The notes beneath the pieces were generated by a model that saw nothing but the letters and a program-made list of their open reading frames with translations, searched no databases and was not told the origin of the DNA. From contig NC_088304.1 of NCBI RefSeq assembly GCF_032854445.1, positions 21,835,704 to 21,899,703 of the forward strand: a stretch of 64,000 bases of DNA. Reading direction: 5' to 3'. Origin of the DNA: Liolophura sinensis. Its lineage: Eukaryota; Mollusca; Polyplacophora; Chitonida; Chitonidae. Of this stretch, positions 1 through 64,000 are shown in pieces. Each line of letters begins with the position of its first letter. The stretch's first letter is position 1. A program made the translations under genes and the position numbers.

Positions 1-100
1 TTTTACGGGTGGAACAAACTGGAGTGCCTGGGGTACGCCATGCATCGGCCTCTCGGCCGGGTTATTCAAGACTGCTTGGAAACTTAATACCAGATTTAAC

Positions 101-294
101 TTTATTTATTTATTTATTTGGTTGCTATTTTACGCCGTACTCAAGAATATTTCACTTGTACGACGGCGGCCAGCATTATGGCGGGAGGAAACCGGACAGA
201 GCCCGGGGAAAACCCATGACCATCCGCAGGTTGGTGAGAGACCTTCTCACGTACTGCCGGAGTGGAAGCCAGCCTGAGCTGGTCTTGAACTCAG
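101..294 (-). mobile_element. SINE family A copy
   Basis: Reverse-oriented copy: the (TTTA)n tail comes first, then GGTGTTTTACGCCGTACTC-like body, GGCCAGCATTATGG, CATCCGCAGGTT and a truncated TTGAACTCA. The tRNA-like head is missing. Family A is the commonest repeat in this window. Confidence 0.85.
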
Positions 295-894
295 ATTTAG
301 CTTTAGGCCAAGTCTTCAGTTTTGTACTTAACCCAAAAATAATTGCTTAACAGTAAATTGAATATGAACTAAAATTGCTGCTGTTATATTTTGACTTCGG
401 ACAAGTGTATTGGTTGTTGAGTTTGGTTAAAATTTAAACTATAACTTTATTACCGGCATTAGCTAATACACTTGCGAAAAACTGGGCTTTGGTACACAAG
501 AGAGTACCGCTGCCTTGCAGGTCAAGGTCAAGAACACGGGAGGTCAAGAAAATCTCGTCTCATAGCGTTTAAGCGACCAGCCCATGAAAACCTTGAACCT
601 TATCACAACTGCATGCGTTCATCACATCCGTACTGGCAGTCTTTCAAATTTTTACACATTTTAAAACAGCGTTTATGAGGTGACCAAGGTATAAACTTTA
701 GGGACCAAATTCTAGGGGAATTTGTTAAGCTGGGGTTTCTGTAAGGTGGAGGAATAACGAAAGAAAAAATCTGCCCTTCCGCCAGTTTGAAATTGCAGTT
801 ACCGCTTCACACGACGTCGAACAAACACTTTTGGGGTAACGTTAGTCCTATCGAGTACATGTCCTGCAAGATATGGGCTTCTACAGCCACTGGG

Positions 895-1031
895 GTCTGC
901 CAGCAACCTGCGGACGGTCGTGGGTTCCCCCAGGCTCTGCCCGGTTACCTTCCACCATAATGCTGGCCACCGTCGTATAAGTGAAATATTCTTACGGCGT
1001 AAAACACCAATCAAATAAATAAATAAATAAA
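895..1031 (+). mobile_element. 5'-truncated SINE family A copy with target-site duplication
   Basis: The 3' half of the family A body (CAGCAACCTGCGGACGGTCG to CCAATCAAATAAATAAATA) is flanked by a 13-bp direct repeat TACAGCCACTGGG at 882-894 and 1032-1044, marking a LINE-driven insertion. Confidence 0.85.
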
Positions 1032-1044
1032 TACAGCCACTGGG

Positions 1045-4000
1045 TAGCACGTGCAGTTACCAGTTCATTTTAGCTTCACACATGGGCGGAACAAAGAAAC
1101 ACTTCGAATCATATTATGGATCGTGTTCTGCTTCTGGACTGGCGCCAAGTGTGGACTTTGTATGCCCAAAAGGGACAGTTTTTCAAATACCTGAGCGCAT
1201 ATTTGTCGTGCAAATACGTATCTTACTGATGATCCGGAACGTCCATTATAGTTGACGTCTACATGGTATAATACGACTGTCTTGTCAAGCAATCCAATTT
1301 GGCGCCCCATGCGATGGAATGGAACACTCCACTGTGCCACTTAATACATATAGATCAGGTTGTGTCTATCAGGCACGCTCTTTGGAGTCCTCTGTGCCAG
1401 CTAAAATGTCTCACACGACTTTCTTGTATTAAATAATACTCGATCACTCCGGAAACCTGAGGAAATTTTGTACTGACCATAGTACCATTTGTTTTTTATT
1501 TGTTTATTATAATGAAAATTTAAGCCGTCTTCACTTCGAATACATCAATCGGTCTTAATTTGGAGACATCCTTAAAAGTGAAGCAGATCTACAGTGAACG
1601 TGATCATTCCATCCTTCATGCAAGAATTCAAATACTAAGTACAAAATAGTATATGGTGCAGTTCCTTTCTTAAGAAGTCCGCAGGCAATCAGCAGCTCCA
1701 AAAACGTTTTACCATGGTTATAATCTTTCCGTTGATTAAGAAGCCAGAGACTAAAGGATCGGAGATTATCATTTATTATAGCTTAATCATGTGACAATAA
1801 AGCGGTAATGAAGTCACAAAACAGCTGGCAATTGTTGCAGAATATCAAGACAGGGCACTGCCTCGACACATAAGAGAATATTATGACTTAAGTCACATGT
1901 TTAACCAGTCAGCAACACAAGCTAAACACGGGTATTCATATTACCACTGAAAACCACATGACACTGCATGACGACGTTTGCCACCAATCTCAAGTTAGGC
2001 TTAAGGTTTACTTTGGAACAATTTTGGTGGATGGGCAGAATGTCGAAATCTCTGCGTGGCGTGTTGTCCATCAAGCGTAAACCCTCGCTGTCTCCTTCTG
2101 TCGAAAAAGTAAACGTGCTAGAAGGAGATCCAAAGAGTAAGTGACCAAAGAAAATGAACTCGTTGGAATATCGTCTTAAAAACAAATACAGGGCAGTGGA
2201 AAATACTGCAAAGAGAAAAATCCTCAGAAATCTTAACTAAAATCAGATCAGAAACTCTTTGCTAAAACTGAGCTAGCCTTTCAGTGTACGCGAAGTGTGT
2301 GTCAAGCATTTTAACCAGCAATTTGAAGTCTTTCACCATTGTATTAACCCTAAGGCCATAGAAAGATGTGAATTTTCATGGGTTGCTAGCTACCCTAGTG
2401 TATGCTCATGGCTTACTGTACAACTGCTGCCCTATGGGCGGTGGTTAGATCGTTGTTAGCGTGCAAGATTTCATATGATATGCTTTTAATACGACTGAAA
2501 CTGCAGTATTTGCTACCGAGACGAAACTGGCAAATATACAAAAAATGTTAGAGGAACGAAATGATACGTCCAGGATTTTTCCATACAGTGTTACACTAAA
2601 TAGTGATACCCATCCCGTGAAATCAAGTAGTAAGGATTAAATCTAAAGTACCGGTACAAAAATTGACTACAATCCTTTGGTTACTCATGTGATCTATATG
2701 ACAGATTATAAACAAAGATAAAATTGTAACTGACTAACCAATATCTATACTATATTCACAGAAGTCAGGGTTCCATAACTTTAAAAAGAACAAAAGGAAA
2801 AAAAGTACATACACAGCACTTTTGTCTGAACAAGTTCAAAACATGTCACGTAATGATGACAAAAATATGTAAATTGCAAGACAAAGGTAATTTCTAGGTG
2901 TAATTTATCAATATTAAACCTGTAATACCTACAATCTAAAATACCTAGCCTGGTAATAAATTAAGTGACCATTTTTCTCAACACAATCATTTGGGAATCC
3001 TATGTACAAAACGATGTGTCTATAAAACGAATCACGACATAGCGTGGCTGCAGTGTACCTGGCTACCCGTCCGTGTACAGCGAGATTATGAGGGATACAA
3101 AGGGGATACATAGTGCAGTCAACTCCAGGGACCCGCTCACCTGTCAGTGCTCAGGAAGGAGGGGAAGGGGGATTCAATACAGCTAAAGAGCTGGTCATCA
3201 CTAGCTTGTACCGCCCTTTCCACATTAGGGTAGAAGACTATAAAACTTGTGAACAAGATTTTTGATTAACTCGGGAATCTTTCCTGGAATGAGATGAAAT
3301 TTGGGGAATCGTTTGACGTAACGTCAACTCCACAACTGCATCACAATAAGAAATTGCACAACGTAGCTCTTTACATTCAGTTCCTCCTCTCAAAATTTTG
3401 AAAATTTTATTTCTTGTTACATTTTACTTTAGCTTATGCTGTTCACTCTTGTTCTCTTATTTCTGCAGCTCCCCCCCCCCCCACCCCATTTCACCTGGCA
3501 AAGAATGTCCAATAAAAACCTGGCTATAACTACTTCCTATTCCAAAGTCTAAGTTTGTACACACTTCTAATTTTTGTGTTTACAGAAGAATGAATTGTAA
3601 ATGCCCCAAGTTTTCTCAAAGGAATGCAAGCCAAGAAATTAGACCCAAGTTGTGGATTCTTGTACATATTTTGCAATAATCATAAAATTTAACAACAAGA
3701 TAGTGTCAAGCTTTAGCTTTGTCCGGCCAAAATATAGGGGGATTGAAGATTTTGCAAACCAATAACAATATGGGCTTCGTTTGACGAAGCGCTCAATGCT
3801 CCACGTTTGCTCTACCATAGAAACCAGTGCTGTTGGCATTAGGCTGTCAGAGTTCTGATGTCAACACTTTCGTGGTGCTTCGTCAAATTTGCTCCAACTA
3901 CATTGATCATATTCACACTCACTCCTACTTGAGCCACAGCACCTCTCAAAAAATTTATATCTGATTAACAAAAATAAATAGCATTTTCTTCAGATCTCAG

Positions 4001-5230
4001 AAGCATACAAAACACCTCTTGGTAAACACAAACCACCACTGCCCTGTTCCATGCAGCAATCCTCTGAACTACTTGAAATCTAAACATCTGACGAAAATAC
4101 CACAAGAGAGATTATTCTGTACTGAACTGATGGCATCAGGATATACCTTCTGAAAACCCTAACAGAAATTTTGCTCCAGTTTTGGCCCCTGTTTATCAAT
4201 GCTTTGTTTTTTGAGGACTTTCTTCCATATGCAAATTAAGCACCAATCTTAATTATGATGTTTAAAAGTTGTTACTTGTTTACAACTTCTGAAAATTTGG
4301 TCTGCTTTCTTCTGGTTTTTTTTCTTTCATCTGAATCTTGGAAAAAAAATTTTGATTTTCCAAATGTAAACGTACATGCTACAGCTTCCAAACAATTCTC
4401 TAAACCAACAGATCACTAGAATGCATTGACTGATTAGTTATTGTCATTCAAATTCATGAGACTATATCAGGCTTAAAGTGAATGGTGCAGCACTTCATCA
4501 TGGAGCCAAAAACAACAATTAATACACAAAAATAAATCTGTGACATTGAACTGTAAATGTCTGGAATCACACTTTTAATATCCAATCTACCAAACCGTAT
4601 GTAGCTCTAGTCTGTCAACAGAACTTTGTCTTGCCTTTTGGAACAGGCAAAGCTACACAAATCTGTCATACTTCTAATATCTAGAGACATCATGGGATCT
4701 TCCCACCACAGGATTAGTGGAGAATCCAGTATATCCAAGTATCAGTATGTAGATAAGAGCGGAGGTGCGAGAGCAGAAATGAATTCAACATACCCAAGGT
4801 AGCAACACATTCAGAGTTCAACATTCAAACACTACAGAATACAGAACTATGTACAACTATGCAAAGCCTACCTTAACTTCTCTGCAGACAGCACACAATT
4901 ACCAACCTAGAGTTGAATTACAACACTCATAAATATATATATATATGTAGGTATGTATATAGATATATTTTTATATATATCACACTGAAGAACAAGCACG
5001 TAAGCGTCTTTTTTAAGGCCCCCTCTACTGTACAATCCAAAAGCTCATTTCTCCTACCACGTTCACAAAAAACTACATGTAGCTAGTTTATTAAGACAGG
5101 ATGTACTGTTACAACCATGTGCTACATGTATATAATAGTGCAGGCCACATCACACTAATTCCATACCTAGACACTGGCAGCAATGTACAGTTGCAACGTT
5201 TACTACTCTGGAATTAATTCCCATTTAATA
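1045..5230. other. Non-coding stretch downstream of LIS1
   Basis: AT-rich sequence with no supportable exon. The upper part (towards 5.9 kb) is probably LIS1 3' UTR; candidate AATAAA signals on the minus strand lie at 5087-5092 and 5231-5236. A C tract sits at about 3,472-3,486 and an AT microsatellite at 4,931-4,981. The 87-codon open frame at 1922-2185 (minus) has no recognisable content. Confidence 0.5.
4931..4981. repeat. AT-rich microsatellite
   Basis: Alternating TA with GTATGT interruptions over about 50 bases, probably within or near the LIS1 3' UTR. Confidence 0.7.
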
Positions 5231-5959
5231 TTTATTATTAATAAGTACTGACTAACACTGGACCAAATATGATGTTCTACAATATAACGTTATACTACAT
5301 AACTTGTTCACGGGTCTGTACAACGTCTGGGTTTGGGATCTTGTGAGGGCTGTGAGCTACAGTTTCCTCTTGTACTTTGTCCTAGACTATGATGTCGTCG
5401 TCGTATCCATTCCACAGGTGCCCCTTGGATGCAAGCCTTGTATATGCTAGGACATCTGTTTTGTACACTTTGCACGAGGCTAAATTTACCATCCACATCT
5501 TCATCTACTCGTCCAGGCCACAAGTACTACTCGTCCAGACCACAAGGCCCAAACAGGTTGTATCCAGTGTCCAAATATCTGAGTGCTCTGTTCTCTATTA
5601 TATCGAGTAATACAACAAGGGGAAATCACTGGAGTGCTCACCACACAAGTCAGAAAATGCTGGAAGATAGGGCAGAAATGACCTGGGAATGACGAACCCC
5701 ACGATCAAGTACACGACTACACAACGTACAGTACACTGAAGCAATAATTTAAAGTCATACATGCGAAACACAATGAGTGAACTTCAGGGCAAAAGTTTTG
5801 ATCTACAATGTATCACAATGACTTGGAGGTGCACTGTAAGCAAAAATCGTGCTCAGAGTTGAGCCACGGTTAAAGCCAGTCGGCAAGTTACTGCCCCTTA
5901 CTAACGTTCTTCTATCACCATAGCAGTGACATTCAATCACCAAGGCAGTGACACCGCCC

Positions 5960-8900
5960 CTAACGACACTCCCACACCTTGACTGACTGCTCCACACTAC
6001 CGGAAATTACGAAAGGTTTCGTCTTATGCATGTCTGCAAAAAAAAAAAACAAAAAAAAAAACACACATCATAACTCGGTTCAACTTTTAGATTTTTGGAT
6101 GAAATAAAAAAAATTAACAAAAACAATTAAACATGGACAACTAAAATGTGAATTTCACGAAGATCTTTGCAGTTAACACAGGTAAACAATCATTCATTGG
6201 CAGCTAACAAATAACAAGAAAGACATCAAGAAAACCCCATCAAAGCATCATCCTGGATTCAAATGAGTTTAGACATTTGTTGCCAATTGTGAGATTGAAT
6301 TCTGACTGTTGGTTGAATGAATAATATAAGCGGGAAATTTTTTTCCCCACTTATATTATGGCAGTCAGGAAATGGAAAATTTTTATGTTCTCAAATTTAA
6401 GGGTTTATTGAAAGTTCGCAGGAATTACTTACCTAGCGACGTTACGAAATGCGCATGTGCTTCTAAAGTCTTATGGTTTCTCCTATTGGCTATGTCCCAC
6501 ACACGAAGTGTCTTGTCATCTGATGCGCTCAGGACAAATTTGCCTCCAGGGTGGAAGAGTAGCCCTCGCACCCAGTTGTCATGACCCACCTGTCACAAAG
6601 AAGTGATAACATGACAAGAGATAACATGCAAAGACTTAATGATACATGCCAGTTGATCGTACCAACATGGATATTAAGGCTCTAGCTGTAAATCAAACTC
6701 TTCTTCTCCACGTTGACCCTTGATAGGAATGAAAACTGAACACACTGGATTTAGAATCACTGAATGGCTGATCAAGAAGGGAAATGGTCTTGTGCTTAAA
6801 GGGATACAGAATAGTTTCTTATTGGCTGATACGAGAGATAGAGCTGAATTTTAGGTATGGCAGATTCATTTAAGCATGACCAAAAAGCTGTAGGTTTAAC
6901 CCAGGTAACCCTATCTCCTCTGTAAAACAATCGCTGTCGATTCTGTATCCCTTTAAATAATGATTGGTAAGGTATACCGTAAATACTACAGTCAACAAGG
7001 TAAAACAACTGGAACAGCCGTACCAAGGTAAAGAGACAGAGTCCAACACTGACGTCCCACATCTTGATGGTCTTGTCACGAGATCCAGAGATCAGGAAGG
7101 GGCCTGAGCGAGCCCCCTTCTTCTGTAAACACAACCAGGAAACAAAGATTAAAATACAGGTATAGGGCTCTGATCATGCCAAAATGTACTCCAGAGACAA
7201 TGTCCATCCAGGTATAATGTAAAACAGTGCATTATTGTGGTACATCACACTATCCCAAAACCATTCAACTAAAATGATGGTCATCCATTGATCATATTCA
7301 AAACTCACTGGCCAAAGGCATGCGGTGTGAAAAGAAAACTTATTAGACCGCGTGGCCAGGATGAGTGGGCATATTATAAAGGACACCATATGGGTTGCAC
7401 AAGACAACATCAAAACAGGCTCCGTATATCAAAGTGATGTACACCATTTATGTGCATTTATGCATATTTAGAGACATAGGCCTTGTGGCTGGCATTTCAG
7501 ACTATTTCTAACTTTGAATCAGTCATATATTGCAGAACAAGACTATGGCAAATTACCCGAAAATTTACAAGGTGTATTTGTAGTGGCAAATAATTATCTT
7601 TACATCTGATGTGAAAACTTACATTTTTCAAGTACGATACTCTAACTTCCAAGCAACTCAAAACACCGTTTTAAGATCAAGAGAACTCTAAGACTCCAGC
7701 AAAATGTGTAATAAAAAGGTCATTTTAACCTACCTATGACATCTGACCTATGCCAAGAAAGAATTGAAGTTCTGAGAGAACTTTGACCCATAGGACTTAC
7801 GTCATTGCCAGCGCCGTCATTGATGGCCTGGTGGGCAGCCTCAGGTGCCCAGGCTATACACTCCACCACGTGCTCATGTTCTCTTAATTCTCCTTTACAC
7901 TCCTTAGTGGCCACCACCCACACCCTCACCGTCTGGACACACAGAACATGGATTAAAGGAGAAGAAAACTTAAATTACAAACAAATACCATTGAAAAGAG
8001 TAGGCATGTACTCGAAGGTGCACGTCATAAAAAAATTCTAATATGTACTTCAAGATGACAAATTATAAATAAAGTCAGCGCCAACATCTGCTGTGGGCCA
8101 CTCCATTTTGCCTAAGAACTAATCTTGAAGTCTTCTGTGTTAGGAGCAGAATTTCCCTTGGAAACCACCGAAGTGCAGTTTGTACATTTCCAGTAGAACT
8201 CTTCTTATCAGAAGGTAGCGAACAGTACAGTACGTTTTCCATTTGGCATCGGGAAACCGGAATGTTGGATGTATATTCCGAGTTTACACGAACAAGCTGG
8301 CAGTTTTAACGACTCTCACTGGCTGAGAGGCAACACACCCCTAGCATAAATTACTGGGTTTTAAAGACGGAGGACGAGATGCAGTCAGCGATTTATGCCA
8401 GCTTTGCCGTTTTCAGGCTTTACATGTATGGCGAGGAAAAATCGCAAAATTATGCAGCAAGCACCACCCGATAGAAAAAAAATGTGCCCTTTTCAGCCCA
8501 TAGTGTCATGTTTTTAAGTTTTCTTCTCCTTTAAGTAACACAGGGATATAGCTGATATGTACATTTATCAGCAGACATTTCACAGTACAAGCCAAACTGT
8601 TCCAGCTCCTTACAGAAAGAGTAAACCCATATAAACACTGGCATTTTGGTGATGAATATGTACTTTGTCATATCCAGTGCCTGATTTATCCATTTTGGGT
8701 TTTTTAGTTAAATGTCCCACTGGAAAATTTTCACCTCTTTGGTGGTGGCCAATTTTTTGGGTGGAGGAAAACCATTTGTAACTTTAGGGTGTGCACTTTT
8801 AAGGGCTTGAAATAAACACTGCCAGTGTAGCTTTAGGGTCTGCCCTTCCGAGGACTTGAAATAAACACTGCCAGCATAACTTTAGGGTCTGCCCTTCTGA

Positions 8901-11900
8901 GGGCTTTAAGTTAACATTGCCAGTGTAATTTTAGGGTCTGCCCTTGTCCGAGTTTGAGATTAACACTGCCAGTGTAACTTTGGTCTGGCCAGTAGAGTTA
9001 AACAAGCACAGGTTCAACCTGTGATTGATAAACATTTGATTCAACTATCAGTGACCATACCTACATTTATAAACAATTTATTATCTAAAAATATCACTTC
9101 TACTAGATGCTGAACTTTTAGATGAAAATGTAGTACAATTTGATCATGTTTTCCTGAATTCAACTGGAGGGCCAACTTAGAACAAGGAGAATGAGAAGAT
9201 CTAAAAAGACACTGAGCAAAGAAAATCTTATCCATCATAAAATGATTACGTTTGGTTCTGTAAGTCAAAGGCACCTCAAAGATCTTCATTTCCCTTAATA
9301 TCAGCTGAAAATTCCCATTCCTCAACACAGGTACTACTGGCAAGTGCCATTTCGTGGCTAATTTATTTATTTATTTAACTGATTGTTCTTGAACATCATT
9401 CTCAAGAATTTTTCACTTATACGATGGTTGTCAATTTCATGGGTTGAAGAAACCAGAGCGCCTTGAGTAAACAATCAGCCTTTGACAAGTTACTGACCAA
9501 TCTTCCTACCACGTTTTTTGTGGCTGGAAGACTTGGTCTCCTTTCTCACGTGGGAAGGTCTGCCACTAACCTGTGGATGCTGGCCACCTTATATAAGTGA
9601 AATATTTTTGAGCACAGCGTACAACCCCAATCAAATACATTTTGGGGTCAATTTCAAACCCTTGACTTGTGTTGTATCATGTTTATGTTTACTTTTTTTA
9701 TTTATCTGATTGGTGTTTTACCCTGTACTCAAGAATATTTCACTCATAACGGTCAGGATTATGGTAAGAGGAAACCAGGAGAAAAACCCACGCATACCCG
9801 CAGGTTGTTGACAGACCTTCACACGTACAGCAGGAGAGCAGCTGGACTTGAACTCATGGCGACCGCATTGGTGAGAGGGTCAATGCTCCAGACTGGCCTG
9901 CTTACCCCGTCGGCCACACAGGGCCCCCATCATGTTTAAGTGACAGGTTCACCACTCACCTGGTCATTAGAGCAGCTGGCCAGAAGAGATCCATCGTGGT
10001 ACACTCTCGCCATACGTACCCACTCTCTGTGACCTGTGAATGTCTTCACACAGTACCTGTCATCAAACACACAAACATTTCAACATCTTCACCAAAAAAT
10101 CTCAAACAGCTGTTCATTTTCTATTTCCTTACCACAAAAGTACTCATGGTTTTCACTCAAATTTAACTACATTTACATGCATTCTACATAAACCTAAATT
10201 ATTATTATTATTTTTTTTTTTTTAAATAGTAAAAGCACATTAACACCATTCACAACACTGCTTTTTGCTGTTTTTTAAAAGTTGTATCAAGGAATGAACT
10301 GGATCCACACCTACATGCACTTGTTTCAAATCAAAGAAATACACACTTATATTAAGGGAAAATCAAAGACTGGTTGACAATCCCCTGGTGGAAGTATGCA
10401 GCCTGCAATGCCATTGGCTAACAAAAGAATAGGCTTTTGAAGACTTTCCTATGTACAGTCAAGAAAAGCAGATTACAACGGTTATAGCACAGTATCAACC
10501 TAGCTGCAAGAAGATGCTTGGTTTGGAAACTATCCAAGTTCTCATCTCATAAAGTCCTGACGACAACCATATACACATATACCCTAACCTAGACATGTAG
10601 ATAAATACAGTACCCTAATTCTTCTAATTTTTGGGACATCTGTTCTGCTCTTTTTACCCAACATACAGGTAACTGAGCTGGGATATTGAGTTTCTTTTTT
10701 TTTCACATGGTTAGTCCATCTAATGAGCAACATGTTCATATCTTTACTTTTCCACAAAACTAAAATAAGATAAATGTAACTTTTTGCTTTCAGCACTATT
10801 TATATCTGTCCTTAAAAACAGAAGAAGTAAGACAGCTAACATGTTGCAATGTTTTGTCCTGTTTCACAAGAGGGGAGCTAAACATGTCAGGCGTAAGAGC
10901 TAATACAATTCTTACCCTGTGGCCACTTCCCACATCTTAATGGTCTTATCTCGGGAGGAGGACACTATGAAATCTCCACTAGGCACAAAAGTCACGCTGG
11001 ACACATTGTGATCATGGCCTGCACACAGAACACAAAACCATCCATTAAAACAAGCCATTTTACTCAATTCATAATTGTTTTTAAGACAAAAATTTGGTGA
11101 ACCATAAGAAGATGGTAATCTTAAAGGGTCCAGAAATATGGGCAAAGTGTCAGAGGAAACTACCTTTTCATTCCAGGCACCTGGTAAACCTCCTGATCTC
11201 CAGCCACTGCCAAATCACACCGCGCGCGATATAAACATACATCCTTACTGGTCAAGGGTAAGTCATTTCCTGGACAGCTCATAAGACGGCATGACCAGGG
11301 TGTGTTACTATTTTTACAACCACAGAAAAGGGATGACAGGATGATAGTTTAACTACATAATTAAAGCAAGCTCTGAACTTCTGATCCTTATAGAGGCTAT
11401 ATCAGAAATTTTAAGGCAAAAAATCCATATTTGCTAATCAAATCTTTTGTATTTACCAATAATAGCTCAAATTATTGCCTTTGAGTAAATGTCAGGCTGG
11501 TATCTGTATCATTTACAATGTAATACTTAATATATGACACATCAGGGGGAGATTACTGTGCTTACAGCAAAATCCATATTTGCTCATCCAATTTTCTGTA
11601 TTTACCAAGAATAGCTCAAATTATTGCCTTTGGGTAAATGCCAGGCTGTGTCATTTACAACGTTTAACCGATATACAATAATTCTTCAACCTTTTCAACT
11701 ACTTCTCCACCTAATATTTTTTAAAATATTCTGAAATACACTGTAACTTCTGAAACTTCCATCTTTAGTGACACAAATGAATCATTTTAGCGTTATTTTC
11801 AGCTTAAATTATTGTATGCTTAAATTCCACTGAATAAAAGTACTTTAGAGGTTGAAAATGTTGAAGACTTACAGTAGCTTGAAGAAGTAATAATGCAACC

Positions 11901-14900
11901 TGCTTATACAATGCAGGAACTTTATCCCAGTTCTGAGCGGTACTACATGCATAGTTCACAATAATGTTGTGAAAGGTAACTATTTGCGGTATACCAAAAC
12001 AGCAAAAAATTCAACTGCATTTGCGCTAAATGATTCATTGCCACTGATCTCCAGTATAGCCTCTTTAAGCTGTTTATATACTAATGATATCAAAAACAAA
12101 TGTATCTTGAGGTGCTACACGTTAATCACACACACAGGGATGAGACAGACACTGGAATGAAAAAGAGGAAACTATACATCACACTCACAATTTTGTCATT
12201 TTTAGCATTTCTGAGTTAAATTATTAACATTTTTCTGATGTATTTTTTGTGTAAATAAAGAGGAATTCCTCAAAAAAGAGCGCAAATCTAATGCCTGCAC
12301 ACAGTCCTGACAATCTCAATTTATAACATGCTTTTGGAGAATAAATATTGAAAACTCGTCATTGTTCACAAATGCGTAACACCTGAACTTGGTAGTGCCT
12401 TACCATGCATGGTTTTGATACACTCATACCCTCCAAAGTCCCACAACTTAATGGTCATATCTGCTGAGCACGAAACTGCAAAACAAAACACAATCATATA
12501 CATATGCCTCCTCAACATTGATGTAATTATGTGACTGGAGAAACACTGCACTCAGGGATGTTTTCATTCTACAAAAGGGTCAGGATTTGGGGTTAGTGTA
12601 GCCAGCCAGAGAAATGAAATAGCTGCAGACTATGATAGAATTTGATACGGTGTTCCCAACTTTATCTCAAGCGGTTTTAAGCAGATGTGAAGAGAGAAAC
12701 TGGTAAAGTAGGAAGACCTGGAGCAGTGCAGATATTTAAAATACTCCTGACTGGTGACAAATTGAAATCAAATTAGGTCCACAATGGTGAAAAAGGGCAA
12801 TTAATACTAGACATTCAAAACCTTGAACTTTGGAATATAAATAAAACTAGAATCCAGATGTCTGAAATTCCCCCCTTCCATCCCTCAACATATCCAAGAA
12901 TAAAGGAAAGAAAATGAAAATAAAAATAATAATCATTCGATATTATTAAGCTTGTAGATGTTCAGATAATATAAAACACGTGCAATGATCAAATATCTTT
13001 GCTGGATGCCTCTACCACCGATACAGGTAGACTTACCTAGGTATTTGCCAGTGTGATCAAAAGCTATGTCCTGCACAGAGTCTGTGTGTCCCTTAAGGGT
13101 TCTCTCGTAGTCCCCTGCCTCATAATCCCACACCTGTAACATAAAAACTCTGATAACTGACTGTCAAAACTCACTGCCACATTTCTCGAGTCTACAGTCT
13201 TAATTTCTTCTGTCATTTCAGAGCATTTAACAATTCACTTCTGTGCATTACCCATCCAGGATGTGCTTCACAACACACATATTATCTGTTTCTGAAAGGT
13301 CAAACTGGAATCCCTATACTACAGGAGTCCTGTCAGGGTCTGTCACTCAATCCATCATGTCTGTAACATACATGCACACATTACCTTGATAGTTGCGTCT
13401 TCACTGGCCGAGACGAGCACGCTGTACACCGGGTGAAAGATCACCCTGGTGACAGGGCTCCTGTGGCCTGTAAGGCTGTACTTCTCCGGGGGGCGGGGGA
13501 TCCACTCCTTTGGGCTCCTACGGTCACGGTTCCCAGTGCCAGAATTGGCCTCCCGCTCCACCTCTGTTAGCTTGGCCTCCAAATCCATAACCTGCGATAC
13601 ATCGGCACAGTACCAAAATAACTATCATGTCACTTAAGTATTACTTGCTACACTGTTTATAGCTTGACTTCCAATTCCATTACATGGGGCACAAGTACAA
13701 ACCAAGAAAATAATTCCCAAATGTGATGAAGGTTTACTTGCATTTTGCTTTTGCCCCCAACATGTTCTGGCTTATAAAAACGAAGTTCACATGCGACTTA
13801 TTAGTTAAATTTGAACAAAAAGAATTTATGGAGGTGGATTAAAAGGACAATATTTACATCAAAACTTCACCCAAGCCTCCTTGTTGCAGGACGGATTTCC
13901 ACCGCTCTTTTATTTAGTGCTGCTTCACTGAGACGACTACCGAAGGCAAGTAAGCAGCCCCGCCCGAGCCATTACGGGTCAACCAGTCGTTACACTATCC
14001 CCTTCACGCTGAACGCCAAGCGAGGAAGTTACAACTTCCTCTTTTAAAGTCTTAGGTGTGACTCGATCAAGGATTGATCCTGGATCTACCGGTCCCGAAG
14101 CTGATGCTCTACCAACTGTTCTATCCGGGCCGGTACCATGCACGTAGATGTAAATAATGCACCATACTGACACAAATACATGTACATGTAAATAATGCAC
14201 CATACTGACACAAATACATGTAAATAATGCACTATGCTGACACAAATACATGTAGATGTAAATAATGCACTATGCTGACACAAATACATGTAGATGTAAA
14301 TAATGCACTACACTGACACAAATACATGTACACGTAACTACTGCACTATGCTGACACAAATACATAGATGAGGAGGAGGTGTCATTAAACTCAAGTGTAG
14401 AAGATCCATTCTTCACATTTTTCAGCAGTTCCAAAATATGTATATATAAATATGAATGTTCTAGTTCTCAAACTAAGTTTGTTTTTTTTGTATCTTCTTT
14501 AAAAATTTAATAAAAAAAAATGACCTGCCTTTTTCTGCAAGCGAATGACAGAGGTCCATTTTTTTTCTAGCAGTCCTCCATATTTCTTGTCTATGTCACC
14601 AGGCTGTAACAGATGTTAACGAAATAAAACATCAGACGGCATGATATTGACATCTAAGAAAGTTAATTATATCAACATTTCCTGGAAAGACCTTAAAGGC
14701 AGTTACTTCAACCTATAAATCAAATGAAGGCTATTTCAATACATTTAAATGTTACCATTACATTTCATTCCAAATATTACGGCAAATGACCTAATGCAAG
14801 TTTCTTTGACAGGCAGGATGATATCTTACTGGAAAAATGAAAGACTCTGCATGAAAAGTAATATTCTGCAAGATTTACTTGCCTGTAAGATGCACTATTT

Positions 14901-16393
14901 TGGGCTTAACCCTGATTCAAAATTATCTTAAAAATATTTGACAGCTTAATATATTTTTTCCACTATTAAAGCTTTGGGGAATTACAATTCAAAACCATGT
15001 ATACAACAAAAAAACTGACCATATCAGCCTCCTTCTGAAACTCTGCCAGAGAATTGATATAGCCACTGGAGCTTAGGTAGTCTGCTATAGCTTTGTTCCT
15101 GGAGAAAAGACAACAGAAATTGTGTGGAAGTTCACCGGAGATACACAAAAGTAAACATACACTTATTCATATTTAGTTCATATTTGAAACTTCACAAAGA
15201 CACAAACAAAATCTTCAGCTAAATGTGGTTATTGTGGATTTTGGTCCACCTCTTGCAAAAAAAATTGTGTAGTACAGGCAGGGCCATATCAAGAAAAACA
15301 TTAAAGGTTATGATCCTAAACTTTAATGGTGACACTATGACGATGCATAAAGAAATTTTAAAAATGCAACTCAAAATGATGCTTTCTAAGAGCTTTTAAG
15401 TCTGAACAAAAAAAAAATTTGAATTAAAACTTAACTTTTCATTGGTAACCCATCATATTTTTGTTTAATTTACTTGCTAGTTTCAATATAGCTTATTTTG
15501 TTTGGCCAGCCAACACATTAGGAGCCCAAACATTTTCCAGAACTAAAATGACTCAAGATAAGGCCCGGATAGGTTCAATGGGTGCTCTAATGAGGAAGAT
15601 GGAAAGGTCTACACCAATTTACTGAAATCTATGTAGGGCATAAACCCTATTTGCAGACAAAAACTTCCCTTCTCAAATCTGAAAACAAAAATGGTCACAT
15701 TGACACCCATAGCAAATTGCACTTCATGTCTCTACAACTTATTCTGTCATAGTAGTTACAGGCTAACTTAGCTGAGTCAGCTTCATGAAACCAGCCCCAC
15801 ATATTGCAGATATTAAATTTAATCTGTAATTTAACATCATAGATATTAAAAAGCCACTCTGGTCAGAATACAAATTGCGTAGAAATATTACAATGATATG
15901 AAAAAAATCCTACAGAGTAAGCCAAACACTATGCTTCAATAGGATTTTGATGAAGACCGTTATTTAACCCATATATCTGAAGATTCCTTGAAAAACAAAA
16001 TCTTCGGCTGTGTTCGTATAATTTTCCTGATGTGACATGATAATATTCCCTGCAAGATGTCAAATATCAGTTTTAATTCACTGCAATATTTTCACAATTT
16101 AGGAAAGCACTTCGGTCTATCCCAGTCTTTATCAATAATTCACCTTGCTTTTATGTCACAGATGTTTTGACACCAAGGTAGCAATTCAAAACAGCAATTT
16201 TACCAGTGTACATTAGAATGGTCATGGAGCTTCACAGTACATGGATACAATGCAGAGTTCAAATTCACTCCATTTTCTTATCTGCCTAGTGCACAACCAC
16301 CATACTTTTTTCCAGGCTCTAAAATCCCAGTCCCTGTTGATAACCAAACAGCCATACTTACAGCTCTTCACGTTGTCTTTGAGAGAGAACCAT
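5960..16393 (-). CDS. PAFAH1B1: LIS1 / platelet-activating factor acetylhydrolase IB regulatory subunit, 12 coding exons
   Basis: LIS1 binds cytoplasmic dynein and regulates its motor activity at microtubule ends, nuclei and kinetochores; it is also the non-catalytic subunit of PAF acetylhydrolase IB. Coding exons in transcript order: 16393-16362, 15098-15020, 14603-14529, 13591-13385, 13133-13037, 12475-12404, 11018-10916, 10056-9960, 7932-7801, 7122-7024, 6589-6433, 6033-5960. All phases join without a break into 407 aa (human has 410). It starts [11 protein letters not shown] and ends QSVKVWECR, as the family does. A LisH motif covers about residues 7-39 ([11 protein letters not shown]) and a coiled coil about 50-82. 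Seven WD40 repeats follow, opening at GHRSPV, GHTDSV, GHDHNV, GHREWV, EHEHVV, GHDNWV and AHAHFV. Each intron is GT-AG except the one after exon 3, which starts GC. An acceptor just above 16,560 suggests a separate 5' UTR exon. A TTTATT at 5231-5236 (AATAAA on this strand) is a possible poly(A) signal. Identification is very secure. Confidence 0.96.
6796..6956. mobile_element. MITE-like element, family 1
   Basis: A 17-bp perfect terminal inverted repeat: TTAAAGGGATACAGAAT at the left end and ATTCTGTATCCCTTTAA at the right. If the outer TTAA is a target duplication, a piggyBac-type origin is possible, but the TIR could simply include it. It lies in a LIS1 intron. A diverged second copy is at 19,799-19,990. 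Confidence 0.75.
8780..8990. repeat. 49-bp tandem repeat, about 4 copies
   Basis: CTTTAGGGTCTGCCCTT recurs at 8782 (diverged), 8831, 8880 and 8929, with a partial at 8978, a constant 49-bp step including AACACTGCCAGTGTAA. It lies in LIS1 intron 8, away from any exon edge. Confidence 0.85.
9358..9645. mobile_element. Two old SINE family A fragments in opposite orientation
   Basis: 9358-9460 is a diverged reverse copy (ATTTATTTATTTAACTGATT, then TTCACTTATACGATGG). 9505-9645 is a diverged forward copy (GGGAAGGTCTGCCA, GTGAAATATTTTTGAGCAC, CAATCAAATAC). Both lie in the LIS1 intron between exons 8 and 9. Confidence 0.7.
9686..9928 (-). mobile_element. SINE family A copy with target-site duplication
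   Basis: A nearly full reverse copy, from a T-rich tail and CTGATTGGTGTTTTACCC to the remains of the tRNA-like head (GGCCACACAGGGCCCC). The direct repeat ATCATGTTTA flanks it at 9676-9685 and 9929-9938. It ends only about 30 bases from the LIS1 exon at 9960. Confidence 0.85.
10612..10830. mobile_element. MITE-like element, family 2 (degraded)
   Basis: It starts ACCCTAATTCTTCTAATTTT and shares a long internal block (GATATTGAGTTTCTTTTTTT, then CACATGGTTAG-CCATCTAATGA and ATATCTTTACTTTTCCA) with 28,555-28,776, where both inverted ends are clear. Confidence 0.65.
11420..11665. repeat. Local tandem duplication in a LIS1 intron
   Basis: AATCCATATTTGCTAATC..TAGCTCAAATTATTGCC occurs at about 11,426 and again at about 11,573, roughly 80 bases matching with about 10 differences, at a spacing of about 147. 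Confidence 0.8.
11681..11869. mobile_element. MITE-like element, family 3
   Basis: Begins TTCTTCAACCTTTTCAAC and ends GTTGAAAATGTTGAAGA, an imperfect inverted terminal pair. Related copies are at 32,049-32,280, 45,566-46,030 and 47,934-48,328. Confidence 0.6.
13868..14134 (-). mobile_element. SINE family B copy
   Basis: Reverse copy with a tRNA-like head at 14,075-14,134 (on the minus strand CAGTTGGTAGAGCATCAGC, then a B-box-like GATCCAGGATCAATCC). The body (AAAGAGGAAGTTGTAAC, TTGGCGTTCAGCGTGAAGG, GAGCGGTGGAAATC) is shared with 20,905-21,321. The 3' tail is missing here. Confidence 0.8.
14141..14368. repeat. 36/30-bp tandem repeat, about 6 copies
   Basis: ATGTAAATAATGCAC-ATACTGACACAAATACATGTA repeats with a 6-bp length variant. 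It sits between the family B SINE and the LIS1 exon at 14529, about 160 bases from that exon's donor. Confidence 0.85.
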
Positions 16394-18269
16394 ACTGATC
16401 TGCTGTTAGTCAACAATAGTGGTGAAAAGATGGGTGAAAGAGAAGTCTTATGTTTGCAAAGGCTTTCTCCTTGAAGAAAATGTGAAACCTGTCAGCTGAC
16501 GATATCGCGCGAAAAGTATTTCTTGATAGGTTCGAAACTTTGTCAGCACGTCCTGTTGTACCTGAAAGCAAAGAAAAATTACTGTTACAAAAAACACCAA
16601 AATCAGACAAACATGCCCAATACTTTTAAATTTAAGACATTTAAATTACCACAGAGCAAGAATGAATAGATCAGGTTCGAACTTCCACGTGTCACACATG
16701 GTTGATGATGCTTCACACCGTACAGGGTTAATTTTTCATCGAATCTTGCAAGAGTTGAAACTAAACTTGTACTAAACTTGGTCACACTGGAATTAAATTT
16801 CAAATTTCTTGTATATGTAAAATGGCACTATAAGCAATTTTCTCAAGGGAACTGAGCTACAACATGTAGGTTGTATCAAAAACAAATACCCAATTCTTCA
16901 TACAAGTACAGATGTTACTGATATCTTAATTAATCACCCTTTTTTTAATGTTTCTTTATGGGATTCTCTTAACTTTGATTTACACAAATAATTTTGTCCT
17001 CAAAAAACGAGGCCAACTGCAATTCATATTTGTACATTGAGAAATCTGCACATTTTCTGAGGAAGAAATATTAAAGAAATTAACACATGCAACAAACATG
17101 TAAGTATGCAGATTTAGAACAAAATAATATGCCAGAAAGGAAAATCATGCTGTGAAATAAGATCATTAAGAAAACAAGATATAATTGATTTCATAGTCAT
17201 TGGTCTTTTTATAATGATGTACCTAAGAATATTTCACTTCTGTGATGGCTGACATACACTGTTATCATGGTGGTATGTTGTTTATAATACAAAACCATTC
17301 TACAAAGATAATGCAGTGAATATGTATGCATTTACATCGTACATAACAAGTTTTCAGTCTTATGATGAAAAATTTACGTCAATCCCTTTTCCTGTCAAAA
17401 AACCCTGACTTCCTACAGAATTAATCTATAGCGCAGCGTTTCATTTTGTTTGGGTACTAAGGTACTCCTAAACGACAGAGGACAGGATGGAATCCAACCC
17501 TGGATGTTCCTGCAAAAGAGGCAACAAACATCTAGTGCAAACCACTGCATGTTGTCTGCTGTTGATAATAACGAGCTAGTGATGTTTAGCATTATCAATA
17601 CTGTCAATGAACAGAGTTATCAAGTTTGATTAGTTACAGCAGACACAGGAGTCATTATCCTCATAACAAAGCCACCGTCAAACTGGCAGCAGGCCAGATA
17701 TGTTCCTCATGCACGGCAATATGTGATAACTCACTCAGCAAGCACTGCCAAAATCTTGATACAGGTAAAATTATGCACCAAGCGGCGTGAAATAAAGAAT
17801 ATCAACATCGGCTGATCTGTTTCTGCAACCTGTACATACTGTCTACTTACCCTATTATCCAGACTGGTAGACTGTCTTTTAGGAAATTTTACCAATACAC
17901 TACTAAGATAACCAACTAATGTCTTCATTCTAGCTTATTGAAAAGAAAATTATCAACAGATTTCCTTTTTGGATGAATTCACAACCCAAATCTCTTCGAA
18001 TAAGTTAACAGCCTGTAACTGTACAAAGTCAAACTGTCAGGTAACACTAGACTGGTTAGTATCACAACAACAACAACAACATGGACTGTCATTTCCAGTT
18101 GAGCTCTCACTAGGCGAGCCGTTCAAAATTATCAAAACGTTGCACAAGATTCAAAGAGTTAAAATCTTGAATGACATGTAAATAAGTATGTGTATCGCAT
18201 GCGATTACTTCTTAAACTATCGGAAATATGGTCAAACCGGTATGAGAAGACTCATCACTAATTATGAAT

Positions 18270-18740
18270 GAAGTCATTATTCCAGGCGGCCATCTTTTGA
18301 GGTCACAGCCGAGAAATAAACGACAGAGAATTGTCGAACAGATGAAAACCCGACAGACGATCGAACGAAAATAAGAGGATACATCAGCCTACTTTAAGGA
18401 TAAATAGATGACATTATTCTGTTGGGCCAGGGACGACAGCCAGCTGTAAATATCGGATAATTTATCCCAACTTCCACACGTTAAGGCTCCAAATCGCCGT
18501 TTGCGCAGACAGGCTTGCGCATAGCGGAAATTGTGATTTGGAACTTACGGAAATTAACGATGCGTGACGACCGTTTACGATCGTTTACACTCGCATCTTT
18601 CCTAGGCGGAAGGGGACTTTCGGAACCCTAGCACATTACAAACTGCAAAGGGAAAATTAAGGTTTCCGATGCAGAGCATGTTCTATGGAAAGGTACAAGA
18701 CTCCTAACAAAAACACATGGCCGCGAAACGTTAGTCGAGC
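18270..18740. promoter_or_regulatory. Putative bidirectional promoter between LIS1 and METTL16
   Basis: This stretch lies between the divergent LIS1 and METTL16 genes and is visibly richer in CG dinucleotides than its surroundings. Read on the minus strand it carries CAAAAGATGGCCGCC near 18,285-18,299, a YY1-like motif in the orientation often seen just inside animal transcription starts. That would fit a LIS1 start there. The METTL16 5' end is probably near 18.6-18.8 kb, because the coding exon at 20,335 is preceded by a splice acceptor at 20,321-20,322 and so needs an upstream non-coding exon. The exact starts and first-exon donors could not be fixed by eye. Confidence 0.45.
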
Positions 18741-19798
18741 GCATTTGCAATTCTTGACATTTAATTCATTGTCATTTGCGCAAAATTTGTTTGTTTCTGT
18801 GGAAGATTAGAATGTGAACGTAACATCTTTAAATCGTACATGTACACTGCTATAGACATTCGAGTTGTCACTGAAGTGGCGACATATTTTGAGGAAATTA
18901 TCTTGAAGCTCCTCCAGCTAAATATCTTTACTGTAAATCATGAAATTCCAGGAAGGTTAATCAAGCCCCGTTTAATTCTCAGACGATGTACTTGTTTTAC
19001 CAATTTGCGAAATGACATGATTTTTGTCAAAAGCTTCCAATCGCAGGGTTGTTGATACTAGAGTTTGTCTTGTTATCTTTCTGTAAGTCCATTTTACAAA
19101 TCACATTGGTTTGGCTTTTCACTTATGTCACCGGTATCTACATGTCATTTACGCTTACTACAGGTTTCAGGCTTAAATGAGTACAACTAAATTCGCAACT
19201 TTTGTGATTATCTTTTAGGTACCTAGAGAAAAATATCTCTGATGATACCTGTGGAAAAGCAATGGAATTCCACCGATAAATATTGCCAGAATTATGTATA
19301 CAAGGAAGCACATTTAATTTTCTACTAAATTCTGCTTTTTTGCCAGCAGATTAGATCATCTTGATTGGTGTTTATTTTCCTTATAGTTAACATGTAATAC
19401 TTTAATAACCTTTGTTGAACTGCTTTTGTATTTTCCCTGTAATGAGAGTCAAGTAGACCAGCTATAATACCCGTAAAACTACTACATGTAAAACTAACCA
19501 TGAGATATGTATGACTTCCAAATACAACTTTGAGTGTGGTCTTCACTGACTTATTTGTCAAGCACATCCTTCTCTTGCTGCGTGTTGTAGCTTTAGTGTA
19601 CTTAAACTGGAACTGGATACAGTTTCACAGCTTGCAAGTAAACTAGCCTCCAACATGCACTGTAAGTTGGTTGTGGCTCTGCATTAGAAGGATCATCTTT
19701 TACTTGGTGAAGGACAGTAGCTCTTGGCTTTGTTTTGTCTATCTGGAAGCCTGACTACCATCATTTATATGTGGTTGAAATGTCCTTGAAAAACAAAA

Positions 19799-19990
19799 AA
19801 AAGGGATGCAGAATCGATTCTGAATGGTTGATGTGAGAGATAGGCAAGCCGAGGCTATGCGTAGCATAAACTGGTTTTTAGGTATGTATGTATTATACAT
19901 GTATTCAAGCATGACCAAGGCTGCTGGGTTAAACCAAGGGAATCCTGTCTCCACTGTCAGCCAATCAGGATCCATTCTGTTTGCTTTTAA
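19799..19990. mobile_element. MITE-like element, family 1, diverged copy
   Basis: AAGGGATGCAGAATC at the left and CCATTCTGTTTGCTTTT at the right are degraded TIRs. Inside, GAGAGATAG, TTTTTAGGTATG, TTCAAGCATGACCAA and GGGTTAAACC match the copy at 6,796-6,956. Confidence 0.7.
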
Positions 19991-20334
19991 GAAAAGGAAG
20001 TTAATTATGAGAAGGTTGATTATTTGATCCTTTTTTTGCTTGAATTACCTGAAATGGTTTTTGGCTAGTGGACTTTAATTTAGCAGTGTTTTTTAAAATT
20101 TAGTAGTGCTTGCTAGTGGCAGAAGCCATTGGTTTTCTTTACACCATTAAACAATATGATATATTTATTGTGAATGAAAAAGATGGCTTAACATCAGAGG
20201 TACAGTGCGTACAGGCATGGTTATGATGTTGTCATCTCGGTCGTAAATCATGTATGTAATTTTCTGAGTCTGGAGATATATGAGTCTACAGTATCAAAAC
20301 TTATTTTGTTTTAAAATTTCAGGTAATAAAGACC

Positions 20335-23300
20335 ATGGCTCTTAACAAGTTTATGCACCCAAGAAACATCTACAAGAAGCCCCCAGACTTCAAACAGTTG
20401 GCTGTTGATTGGCCAGAGTTCAGGAAACATGTGACTCAAGAGCTGAATGGGAAAGTCACGCTAGACTTTAAAAATGCTGATGCTCTTCGCTGTTTGACTA
20501 AGATTTTGTTGAAGAAAGACTTTGGACTGGACGTAGATATGCCTCTTGATCGCCTAATTCCCACCATCCCTCAGAGGGTTAATTATATTCTGTGGCTGGA
20601 GGACGTCCTGCACGAGTCCAAGCTGGAAAGTGGTCAACCAGTAAGAGGAATTGACATAGGTTTGTACAGTAAACATGGATGTATCTTAAAGGATAAATGA
20701 AATGACTGTCTAAACTGCAGATTAGGGGAAATGAAGACAGTTGTGCGCCCTTATAAGGTTCATGAATCAATCAGAATGTGTCTTGTCACTTAAGGTATGC
20801 TAAAGTTTAGGTGAAATACAGTATGTTCCTCAGACAGGGGAGCAGTATCCTCTGGGCTCTTGGTGCAGTCTGACATGTAAAGACATAAACTGTATTAGAC
20901 CAGCCCCGACAACACAGTTGGTAGAGCATCCGCTTCGGGAGCGGTAGATCCAGGTTCTATCCTGGTTTCAGTCACACCAAAGACTTTAAAAGAGGAAGTT
21001 GTAACGTTCTCGCTTGGCGTTCAGCATGAAGGGGTTAGTGCAAAGACTGGTTGACCTGTATCGGTAGTGCAAAGACTGGTTGACCCATATCGGTAGTGCA
21101 AAGACTGGTTGACCCGTATCGGCATACGGGGTGGGGCGGGGCAGGGCAGCTTACTTGACTTCGGTAAGGCATCTCAGTGAAGCAGCACTAGATAAAAGAG
21201 CGGTGGAAATCAGTGCTGCAACAAGGAGGCACATTACATGCAGTCTAAGGATTCCTTTGTCATCATATGACTGAAAAATTGTTAAGTACAACGTTAAACC
21301 CCAAGCACTCACTCACTCACTATAACTGTTTTGCTCACCCAGGAAGTGGGGCTTCCTGTGTTTACCCTCTCCTCGGTTGTAAGATGAACAATTGGCATTT
21401 CCTGGCAACTGAGGTGGATGAAGAAAATCTGGTCTACGCTCGTCAAAATGTTGAAAAAAACAGATTTTCTGAGATGATAACAGGTAATTTTTTTTTCAGC
21501 TTTTTTTAAGGTCTAAAATTTTTCTTTTATTACAAGGTGTTATTTATAACTGTCTGTTCTATTTCTGCCAGCAATGAATTGGGTTTCCTTATGGGTAGTG
21601 TATTATATTGTTATATTTTACTGTGAAATATCCTTGGCTCAGTTGGTTAGCGCGCTTTCGCAGCGTAAAAACCCATGAGTCTCTCACCAATGCGGTCGCC
21701 GTGAGTTCAAGTTCAGCTCATGCTGGCTTCCTCTCCGGTTGTACGTGGAAAGGTCATGCAGCAACCTGCGGATGGTCGTGGGTTTCCCCCAGGCTATGCC
21801 TGGTTTCCACCCACCATAATGCTGGCCACCGTCATATAAGTGAAATATTCTTGAGTACGGCATAAAACACCAATCAAATAAATAAGTAAATTTGGACTAT
21901 GTATAAAGATACATGTTAGTGAAAGTAAATATATCACTATTGTCACCTGGTAGACATCTGTGACCAAGAGGAGGAACATGACTCGAGAGTCTCTAACCAG
22001 TGCAGTTGCTGTGAGTTCAAGTACAGCTCCTGCTGGCTCTCTCTCCAATTATTGTTTTTGCTCTGCCGAGTTTCCACCCACCAAAAGTGAGTTATGAAAA
22101 TATGTGAAAAATGGTGAAGTATTCCATAGTATGATGTAAAAACGCCAATCAAATAAACAATAAAAAAATTAACTAAATGGCAAAAGAAAGCAGGATTTTG
22201 ATAGTATAGGATTTTTATGATCAGTGATTTTTGCAAACTTTATGTTTAGCCACCAAATACAGACTAAGTATTAAATTGCTTTAATGCACTGTTATATAAA
22301 TGCTTTCAATACAGTGTTTATCCAACAAAATGCAATGTTTTTTTAATAAAATGTGACTTTGTAAAGTCTGAAATGTTACATTTTTGCAGTTGGATATCAT
22401 CCTACCTAACAAACCTCAAAAGACTTTTCTAAGATCAATAGACTTCCCAGAATCAGGCAAAATGAGCAAAATAGGTCAGTTACATAATTGATTCCTTTTG
22501 ATGTGGCATTTCAGTTCAGAAAGTGTCACCTGAATCTGTACTTGCTGGTGTGGTGACGGAGACCTCAGCGCCATTTGATTTCTGTATGTGTAACCCACCG
22601 TTCTTTGCGGACCACATGGAAGCACAGGGTCTGACGTCCCGCAGTGATGATCGCCCTGACCCCCGCTCATCCAGCATGGCCAGCTGTGTGGAGCAGATCG
22701 CAGATGGCGGAGAGGTCGCATTTGTGAAAAAAATGATCTACGAAAGCCTTGAACTTAAAGATAAAATCAGGTAATGGTTGAATTTCTGATGGCACTGAGG
22801 AGGAGTAAAGATAGTAAACAGTTGTACTTGGGATACTTCGAAGTATTTGAATTTTGTTGAAGGTTTTCAAAACCTTGAAAGTCCTTGTTAAAGATAAGTC
22901 TTTGAAAGTTTTTCAATGATATACGTCGTATTTCATTATTAACCTGCGGATGGACGTGGGTTTCCCAGGGACCTTGCCCAGTTTCATGCCACCATAATGC
23001 TGGCTTCCATCATATAAGTAAAATATGCTTGAGTACGGTGTAAAACACCAATTTTATTATCTTTCAATTGGACCAATAAATATCTACCAAAGTACTATCC
23101 ATTAATCTCAGCTTGAAGGTTTGTAATGCAATGTAATGGTCCTGGAAATTGCTTAAAAACAAGGAATATTATGTTCATGATAATCCTTGAAAATCATTGT
23201 TTTTCACGTTGGGATTCCTGGATGAAATTGTTCTTAGAGAATGTGAAAATATTTGGCCACATGTTTTGAAATAACGGAATGTATTTTTTGACACCTGCAG

Positions 23301-26300
23301 TGTCACAGTCAGGCTGTCAACAAAAACTACCCAATCAGCTCTTCAATAAAGGTCTTTAAACAGAAGTTTTATACAGTATTCATTATACTTTTATTTCCCC
23401 TAATTCTGGATTGGTAGTATTCATAAAAATTGTTTACATTTATGTTACCCTTAGGTTTATGTTTCTTTTTGTTAGGATATTCACCAGCATGCTTGGTAAA
23501 AAATCCAGTTTAGTTCCGTTGAAAAATGAGCTGAGACTTCTTAAGGTAAGAGTAGGTCAACCTGTTGTCCAAAAGAAACCACATTATATTGTTTACCATG
23601 ATGTTTACACATGACGTGGCGTCCTTGGGTAAAGTATGATTGTTTAAAAGAGGAAATATAAGCAGTCCATTTTGGAACAATGCAAGTATTTTAATATTAC
23701 TTACATTATAAAGGCAAGCATTTTAGCACCCCAGCTGCCTTTTGTCACACCAGTGTGATATAATCAACAGAACATATGAGGAATAGATAAGGGAATTCGT
23801 AAGTAAACAGCCCATTCAGTGTCCTGTCTGGGTGGGGTGTCATGTGTGTCGTATCTTGGTGTTCCGCTCACAGCTCACTGACACCCTGATTGGCTCTGTC
23901 AACTCAAGTGTTATTCTTAAGTGCCCAGCCTGGATGAAGTGTCATGTCTGGTGTCTTGGTGGTCGAGTGAACCAGTACACCGTGTCTGTGTGGGGTGTCA
24001 TGTATGGTGTTGTTGGCATGGTGATGAGCTCACAGCCCTTACTGGCTCATTGAGTTAAATTGTTACTCTGAAACGTCCAGTCTGGATCCAGTGTCATGTT
24101 TGGTGTCTTGTGCACGTTGCACTAGTTAGTGAAGCAGATTCCGGCTTGCTGGGGCCGTTGCTGGCTCAGTCAGGTAAAATGTTGTTCTTGATACAGCAGA
24201 CTGGCCTCTGTTCAGTGAACTTGAGATCAGTCAGATCAAAGTCTTGCAAGTTTACTTCTGGCTTTAAGTCAGGAGGTTTGTCTGATCCTTTGTTTAGACC
24301 TGGTTTCCTCCCCTTGTTTCCACCAGTGGTTTCCTCCACTCGTTTTCACTACTCGTTTCCTCCGCAGTAAACCTGACCACAAACATGAGAGTTAAAATTC
24401 CTGAGAACAACAATAAGTAAATAAATACTTAGATCCATTTTTATTGAGACTGGCCTACTGCAAGGACAGACCGTCATGTTATGATCAAAACAGTTGTGAT
24501 GTTAAAACCCAGAGAAATGGTCGGAACCTGCCTGTGTTTGTTTTGCAGGTTCCAAAGTTCAGTAGTACAGAGTTCTGTCAGGGTAAAACGATGAGGTGGG
24601 GGATAGGCTGGTCATATGATGAGACAGTTGTCTTCCCTGTGAGTGCTGTGCAAAACTGTTATCATTCTACCAGGCCCCGTTGTTTGAAAGTGTATTATCA
24701 GTTAAGCCCGGGATTAACATCAGTGTAGATTAAAATGCCATTAGGTTTGTAATAGGCCAAGACTGGTCCTAGATTTAAGCCCGGCTTCACTTAATACGCC
24801 TTTGAGCAATTGACCCCTGTCTTGAAGCCATTGTGAATACCTAAGTGAGATGGCTATAGTTTCATGTTAAGAGAAAGCCATTGTGTCAAGTAATTCGAAG
24901 GAGAAAAGTATCTTGTGCACAGTATTTCCTGAATTCACGTACAGTGTATGTGTATGAAAATGCAGGTTTGAATTCAGGCCATGTGTTAAAGATTGCAAGT
25001 AGTTATTTACTTAATTCAATTTTGATTGGTCAGAAATGCAGCCTTTTTTCTTCTTTCAAGTTATGTCTGGATTCTCTTTCTTCCCATCAGAAATCACTGT
25101 TCCAAGAAAAAAAGAAGGACAAGCCACCACTGGTTTATGTGATTCCGGAAACTGGCCCATGGCAGAGTTACAGTGTGGAGAGTGTGACACAGGTCATCAC
25201 CAAACATCTACAGCAGCTTCAGGTGAGTGCTGGGAGATTTCTGTTGTCAAGGTAACAGTGGAGGAGTTAGTGTGGAGAGTGTGACAGAAGTCATAACCAA
25301 ACATTTACAGCAGCTTCAGGAGAGTGCTGGGAGATTTCTGTTGTCAAGGTAACAGTGGAGGAGTTAGTGTGGAGAGTGTGACAGAAGTCATCACCAAACA
25401 TTTACAGCAGCTTCAGGTGAGTGATGGGAGATTTCTGTTGTCAAGGTAACAGTGGAGGAGTTAGTGTGGAGAGTGTGACAGAAGTCATCACCGAACATCT
25501 ACAGCAGCTTCAGGTGAGTGCTGGGAGATTTCTGTTGTCAAGGTAACAGTGGAGGAGTTTGTGTGGAGAGTGTGACAGAAGTCATCACCAAACATTTACA
25601 GCAGCTTCAGGTGAGTGCTGGGGGATTTCTGTTGTCAAGGTAACAGTGGAGGAGTTAGTGTGGAGAGTGTGACACAGGTCATCAGGGAAAATCTACAACA
25701 GCTTCAGGTGAGTGATCGGAGATTTCTGTTGTCAAGGTAACAGTGGAGGAGTTAGTGTGGAGAGTGTGACAGAAGTCATCAGGGAACATCTACAACAGCT
25801 TCATGTGAGTGATGGGAGATTTCTGTTGTCATGATAACTGAAGAGGAGGTACAGTGTAGAGAGTGTGACACAGCGCATAATAGGACATCTACAACAGCTA
25901 CAGGTGAGTGATAGGAGATTTCAGTTATCATGGTAACTGTAGAGGAGGTACAGTGTGGAGAGTGTGGCACAGCACATAATAGGACATCTCCAACAGCTAC
26001 AGGTGAGTTATAGGAGATTTCAGTTATCATTGTAACTGAAGAGGAGTTACAGTGTGGAGAGCGTGACACAGCACATAATAGGACATCTCCAACAGCTACA
26101 GGTGAGTGATAGGAGGTTTCAGTTATCATGGTAACTGTAGAGGAGGTACACTGTGGAGAGTGTGGCACAGCACATAATAGGACATCTTCAACAGCTACAG
26201 GTGAGTGATAGGAGATTTCAGTTATCATGGTAACTGTAGAGGAGGTACAGTGTGGAGAGTGTGGCACAGCACATAATAGGACATCTCCAACAGCTACAGG

Positions 26301-27349
26301 TGAGTGATAGGAGATTTCAGTTGTCATGGTAACTGAAGAGGAGGTACACTGTGGAGAGTGTGGCACAGCACATAATAGGACATCTCCAACAGCTACAGGT
26401 GAGTGATAGGAGATTTCAGTTATCATGGTAACTGTAGAGGAGTTGCGGGAACCCCATTTTAATGAGCTCCAGAGCTGAAGAGACAGAGCAGAGAAGAAAG
26501 CTAAATTTCGTTCTAGTGGGAAGGTCTGCCAGCAACCTGCGGATGGTCGTGCGTTTCCCCGGGCTCTGCCCGGTTTCCACCCACAATAATGCTGGCCGCT
26601 GTGATATAAGTGAAATATTGTTGAGTATGGCATAAAACACCAATCAAATAAATAAAGAAAGAAATAAAGAAATGAATTCGCTTCTTGATGTATTATTTAT
26701 TTTTTTTATCTTCTAGATCAAGTGTAAAAAGCGCAAGTCAAACAAGCAGTTTCAGCGCCTAGCATTGTGTGCAGTAGAAAACACTTGGAGCAACCAAAGA
26801 AGGAAACGAAGAGCACTGAGAAAACAGACGATGGAGCCAAGTAAGGGAAAACCAGGGGAGATAGCTCAGACAGAGGGAGACAATTCTTCAATCCAGTGTA
26901 AAACGGATCAAAATTTGTCAGCTTCCATCAGTGCAGAAGGTACCTCTGAATATGTGCAGGTGAAGGAGGACGCTGGGACCTCAATAAATGATAACGGGAA
27001 GAGAAAACTTGAAAATGATGATTGTCATGAGGCTCAGAATGGGAATAAAACACTGTGTGTCAATGACAAAATTGCTACTGAGGGAATAAGCAATGATGAA
27101 CAAAACCTTGATACAAAGACAAAACCTGACGAGCAAACGGCTGCAAAATCTGCAGACATTAACACCTCTGAAAAGAGTGACATGAACAGCAGAACCAAGG
27201 AGGCCTTCTTGTTCAAGTGCCTGCTTGACATACGACAGGGAGAGAGTGGTGAAATCAGCCTGGAGATGTCCTGGCTTGAGGGAGAAAACAGGGAGTCCAT
27301 GCATCAGGTCATGCAGTATCTCAAAAATCAGCTGAATCATAAGGCTTAA
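20335..27349 (+). CDS. METTL16: METTL16 RNA N6-adenosine methyltransferase, 7 coding exons
   Basis: METTL16 uses S-adenosylmethionine to make m6A in U6 snRNA (the ACAGAGA box that pairs with 5' splice sites) and in hairpins of MAT2A mRNA, which couples MAT2A expression to SAM level. Coding exons: 20335-20659, 21343-21483, 22515-22770, 23476-23545, 24549-24638, 25091-25222, 26717-27349. Phases join cleanly to 548 aa (human has 562). The N-terminal region (MALNKFMHPRN, later PPDF) is family-typical. The SAM-binding GIDIGSGASC lies near residue 108 and the catalytic NPPF at about 182-185. Later come MLGKKSSL and EFCQGKTMRW. The last exon has a basic stretch, a long charged low-complexity linker (about 355-500), and a C-terminal block FLFKCLLDIRQ to the end that matches the second vertebrate-conserved region. 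A non-coding first exon is implied by the acceptor at 20,321-20,322. AATAAA at 27,921 is a possible poly(A) signal. Intron 6 is mostly a tandem array of its own 5' splice site. Confidence 0.95.
20905..21321 (+). mobile_element. Full-length SINE family B copy with internal triplication
   Basis: The tRNA-like head (CAGTTGGTAGAGCATCCGC and GATCCAGGTTCTATCC) is followed by the family B body and the 3' module TCATATGACTGAAAAATTGT..GTTAAACCCCAAGCACTC with a (CACT)n end. A 29-bp block TAGTGCAAAGACTGGTTGAC..TCGG is present three times (about 21,037-21,122). The element stops about 20 bases before the METTL16 exon 2 acceptor (21,341-21,342), so its tail borders the polypyrimidine tract. Confidence 0.85.
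21629..21890 (+). mobile_element. Full-length SINE family A copy
   Basis: tRNA-like head TTGGCTCAGTTGGTTAGCGC (A box) and GAGTTCAAGTTC (B box), body TGCTGGCTTCCTCTCC to CATAATGCTGGCCACCGTCA, then GTGAAATATTCTTGAGTACG and a CAATCAAATAAATAAG tail. It lies in METTL16 intron 2. Confidence 0.88.
21958..22172 (+). mobile_element. Diverged SINE family A copy
   Basis: AGTCTCTAACCAGTGCAG, TTGCTGTGAGTTCAAG and CTCCTGCTGGC match the head and body; the 3' end is ACGCCAATCAAATAAAC. The central part is heavily mutated or deleted. Confidence 0.75.
22941..23055 (+). mobile_element. 5'-truncated SINE family A fragment
   Basis: AACCTGCGGATGGACGTGGG through CACCATAATGCTGGC and TTGAGTACGGTGTAAAACAC. It lies in METTL16 intron 3. 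Confidence 0.8.
23830..24125 (+). repeat. Imperfect repeats in METTL16 intron 4
   Basis: A segment with GTGTCATGT-TGGTGTCTTGG and CTGGCTC-GTCA-TCAAGTGTTA-TCT-AA-TGCCCAG-CTGGAT recurs about three times at roughly 100-120 bp. Divergence is high and boundaries are uncertain. Confidence 0.45.
25173..26447 (+). repeat. 97/99-bp tandem array of the METTL16 exon 6 splice donor, 13 copies
   Basis: The first copy is the true end of METTL16 exon 6 (50 exonic bases, 25173-25222) plus 47 intronic bases. Copy starts follow at 25270, 25367, 25464, 25561, 25658 and 25755 (97-bp steps). Then come 25854, 25953, 26052, 26151, 26250 and 26349 (99-bp steps, a second subfamily). Nearly every copy keeps CAG|GTGAGT. 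Copy 2 has GT changed to GA, and copy 7 has CAT before the GT. The exonic part still reads like the amphipathic helix VESVTQVITKHLQQLQ in most copies. It fills most of intron 6. Skipping to a downstream donor would read in-frame stops. Confidence 0.93.
26515..26672 (+). mobile_element. 5'-truncated SINE family A copy
   Basis: GTGGGAAGGTCTGCCAGCAA to CACCAATCAAATAAATAAAG. It sits between the 97/99-bp array and the METTL16 exon 7 acceptor (26,715-26,716). Confidence 0.85.
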
Positions 27350-28554
27350 ATATGCCATTTTTTTCATTATTTATAAAGTGTCAATGTCAGCATTTCCGTT
27401 TCACTATGCAGTCTAGCCTGGAAATAAGCTGCAGTACAAGGACATTGCTGTGCACCCAATGGTATTTTGGAAGAGACAGATTGTTTAGATGCAGGACAAA
27501 ACCCCCCATGTAAACAACATTGTAACATTTTACTAAAATGGATAGATGGAAATCTTTCCAATTATACCTTTACATCAACTTGAAAATTATTTCCATGCAT
27601 ATAGAATGTATAGTATCACATCATATGATCGCTGCATGGCTGGTTGTAAAAAGTGTCCAAAAAAACATCTTCTGTTGTTATATATGCCGTAGTATTTGTG
27701 AACTGGCCCTTTGCACGCTTTATAAACGTAATTAAAATATTCAGAAACAGTGACATATTACAGAAAAGACCAAAACGATGCACCACTTGGACTGACTTGT
27801 CTTAGACGAAATGTGTTTACCCTTGTGTTGTCTGTGATTAGGTATGTTGACGTCTGATCTGCTTCTCTTGTTATACTTCTGTTATACAAATACTTTTGAT
27901 AAGACTGATATAAATTGTCAAATAAATTACCGGGATATTGAATAGTGAACTGTTTCCACCACAATGATTCACCTTGATAACATACAAAGTCACTGCTCTG
28001 CAATCCTGTACGCATACGATAAACAGCCCTAGTTGTGACAGTATGGTAATTTTGGCCTTACAGATGTAATGGCGAGATCTTAGCACTCACTAAGTAGAGA
28101 ATAATGCATGTATCTACATGTGTATGGCTGTCAATCAGTCTACTTTATATTGGCTTAGCGGGCAATATTTAAACGTATCACACGACTTCATGCAGCTTTA
28201 CGAACTTCTCAGTCCGGTGTGTTATCGGTGTTCTGAAGGTACATATTGTATTAGAGACTCTCGAGGTTTGTTACCGTCATTTTTGTGTGCGTGGTATCAT
28301 TATGTATGCGTGCCTGTATTATGTCATACATAAAATCACATCATGCAAATTAAACAGAGGATGTCATTTCATTTGATAGATATTATGTAATGCAGGGTGT
28401 TAAATGTACTTTGTTGATGGACAGGATCCATTCATGATTTAAAAAAAAAACTTTGTTATATTTGTTGTTTTGCTTTCTTCAGTAGCTGAGAAAATAAAAT
28501 TTCTTAAAATCTCACCATACAGGTTGTTGTATTTGTAGAAAGGTATTGTTAATC
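27350..28554. other. METTL16 3' flank
   Basis: AT-rich sequence after the METTL16 stop, probably its 3' UTR. AATAAA occurs at 27,921-27,926 and again in AAAATAAAATTTC near 28,492. No exon or structured RNA seen. Confidence 0.4.
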
Positions 28555-28776
28555 CTATATCTTCTAAAACTTGGGATACCTGGTCTGCTCATTTCAGCCA
28601 ATATATACGTACCTGTAGCCAGAATATTGAGTTTCTTTTTTTCTTACATGGTTAGACCATCTAATGAAGAACATATTCATATCTTTACTTTTCCAAAAGG
28701 CTGGTAAAGACATGGAATATTCTACTTTCAACTCTACTGATACCTGTCTCAAATTTTAGAAGAATTAGGGTATGTA
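28555..28776. mobile_element. MITE-like element, family 2
   Basis: Left end CTATATCTTCTAAAACTTGG and right end CAAATTTTAGAAGAATTAGG form an imperfect inverted pair. The interior matches 10,612-10,830. Confidence 0.7.
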
Positions 28777-28895
28777 CATATAATATTACATACATGTATA
28801 TTTGTATAAGATGCATCTTGTGCAGTCGTATATGTGAACCAAATTTCCAGTGTAATATCAAGGTGGAATGTGCGAGTCTAAAGCCTATATGTAAC

Positions 28896-29033
28896 GGGGG
28901 TCAGCAACCTGTGGATGGTCGTGGGTTTTGCTCGGGCTCTGCCAAGTTTCCTCCCACCGTAATCCTGGTCGCCGTCGTATAAGTGAAATATTCTTGAGTA
29001 CAGCGTAAAACACCAATCAAGTAAATAAATAAA
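28896..29033 (+). mobile_element. 5'-truncated SINE family A copy with target-site duplication
   Basis: TCAGCAACCTGTGGATGGTC to CACCAATCAAGTAAATAAAT, flanked by TATATGTAAC at 28886-28895 and 29034-29043. Confidence 0.87.
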
Positions 29034-29529
29034 TATATGTAACTGTGGGGCAGTGTAATACCACGCCATCCACCATCTTGTAAACAAATATGACTCCATT
29101 TTAAGCGTATAATGCATACAAAAAATGATGCCATGATGCAACTGTCTGCTGAGTTTAGCCCTTGGGACATTCACAATCTGATGGCTCTTCATTATTTTTT
29201 TTCTGTTTTAATTTTTTGTGAACATCTTCATAAACTCTTTTCACCTGTATTTTTGTGTTAAAAAATTTCCGAGCCTTTCTAAACCAATGCTGTTCAATAA
29301 AAACTGGCAGGTTGTCAATGTGTCGGTCTTATTCGAGACAAGAAATGTTTGGTTCTACTCTGGCTCTACTATGACATTTCATCAGGAGGTTTGTTAGCCT
29401 TCTGGTAATATGTGTAAAGGCAAAGAAAACACCAAAATAAAGTATTTATCAGATAAAAGACCATTTAACACTGTCCAGGAAAATAGTTTGACTTATTTTT
29501 TTTCAGAATTTTTCTAACCGACTGAAATG

Positions 29530-29622
29530 CATTTAAAACATAGGATTCTATGGTGGTCTGTTGGGACCAACGAAAATACATTTAAAACATAGGATTCTAT
29601 GGTGGTCTGTTGGGACCCAAAG
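29530..29622. repeat. 49-bp direct duplication
   Basis: CATTTAAAACATAGGATTCT..GGTCTGTTGGGACC occurs at 29530 and 29579, nearly identical, so recent. Confidence 0.9.
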
Positions 29623-31243
29623 GGTGTCAGTGGTGTCACAGCAATATTTTTGGTTTGAAATAGTTCATTTCAAGGTCTATATGTTGAGTGCATTCATAGC
29701 TCTAAATGGAGATGCATTTTTCCCCCTTCAATCATTAACTTAATTGCCTTAGCACATCTACAATGCGAAAGATTTTGTATACATTTATTAATTAGTCTAT
29801 GCAATGATATTTCCCTTGTGCGTCAAAAAAGTGAAGTTAAAGATTCGATAAAACAGCAGTGCCTGGAATAACCCACTGGCCATTGGCAAGTCACTGATGA
29901 ACTTTCTGATGCAATGCACAGATTGTCACCAATCCAGTTGGAAGAAATATCCAGTGGACTTCATGTAAGATCACACAAACCATGAGCCCATGAGCATCGG
30001 TAACTGCTTACTGCCGTCTTGTCCCGAAGAATCATGAAGAGGCAGCAGAATGAGTTTGTATTTTTGTGATGATACCCTACATGTAATTCCTCAACCTTTC
30101 CATCACATGAAAGAGCAACTTTCTGTGCAGTTTATGATCATTTTTAATTTGATTTTGGAGACAAAACTACCCTAAATGACTTAAATTCGTCCATAAAAGA
30201 GCACTTTTTTTTAGAGGCACATAAACGTCACAAAATGTTATTCTCGTTGCTGAAACTAACAATTTTCCAGCAGAATATCATCCCATGTTCAAAGCAAACC
30301 TCAAAATACCTAAAATCAATAGAACGCTCTGAATCAGGAAAAATGGTTAGCTTAGTCATGGGCGAAATTTAAGGTCATTTAGGGCACATTGGTTGGATTG
30401 GCCACTTTCAGAGCTTCACAAAAACTATAATTTTATCATAATGCCTTAAGAGCATGCTTGAAGAAAAACCTTGCAAACATGCAGAGAGATTGAAGAATTA
30501 CAGTACATGTTGAATTCCAGAAACTCTTTAATTTCCTGGCAAACTATAGAAAGTTTTAATAAATTTTTACACATAATCTGGTAGTTTCTGGATTTTTAAC
30601 AGTTCTTTGCATTTATCAGCGCATCAGTCATGTAAGGAGAAATTACGCTTCAGAGCGAGATTTGCAGGTTATCAAATAGATTCATGTTCACGTGTCAGAA
30701 CTATTATTTGGAATTAAATTCATGTTGAGAAGCAGGATTTCGCATTACATGAACTATATCCCCTCTTATCTCTGATCAAAAAAAAAAAAGAGGCAAGATT
30801 TTTCTAACTTCATAACATACATGTAATCCCAAAATTAATTTATTTCATAATTTGACACAAAATACAATCAAAGCGAGACATTTTCACTCTTTCATACTTG
30901 TATTTCCATTCTCTCATCTTCATGCAAATTCATGATTAATCTTCCCACTTGAGTGCACTAATCTTCCCACTTGAGTGCACTCAAGTATTTGCAGTGTGAA
31001 CTGCGGCAGGTATTTCACAATTGTAAGTCTTCATTCACACATGACTGAACACCACCAGTCCTCAGATGGTTGGAAGCTTTCTGGCGGAGGGAACCAGGCA
31101 GGCAGACTGGATTTTACATTACACATGTATGCGAATTCACATATTTACAAAGCATGGGGGTGAATGCAAATGTACTGGCGGAAATCCAGATCTAATGCGA
31201 ACAACCAGTACCGATATGTAGAACATATATGTAAATGAATGCT
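29623..31243. other. Intergenic stretch between convergent METTL16 and GLE1
   Basis: No gene seen. A reverse fragment of MITE family 4 lies at about 30,083-30,176 (TTCCTCAACCTTTCCAT at its end). A 22-bp direct duplication (TAATCTTCCCACTTGAGTGC) sits at 30,937-30,981. Confidence 0.5.
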
Positions 31244-31249
31244 GTATTT

Positions 31250-31457
31250 ATTTATTTATTTGATTGGTGTTTTACACCGGGTGGAAACCGGGCAGAGCCC
31301 AGGGGAAACCCACGACCATCCACAGGTTGCTGGCAGACCTTCCCACGTACGACCAGAGAAGAAGCCAGCATAAGCTGGACTTGAACTCACAGTGGCCGCA
31401 TTGGTGAGAGACTCCTGGGTCATTACGCTCCCCTAGCGCGCTAACCAACTGAGCCAG
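31250..31457 (-). mobile_element. SINE family A copy with internal deletion
   Basis: Reverse copy with tail (TTTA)n, GATTGGTGTTTTACACCGGG and an intact head (CTAGCGCGCTAACCAACTGA). The block between the tail region and GGTGGAAACC is deleted. A 12-bp near-perfect duplication AATG(C/A)TGTATTT flanks it. Confidence 0.85.
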
Positions 31458-32563
31458 AATGATGTATTTGAAACTTGCATATCATTATACGTTCAAATGA
31501 AGCTATAGTACACCTTTCAAACTTCAATAAAACTCACAATAGGGTTTCAAGTCAAATACGGCAACTACAGCTTAACACCACATTGGCATTATTTCAGATA
31601 AATTATGGAGACAATTCGTATGTAGAAGAGTCCTGTGAATTCATTCAATTATCTACATCAGAAGTACATAAACGGAGAGAAGTGTGCAACGCTGTCTTTA
31701 TATGATGTCCCCATCTAGGTACTCCCACCCCACGTTGATTGGTGCATACACTCACAACAATGCCCCATCTGACATTTCTATTTATTTTGTGACGAACGCG
31801 TCACAATGCAATCTGGTGAAACTGACAGTACTTGATGATTGCAGGCATGCACACTACAGATCATTTCCCATAATTCCTCTGTATTACATAACTGCATGCT
31901 TTTCGCAACATCAGACCAGCGGGAGCACAGACGCAAGAACAATGTGTACCATATAATGCAGTGGCAAACTTCTCTCTATGTACATGAACTTCTGCTTACA
32001 TCCAATGCTAACAACCATTGTGAACAATATTCAGCATTGCTTTACCCCAATTCTTTCACCTTTTCAATCACCTCTGCAACTAATATTTTGAAACATTCTG
32101 AGAGAACCATTTGGTGTAGAGAACCGATTTGTACAGTTTTATGAAGCTTGTCTCCGTAGTGATTCAAGCAAATAATTTTTAAGCATAATTCTGATAATAA
32201 TTGATTGCTTCAATTCCACTCAAAAAAAGTGTTTTAGTCATGTCAGTGGCTGTAAAAACTGAAGGCTTGAAGTTGAGGATTTACAGTACAATAATATACA
32301 GTACACAATAGAATCTGCACCCATTCTTTTCTTAATGAACATGAGTACTACTGCAAAGATATTAACACATTTCGCTCAGTAGTGTGGGCAGAAAGCTTTT
32401 AAGGCTAATTATGGAACAAGACATTCATTTTCTGCATCTGTTCATTACATTTTCAAGCCGAAGCTGATCAACAGGTTCATCAGACCTGATTATCGCTAAC
32501 AAACTTGAATTCATTTTGAACAACGTGTACCATATAATGCAGTGGCAAACTTCTCTCTCTTGT
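31458..32563. other. GLE1 3' flank
   Basis: The probable GLE1 3' UTR and downstream DNA. TTTATT (AATAAA on the minus strand) lies at 31,781-31,786. A diverged fragment of SINE family D is near 31,566-31,612 and of MITE family 3 at about 32,049-32,280. CGTGTACCATATAATGCAGTGGC at about 32,524 repeats a block near 31,941, within 200 bases of sequence that look duplicated. Confidence 0.4.
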
Positions 32564-35500
32564 TCATGTGTACCAGAATTTCTGTTCGAGGAACCCTTCA
32601 GGGGGCGGGACTTGACCCCCGGTCTTGATGCACGACTCTAGGAAAGTCTTTAGCCTGGCAACAGGCCCCCCAGTCATGACAACCTCCTGAATCTTAGGCA
32701 TGTAAACAGTTAGTAGATAATGCAGCAACTTTTGAAACTGTTTGTTGTAAGTGTGGTGCAGAGCATGCCCGGTGACCTCCAGAAGGTCAAAGATCAAGGT
32801 GGCAGTGATGTCAGGGTGAGGTCGCATGTTCATTATGTTGGTGAGCCAAGTCCAGGCATGTTGGATGCCGTACGGATGTGATGATTGACTCCTGGGTGAG
32901 CATGACACCATGATAGCTGCGTACAACCGCATTAGACCCGACATTCTCTTCAGGAACTTGTCCTGCTTCTCCACAGCACCATTTACAAACTTATATCCCT
33001 GAGCCCTAGAGAACAAAAAAAAAAACCCAATAACATTCACAAATTTGTAGCCCAGAGCTCTGGACAAATACAAACACTCACAATCACAAATTTGTAGTTC
33101 TGAGCCCTGGACAAAAATACAGACATATTAACAAAACATGTAGCCAGGGGCCTTGAACAAATTACAGACAAGCACATTTACAAATTTGTACTCCTCAGCC
33201 CTGAACAAAAAAACACTACAGACAATCACATTCACAACTATGTAGACCAGAGACCTGGACAAAATACAATCAAATCAACTGCTCATTGCACCAAGTCCCA
33301 CAAACAGTGAGATTGAGGGAATCAACTTGCCTGTCCAAGGCCAGAATGACACCATTTTGAGGTTATTTTATTTGCTACTTTCAATTCTATATGTATGTAT
33401 GTATGCTTGGGGTTTAACATTGTACTAACAATTTTCAGTTATATGACGACGTCATATCACCATGCCACCAATGTGCTGCTGCCAGACATGACACCCCACC
33501 CAGTTACATTATACGAACACCGGGCCAACTGGTCATGTTTCCTTGCTCTAACATGCGAGGAGGCAGCAGGTGCCATTTTTTAAATCTTTGTTGTGACCCA
33601 CCTCGGGTTTGATCCAAAGGTCTCTCGACTTCAAGGCAGACGCTCTAACCATTAGGCCACTGAAGGCGTCATATTCAATTATAGGAGTCACAGAAGATGA
33701 CAGGTAACAAATCACAGAGGGGCTAATTCTAAGTCTGTAGTTTTGATGATGCGTAGTTGTTTGCCTGAACTCTGCATAGTGTTTACATTTATATCTTAAT
33801 TGCAAATTTAGCACTTTCACAACAAACTGAACACAACCCTGTTAAATTTTTCACTTTACGTGTGAAGGAACCCAAAGATTCTGGAGCAAACCACCGATCT
33901 ATGTCAGGCATCCCACAATCCTCTCTACTTAAAAGCTGCAGCCAAACCACCGAGACCTGGACTCTGATTTTTGACCACAACACTTTTTATTCAAAAAATG
34001 AATGAATAATTATGGTTTAATGCCACATCGGCAATATTTCAGCCATTTCGTGGCGAGAACAAGGTGCAAACACGACGTGGTTCACTGTTAATTCCGGCAT
34101 ACATACTGTAAGTGTTGATCTGTAGTTTGACCCTCTAACTGGGGCACATAGTACGGGACCAGGTATGGACAGGCTGCGTGGAAATGAGCCAACAGAAGGT
34201 CTCCTAGGTCTGGATGCTCCGCCCACACTCCCACTGTTACCATGGCAATGGCGAATGCTGATTCATGTATTGAGGACACCTGCTCATCTGCTTTTTTCTG
34301 AAACATTACAAAATAATTCTGATCTAAGAAATGTAAATCATGACGAAAATTTTACAAAAATTTGAAATCCATGTATTTACAAATTAATTTCTCTTATTTA
34401 TTTATTCGATTGGTCTTTAACGTGTACTCAAAAATAACTCCTTATACACCAGTGGCCAGCACTATGGTGAAAGGAAACCGGGCTGGTTGTGGTATAACCA
34501 CAACCATCCGCAGGTTACTACCAGGCCTTCATCACAATAGGTCAGGTCATCACAACAAAAATGAAAATTTTCAACTGCGCTTGCAAATTACAACTAGATT
34601 GCCATTTGCCAATCTTGAAGCCACTATGGTGATAAACTCTCTTGGCAGCTGGCTGAGGAAGCGCTTCTACCATCTGGCCTGGTTTATTTATCCTCAAAAA
34701 ACCCAAAAAAACAATGCAATATGCATGAAATGTCACACCCTGACTGTGATGTAAAAAGCAGATTTAATTACATGGCTGCATAATTGTTCCCCTGAATTTT
34801 GTGCTGAGGGTATCCATATTTCATTGTGATGAACAGCACTGTAAAAGAAAGTAACAAAAAACAGTTTTTCTGGAATGGTCAGGCAGCTTTAACTGCAAGC
34901 AAACCTGTCAGCAGATTCTCGGGTGAAAGAATCCTGTGTTTGTTAAGCATAGAGCACACGGATCAGATTACTGTGTCAAATGATCTGGAATACATGTTAC
35001 CAACACATGAGCGACATTTGCTGTCCGTTTTAGGAAATTCCAGCGGCGAAAGACGGTAACATACTATGTTCAAGGTCATGTGACCTCAAAAAGTTATGTT
35101 GCAGCTCCCATTTTGTACTACCAAGTAGTCACATGACATTTCCATAGGTGCTGACCGGTTGATGTAGAAGACAACAATCTTAGTCCAGTACCAAAACCCT
35201 TATTACCTCCAATGTTCTGACAACATAGGGTCTTGTACTGACTACCTCCATGGCTTAATTTGCCGCTGTTTCATTGGCTGAGATATTTACTAGGCACTGA
35301 TGCTACATTCAAAATTTAGGATGGCCAGGGAGAGCACAATCACTTGAAAATTTTCCTGTCAGAAGTATTACTGTGCCATGACATAACATGTTAGGTGTTT
35401 CTCAGAGAGGGAATCCCTTCTATCTTTGACACATGTTACATATAATATATAAGCCTACGTGAAAATGATTGGCCAGCAGATTCTGACAGAACTTAATCCT

Positions 35501-38500
35501 GTGTTTGTTAACTGAATAACTGAGCAGCTCTTACCACAAGCATCCTGGCCAGCAGATTCTTACAGAACAGAATCCTGTGTTTGTTAACTGAATGACTGAG
35601 CAGCTCTTACCACAAGCATCCTGGCCAGCAGATTCTTACAGAACAGTATCCTGTGTTTGTTAACTGAATGACTGAGCAGCTCTTACCACAAGCATCCTGG
35701 CCAGTAGATTCTTACAGAACAGTATCCTGTGTTTGTTAACTGAATGACTGAGCAGCTCTTACCACAAGCATTCTGGCCAGTAGATTCTTACAGAACTTAA
35801 TCCTGTGTTTGTTAACTGAATAACTGAGCAGCTCTTACCACAAGCATTCTGGCCAGCAGATTCTTACAGAACTTAATCCTGTGTTTGTTAACTGAATGAC
35901 TGAGCAGCTCTTACCACAAGCATTCTGGCCAGTAGATTCTTACAGAACTTAATCCTGTGTTTGTTAACTGAATGACTGAGCAGCTCTTACCACAAGCATT
36001 CTGGCCAGCAGATTCTTACAGAACTTAATCCTGTGTTTGTTAACTGAATGACTGAGCAGCTCTTACCACAAGCATTCTGGCCAGTAGATTCTTACAGAAC
36101 TTAATCCTGTGTTTGTTAACTGAATGACTGAGCAGCTCTTACCACAAGCATTCTGGCCAGCAGATTCTTACAGAACAGTATCCTGTGTTTGTTAACTGAA
36201 TGACTGAGCAGCTCTTACCACAAGCATTCTGGCCAGCAGATTCTTACAGAAGTTAATCCTGTGTTTGTTAGCTGAATGACTGAGCAGCTCTTACCACAAG
36301 CATCCTGGCCAGTAGATTCTTACAGAACAGAATCCTGTGTTTGTTAGCTGAATGACTGAGCAGCTCTTACCACAAGCATCCTGGCCAGCAGATTCTTACA
36401 GAACTTAATCCTGTGTTTGTTAACTGAATGACTGAGCAGCTCTTACCACAAGCATTCTGGCCAGCAAATTCTTACAGAAGTTAATTCTGTGTTTGTTAAC
36501 TGAATGACTGAGCAGCTCTTACCACAAGCATCCTGGCCAGTAGATTCTTACAGAACAGTATCCTGTGTTTGTTAACTGAATGACTGAGCAGCTCTTACCA
36601 CAAGCATCCTGGCCAGCAGATTCTTACAGAACAGTATCCTGTGTTTGTTAACTGAATGACTGAGCAGCTCTTACCACAAGCATCCTGGCCAGTAGATTCT
36701 TACAGAACAGAATCCTGTGTTTGTTAACTGAATGACTGAGCAGCTCTTACCACAAGCATTCTGGCCAGCAGATTCTTACAGAACTTAATCCTGTGTTTGT
36801 TAACTGAATGACTGAGCAGCTCTTACCACAAGCATCCTGGCCAGCAGATTCTTACAGAACTTAATCCTGTGTTTGTTAGCTGAATGACTGAGCAGCTCTT
36901 ACCACAAGCATTCTGGCCAGCAGATTCTTACAGAACTTAATCCTGTGTTTGTTAGCTGAATGACTGAGCAGCTCTTACCACAAGCATTCTGGCAAGCAGA
37001 TTCTGACAGAACTTAATCCTGTGTTTGTTAACTGAATGACTGAGCAGCTCTTACCACAAGCATTCTGGCCAGCAGATTCTTACAGAACTTAATCCTGTGT
37101 TTGTTAACTGAATGACTGAGCAGCTCTTACCACAAGCATTCTGGCCAGCAGATTCTTACAGAACTTAATCCTGTGTTTGTTAACTGAATGACTGAGCAGC
37201 TCTTACCACAAGCATTCTGGCAAGCAGATTCTGACAGAACTTAATCCTGTGTTTGTTAACTGAATGACTGAGCAGCTCTTACCACAAGCATTCTGGCCAG
37301 CAGATTCTTACAGAACTTAATCCTGTGTTTGTTAACTGAATGACTGAGCAGCTCTTACCACAACCATTCTGGCCAGCAGATTCTTACAGAACTTAATCCT
37401 GTGTTTGTTAACTGAATGACTGAGCAGCTCATACCACAAGCATCCTGGCCAGTAGATTCTTACAGAACAGAATCCTGTGTTTGTTAACTGAATAAATGAG
37501 CAGCTCTTACCACAAGCATTCTGGCCAGCAGATTCTTACAGAAGTTAATCCTGTGTTTGTTAGTTGAATGACTGAGCAGCTCTTACCACAAGCATTCTGG
37601 CCAGTAGATTCTTACAGAACTTAATCCTGTGTTTGTTAGCTGAATGACTGAGCAGCTCTTACCACAAGCATCCTGGCCAGTAGATTCTTACAGAACAGAA
37701 TCCTGTGTTTGTTAACTGAATGACTGAGCAGCTCTTACCACAAGCATCCTGGCCAGTAGATTCTTACAGAACAGGATCCTGTGTTTGTTAGCTGAATAAC
37801 TCAGCAGCTCTTACCACAAGCATCCTGGCCAGCAGATTCTTACAGAACAGTATCCTGTGTTTGTTAACTGAATAACTCAGCAGCTCTTACCACAAGCATC
37901 CTGGCCAGCAGATTCTTACAGAACAGTATCCTGTGTTTGTTAACTGAATAACTCAGCAGCTCTTACCACAAGCATCCTGGCCAGCAGATTCTTACAGAAC
38001 TTAATCCTGTGTTTGTTAAGTGAATGACTGAGCAGCTCTTACCACAAGCATTCTGGCCAGCAGATTCTTACAGAACAGAATCCCAAGTGGATGATCTTTG
38101 GCTGAGATCCTTTTTGATCCCACCTCAACAGAATGACCACCGAGCAGCTTGACCAATCGCAACAGCTTGTCCCTAAGGTGTTCCCCGCTGACCGGCGAGA
38201 TGGCGTTGACTGGTGTATTCACGGACTTCTGCAGGTCAAACTTGTATTGCTTCATCTAGAAAACAGACAAGCATAACAGAACAGATTCGTGGATTGCATT
38301 TATAACGTTGATTTGGTGACATCAAATTTTTCTTGTGCTTTACTCCAAAAATGGAGTAAAAAAAACCCTAAAATAATCCACATTCTTATTTTTTTCACCC
38401 CTTTTTTTTAATGATTTGCTTGCTTGTCAAAGATTTGTAATCACGTAAATATTTGTCTTCAACGGAAAAAATTGCAGGGACAGTTTAAATTTCCCACAAA

Positions 38501-41500
38501 TTAGTTTTGTTTTTATGTTCATCCCTTTCTCCGACACAAGAAAAAGATTTTTTTTCTGCCCATAAAACAACTGCATTTAAGTTCACAAACTTTGCTGTTG
38601 CCAGTATAGGGTATTTCTTTAACAAATGAAGTATACATTTTTAATTAGCATACTAATTTTGAATACTGGTAGGTGAAACACTTCAGTTTGATTTGCCATA
38701 TAATAAATGACATAAGAGTCCTAGTGTATTAGATAATATTAGATAATACTGGTACTAAGGCATATTTAGGTAAAATCTTTGCCGAATTCAGCAGCCGTTG
38801 TTCAATGTCAAAGGATAATGACAACAGATTAAGCTGATATTTAATATACTGCTACACACTTATTTTTAGGTTAATTACAAAACTGAAGACTGGGCATGAA
38901 GGTAAATCTGGAATCAAGGCTTAAAACAGCTTTGAACAATCTGGCCCTGATAACGCAGCATAAAAAACTCCTGTTTGCAATTTGCAAGGAGAGCTAAACA
39001 AGAGTGATACAGTCTAAATCATGAATATACATGAGCAGTTCTGTACAGTTGTTATACCTGAGGGTTTTTACTCAGCTCTTCTAACGACGTCTCCACCTGT
39101 TTCAGCTGTTTTTGGAGTCTGATGTAATTTTCAAAAGCTTTCTCAGGAGCTATCTGTGCTTCTTCAGCTGAAAACATAGGTGACATAATTGATTTATATA
39201 TTTCAACACACAAGTGTTTTTTAATGCTGTAAATACATATAAATACTATTTTCACTAATACAACAGTCCAAGACGTTTGACGTTTGTTGTGGCAAAATTT
39301 TGTTCAGCCAAGAATGGTCTCAAAACAATGTCAGAGCACGCTCCATTTGAAAACCTGATACAGTTACCTGCCCTTGTCAAATGTGTACAAATCTGCACAC
39401 GCTTAGAGTATCACCTCGGGCTCACACAGCCTAGAAAATAACTGATCAATATTGAGTTTGCGATAAATCAACAGTCGAAAAGGTAAGGATCATATTAAAA
39501 GTGTCTGCAAACTTCAGGCTGTATTTGATGGGTAATTTTTGTTTCAAACCGCTGAGAGAAATTGCCAAGGCAAGGGACAATTACGAAGAAAATATATTTA
39601 CTCACATAGTGAAGGTCCCCTCTCTCTGGCTTGTGCGGGCTGAACAGCTGGCTCTGGGGTTATGGTGCTAGCCTAATAACACAGACCAACAAATGGTATT
39701 AGATACACAAATAAAACACTGACATGTTAATCAAGGCATACCGCTAGCTCTCCACTCACACATTACACATACTTATTAAATTAAGGGCTCCACTGGGACA
39801 TACCACTAACTCACTATGACAAAGCATCAGATACCTATCTAAGGGTTCTCAATCATGCCCATAATACAAGATGGTCTGAAGGCATTCCTCTGGCATTCTT
39901 CTACTGAGGGGGTTGAGTCAAAAGTGAGTGCTGTGGCCTACAGACAGGAATTGGAGCATCCTTTCACTTAGAAATAGTTCACTTCGATTCCACAGGCATG
40001 CCTGAAGTAAACCACATGCAAGCCTGAAGCAAACCACAGGCATGCCTGAAGCAAGACACAGGCATGCCCGAAGCAAACCACAGACGAGGCTGCAGCAAAC
40101 CACAGGCATGTCTGAAGCAAACCACATGCATGCCTGCAGCAAACCACAGACAAGCCCGAAGCAAACTACAGGCAAGCCTGAAGCAAATGACGTGCAAGTC
40201 TGAAGCAAACCACAAGCAAGTCTAAAGCAAATGACATGCATGCCTGAAGCAAACCACAAGCAAGTCTAAAGCAAATGACATGCATGCCTGAAGCAAACCA
40301 TTGATATGTCTGAAACAAACCACAGGCATGCCTGCAGCAAACCACAGACAAGCAAGAAAAAAGCTACAGGCAAGCCTGAAGCAAACGACATGCAAGCCTG
40401 AAGCAAATGACATACAAGCCTGCAGCAAATCACAGGCAAGTCTGATGCAAACTACAGGCAAGCCTGAAGCAAACGACATGCAAGCCTGAAGCAAATGACA
40501 TGCAAGCCTGAAGCAAACCACAAGCAAGTCTGAAGTAAACCACATGCATGCCTGCAGCAAACCACAGACATATCTGAAGCAAACCACAGGCATGCCTGCA
40601 GCAAACCACAGACAAGCCCAAAGCAAACTACAGGCAAGCCTGAACGCAAACGACATGCAAGCCTGAAGCAAACCACAAGCAAGTCTGAAGCAAACCACAG
40701 GCATACCTAAAGCACACCATAGACCCAAAGGACCAGAAGCAAACTACAGGCACGCCTGAAGCAAACGACATGCAAGCCTGAAGCAAACGACATGCAAGCC
40801 TGAAGCAAATGACATGCAAACCTTTAGCACACCACACTTTTTGTGAAGCCCTGAAATCGGCCAATCCAAGAAATGTAGTTTTGTCTCCAAAATCAAATTA
40901 AAAACATGCATAAATTGCACTGAAAGTTTCTCTTTCATACATGGAAAGGATGAGGAATTAGGGTAGTATAGTTTTAGGTGGGTTGTTAGCCTTTGTCCTT
41001 TGTTACAGCTTAAGATCCACATCTTCTTATCTTCTTATGCAAAAAAGAAAACTTCAGCATATTTTGAAAGTACAAGTTTGAGTTACATATGTCTATGCTC
41101 ATTATACAGAACGACAGTCTTAGACTCACTGTTGTTGTTGTAGCAGGTGCTTGTTCCTGTTGCTGAACTTGAGCAGCTTGTTTTTCTTTCTCCTGTTTTT
41201 CCATTTCTCCTTTCTTGTTAGCTTGCTCTACAAAAAGCAAAAAACTTTCAAAAAACCTGATAAAAAAAAAAAATCATCACAGCGACTGTGAACAATAATG
41301 AAGGAGTTTCAGTTTACCTTTTCTCACCGTACAGACAGCCGACACTCACATCGGTGAGCAAAACTCATCAAGCTTTTTGCTTTACCCACTGGTTAACATA
41401 TGTACATTTCTCCTTTATAGGTCTACTGGGTTAATTCCCTGGGGCACGAATATCTACAAGCTGCCAACGAAAAGTCGCCACATATCAGCTATCCTTTGAA

Positions 41501-44500
41501 GAATGTTTTATACCTAGACAGTGACATCCCTGAATAAATTCCCAATCACACTTGCCAGCAAGTTTATCCTCTTGTATGTTGATAAGGTGGACTAGTAGTG
41601 ACACTCACCCGCTAAAGGGTACTCACCCATTGATGGGCAGAGGTACTCACTCACTAATGGGGACAGGTACTTGCCCACTTGTGGGGACAAGTGCTCGCTC
41701 ACTAATGGGAGCAAGCACCCGCCAACTAAGAGAGACAGGTACTCACCCACAAATGGGGACAGCTACTCGCTTATTAATGGAAACAGGTACTCGCCCACTG
41801 ATGGGCACAGGTAGTCACCCACTGGTGGGCACAGGTAGTCATCCACTGAAGGGCACAGGTACTTCATCACAAACGGGCACTGGTACTCATCCAGTGTTGG
41901 GGACAGGTACTTATCCATTAGTGGGGTCAGGTACTCACCCACAAATGGGTACAGATACTTACCCACAAACGGGCAGAGGTACTCACCCAAAACTGGGAAC
42001 AGGTACTCATCCATTAGTGGGCCCAGGTACTCACCCATTGATGGGCAGAGATACTTACCCACAAACGGGCAGAGGTACTCACCCAAAACTGGGAACAGGT
42101 ACTCATCCATTAGTGGGCCCAGGTACTCACCCACTGATGGGCACAGATACTTACCCACAAACGGGCAGAGGTACTCACCCAAAACTGAGAACAGGTACTC
42201 ATCCATTAGTGGGCTCAGGTACTCACCCATTGATGGGCACAGATACTTACCCACAAACGGGCACAGGTACTCACCCAAAACTGAGAACAGGTGCTCATCC
42301 ATTAGTGGGCTCAGGTACTCACCCATTGATGGGCACAGATACTCATAGACTAATGGGGACAGGTACTTACCCACAAACGGGCAGAGGTACTCACCCAAAA
42401 CTGAGAACAGGTACTCATCCATTAGTGGGCTCAGGTACTCACCCATTGATGGGCACAGATACTCATAGACTAATGGGGACAGGTACTCGCCCACAAATAG
42501 GGACAGGCACTCACTGACTAATAAGGACAAGAACTCGCTTAATAATGGAAACAGGTACTCGCCCACTGGTGGGCACAGGTAGTCACCCACTGGTGGGCAC
42601 AGGTAGTCACCCACTGGTGGGCACAGGTAGTCATCCACTGAAGGGCACAGGTAGCCACCCACTGGTGGGCACAGGTAGTCATCCATTGGTGGGCACAGGT
42701 ACTCACCCACTGGTGGGCACAGGTAGTCATCCACTGATGGGCACAGTTAGTCACCCACTACTGGGGACAGATACTCACCCACTACTGGGGACAGATACTC
42801 ACCCACTAATGAGGACATGCTCACCCATTAACAGGGACAGGTGCTCATTCACTAATAGGGACCGGCACTCACCCAATAACAGCAACAGGTGCTCAATCAC
42901 TAACAGGGACTGGTACTTATTAACCAAAGGGCCAAGATACTCACTTACCAATGGGTACAAGTACATGTACTCGCTCACTAATGGGAACAGGTACTTGCCC
43001 TTTAACAGGGACAAGACCTCACTCACAAATAGGGACAAGCGCTCACCCACTAACAGGGGCAGGTAGTCACCCACTAACAGTGACAAATACTCACCCACTA
43101 ATGGGACAGGTACTCACCCACTAATGGGACAGGTACTCACCCACTAATGGAACAGGTACTCACTCACTAATGGGACAGGTACTCACCCACTAATGGAGTG
43201 AGTGAGTGAGTGCTTGGAGTTTAACGTCGTACTCAACAATTTTTCAGTCACATGACGACGAAGGAATCCGTAGGGTGCACACCCACTAATGGAACAAGTA
43301 CTCACTCGCTAATGGGACAGGTACTCACTCACTAATGAGACAGGTACTCACCCACTAACGGGCACATGTACTCACCCACTAATGGGGACAGGTATTCAAG
43401 TGCATTCTGCGCCTGCTGTAACACAAGGTGTAACTTCTGGATGTGCTCCACGGACGCCTGCTGAGCCTGCGCCTGCTGTACGATACTCTCCGCCTTGTGT
43501 TTCAGCTGACTCAGGAGATCCTGAAACTTCTTGGCAGGTTCAGGCAGGTACTCTTTGTACTGACACATCTTGTATGCCATTGAGAGCTCCTCCTGGGTCT
43601 TTGTCAACTGGCCATAGATCTTCATTAAGGTTTGGAAACGTTTCTGGGTCTCCAACTGTCTGTAAATTTTACAAAAACATAAGACATAAAGTGTAAAGTC
43701 AAAAGAAATATCTCGTGTTGGTTTGGGGAAGAGCGAAGTCTCAAAGAAGATGATGGTACAGGGAATAACAAAATTGGATGCTTTGTAGAAATGCCTCCTG
43801 CCACGAACAGTTCATGTTTTCCTCAGTTTTAATCATAATGATTTTAAACCATGGACTTCGCAACAAGTTGACTGTTTTATTGTCGCTATTTTGTAAAAAA
43901 ATGGAAATAAAATGGGGAAAAAAATGGGAGAAAACTCTGGTGATAAAGCGTGACTACCCAGTATCTTTATACATGTGGACTGTCATGTCAAATATTCATT
44001 TTTAAACTGCAGGGTTGAAGCAGAATATAACATACTGTAAATAAATACTTGCAAACTAGGCCTACCAGCATATGAAGATGTCAAACTGTGATTAAAACTA
44101 CACCTACACATATGTAGATATAAGCCACTTACAATGACGAGACTTGAAATTTGCATATGTGTTCCCATCAATCACATGATTTTTGCTGGAGAAGGGCAAA
44201 ACAATAATCTTATCTGTCGCTGGCGACATGTAAATCCCGTCTGGGCAAAACTGTACGCAGGAAATCATAAAACATGCATTTTATTTTGATATAAAGCCAG
44301 TGACAGTGTTGTATGAACTCCCAGTAAAGTGTGATAACAATTAACTCAAACTCATGTCTCCTAATATGCCGGACTCACACACAGTGCTACCGACCAGGGG
44401 TAAAAGTTTTCGGAAACCTTACATGCCGTCAGTTTTCTGTGGTTAATGTGAGGTTCTCGACATAAAAACATGGGAAAAGGAACCCTTCTGCAATAGGAAG

Positions 44501-47500
44501 ACAGTTCCGACTCAAAAGAAACAAAATGTTCGTGTATACTGACATACTAAATTGGAATTACATGGACATGGGAAGCTGATATTTCTCAATTAAATTAATT
44601 TTTAGCTGAAATACATTTGTACACATATTCGTTGCATAATGAGGGCTGTCAGGAGAACCTGATCAATCGGTTTGTCTGTAGTGTACATTGTGCATGTACA
44701 TGTGGGACAGTGTTTGGAATTTAAAGGTTTGTAAAAGATATCAACTATCTTGATACTTTCTTCGACTTCATTCATGGGTATATTTAGAGATGCACATTTC
44801 GGACAACTAGTTAGGAAACCTGCACACATCACTGTCAGTGACTAGACCCCATAAGGCGACCAGATTACCCACCAGAACTGCAGAGAGCCATGGATAACGA
44901 AACAGGTGGGGGCTAATCACTCTCTTCTGTCGTCTTGCCGCCAACTCAGATCGTGGGAAAGTAAACAGTAAATCCCGTGAGAAACTCATTTACAGTAGTA
45001 TAGAATGTATGACATTAAATACAAACTCTTTCAAGATAGGACTTACTGCTGCTTGGCCTCTTCTTCCAACTGAACTTTCTTTCCCTCAACAGTTTTCACG
45101 ACTCCATCAATGAACTGATGAAGCATAAAAAAAAAAAATAAATAAAAAAAAATTGGCAAATTTTTATAAACCGCTCACAACATTTGCTAAAATTTGCAAA
45201 CCCACTTCATTCTCAAAATGTAAAGCGGGACGTAACATTATATCTCTCACACAATTTCAGGCATTACCTTGGCAAAATGAAACTCTGCATAACCAACTTC
45301 CTTTGTCTCCACTATAACATAATGCTCTATCACACTAAGTTTCTCCAGTAAAATTGAAATCAGAATAATTTCACGAACATTTCACGCTAAAAGACAACGG
45401 TCAAAGCTCTCACCTTTTTTCGACTCAAATGGTGGTCTTTCAGCCTTTGTAAATTTCTTGAAATTTCTTGCTTTCTAAAATATACATTTACAACAATAAT
45501 TTAAAACTTGTAAACTAAACAATACTGTCAATGACAGCCATGTCATAAACAGACTCAAAACTACTGTCAATATTTAGCCTTTTCAACCACACAAGCAATT
45601 TTTTCAAACAATTATGAAAATGTCACTAACAATGATTTGTTTGTGTCATTAAAGATGGAAGCCTCATAAAGCTGTGCAAATTATTTCTCTACAGCCCTCA
45701 GTTCTCTCAGAATACTCGAAACTATTGGTTGCAGATGTGGAGTATTTATTTATTTCATTTGTGTTTTACGCCGTACTCAAGAACATTTCACTTATATGAT
45801 GGCGGCCAGCATTATGGTGGGAGGAAACGGGCAGTGCCCGGAGGAAACCCACGACCATCTGCAGGTTGCTGGCAGACCTTCCCACATACGGCCGGAGAGG
45901 CAGCCAGCATGAGTTGGACGAACTCACAGCGACCCCACTGGTGAAAGCCTCCAAGTCACTACGCTGCGCTAGTGGGCTAACCAATTGAGCCACGGAGGCC
46001 CCCAGAGGTGGTTGAAAAGGTTGAAAAATCAGGGCACTTTATTGATATCGAAATCACCTTTTAAGAAGCAGGTTCACCCTAGGAAAGAATATATTAAAGA
46101 TGGACAAAACATTTAAAATTACATAAAGTTCAAGATTTTTCGATTTTTCTTTAAAGAGAAAAAGAAATTTGAAAACAATTTTTTGTATGGCGGGGATGTG
46201 GGACTCACTATACAAAGATATTTCCAAATACCTGTTTACCCTGAAAGAAAAAAATCTAAAAAATATTAAACACCATTTCTTTCCAATAAGCTTTCATACT
46301 TCTCCTTTAACTAAAATTAACATCACTGTAAAGAATCAACTCCTTGGTAGTTTGTGCACAAAACTCAAAAATCCACGCCATCTAAAACACTGTTTCCAGA
46401 GCAGATCGACATTTATCAACATTTGTCATGTGCAATACACATACAGTTCTCAGCAGGTTCTGCTCGGATATTCAAATATATGATATTTCACTGAAAACGG
46501 CAAAATGTACAGGTCCTTTTTGTCTTCCTTAATAATGGGTAAAGAGGAATTTAAGAAATAATCTATTCTTCCATGTAATGTGTAAGAAGTTTAGTTTCAC
46601 TTGATAACCTGGAAAATGCTCTGATCACTAAGAAAATGTACATTTGAGAAAATATCATCTGTTCCTAATGACTTGTCTATTAGTATTTCTGGTGTACAGA
46701 CGTGATCAGACAAAAACAAGCGTGTGACAGATTATGTTTAGGGTAGATAGTGGAAGTGAAACTGAAGTCAAAGTGAAACTGACTGTCAATGTAAAAATGA
46801 AACTAAAGTCAAAGTGAAAATTAAACTGAATGTCAAAGTGAAAATTAAACTAAATGTCAAAGTGAAAGTTGAGTTTACTGTTCTTTGATCTTATCCGCTG
46901 TGCTCCTCTGGATGTTTTCCCATTTCTTCAGCTCATCCACCTCTAGCTTGAGGAGTTCCTCCTGCTGGTCTGACAAGAGACGACGAGACGCTTCTTCAAA
47001 CAGCCGCCTCCTCTGCTCTGTGGCTTCCTGTAACACACACGTCATACCACTATCATTATTTATTTATTTCACTGGAGTTTTACGCCATAATCACAAATAT
47101 TTTGACCACATGACCATGACCAGCTTTGCAGTGAGAGGAAACTGGGTAGAGCGCAGCTGAAATCAACAACCACCAGCAGCTTGGTGGCAGACCTCCCCAC
47201 ATGACTGGAGAGGAAGCGAGTATGAGTTCACTAGTTTTAATGGTGGTGGAAACAGGAATACCCCGAACAAACCATTTAAAATGAATAACTTTCCCTCATG
47301 TGACATTCAGATATGCATATGATACGAACATTAGACTGTGCAAACAATCTTCAACCTTTTCGTATGTTTGCAAGATGATTATTTAAGCATATTCTGAGGG
47401 CAGTATTTTGTGTAGACTAATGAAATTATACTTTTTATAGTCCTGAAATTGGCCAATCCAACCAGTGTAAGTTTTGTATTAAAGCAAATTAAAAATGTGC

Positions 47501-49078
47501 ATAAATGGGACTGAAAGTTGCTCCGGCGGGCAGCCTGTTGGGTGGAGGAAACTTGGCAGTACTGACAAAACAGCACAGCTCTTCACAATAAAATCAGCTG
47601 AGATATTCAGTAAGAAGCTTTAGAAGAAAAGACGGTCATACAACAAACCTGAGCCTTCTGTTCCCAGAGGCTTTCATACTGTTTAATGGCCAGTTCTGTG
47701 CTTCCATAGTTTGGAGATAGGGACAGATTTAAGCTGTCGTTGTCTTTCTCCTGGTTGAGTATCACTATCCTTCTATCTGCTGAGCTGAAAAGAGAGACAG
47801 GGGAATGTTCCAAATGGAGCCAGAGAAAGTCAGATTAATTCCTCTGCCTGGACTGCTTTATGTTTTCCACCCAATATGTATACAAAAAGTTGTTTTATGG
47901 AACGTGTGCTTACTTTGTCCTTGCAAAAATACTGTCAACCCTTTCAACCTCTAAAGCACTATTTTCAGTGGACTTAATCTATACAATTATTCTGAAAATG
48001 ACACTAAAATGGTTTGTTTGTGGCACTAAATATGTAAGCTTTATTTATTTATTTAGTTGGTGTTTTATGCTGTACTCAAGAATATTTCACTTATACAACT
48101 GCATTATGGTGGGAGGAAACTGGGCAGAGACCGGGGGAAACTCACGACCATCCGCAGGTTGCTAGAAGACCTTCCCACTTACGGCTGGAGAGGAAGACAG
48201 CATGAGCTGGACCAACTAAGCCACGGAGATCCCAATGTAAGCTTTAAAAAACTGTGCAATTTTTTTCTCCCATAGTTCTCTAAGAACGTTTCAAAATGTT
48301 GCAGTGGGGCTTAAAAAGGTTGAAGAATCAGGGTATGTTAGTTACATCTTAGAATACAGTAGTTTCGTTTCCATGATTTAGTTGAGGCAGGTAAATTACA
48401 AAATTGTTCAAAAAAATAGAATGAATGGGTCAAGGATTATATGGTTCAATGCCAATAATTTGCATAAAAATATGCAAAATTTCAGCTATATTCATAACTA
48501 TGGTAGTTATGATATAATGGTTAAAGCAGGGAACAGTGAATGGCTTTAGATATGATGATAAGAGCATTCAACATGATCAAAACAAAACAAAAATTAGACC
48601 GACATGTCCAAAACCCGTTAAAAGTTAAAAACAAATAGATCCCAACATTTAATTTAATTGAGTGAAAACACATAACTCAATTAAACATTGTCTAACTTCC
48701 GAGAGAATTTTCCAATTTCAAACAGGGCTCATCCTGGTTTCCTATCACCATACTGCTGGAAGCTGTCATATAAGTGAAATGCAAAACACCAATAATATAA
48801 ATAAATAAATTTCCAATAACACGTGATTACCTGCTATTTGAAAGGGTTAGACTATTTTCTGCTGTTGACCGCACATTTCCTGTGGCAACCTTTGGCGTTG
48901 AGGTCTTCATATGAATGATACCATCCTGCATGCTGTAACCAGGATCATTCTGATCAGATCGCTTTCTTGCTCTGGCAATCTCTCCTCTAATCGTCGGACT
49001 TGGGGACTTCATAAACCTTTTGGGGAGCTGAGGAGGGCTTGTCCATTTATCCAGTAATTCCTGTGTAGTCAAGGCCAT
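32564..49078 (-). CDS. GLE1: GLE1 mRNA-export factor (DDX19/Dbp5 activator), 12 coding exons
   Basis: GLE1, with inositol hexakisphosphate, stimulates the DEAD-box ATPase DDX19/Dbp5 at the cytoplasmic face of the nuclear pore to release exported mRNPs; it also acts in translation. Coding exons in transcript order: 49078-48831, 47784-47649, 47027-46879, 45474-45414, 45114-45047, 43659-43376, 41227-41130, 39672-39606, 39167-39058, 38255-38043, 34297-34107, 33005-32564. All phases join, giving 688 aa (human has 698). A charged coiled coil runs from about residue 105 to 350 (for example LKKWENIQR, then a Gln/Lys-rich stretch near 330). The GLE1 helical-repeat domain begins near 407 (KFDLQKSVNTPV), continues with LLLAHFHAACPYLVPYY, and ends with FLKRMSGLMRLYAAI, ITATLIFDLLEV and a final KFWYT. 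The start ATG has an in-frame TGA 24 bases upstream. The first 80 residues do not resemble the vertebrate N-terminus. Introns 3, 6, 7, 10 and 11 carry tandem arrays, most at a splice site. Confidence 0.94.
32976..33275 (-). repeat. Tandem array of the GLE1 exon 12 splice acceptor, about 6 copies
   Basis: The last GLE1 exon starts at 33005 after CTCTAG, followed by coding for AQGYKFVNG. Upstream on the minus strand the acceptor and exon start recur with first exonic bases near 33059, 33106, 33151, 33200 and 33254 (spacings 54, 47, 45, 49 and 54). Each has a T-rich stretch, CAG or AAG, then a diverged GGCTCAG-GGATACAAATTTG block. The copy at 33059 is in the same phase and open through to the true exon. 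Confidence 0.85.
33393..33668 (-). mobile_element. SINE family C: different tRNA-like head, family B-type 3' module
   Basis: On the minus strand it opens with a tRNA-like head near 33,668-33,595 (TGGCCTAATGGTTAGAGCG as A box, TTTGGATCAAACCC as B box). It ends with the module ACTGAAAATTGTTAGTACAATGTTAAACCCCAAGC also seen in family B. Located in GLE1 intron 11. Confidence 0.75.
34015..34072. mobile_element. Fragment of SINE-like family D
   Basis: GGTTTAATGCCACATCGGCA followed by ATATTTCAGCCATTTCGTGG, a motif I recognise as a frequent mollusc repeat end. A diverged relative lies at about 31,566-31,612. It lies about 35 bases below the GLE1 exon 11 donor (34,107). Confidence 0.5.
34395..34540 (-). 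mobile_element. Diverged SINE family A fragment
   Basis: TATTTATTTATTCGATTGGT, TACTCAAAAATAACTCC, GGCCAGCACTATGG and CCATCCGCAGGTTACT, reverse orientation, in GLE1 intron 10. Confidence 0.75.
35475..38092 (-). repeat. 76-bp tandem array of the GLE1 exon 10 splice donor, 34 copies
   Basis: Each 76-bp unit read on the minus strand holds about 41 bases of exon 10 end (coding GILFCKNLLARMLV) and 35 bases of intron, with the donor GCTTGTG|GTAAGAGC. The authentic donor has its GT at 38042-38041. The farthest copy has it at 35534-35533, exactly 33 x 76 = 2,508 bases away, so no net indels have accumulated. Variation is confined to a few sites, such as AACTTAATC/AACAGAATC/AACAGTATC and CATCC/CATTC, shared among non-adjacent copies. 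Use of the next donor would bring a stop after about 7 codons. A degenerate lone copy lies at about 34,905-34,960. Confidence 0.95.
39290..39600. mobile_element. MITE / foldback-like element, family 5 (diverged)
   Basis: CAAAACAATGTCAGAGCACG, CTCCATTTGAAAACCTGATA and later TTTTTGTTTCAAACCGCTGA share blocks with 50,330-50,690. It fills the GLE1 intron just downstream of exon 8 (39,606). Confidence 0.5.
39996..40828 (-). repeat. 22-bp tandem array in GLE1 intron 7, about 37 copies
   Basis: The unit on the minus strand is close to TTTGCTTCAGGCATGCCTGTGG, with variants TTTGCTGCAGG and TTTGCTTCAGGCTTGCATG. Each copy therefore presents a pyrimidine tract plus CAG|G, like a 3' splice site. It lies within the intron between exons 7 and 8, not touching either exon. 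Because 22 is not divisible by three, it yields overlapping pseudo-ORFs in all frames. The copy number is estimated from length. Confidence 0.9.
40829..40975. mobile_element. MITE-like element, family 4 fragment
   Basis: CTGAAATCGGCCAATCCAAG, GTTTTGTCTCCAAAATCAAA, ATTGCACTGAAAGTTTCTC and GGAAAGGATGAGGAATTAGG match the copies at 47,347 and 62,328. Confidence 0.6.
41585..43396 (-). repeat. 24-bp tandem array of the GLE1 exon 6 splice donor, about 70 copies
   Basis: On the minus strand the unit is TACCTGTCCCCATTAGTGG|GTGAG, the last 19 or so bases of GLE1 exon 6 plus the start of its donor GTGAGTAC. The true exon ends at 43376. The unit is 24 bp, so it encodes an eight-residue motif (EYLSPLVG and variants) that stays open over long stretches on both strands. 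Near the exon several units are 23 bp and break the frame. Around 41,930-42,470 four unit types alternate in a 96-bp higher-order period. A SINE 3'-end fragment interrupts the array at 43,197-43,280. The copy number is estimated from length. Confidence 0.92.
43197..43280 (-). mobile_element. SINE 3'-module fragment inside the 24-bp array
   Basis: (GAGT)n then GCTTGGAGTTTAACGTCGTA, CTCAACAATTTTTCAGTCAC and ATGACGACGAAGGAATCCG: the 3' module of families B/C in reverse, interrupting the GLE1 intron 6 array. Confidence 0.8.
45566..46030. mobile_element. MITE-like family 3 element with a SINE inserted into it
   Basis: Outer ends AGCCTTTTCAACCAC and GTGGTTGAAAAGGTTG are inverted repeats. The interior (CATTAAAGATGGAAGCCTCA, CTGTGCAAATTATTTCTC) matches the 47,934-48,328 copy. 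A SINE A copy interrupts it at about 45,741-46,000. Confidence 0.7.
45741..46000 (-). mobile_element. Full-length SINE family A copy
   Basis: Reverse copy from (TTTA)n and GTGTTTTACGCCGTACTC to the head AACCAATTGAGCCACGGAGG. A 9-bp near-duplication CAGA(T/G)GTGG flanks it. Nested inside MITE family 3, so it is the younger insertion. Confidence 0.87.
46738..46880 (-). repeat. Degenerate 24-bp tandem repeat abutting the GLE1 exon 3 donor
   Basis: Units close to AAACTGAATGTCAAAGTGAAAATT (plus strand, positions within 46,738-46,869) repeat about five times and end at the exon 3 donor (CA|GTAAACTC on the minus strand, exon end 46879). The first unit looks like a diverged version of the donor segment itself, but the match is weak. 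Confidence 0.6.
47054..47235 (-). mobile_element. Diverged SINE family A copy
   Basis: TATTTATTTATTTCACTGGA, GTTTTACGCCATAATCAC, CCACCAGCAGCTTGGTGGC and GGAGAGGAAGCGAGTATGAG, reverse, starting about 25 bases upstream of GLE1 exon 3 in transcript sense. Confidence 0.75.
47347..47525. mobile_element. MITE-like element, family 4
   Basis: AATCTTCAACCTTTTCGTA, TTTGCAAGATGATTATTT, AGCATATTCTGAGGGCAGTA and TGAAATTGGCCAATCCAAC match 62,328-62,536 closely. Confidence 0.65.
47934..48328. mobile_element. MITE-like family 3 element with a nested SINE
   Basis: GTCAACCCTTTCAACC at the left and AAAAAGGTTGAAGAATC at the right. Interior blocks match 45,566-46,030. The SINE at 48,044-48,234 interrupts it. 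Confidence 0.7.
48044..48234 (-). mobile_element. SINE family A copy with target-site duplication
   Basis: Reverse copy with a 12-bp direct repeat ATGTAAGCTTTA at 48,032-48,043 and 48,235-48,246. Part of the tRNA-like head is deleted (GAGCTGGACC joins directly to AACTAAGCCACGG). Confidence 0.87.
48724..48813 (+). mobile_element. SINE family A 3' fragment
   Basis: GGCTCATCCTGGTTTCC, CACCATACTGCTGG, GTCATATAAGTGAAATG and CACCAATAATATAAATAAAT, just inside GLE1 intron 1. Confidence 0.75.
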
Positions 49079-49331
49079 ATTCAACCAAACATTAACTCAC
49101 TTGTTTAAATGGCACCTACAGAACTTAAAGGGCGGACACAGGAATTCATAGAAGTCCAAATATTATAAACCGAAAATCAAGGGCTTTTTTCTGATTACAC
49201 TGACTTTAATAAATATTTACAGACCTATATGAATTCCATATTGAGATAAAATATATTTATGTTGCATTGTTGTATTGTTGTATGTTGTATTGTGTCACTA
49301 TCTTTATATTTCTGATAACATCCATTTTACA

Positions 49332-49574
49332 TTTATTTATTTATTGATTTGACTGGTGTTTTACGCTGTACTCAAGAATATTTCACTTATGCGACGGCGG
49401 CCAGCATTATGGTGGGAGGAAACCGAGCAGAGCCCGGGGGAAACCCACGACCATCCGCAGCTTGCTGGTAGACCTTCCCACGTATGGCCAGAGAGGAAGC
49501 CAGCATGAGCTGGACTTGAACTCACAGCAATACACTGTGCCAGCGCACTAACCAACTGAGCCACAGAGGCCCCC
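49332..49574 (-). mobile_element. SINE family A copy with 13-bp target-site duplication
   Basis: Reverse copy from (TTTA)n, GACTGGTGTTTTACGCTGTA to the head CAACTGAGCCACAGAGGCCC, flanked by perfect CATCCATTTTACA at 49,319-49,331 and 49,575-49,587. Confidence 0.9.
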
Positions 49575-49587
49575 CATCCATTTTACA

Positions 49588-51379
49588 GCTTGAAATGTAG
49601 TAAATGTACATGTAAATACAAATAATACAGCAAACTTATGTTGAAAAAATAAGAATATAATTCTCTGATAGTGCAAATCCAATCACATTCCATACCTCAA
49701 ATAACAACCATAAACAAAATATCAGCCTTGTTTGTGCCCAGGTTACTGTTTAAAACCAGAAATAAGTCCCCAAAGTACAGTAGTTACTGTATAAAGCAAT
49801 ATTAATACTGTTATTTAACACTGCAGTTTTCTTTTAAATATACTTTTTCTGCTTTATTTTCCATGAGAAAATGACATTTTGTTTAGTTTAACATTCTCAG
49901 TTCTGTATTTACTTTTTGCCCAATTTGAGAAGCAGTCACATTACATTAGGCTTCCTTCACACAGGCTTTGTTTATTTGACAAACAAAATATTGGTAGTAG
50001 AAATGCGTAAGATCTTTGCTTCTCAAAAATGGCAACTCAAAACGTCATTCAAGGGAGATAATCTCTGGACTTTCAACCACAGACAGAGGCTGGCACAGCT
50101 CATGACCTGAAGGTCAGTTTAGAGGCATTCTGGCCGGGGACAATGAAATTGTTTTTTTCCATAAAGAGATGTTGTTGCCTTATTACCAAGACATATTTGA
50201 CGTTGTTTCTCTCTATAACTCACAAATGTGTTTTTCATATGAGAGTTACCCCACTCTACAACTTACCTTGCCTATGTGTAGGCCTACTGTCAAATGGTCT
50301 GAGAATGCTCTGAGGTTAGGTTTGGCAAAAAAATTTGTGCCGCCAAAGATGGCTCCCCAACAATGTCAAAACGCGGTCCATTTAGAAACCTGATGCAGTT
50401 GCCAAGGCAGTTTGTCCTGGCATTTGAAACAAATTATCCATTAAATTTGTATCCATGGCCTCAAGCTTGCAGACACCTATGTTCCTTACCTTTTTGTCTG
50501 TCGATTTAACACAAGCACAATGTTGACTGGTTACATCCTGAGATTCCTTGGTGATGCTCAAAGAGAACGGTCATACTAACCGCCTCTACATATCTGACAC
50601 AGGCAGGTGACTGCATCAGGTTTACAAATGGAGCGTGCTCTGACATTGGTTTTGGCCATCCTGGGCTATACAAAATTTGCTAAATCTAACATCTAAGTAA
50701 TATGGGATGAACTGTCAAATGTCATCACTGATGGCACTTACTGATGACAGGACAATATCATGTAATGCTGTGTACTGTAATTATGGATGCAAAGACTACA
50801 AAAATATATATTTCACAGCAATATGCAACTTGGTCTAGAATTATTATGTATCATTTTGTCTTAGTCCCAGCTGTGGGGTAAGAGCCAAAGTTGACACAAC
50901 TTTTGGACTGCAGCCATTGTTTAGAAAAGACTTATCAGGCATGGAGTGAATCGGTGTGTGGTTTACCATTGGTTCCCCCTGTGGCTATGATACTCCGCCA
51001 GCCTAATATAAAGAGAGGAGTTGAGGTACCCACCTGGAACTAATTTGTCTTAGACACCTATTCAGATTTCTCACCAAAACATATTCGACTGGTCCATTAT
51101 GTAATTGTTGAAACATTGAATCTTTAGCTCAAGTAAGAAAGGTTATAGCAGGTAAACTAATGGAAAAACAGATCCAAAGGATTAATGTAATTAAAGAAAA
51201 CAAAATAAAAAGTGGCAGGTGGATTGAACAGTGTCCAATTTCCGAACGTTGCCAGGTGCGAGAAAATACCGTTAAGGCTTTCCCATTTTCTGGCCACTTC
51301 CGGGCGTAAGTTAATTGGCCTTTGCTTGATTGACGCAGTTTATCCCCGATACCCATTACTGGGCTTTGGCCATTCATCG
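49588..51379. other. Probable GLE1 5' UTR intron
   Basis: No exon seen. It contains the family 5 foldback element at 50,330-50,690; the rest is unremarkable AT-rich DNA. Confidence 0.4.
50330..50690. mobile_element. MITE / foldback-like element, family 5
   Basis: The left arm GTCAAAACGCGGTCCATTTA, then GAAACCTGATGCAGTTGCC, has its reverse complement at the right end: GACTGCATCAGGTTTACAAA, then TGGAGCGTGCTCTGACATTG. The arms are about 55 bases with several mismatches. Confidence 0.7.
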
Positions 51380-51500
51380 TAGTCCAGACTCCTAATCCAC
51401 AAAGAGAAGATCGTTCTCGCTTTCAAACTGTGGGCGCTGCCATTTTCTAACTCAGAGTAGTTGTTACAAAAACTATGATCAGATCGTTGAAATTTTTATA
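51380..51500 (-). promoter_or_regulatory. Putative GLE1 promoter / 5' UTR start
   Basis: On the minus strand this segment reads AAAATGGCAGCGCC near 51,436-51,449, a YY1-like motif in sense orientation, inside a CG-richer island. The GLE1 start-codon exon has a plausible acceptor, TTCTGTAG|GTG, about 37 bases before the ATG (49,116/49,117). So a non-coding first exon here, joined by an intron of about 2.2 kb, is reasonable. The first-exon donor was not resolved. Confidence 0.35.
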
Positions 51501-53170
51501 TTTGAAATACCGAAAGATCCGTTTACTCTAAGATACGTTAAACCAACAGTCGAAGAAAATTAACCCTTTTCATTCCTGTTTTTCTCCTTCTCTTTCTTTT
51601 TTGGATTTAAACATTTCTAATCACAAAGAATATGATGTTAATTTCAACATTCCCACGGCCAAAATTTTAAATTGTCCTCCCTAGCTGCATGTTATAGATT
51701 TACATATCTGAATGTGGATCACTCAGTCTCAGTGTTTCCTTGATATTTTCTTAATTTTAAGAAACATTTACGGTAATGTTATGTTATAAATATTGAAAAA
51801 GGTCCCGTAATACATGTTTGTTATTACCAAATTCCTCACATGATTAAATACACAATTGTTATTTTTTAAGTTTTCCAAAATATGAATGTACCCATTTTCA
51901 GTTTGATATAGATTCTGACCTAGGAACATGGTGGATTTCATTATATGATGTGTACTGTTGACACTAGACACTAGCGTATACCTACAGGTCCTGCCAAACT
52001 AATTCATACAAAGCGCCACATGCATCCCTTCTTAGCACTATGTTCAACTTCAGCCGAATTCCTTAAGTTGCCGGTAGGCCTATACTTCTGGCAGCTTTTA
52101 TACGACTTTAGGTCCAGTGCTAATTGCATGGCACATTGAAACAATATAGGCCTACAGGGTGTGCTTTTTGAGGAAAATAAAGAAAGATATGTCAAAAATA
52201 AATAAATAAATAAATAAATAAAAAACGGAATTGTTTTCATTTTTAGGCTTGTTTTATATTTCTGTATTTTGTATATACTGGGCACGCAGGACTGACTTAC
52301 CGCCCACATTTTCGCGCTCTCACCACACCACATCCTTCCACCCTCCCCCCCCCCCCCCCCTACACAATAGTTGTTTTGTTGTGTTGTTTTGGCGGCTATC
52401 AAGTACCGCAGCGGGCTACTTGATTAAGATCTGGACTAACCATGCAGCGGGCCCTTCGGAAAACTGTGGTTTAAAGCCATTTTACGCCCAAGGAAGAAAA
52501 CTACGACGCGTTTTTGGTACTTTTATGTGACAGGCCGCGTCATATACTCCTCACGAAGAGATACAAACCGGCGTTTCATGGATCCTTTAACTTATGTTTT
52601 GATATGATTTGACAAGATATTTGTGAAATACGTTGAATGAATGTATAGATGTTGCATAGAGATGTTGACAATAAATAGGGACCTTCAGTGATTTTCAGCA
52701 CAAATTAATAAAATGAAAAATTTATGACATAATTACAATGAACTCCAACACAATACATGTATATCACCTATATACTCTCAACAAAGTATTAAGTCCATCT
52801 TACAATTCATATATTTGAATAAGTTTGATTCTATTCAAGGAAAGTTTAATTAAAAAAGGTATCAATTGTGGATTCAGATTTTAGTGGTATATCTCAAGAC
52901 ACGGTGGATTAATTTTATTGTGTCTTCCCCTTTGATGTTTTATGTGAGAAATCGGCTCACCTAACGACATAGCACGATTGATAACAAACATTGGGCTTGC
53001 GCTGAAGTCACGTCTATAGTTCACCATCTTAAAGAGTTGTTGCACATGACCCCCATGCTACTGTATACACGTCTGATAAATTTACACCACAAATGGGAAC
53101 ACTAGATTTTAAAAAAAAATGCGAAAAAGGTTATACAATGACAAAATTTTCTTAGCAGCATATTAGCTGC
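51500..53170. other. Intergenic stretch between GLE1 and the 54.2-kb gene
   Basis: No gene seen. It holds an (AAAT)n run at 52,198-52,223 and a C tract at 52,347-52,360. Confidence 0.45.
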
Positions 53171-53173
53171 AAC

Positions 53174-53421
53174 GGGGGCCTCCGTGGCTCAGGTGGTTAG
53201 CGCGCTAACGCAGCGTAATGACCCGGGTTAACGTTCCTCTCACCAATGCAGTCGCTGTGAGTTCAAGTCCAGCTCATGCTGGCTTCCTCTCAGGCCGTAC
53301 GTGGGAAGGTCTTCCAGCAACCTGCGGATGAGCGTGGGGTTCCCCCGGAATAATGCTGGCCGCCGTCGTATAAGTGAAATATTCTTGAGCACGGCGTAAA
53401 ACACCAATCAAATAAATAAAA
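53174..53421 (+). mobile_element. Full-length SINE family A copy
   Basis: Head GGGGGCCTCCGTGGCTCAGG then TTAGCGCGCTAACGCAGCG; B box GAGTTCAAGTCC; body to GTGAAATATTCTTGAGCACG and a CAATCAAATAAATAAA tail. It shows the complete head better than most copies. Confidence 0.9.
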
Positions 53422-54202
53422 TCAAATATTGCTCTAACATACAATTTAATTAATTTTTTAGGGCTTCAATATCACAATTATCACAACGATCGGAGGCAAA
53501 GATCTGACCGAGATACGAGTACGACTCTACAACGAAAAGTTTATAACCATTAGGTGACAATTTAGGTATTTCGTGTACGGCATAGTTACGAGGTTTGAAC
53601 AGCATACAAAATGTTTCATTCGTATGGAACAGTGCGTTTAATGAAGTACTGAAACATGCGTTTAATTATATGGATGGAAACCGGAACACCGGGAAGAACC
53701 ACCGCCATTTAGCAAGTAACTGACGTAGTGATAGGATAATAATATAAGGTCATTCATATGTCGTTAATTTGGGCGACCATTCGTGAAACAAATGTCTGTG
53801 AAATACACAACATGAAAGAATGTGCATTCTGAACTTCTGAGTCCGTTTTCGAAGTTTTGTCAGGTCTTAAAAATAATGTGAAGACCATCGTTGTACTCTC
53901 CGATCTAGAATTCTGTCAAATGAAATAAGTTGCTTTTATCAACATATTGAGGTGTGAAATAAATTTGAAGCCTACGACAAATTACATATTTCATTATAAA
54001 TGAAACAGTAATCCGATGTAAGGCTGTCGATAGACGCAGTTCACCTAATAAAACAAGTGTAAAAACATGACGAAATCTCTCCCGGAGAATACTGAACATA
54101 AGCAGTCACGTGGGAATCGAGGCTATTTGACCAAATATAGAAAGGCTGTCCAGCCTTCTTGCACTACACGTGTTTTCGCCTTTGAAACGATTATTTCGTG
54201 CA

Positions 54203-54317
54203 ATGGCAGGGATAACGGACATAGACAAAGACCAGAAAGGGGAAGAGGATGCACACGGTGGGACAGAAAGTGATTCTGCGGAGAATAGCGTGGAGCAATG
54301 TGCAGTAAATGGACACG
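54203..54317 (+). CDS. First coding exon of an unrecognised gene (continues beyond the window)
   Basis: An ATG in fair context (GCAATGG) opens 38 codons, MAGITDIDKDQKGEEDAHGG and onwards, ending in a strong donor (CACG|GTAAGT) in phase 1. The peptide is acidic and polar, rich in Asp, Glu and Ser, with no domain or signal peptide; it looks like a disordered N-terminus. The 300 bases before it are relatively CG-rich, with CACGTG at about 54,107 and an ACACGTG near 54,166, and read as a promoter and leader. It would be divergent to GLE1. I looked for a following plus-strand exon in 54.3-64 kb and found none that I can support, so intron 1 probably exceeds the window. I do not recognise the gene. 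Confidence 0.55.
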
Positions 54318-57300
54318 GTAAGTTCCGATATTGCTGACTTACGATCGGGACGATGAGGGCATTGAGGGGTAGGCGTGTCAATGTGGGGCAGGTCGTTCAA
54401 ACGTCATTGAATAATTTGATCAGTAAATGAGTGTTAATTAGCCCTGATTGATTTGGGATAGATATATGAACACGAATAAGCCGTGTTTCAGTCACCAGGC
54501 GATTCTATTAAGCTTGCAACTTCAGTTAATGGGTAACTGATTGTTTGCGACCGCGTGCGGAATTCCGTCGTCGGTCGATCATCGTCTACGGTATAAAATT
54601 CATCAAAGAAAAGGGCTGGCGATTAAGAATAGTTTCCGAACTGACAACTGTCTTTGTACTTTTGACTGACTTCTTAAAGTCCTCACAAATCGATGCACAT
54701 GGGCAGTAGTTATGTAAAAATGCCAAAGGTCACCTCCTTGTTCAGTGAAGTAAGGCAAGTAATGTACAAGCCGAGTCCAGTCTTGTTTAGCGTTGTTTCA
54801 AGGACGAAGGGTCATTGGATTAACGTGGTTGGCCTCCAGCAGTGATTCTTGGACTTGTTATATATATGTAGATCGCTAGTTTCTACTAGCTGCTATATTG
54901 TTAAGTGACTAGTTTCATAACTAATCTAAGAGAGGTGAGGAACTATTGACTTGGTAAAGGTTAGATCGACCGCTAGCACAAGCAGCCAAGGTGTAGCAGT
55001 AAGGAGGTACACTCGGGCTTAAGTCTGGCCCTTTTAAAGTGACGAACTAGAACACTGTATCACCTGTTTAAGAAAGGTATAAAAATATCGAGGTCAGCTT
55101 CCCTTCACTTTTACAGTGTAAACCCACTTTTGTCAAAGACTGCAAGGTAATACACAGTTGTCTGATGCAATTCTGGGGTTAGATTTATGAAGAGAGTTAC
55201 AGCTGGGTAAAAACAGTGTGTATTTGATGTAATGCAGAGTTGGCATTGCATGAGCTAGGCTTTGCGTATGTACTACAGATTGTCAGCATGGAGTAGCCTA
55301 CAGTTATAATGATGGCTGGCCTGCGTAAACATGGGTTTTTTAGTTTACAACGGGTATCTCTGGCTGTGCTGTACCACAACACCTGGTTAATATATTTAGT
55401 TTGCTGTTACTGAAAGATACGGACAAAGTGAGAGGGGGCTGTGGTATGTAACAGCTGTCCAATGCTATTTTTGACTACTCATTAAATGTTTGTTTTATTG
55501 TACAGTACTTGCTTAAAATAAAATATAAAGTCACTGAATGAAATGCACAGTTTAGTGTAGGTGTAGGCATATGAGCCAGGTGTACACATTTGTGTATTTT
55601 TATACTCTATTGTGAACAGCACTGATTGGTTCATATGTTGTTGTGGCATTATTGGAAAGCACAGATAACCAAGTGCAACGTACAGCATGTTGTGTGAGGA
55701 CATTTGGAGGAAAGTAGAAATTAAGACTTTAGAGTAAATTTGTTCATCGATGCTTTAAATATCTACTTAATGAATAAATAATGTCAGGTTTAATAAGGTT
55801 AAAATAAAAATAAAAATAAAAATTTTCCATCCTTATTATGCAAAAATTAATTGAGTCACATCCCCATTTGATACATTCATTAACGTATATGTGACATTAT
55901 AATACCAGGGTTTCGAGCATGGGATTGTCAAAAATGTTGGGCAATTGTTGACAGTAATTTAGTTATCTGTGGATCACACCAGGATTTGAACACAGCCGAA
56001 GTCACAGCGCTCTATACCAACTGAGGTAAAGAGCAATTCCGTTGGTAACTACTGTTAGTGCAATCATTCAAAAGCTTCTCCCTGTTACTCATGGTGTATA
56101 TATGTATTTATAAGATGTATGTGAACAGGCCATGAAATTTGGGTGTTTGATGTAACCAAAAAATTGGTTACGGGTGTTAAGCCTTGAATAACTGATCGTT
56201 CTGTTTCACCACGACGAGAAAACAGACCATTCGTTCACGCAAATTGGTTACATGAACTTGTGGCTAAAAAAGTCATCTACAGTACTTCCTTGCAGATTTT
56301 TTCCTTTTATTAAATGTAACCTCAGCAAAGCCTATAATAAATTTGTGTATGAAGTTGGTTGTATTGCAGTACAGTCCACAATCATACATGTCCAGCAAAT
56401 CCTCAGATAGCACAATGGCTACATGGTTGGGGGTGGGGGTGGGGGGGCACATTATGAACAGTCATCAGCATACATCAGAGTGGATCAGGAAGCTCCTGTA
56501 AAACATGTCATACATGCTGATTCCAAGGCCAGACCAGCATGTGTTACATTTCTGAGTATTTTTATTTTCTTTTGATAATTAATAATAGGTACTTGTATAA
56601 TTAGCTGCTTTTAGTCTGTGTAATATCCAACTGGCTCATTGAGCCCTCACCATCACTGTCCTATAAAATGATTTCGTCCACTGACACGAATGAATGTCAA
56701 CGTTGACCATCTCATGTAAAGTTATAAACTACTGAAAGTTTAAAATTCAGTTCAATCTGAATGTCACCTTTCTCCCCTACCGCTAGCTCACTAAGAGCAC
56801 AATACATGACCATCGAATGCCACCGGCTAGCACGTGTTGTGTACATGTATATACCAGGAAACATGTAGTGCACGTGCTCCTGGTGGAGAAATGTGGCTGA
56901 AAGTCGAATAGTACTTTCTTAGCCAAAAGTCTTAATATTTTGTTTTAATACGGAAGCATTCTCAGGAGTTACCTATGCGCCATTGCAAAGTTAATAGGTG
57001 GTTTGTAGACTGGACTTGACCCCACTAATGACAGGAGAGAGCGCCGATGCATTGATGCGATTAATAAATAGAGCGCATACCTCAACAAAATTTGGTCAGA
57101 GCGAAAAGCTGGTGACTGGAATTAAGGCATAATGCCATTGACTTCAGTTCAACACTTTGCAGCATCAAGGCACCAAATGGCAGCTGTCGTTCAGTCATAT
57201 CAGCGCATGTTTTGTGCCAGCAGTCAAGTTCAAAAAAGGGGTAGCTCTAACAACTGATACAACTTCTATTTTGTGGTAGCTGTTCAGATATACGCTGAGG

Positions 57301-60089
57301 ATTGCCGGCGATGTCATCCAGGTACAGGGGGGGGAGGGGTAGGTGGTGACAGATCAGTGTAACTGATTTATCAGTCTGCACAATTACACTACACGTATCT
57401 GACACGCGAGCGATCGTTTCGTGGCCTGTGCAAAGTTGCAGCTAAATGCTTGATAGATTCGCTTAAAACCCTGTTAAAGAAAGACGAGAAAATAAGATCT
57501 ACCTTGTTACTTTGCCGTAGGACTTCACTCAAAACAGGAAACCAGATCATAATAATGTAATTGTAGTCTGACTGCGAGGGCTTAAGGTTGTAAACACATG
57601 CGCAGTTTGTGCAGTTGGGTCCAAAATTTGCGTCTGAACTGAAGATTGAAGGAGCATTGATTGGGTCATGCTGCCACACAGACATTTTAGGCTGTTCATG
57701 TACTATAGACTTTTGCACTGATCTTTGCACGTAACTAAAATATATCAGAATTTGGTCCGTTTTTGCATTAAGTGCTACTGCCCATCTCCATGGAGGTTAC
57801 CAAGGTAATAAACTACTGGAACTTCACTTTCAGTGACTACAGATTTAAAAAAAAATGGTAGTCAGGCTACATGTACATGTAGGTTGATATCTTGAACAGA
57901 GAAGTCAGTTAAAGGAGAGATTGTGTATGACCGGCAGGCTGGGTACATCCTGCTCTGCCCAGTTTGAGAAATGTTTCAGAGGTGCCTGGTGAAACTGTGA
58001 CACACATATATACCTTCCACTAGATCAAGGTGTGTTCATGTATATATTATTGTCAGGTGAAAAAACAAGCAGGGATTTCACCTGTCCTGTACAATAACCC
58101 ACTTAATTCCCAGGTGCAAAGTCTGAAATTTGAATCTAACGGTAGCCTATTCTAATTGGTTTATCTAAACCACGGGGAGCCTAAACAATGTATACAAATT
58201 CACTGGTATCGAATAAGACTCAAGGCTGACATTGATCATTTTATGTTTTTTCTGTGTAACCATGTTTATCAGGGTTGAGTACTCTTGAAATGCTGGTATA
58301 GAATCTTAATGACTTTTTACCTGTGTGCACGAAGATGACAGTTAAATTACACCCAAAATGACCATAAATTTTGTCCGTGACCAGCTTGCCCTTATTTCCT
58401 GACTATGAGGGTTTGATTGATTTAGAAAAGTATTTTGAGGATGCCTTTGAACAAGGGATGATATTCCAGAGGAAAATTGTAAGTATCAGGAACAAAAATA
58501 CTATTTTGTGACATGTATTTGCCTCTAAAATGCACTTTTTTGGGTCGTGTAAGATTCATGTACATGTAACTTCTTGTCTATAAATGACACAGTTGTTACA
58601 GCCAGGGTGCTAAAATAGGACAGCTCTTCAGCAGTTCTTTACGCTGAGATCCGCATGCTTGTTTCTCCCCCCCCCCCATGCTTGTTTCTCCCCCCCCCCC
58701 CCGACACACACACAACCACCCACCACCCATCTACCAGTATTTATTGTGGGTCTATTGGTGAGAATCTCCAGAGGCCCATTTTAGAGGCATTAAAATTGTG
58801 AAAAAAATTGGCGAAAGTAATTTTTCCCAAGTACGAAGTGCTGGTTAACTTAACGACATAGACTGTGCGATGTGGTTAAGTATTACCTTCCTTTTGTGAT
58901 GTTTTCTTTATTGTTTCGTTGGGATTTATATGCTATGATTATGCATGGAATAAAAATTTCACTTATGTTTGGAGTAGTGCTTTCATTTATTATTTGTTTA
59001 GTTTCGTGTCACGAAAGTTTATCGAATGCGCTTGCGCTATTTTGAGGATCGTGAGGGTAAATGTCAGATACCAATTGGCACTTTGATTGCCTGTGATAGC
59101 GTATGTAGCAAAAAGATTTAAACCGTGTAATGTAGCCTATGTTCATGTATTTAACAGTTCCTAGTAATATTTAGGCCTACTTTATCGCAATCGAGCACTA
59201 TGTTAGTCACCAAATTGGTGAAAATAAAGAATGTGGAAGTTATCAGATGCCGGGTATGCCATTTGACCTTGACCCCAGTACTACAGATAAGGGGTGTAAA
59301 TGCACTTAAAAATTAGGTGATAAACTTCTCAAATTAAAACAGAGGGTACTGAAAATGATTGAAGATTTGTGTGTACACCTAAATTCCTGAAAGCTACAGC
59401 CAACATGCAAGATTTAAAGCAAACATTCCTGTTAAAAGTCAAAAATAGACCTCCAAAGTACTTTGCGTGTGTGATGTTCTCCATGACGTGTTAGTTTTCA
59501 GAAACAAAAGGATACAGCAAAGGCTCATGTACCACTACCGGATGTCGTGGAGAATGACTGCTGTGGTATTTGTATTTGTGACATTCTCTAGTGTTTGCCA
59601 TGAAGAAGATGTAGAAAGGGCTGAAAAAAATTGTCATTTGGGTTACTATACAGCAATTTCTGCTACTTTACTGCATTAAGTCTTCCTAATGTCGCTCTCA
59701 ATGCATGGTTTTAATTGTACACCGATCATCAGTTATTTGTGCTATGTTGAAGTGTCATACAGGGTCCAGTTTCCAATGTGTACATGTATTGGTGATTTCT
59801 GAAGAGAGAAGCTAATGCAGTGAAATACAACAATCACAAGAGCCGCTATGTTCCGAAACACTTTAGATCTATATTATATACTGCCATAAATACAGCACAA
59901 ACAATAAATTTTGGTCTAGGACCGCGTTTGGATTTAGCATAACAAGGGTATCATGTTTTGATCCCAAAAAGCCAGTTGTTCGTGTCTACGGAAATGTTTA
60001 GAGAGGTAAAAAAAAAAAATCGCAGTCACATTAGGCAAGTTACCACAGTATGAAATAATACTGCAACCCCCTGCTATCAAAACAAGATG
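54318..60089. other. Intron-like DNA after the 54.2-kb exon
   Basis: No supportable exon. C tracts at 58,668-58,701 and a G tract near 56,440. The 113-codon open frame at 57,389-57,730 (minus) resembles nothing I know and lacks splice context. Confidence 0.4.
55962..56033 (-). mobile_element. tRNA-like SINE head fragment
   Basis: On the minus strand, CCTCAGTTGGTATAGAGCGC (A box) and GTGTTCAAATCCTGG (B box) lie at tRNA-like spacing, but no acceptor stem closes. It is a SINE relic, not a functional tRNA gene. Confidence 0.5.
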
Positions 60090-60353
60090 GGGGGCCTCCG
60101 TGACTCAGTCGGTTAGCGCGCTAGCGCAGCGTAATGACCCAGGAGCCTCTCACCAATGCGGTTGCTGAGAGTTCAAGTCCAGCTCATGCTGGCTTCCTTT
60201 CCGGCCGTAAGTGGGAAGGTCTGCCAGCAACCTGCAGATGGTTGTGGGTTTCCACTGGGCTGTGCCCGGTTTCCACCTACCATAATGCTGGCCACCGTCG
60301 TATAAGTGAAATATTCTTGAAGGGTGTAAAACACCAATCAAATAAATAAATAA
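60090..60353 (+). mobile_element. Full-length SINE family A copy with 14-bp target-site duplication
   Basis: Complete from GGGGGCCTCCGTGACTCAGT to a (AAAT)n tail, flanked by perfect ATCAAAACAAGATG at 60,076-60,089 and 60,354-60,367. It is one of the youngest-looking insertions here. Confidence 0.92.
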
Positions 60354-60496
60354 ATCAAAACAAGATGAGAAGATAAAGTTGTCAGCAAGTGAGTTATTGG
60401 AATAAACCCAGTAGACCTACAGGTTGAGGTGTAATAAATAAATGTAGGCCTGTGAATTCAGATTCATTCCTCGTGAGGAAGAGCTGAAACAGTTAT

Positions 60497-60672
60497 TATA
60501 TTTATTTATTTATTTTTTTATTTGATTGATGTTTTACGCTGTACTCAAGATTATTTCTTTTATATGACGGCGGCCAGCATTATGGTGGGTAGAAACCAAG
60601 CAGTGTCTGGTCGTCATATGACTGAAAAATTGTTGAGTACGACGTTAAACTCTAAGCACTCACTCACCAATC
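60497..60672. mobile_element. SINE A fragment joined to a SINE B/C 3' module
   Basis: 60,497-60,608 is a reverse family A 3' half ((TTTA)n, GATTGATGTTTTACGCTGTA, GGCCAGCATTATGGTGGG). It is directly followed by a forward B/C module, CGTCATATGACTGAAAAATT, GTTGAGTACGACGTTAAACT and AAGCACTCACTCACC. Confidence 0.75.
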
Positions 60673-62327
60673 AGTGTCCGGGTGGTGGTGGGAAATAATT
60701 AATTTATTCTAGAATGTTATGACAAGTCATAATTCTGGGCAATCGACATCTACATACATATACATGTAGTCCTATATGTAACTATAAAACTCTCTGTAAC
60801 GGTAGGTCTGTGTAGGCCTGGACATGTATGCACATTGTATATCTTTGATTTTCTCAACCCCCTTCACTCACACTTCTCAGGTGTATTGCTGGTGACCCAA
60901 AATAGTTTCCTTTCGAGTATTTTAAAAAAAATGTACTGCAGTAGGCTCATCATGTACTCCCTCGCTTGAAACAGTAGGGAGTATCGCACTACCTCTGAAA
61001 GTTATCTGTAGCACTGCTTGACCCCTAGGGTTACTACCCAATAGTTGACCTTCTTAATTGCTTGAATGCCAATAAATTTATTGTACGAAGATTTTCATTG
61101 TCTGTTGAAGAAGTTATCTGTTAAATCATGGAATGAGCTGTCAATTATGTTTGCTATGTGTGAACATTTGAATATAATTCTGAGAAGATCGAAAAAAGGT
61201 TGACAGATTGAACATGTATTTTATGTGTCCTTGCTGTAGATGTATTTGTACTGCTGAGATAAAGCTGTACAGTGTAAGGACCAAAACATGTATTATGTTA
61301 TGTTGCCTTGTTCTGTTGCCACACACCGCAGTGGTACAAATAATGAAGATTTTCATGCTCACACTAACCGAAGAAATATAATTGGTAACAACGGAGTTGT
61401 GACAAAAAATTTTGGGAAGATGTCTACTATCTAACAGTATATTATAATATGACATTCTTGTGCAATGCATTCTCTAGTTTTTAATATGCTTGCCCTAAAC
61501 AATTACTGTTCAAATGTCTCTAAATTAGGAAAGTTCGTTTGAATTAACGAGTAAGTCAGATCAGAATGTTAGACTGAACTGGCTGTTCCATTAACCACCC
61601 TCTCTTTCAACTAATCATCCCATAGTGATTAATTGCTGTTGTATCTTTTGTGCAGCTTTTGCAGAGGGCGGTAATTAGAGCAGCTGGACCCCCCAGTGTG
61701 TTGAGCATGGCTGTCTGAGATACTTTTGTGGTTTGCAGATGAACATGTGTAATTATACTTGTTGTTCGGAAACTGATACTTCAACAATGTGCTTGGATTT
61801 CTGTCAGAAAGTGGCCTTCAAACTTGTATAATTATTCGATAGATTATTCATTGTTTCGCATGAACGTGCAGCTCCCCGAATACTTAGATCAGTTTTATGT
61901 GTGGTTAATACATTCAGGTTTAGCAGCTGCTGTGTGGGACTGGATTTGAGTTTAATTCGGGTGGATTCCAATAAAAAACAAATTCATGGGATTTCGTTTA
62001 GATTGTGGTAAAAACAATGACGAAAATAAAGGCCAGATATACGTATATCTGAGCAAGTGAGCTGATTATGCAGGTAATCTAATTAAAATATGATGTCAGG
62101 ATGTCAGAGTTTATTATGTCGTTATATTAATGTACGCAAGAGTTTAGGAGTGTTAAAAAAAATTCACCCATTGTAAGCCTGAAGCACACAGATGTGCACT
62201 AAATCAGGATCTACTGAACAGGGAGATATTGTTGACAGTACACATACAAATTGACGGTTGTAGGAAATTTATCACGGATAAGGCTCTGCTTGAAAAATTC
62301 TTTTTTAAACATAACCTTGACTGCTAT

Positions 62328-62536
62328 AATTCTTCAACTGTTTCGCATATTTGCAAGGTGTTTATTTTCAGCATATTCAGAAGGCAGTATTCTGTAATGG
62401 GTGATAAAATTGTAAGCCCTGAAACTGGCCAATCCAAAAACCAGTGTGGTTTGTCTCCAAAGTCAAATGACAGATGTGCATAAATTACATTGAAAGTTGC
62501 TCTTTTATATATGAAAAGGATGAGGAATTCAGGTAT
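62328..62536. mobile_element. MITE-like element, family 4, best copy
   Basis: Starts ATTCTTCAACTGTTTCGCA and ends GAAAAGGATGAGGAATTCAGG (loosely inverted), with GAAACTGGCCAATCCAAAAA and GTTTGTCTCCAAAGTCAAAT inside. Confidence 0.65.
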
Positions 62537-63089
62537 TATACTGTTAAAGGGGAATTTTTGGATTTAAGACTCATTTAAGTCTTAATTGTTATAATTTATA
62601 GCAATATGGGAAACCCCTAGAGTATTGCCTGGCAACCCTTTAACTCAGGAATTCTAGATTTTGCTCTGGAGCACCGTCTCTATATTTGCATGTCTGACCA
62701 AACTTTGGAAATCATTATTTCTTTGTGTGATTTAGGCCAGCAAGACACCATTTCTTCAAAGAGTTGATACATGATAGTTTGTAAACATTTGCTTAAAGAG
62801 GTTATACCAAAGACTTTTGGTAAAAACTTGTCCAAAGTGTTTACAAATTAGTAAAGTATGAGTCTTACCTGATGCATGTGTTATCATTCAAAATCTGTAA
62901 TGAAGTCTCTAAAACTTATGAAGCAGGTTGCATTAATACTTTTCCAAACTTACAATCAATTTAACACTATAAATAGTACATGTGCAAGTCTGATATTTAC
63001 TGACAGGCAATAATTTGCGTTAGTCTTGGTTAATACAAAAAAATTGTGTTGATTAGCAAATAGGCATCTTCCCAAAAATTTCGAGCATA

Positions 63090-63262
63090 GCCGTGGGCCT
63101 CCATGGCTGAGGGGGTAGCATGCCAGAGCGGCATGATGACCCAGGAACCTCCCACCAATGTGGCCTTCCTTAGTTCAAGTTCAGCCCATGCTGGCTTCCT
63201 CTCCGAGCATACATGGAAGGGTTTGCCCAATCTGTGAATTGTCGTGGGTTTTTAGCGGACTC
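63090..63262 (+). mobile_element. 3'-truncated, diverged SINE family A copy
   Basis: Head GGGCCTCCATGGCTGAGG, then AGCGGCATGATGACCCAGG, GTTCAAGTTCAGCCCATGCT and ATTGTCGTGGGTTTTTAGCG; the (AAAT)n end is missing. Confidence 0.75.
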
Positions 63263-64000
63263 TGCTCAGTTTCCTCAGTTCACCTTTTGATGCACAGTAT
63301 TTGTAGAAAAGTAACACTTATTTTGGTGCACAGAAAACTTTGCGATTTTTCATCTTAAGAATGAACCAGGATAACCGCAGCGAATCAGCCACTAGTACAT
63401 GCAGACTTTGAGAAAATATTGCCTTTAACATAGAGGTACATGTAGCTACATGCAGGCCATGTGGAAATCTGTGCTGCTTGAATCCCTTCTAAACCAGACA
63501 ACTGATAACATTGACTATTCCAGAGTGGATTTTACAACCTTAGTTATCTTGTCAGTGGAGAAGGAGACTGGCCCGGCACAGGAGTAGCAAGACTCTTCTG
63601 TGCAAAAGCTTCATGGGATAAAATTGCCAAAATTTTTAGATATCATGATGTAGATTAATGGGATTAGATTTACACATATGAATCGGGGTCTGTGTATACA
63701 TGTATGCATGAGAGTATATGTACATGTGAAGGCTTTCAGGGCCATATCCACAACAAAATGGAAGGTTCAAATCCCAAACTTTACAGGTGACATTGTAACC
63801 TTGCATACACACATTTTATGAACTGTAACTCAAAATGATGGTTCCTGTAAGCTTAGCCTGGGATTTAACAACAAAGTTCAAACACAACAAAGGTCTCTGA
63901 AAAGATGGAATTCGAGTTGTTATCCCTTGTGGATGATAGACAGTCTGCCATGGCCTGTGGCTGCAGCAGTCCTGTAATGTAGAAGTAGCAGGAATTGTCT

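Follow-up and report, generated by a model that had tools for sequence, protein, structure and literature searches.

Within the 64,000-nucleotide stretch of DNA that we analyzed (the window), two genes, METTL16 and GLE1, have introns that carry tandem arrays of their own exon/intron boundaries. METTL16 lies on the plus strand (positions 20660 to 26716, the span of the six introns used in the placement test below) and was identified by its match to PDB 6du4 over query residues 1 to 306 (E = 9.5e-105). GLE1 lies on the minus strand (33006 to 48830, the span of nine introns used in the same test) and was identified by matches to PDB 7tbl and 6b4f (E = 4.5e-73) and to Pfam PF07817, both of which cover the C-terminal half of the protein; outside that half, the GLE1 model was built only from GT-AG intron ends and reading frame.

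Arrays at the splice junctions of METTL16 and GLE1

A preliminary description of this DNA had placed three arrays on donors and one on an acceptor of these genes. We recovered all four, the donor arrays by comparing TRF arrays with the junctions of the gene models and the acceptor array by a shuffle control. The METTL16 donor array (25165 to 26444, plus strand, TRF) has 13 copies of a 97/99-bp unit, with the GT intact in 12 of the 13 and the true donor, 25223, in the first copy; the PDB match does not extend to this donor, which was set by its GT, the reading frame, and the in-frame stop that is gained if copy 2 is used instead. In GLE1, the longest donor unit is 76 bp (GLE1-76; 35470 to 38083, minus strand), with 34 copies (34.4 by TRF), all 34 with an intact GT, and the true donor, 38042, in the first copy in transcript sense; the open reading frame shows a stop when read on into the next copy. 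The second GLE1 donor array (GLE1-24; 41618 to 43398, minus strand, TRF) has about 70 copies of a unit of about 24 bp (65.8 in the main TRF row and 74 by wraparound alignment), and the GT is intact in 46 of the 74 copies and lost in 28. Its donor, 43375 (like 38042, the first intron base on the minus strand), was set by GT and frame only, and because the frame would remain open through an additional 24-bp unit, we only infer that the first copy holds the true donor. The GLE1 acceptor array (33005 to 33275, minus strand) consists of six copies 46 to 54 bp apart, with motif starts at window positions 33255, 33201, 33153, 33107, 33060, and 33006, and the true acceptor is the last copy (last intron base, 33006). 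This array was missed by TRF, but its wraparound score of 215, where 30 block shuffles reached at most -100, shows that it is degenerate but real. Both donor 38042 and acceptor 33006 were set by gap-free alignment to PDB GLE1 (7tbl) at both joins. In all six pairings of the four units, likeness was no greater than that of shuffles (200 per pair), which supports the independent origin that had been proposed for the arrays, and the donor arrays occupy approximately 69 to 82% of the length of their three introns, in agreement with the earlier statement that they fill most of the intron.

The window also contains arrays away from junctions. A 24-bp array (46754 to 46869, minus strand, TRF) adjoins GLE1 donor 46878, which it excludes, and starts 11 bp inside the intron, while a 22-bp array of 38 copies (39990 to 40836, minus strand, TRF) occupies an internal part of a GLE1 intron and counts against junction specificity. 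The larger nonjunction TRF arrays are those at 21036, 24300, and 39990 in METTL16 and GLE1 introns and those at 8777 and 14144 in a putative LIS1 gene. As a null for placement, each array was collapsed to one unit and set at a random position in its own intron, and overlaps with either junction were counted. The 15 introns of METTL16 and GLE1 hold 7 TRF arrays, of which 3 overlap a junction, compared to 0.94 expected (P = 0.04, uncorrected for the choice of this window), in a test that omits the GLE1 acceptor array that TRF missed. We kept this P value separate from that of the gene sample described below because the window served as the discovery set.

Junction arrays in a gene sample and in genome-wide motif counts

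The preliminary description had called for a genome-wide comparison of array and splice site overlap with a null, which we approximated with a gene sample and with motif patterns. Sample genes were picked by Pfam family and not by repeats. After two intron-poor copies and two weak single matches were set aside, the PF00118 set comprised nine CCT/HSP60 genes with multiple exons, and the PF00227 set comprised 13 genes (one single-match locus was omitted). For PF00071, 150 of 371 candidates were scored, and 29 regions were picked by hand in which the paired exons are neighbors in the profile and are separated by no more than 7 kb; we excluded more widely spaced pairs, one odd pair on contig C1, and those whose gap in the profile exceeded about 12. 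Both ends of each sample intron were predicted, with a score of >0 for PF00118 and PF00227 (50 introns, some with hand-set junctions) and of >-8 for the Ras set (n = 35, two of them below 0). Arrays were counted at a TRF score of ≥80, ≥2.5 copies, and a unit of ≥15 bp, thresholds that were fixed after the CCT rows had been inspected.

The sample contained 18 arrays in 85 introns (170 junctions; 102,949 bp). Five of the 18 overlap a junction, compared to 2.54 expected from random seeding (P = 0.089), so that 5 of 170 junctions lie inside arrays; under alternative thresholds, which gave 16 to 24 arrays, the observed number was always 5, with P values from 0.055 to 0.15. The junctions are the donors of CCT5, CCT3, and RALA and the acceptors of RAB30 and RAB35, and each spliced protein aligns without gaps to its PDB orthologue across the array (E = 3.4e-47 for CCT5, 1e-53 for CCT3, 1.1e-71 for RALA, 5.8e-39 for RAB30, and 2.6e-68 for RAB35). 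The other 13 arrays are not at a junction, and 2 of these begin no more than 15 bp from a donor. Three further junction arrays, two in CCT3 and one in the proteasome gene PS12, are in introns with one known end and stand outside the test. An earlier placement test with such introns mixed in (4 of 12 arrays compared to 2.24 expected) was replaced by the two-ended test, and an array at positions 5720 to 5822 of CCT_E, which resembled an acceptor array, was rejected as interior.

In the genome-wide motif test, we scored triplets of exact 8-mer copies separated by 12 to 42 bases, per single occurrence, with the reversed 8-mer as the control. The donor motif CAGGTAAG gave 895 triplets per 30137 occurrences, compared to 285 per 14616 for its reverse (ratio, 1.5), the donor motif CAGGTGAG gave 1539 per 29766 compared to 187 per 9028 (ratio, 2.5), and the acceptor motif TTTTCAGG gave 293 per 40787 compared to 106 per 19004 (ratio, 1.3). 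These ratios are given without a P value because matches clump within arrays. Among the matches listed for C1 to about 80 Mb, there were 23 CAGGTAAG clusters, placed by motif alone, and 6 control clusters, an excess of approximately 1.9-fold when the two-fold difference in motif frequency is allowed for. The motif counts thus suggest, and do not prove, a moderate excess of arrays at donors.

For the origin of the window arrays, the preliminary description had offered either duplication that targets the junction or selection that tolerates only intron-side copies. The second fits what we found, and the first fared less well. If transcription-linked breaks, R-loops, or nucleosome edges directed duplications to exon/intron junctions, a true enrichment would follow, and the two-fold surplus in the sample, the two arrays that start close to a donor, the 1.5- and 2.5-fold donor ratios, and three arrays that begin 11 or 12 bp beyond the first base of the intron all point that way. 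Targeting is nevertheless unlikely: the sample P value is 0.09, most sample arrays have no junction overlap, the acceptor ratio is only 1.3, and the motif counts are clumped, with 12 of the 23 CAGGTAAG clusters among the matches listed for C1 in the first 6 Mb. We are similarly doubtful of a wider version, in which a preferential start at exon ends would make junction arrays recurrent and genome-wide in two or more distantly related animal lineages and would leave thousands of introns with competing sites resolved by exon definition. The argument that random minisatellites should not center on junctions four times did not hold, as the sample and motif results fit a modest excess; they also indicate that dense intronic minisatellites and post hoc choice explain much of the recurrence. 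An excess of about two-fold at junctions may remain, although it is unproven, and since the motif ratios lie in the same direction as the sample, pure chance is perhaps not the whole story.

Copy-level anatomy of 12 junction arrays

We used wraparound alignment to read the copies of 12 junction arrays, 4 from the window and 8 from elsewhere, with units of 24 to 109 bp. All 8 donor arrays have the true site in their first copy (by inference in GLE1-24) and all 4 acceptor arrays have it in their last, as the preliminary description had read it for the window. This outermost position is largely a demand of the conserved protein sequence, and coding continuity suggests that the outermost copy would also be the one used in RNA. 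Many decoy copies are intact: the GT is present in 7 of 7 copies in CCT5, 11 of 11 and 5 of 6 in the CCT3 arrays, 4 of 4 in PS12, and 5 of 5 in RALA, and the AG is present in all 44 near-identical copies in RAB35, 27 of 31 in RAB30, and 9 of 9 in CCT3. Over the 12 arrays, 148 of 232 decoys equal or outscore their true site, including 41 of 43 in RAB35, 32 of 33 in GLE1-76, 10 of 12 in METTL16, and 10 of 10 in a CCT3 array. Such strong decoys are fewer in the GLE1 acceptor array (0 of 5), CCT_G_5373 (1 of 5), RAB30 (13 of 30), and GLE1-24 (27 of 73), and in these four arrays site strength could decide the choice. In 6 of the 8 donor arrays, extending the reading frame into the next copy leads to a stop, and in 2 (GLE1-24 and one in CCT3) the frame stays open. 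We had considered that acceptor arrays might be tolerated less well than donor arrays, but the well-kept acceptor copies of RAB35 (44) and RAB30 (31) led us to abandon this idea.

If the repeated sites recruited U1 snRNP or other factors, and so aided splicing or suppressed premature polyadenylation, positive selection might keep the arrays. The largely uneroded GT and AG of the decoys are in keeping with this, and the splice-motif columns are slightly more conserved than other windows (Stouffer z = 1.73 over 12 arrays). Concerted evolution would give the same picture, however, and the conservation is weak (p = 0.04), lies at a percentile below one half in 3 of the 12 arrays (PS12, CCT_G_5373, and CCT_A), and contrasts with the loss of GT from 28 of 74 copies in GLE1-24, so we regard positive selection as very unlikely. 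Per-copy divergence showed no constant edge effect at boundary copies.

Amphioxus mirages and the origin of the arrays

The preliminary description knew of no described class like these arrays, a view that did not survive comparison with the amphioxus "mirages," which are described as tandem repeats of intron/exon boundaries of both the 5' and the 3' type (PMC3087553, PMC3902484). The genes named in these reports are a handful: Adh3 and the globins BflGb6 and BflGb9 (PMC3087553), with PGBD5, Adh, and troponin C as further cases (PMC3902484). Their units are given as 10 to 72 bp in Adh3 and 150 to 160 bp in the globins, RT-PCR and Adh3 data suggested that regular splicing is undisturbed, and length and somatic instability are reported (PMC3087553). 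As in the amphioxus cases described there, the arrays here are minisatellite-like tandem copies of a 5' or 3' boundary in which the authentic site is kept and many copies retain AG or GT (PMC3087553, PMC3902484); the unit spans the boundary, is of minisatellite size, and occurs at donors (8 arrays) and acceptors (4 arrays). Copy numbers here, with 44 acceptors or 34 or about 70 donors, exceed the 3 to 6 units given for BflGb6 (PMC3087553).

Ordinary intronic minisatellites and VNTRs share the unit length, local origin, and similar copies of these arrays but differ in that the unit here holds an exon end and what appears to be a working splice site. Introns reportedly can also be gained by tandem genomic duplication of an exon segment that bears AG|GT (Rogers 1989, Zhuo 2007), so that the duplicated segment carries splice-site sequence, as the units here do. 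The same process is treated in PMC4974935 and was proposed for the amphioxus globins in PMC3087553. In that model, the repeat makes both ends of the new intron, whereas the arrays here cover one junction and stop inside the intron in 8 of 8 two-ended junction introns (5 from the sample and 3 from the window); in METTL16, for example, the array ends at 26444 and the last intron base is 26716. We therefore rejected remnants of intron birth, which are improbable in the extreme with the opposite junction outside the array. Assembly artefact is the least credible reading, since, although long arrays are difficult to assemble, the copies differ among themselves, the pattern occurs in several genes on several contigs (the longest seen being 96 Mb), and the coding joins of GLE1, RAB35, RALA, CCT5, CCT3, and RAB30 are intact.

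We favor, with a probability of about 0.78, the reading that these are mirage-type minisatellites, made by ordinary tandem duplication that happens by chance to cross a junction and tolerated since splicing keeps the outermost site. A short local duplication would happen to include an exon/intron junction and would then be amplified and homogenized within the intron by slippage or unequal exchange. Purifying selection would permit added copies on the intron side only; exon-side copies would wreck the protein, so that the exon would keep its original end and the coding site would stay outermost. The remaining copies would be decoys, many scoring as high as the true site, and would be tolerated because the splicing machinery would take whichever copy lies closest to the opposite end of the exon, as expected under exon definition. 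In donor arrays, the outermost copy would also be the first transcribed, but in acceptor arrays, it would be the last, as predicted by exon definition and not by first-come scanning.

With 5 of 170 sampled junctions inside arrays, mirages appear to be a general consequence of densely packed intronic minisatellites, and they are found here in ordinary genes. Such arrays are natural experiments on the choice of one splice site among many similar ones: where tens of near-identical sites compete, as in RAB35 and GLE1-76, the outcome should depend on position and not on strength, and the copy predicted to win under exon definition is the opposite of the one predicted under intron definition.

The genome also contains an FMRFamide precursor with three FLRFG and 18 FMRFG copies, and multicopy FMRFG/FLRFG precursors are typical of molluscs and other lophotrochozoans. 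By this criterion, the genome is not that of an amphioxus. Mirages are known from cephalochordate reports, and because the arrays described here are in a genome with a lophotrochozoan-type precursor, they probably extend the class to a new lineage. Among the matches listed from open-licence PMC papers, we found no report of boundary-spanning arrays outside cephalochordates, and, as far as we found in such papers, the proportion of sampled junctions given above is the first frequency estimate for arrays of this kind.

Arrays beginning just past a donor

Three arrays start immediately beyond the donor motif, 11 or 12 bp downstream of the first intron base: one on the minus strand in a GLE1 intron (window positions 46754-46869), one at sense position 458 of the CCT3 locus (L023), and one at sense position 113 of L046, another locus taken from the same genome. 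This offset start may be a sign of duplications that leave the donor uncopied, a pattern that we recognized post hoc.

Arrays inside introns and a dispersed element

The interior of a GLE1 intron, also on the minus strand, holds a 22-bp array of 38 copies (39990-40836), whose unit contains the acceptor-like TTGCTTCAG despite its intron-interior place. Two further arrays, at 8777-8981 and 14144-14365, are apparently interior and lie between minus-strand open reading frames (about 6400-15200) that we take to be LIS1/PAFAH1B1 exons. We also observed a short, dispersed, presumably SINE-like element ending in CACCAATCAAATAAATAAA or similar, which recurs in the window, for example, at 21640-21880, 26520-26650, and 28900-29030.

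Observations elsewhere in the genome

On contig C1, donor-motif arrays (three exact copies of a donor-like 8-mer, 12 to 42 bases apart) were denser in the first 7 Mb than in the next 70 Mb among the CAGGTAAG matches listed, and this contrast applies to CAGGTAAG only; the CAGGTGAG matches listed reach only into the first 7 Mb. Two adjacent matches at C1:40426756-40427255 span positions 40-74 and 46-76 of the Ras profile, nearly identical segments, and are possibly a duplicated exon. Locus L040 (C6:51357900-51359300), which served as our marker for placing the genome, encodes an FMRFamide precursor with 3 copies of FLRFG and 18 of FMRFG.
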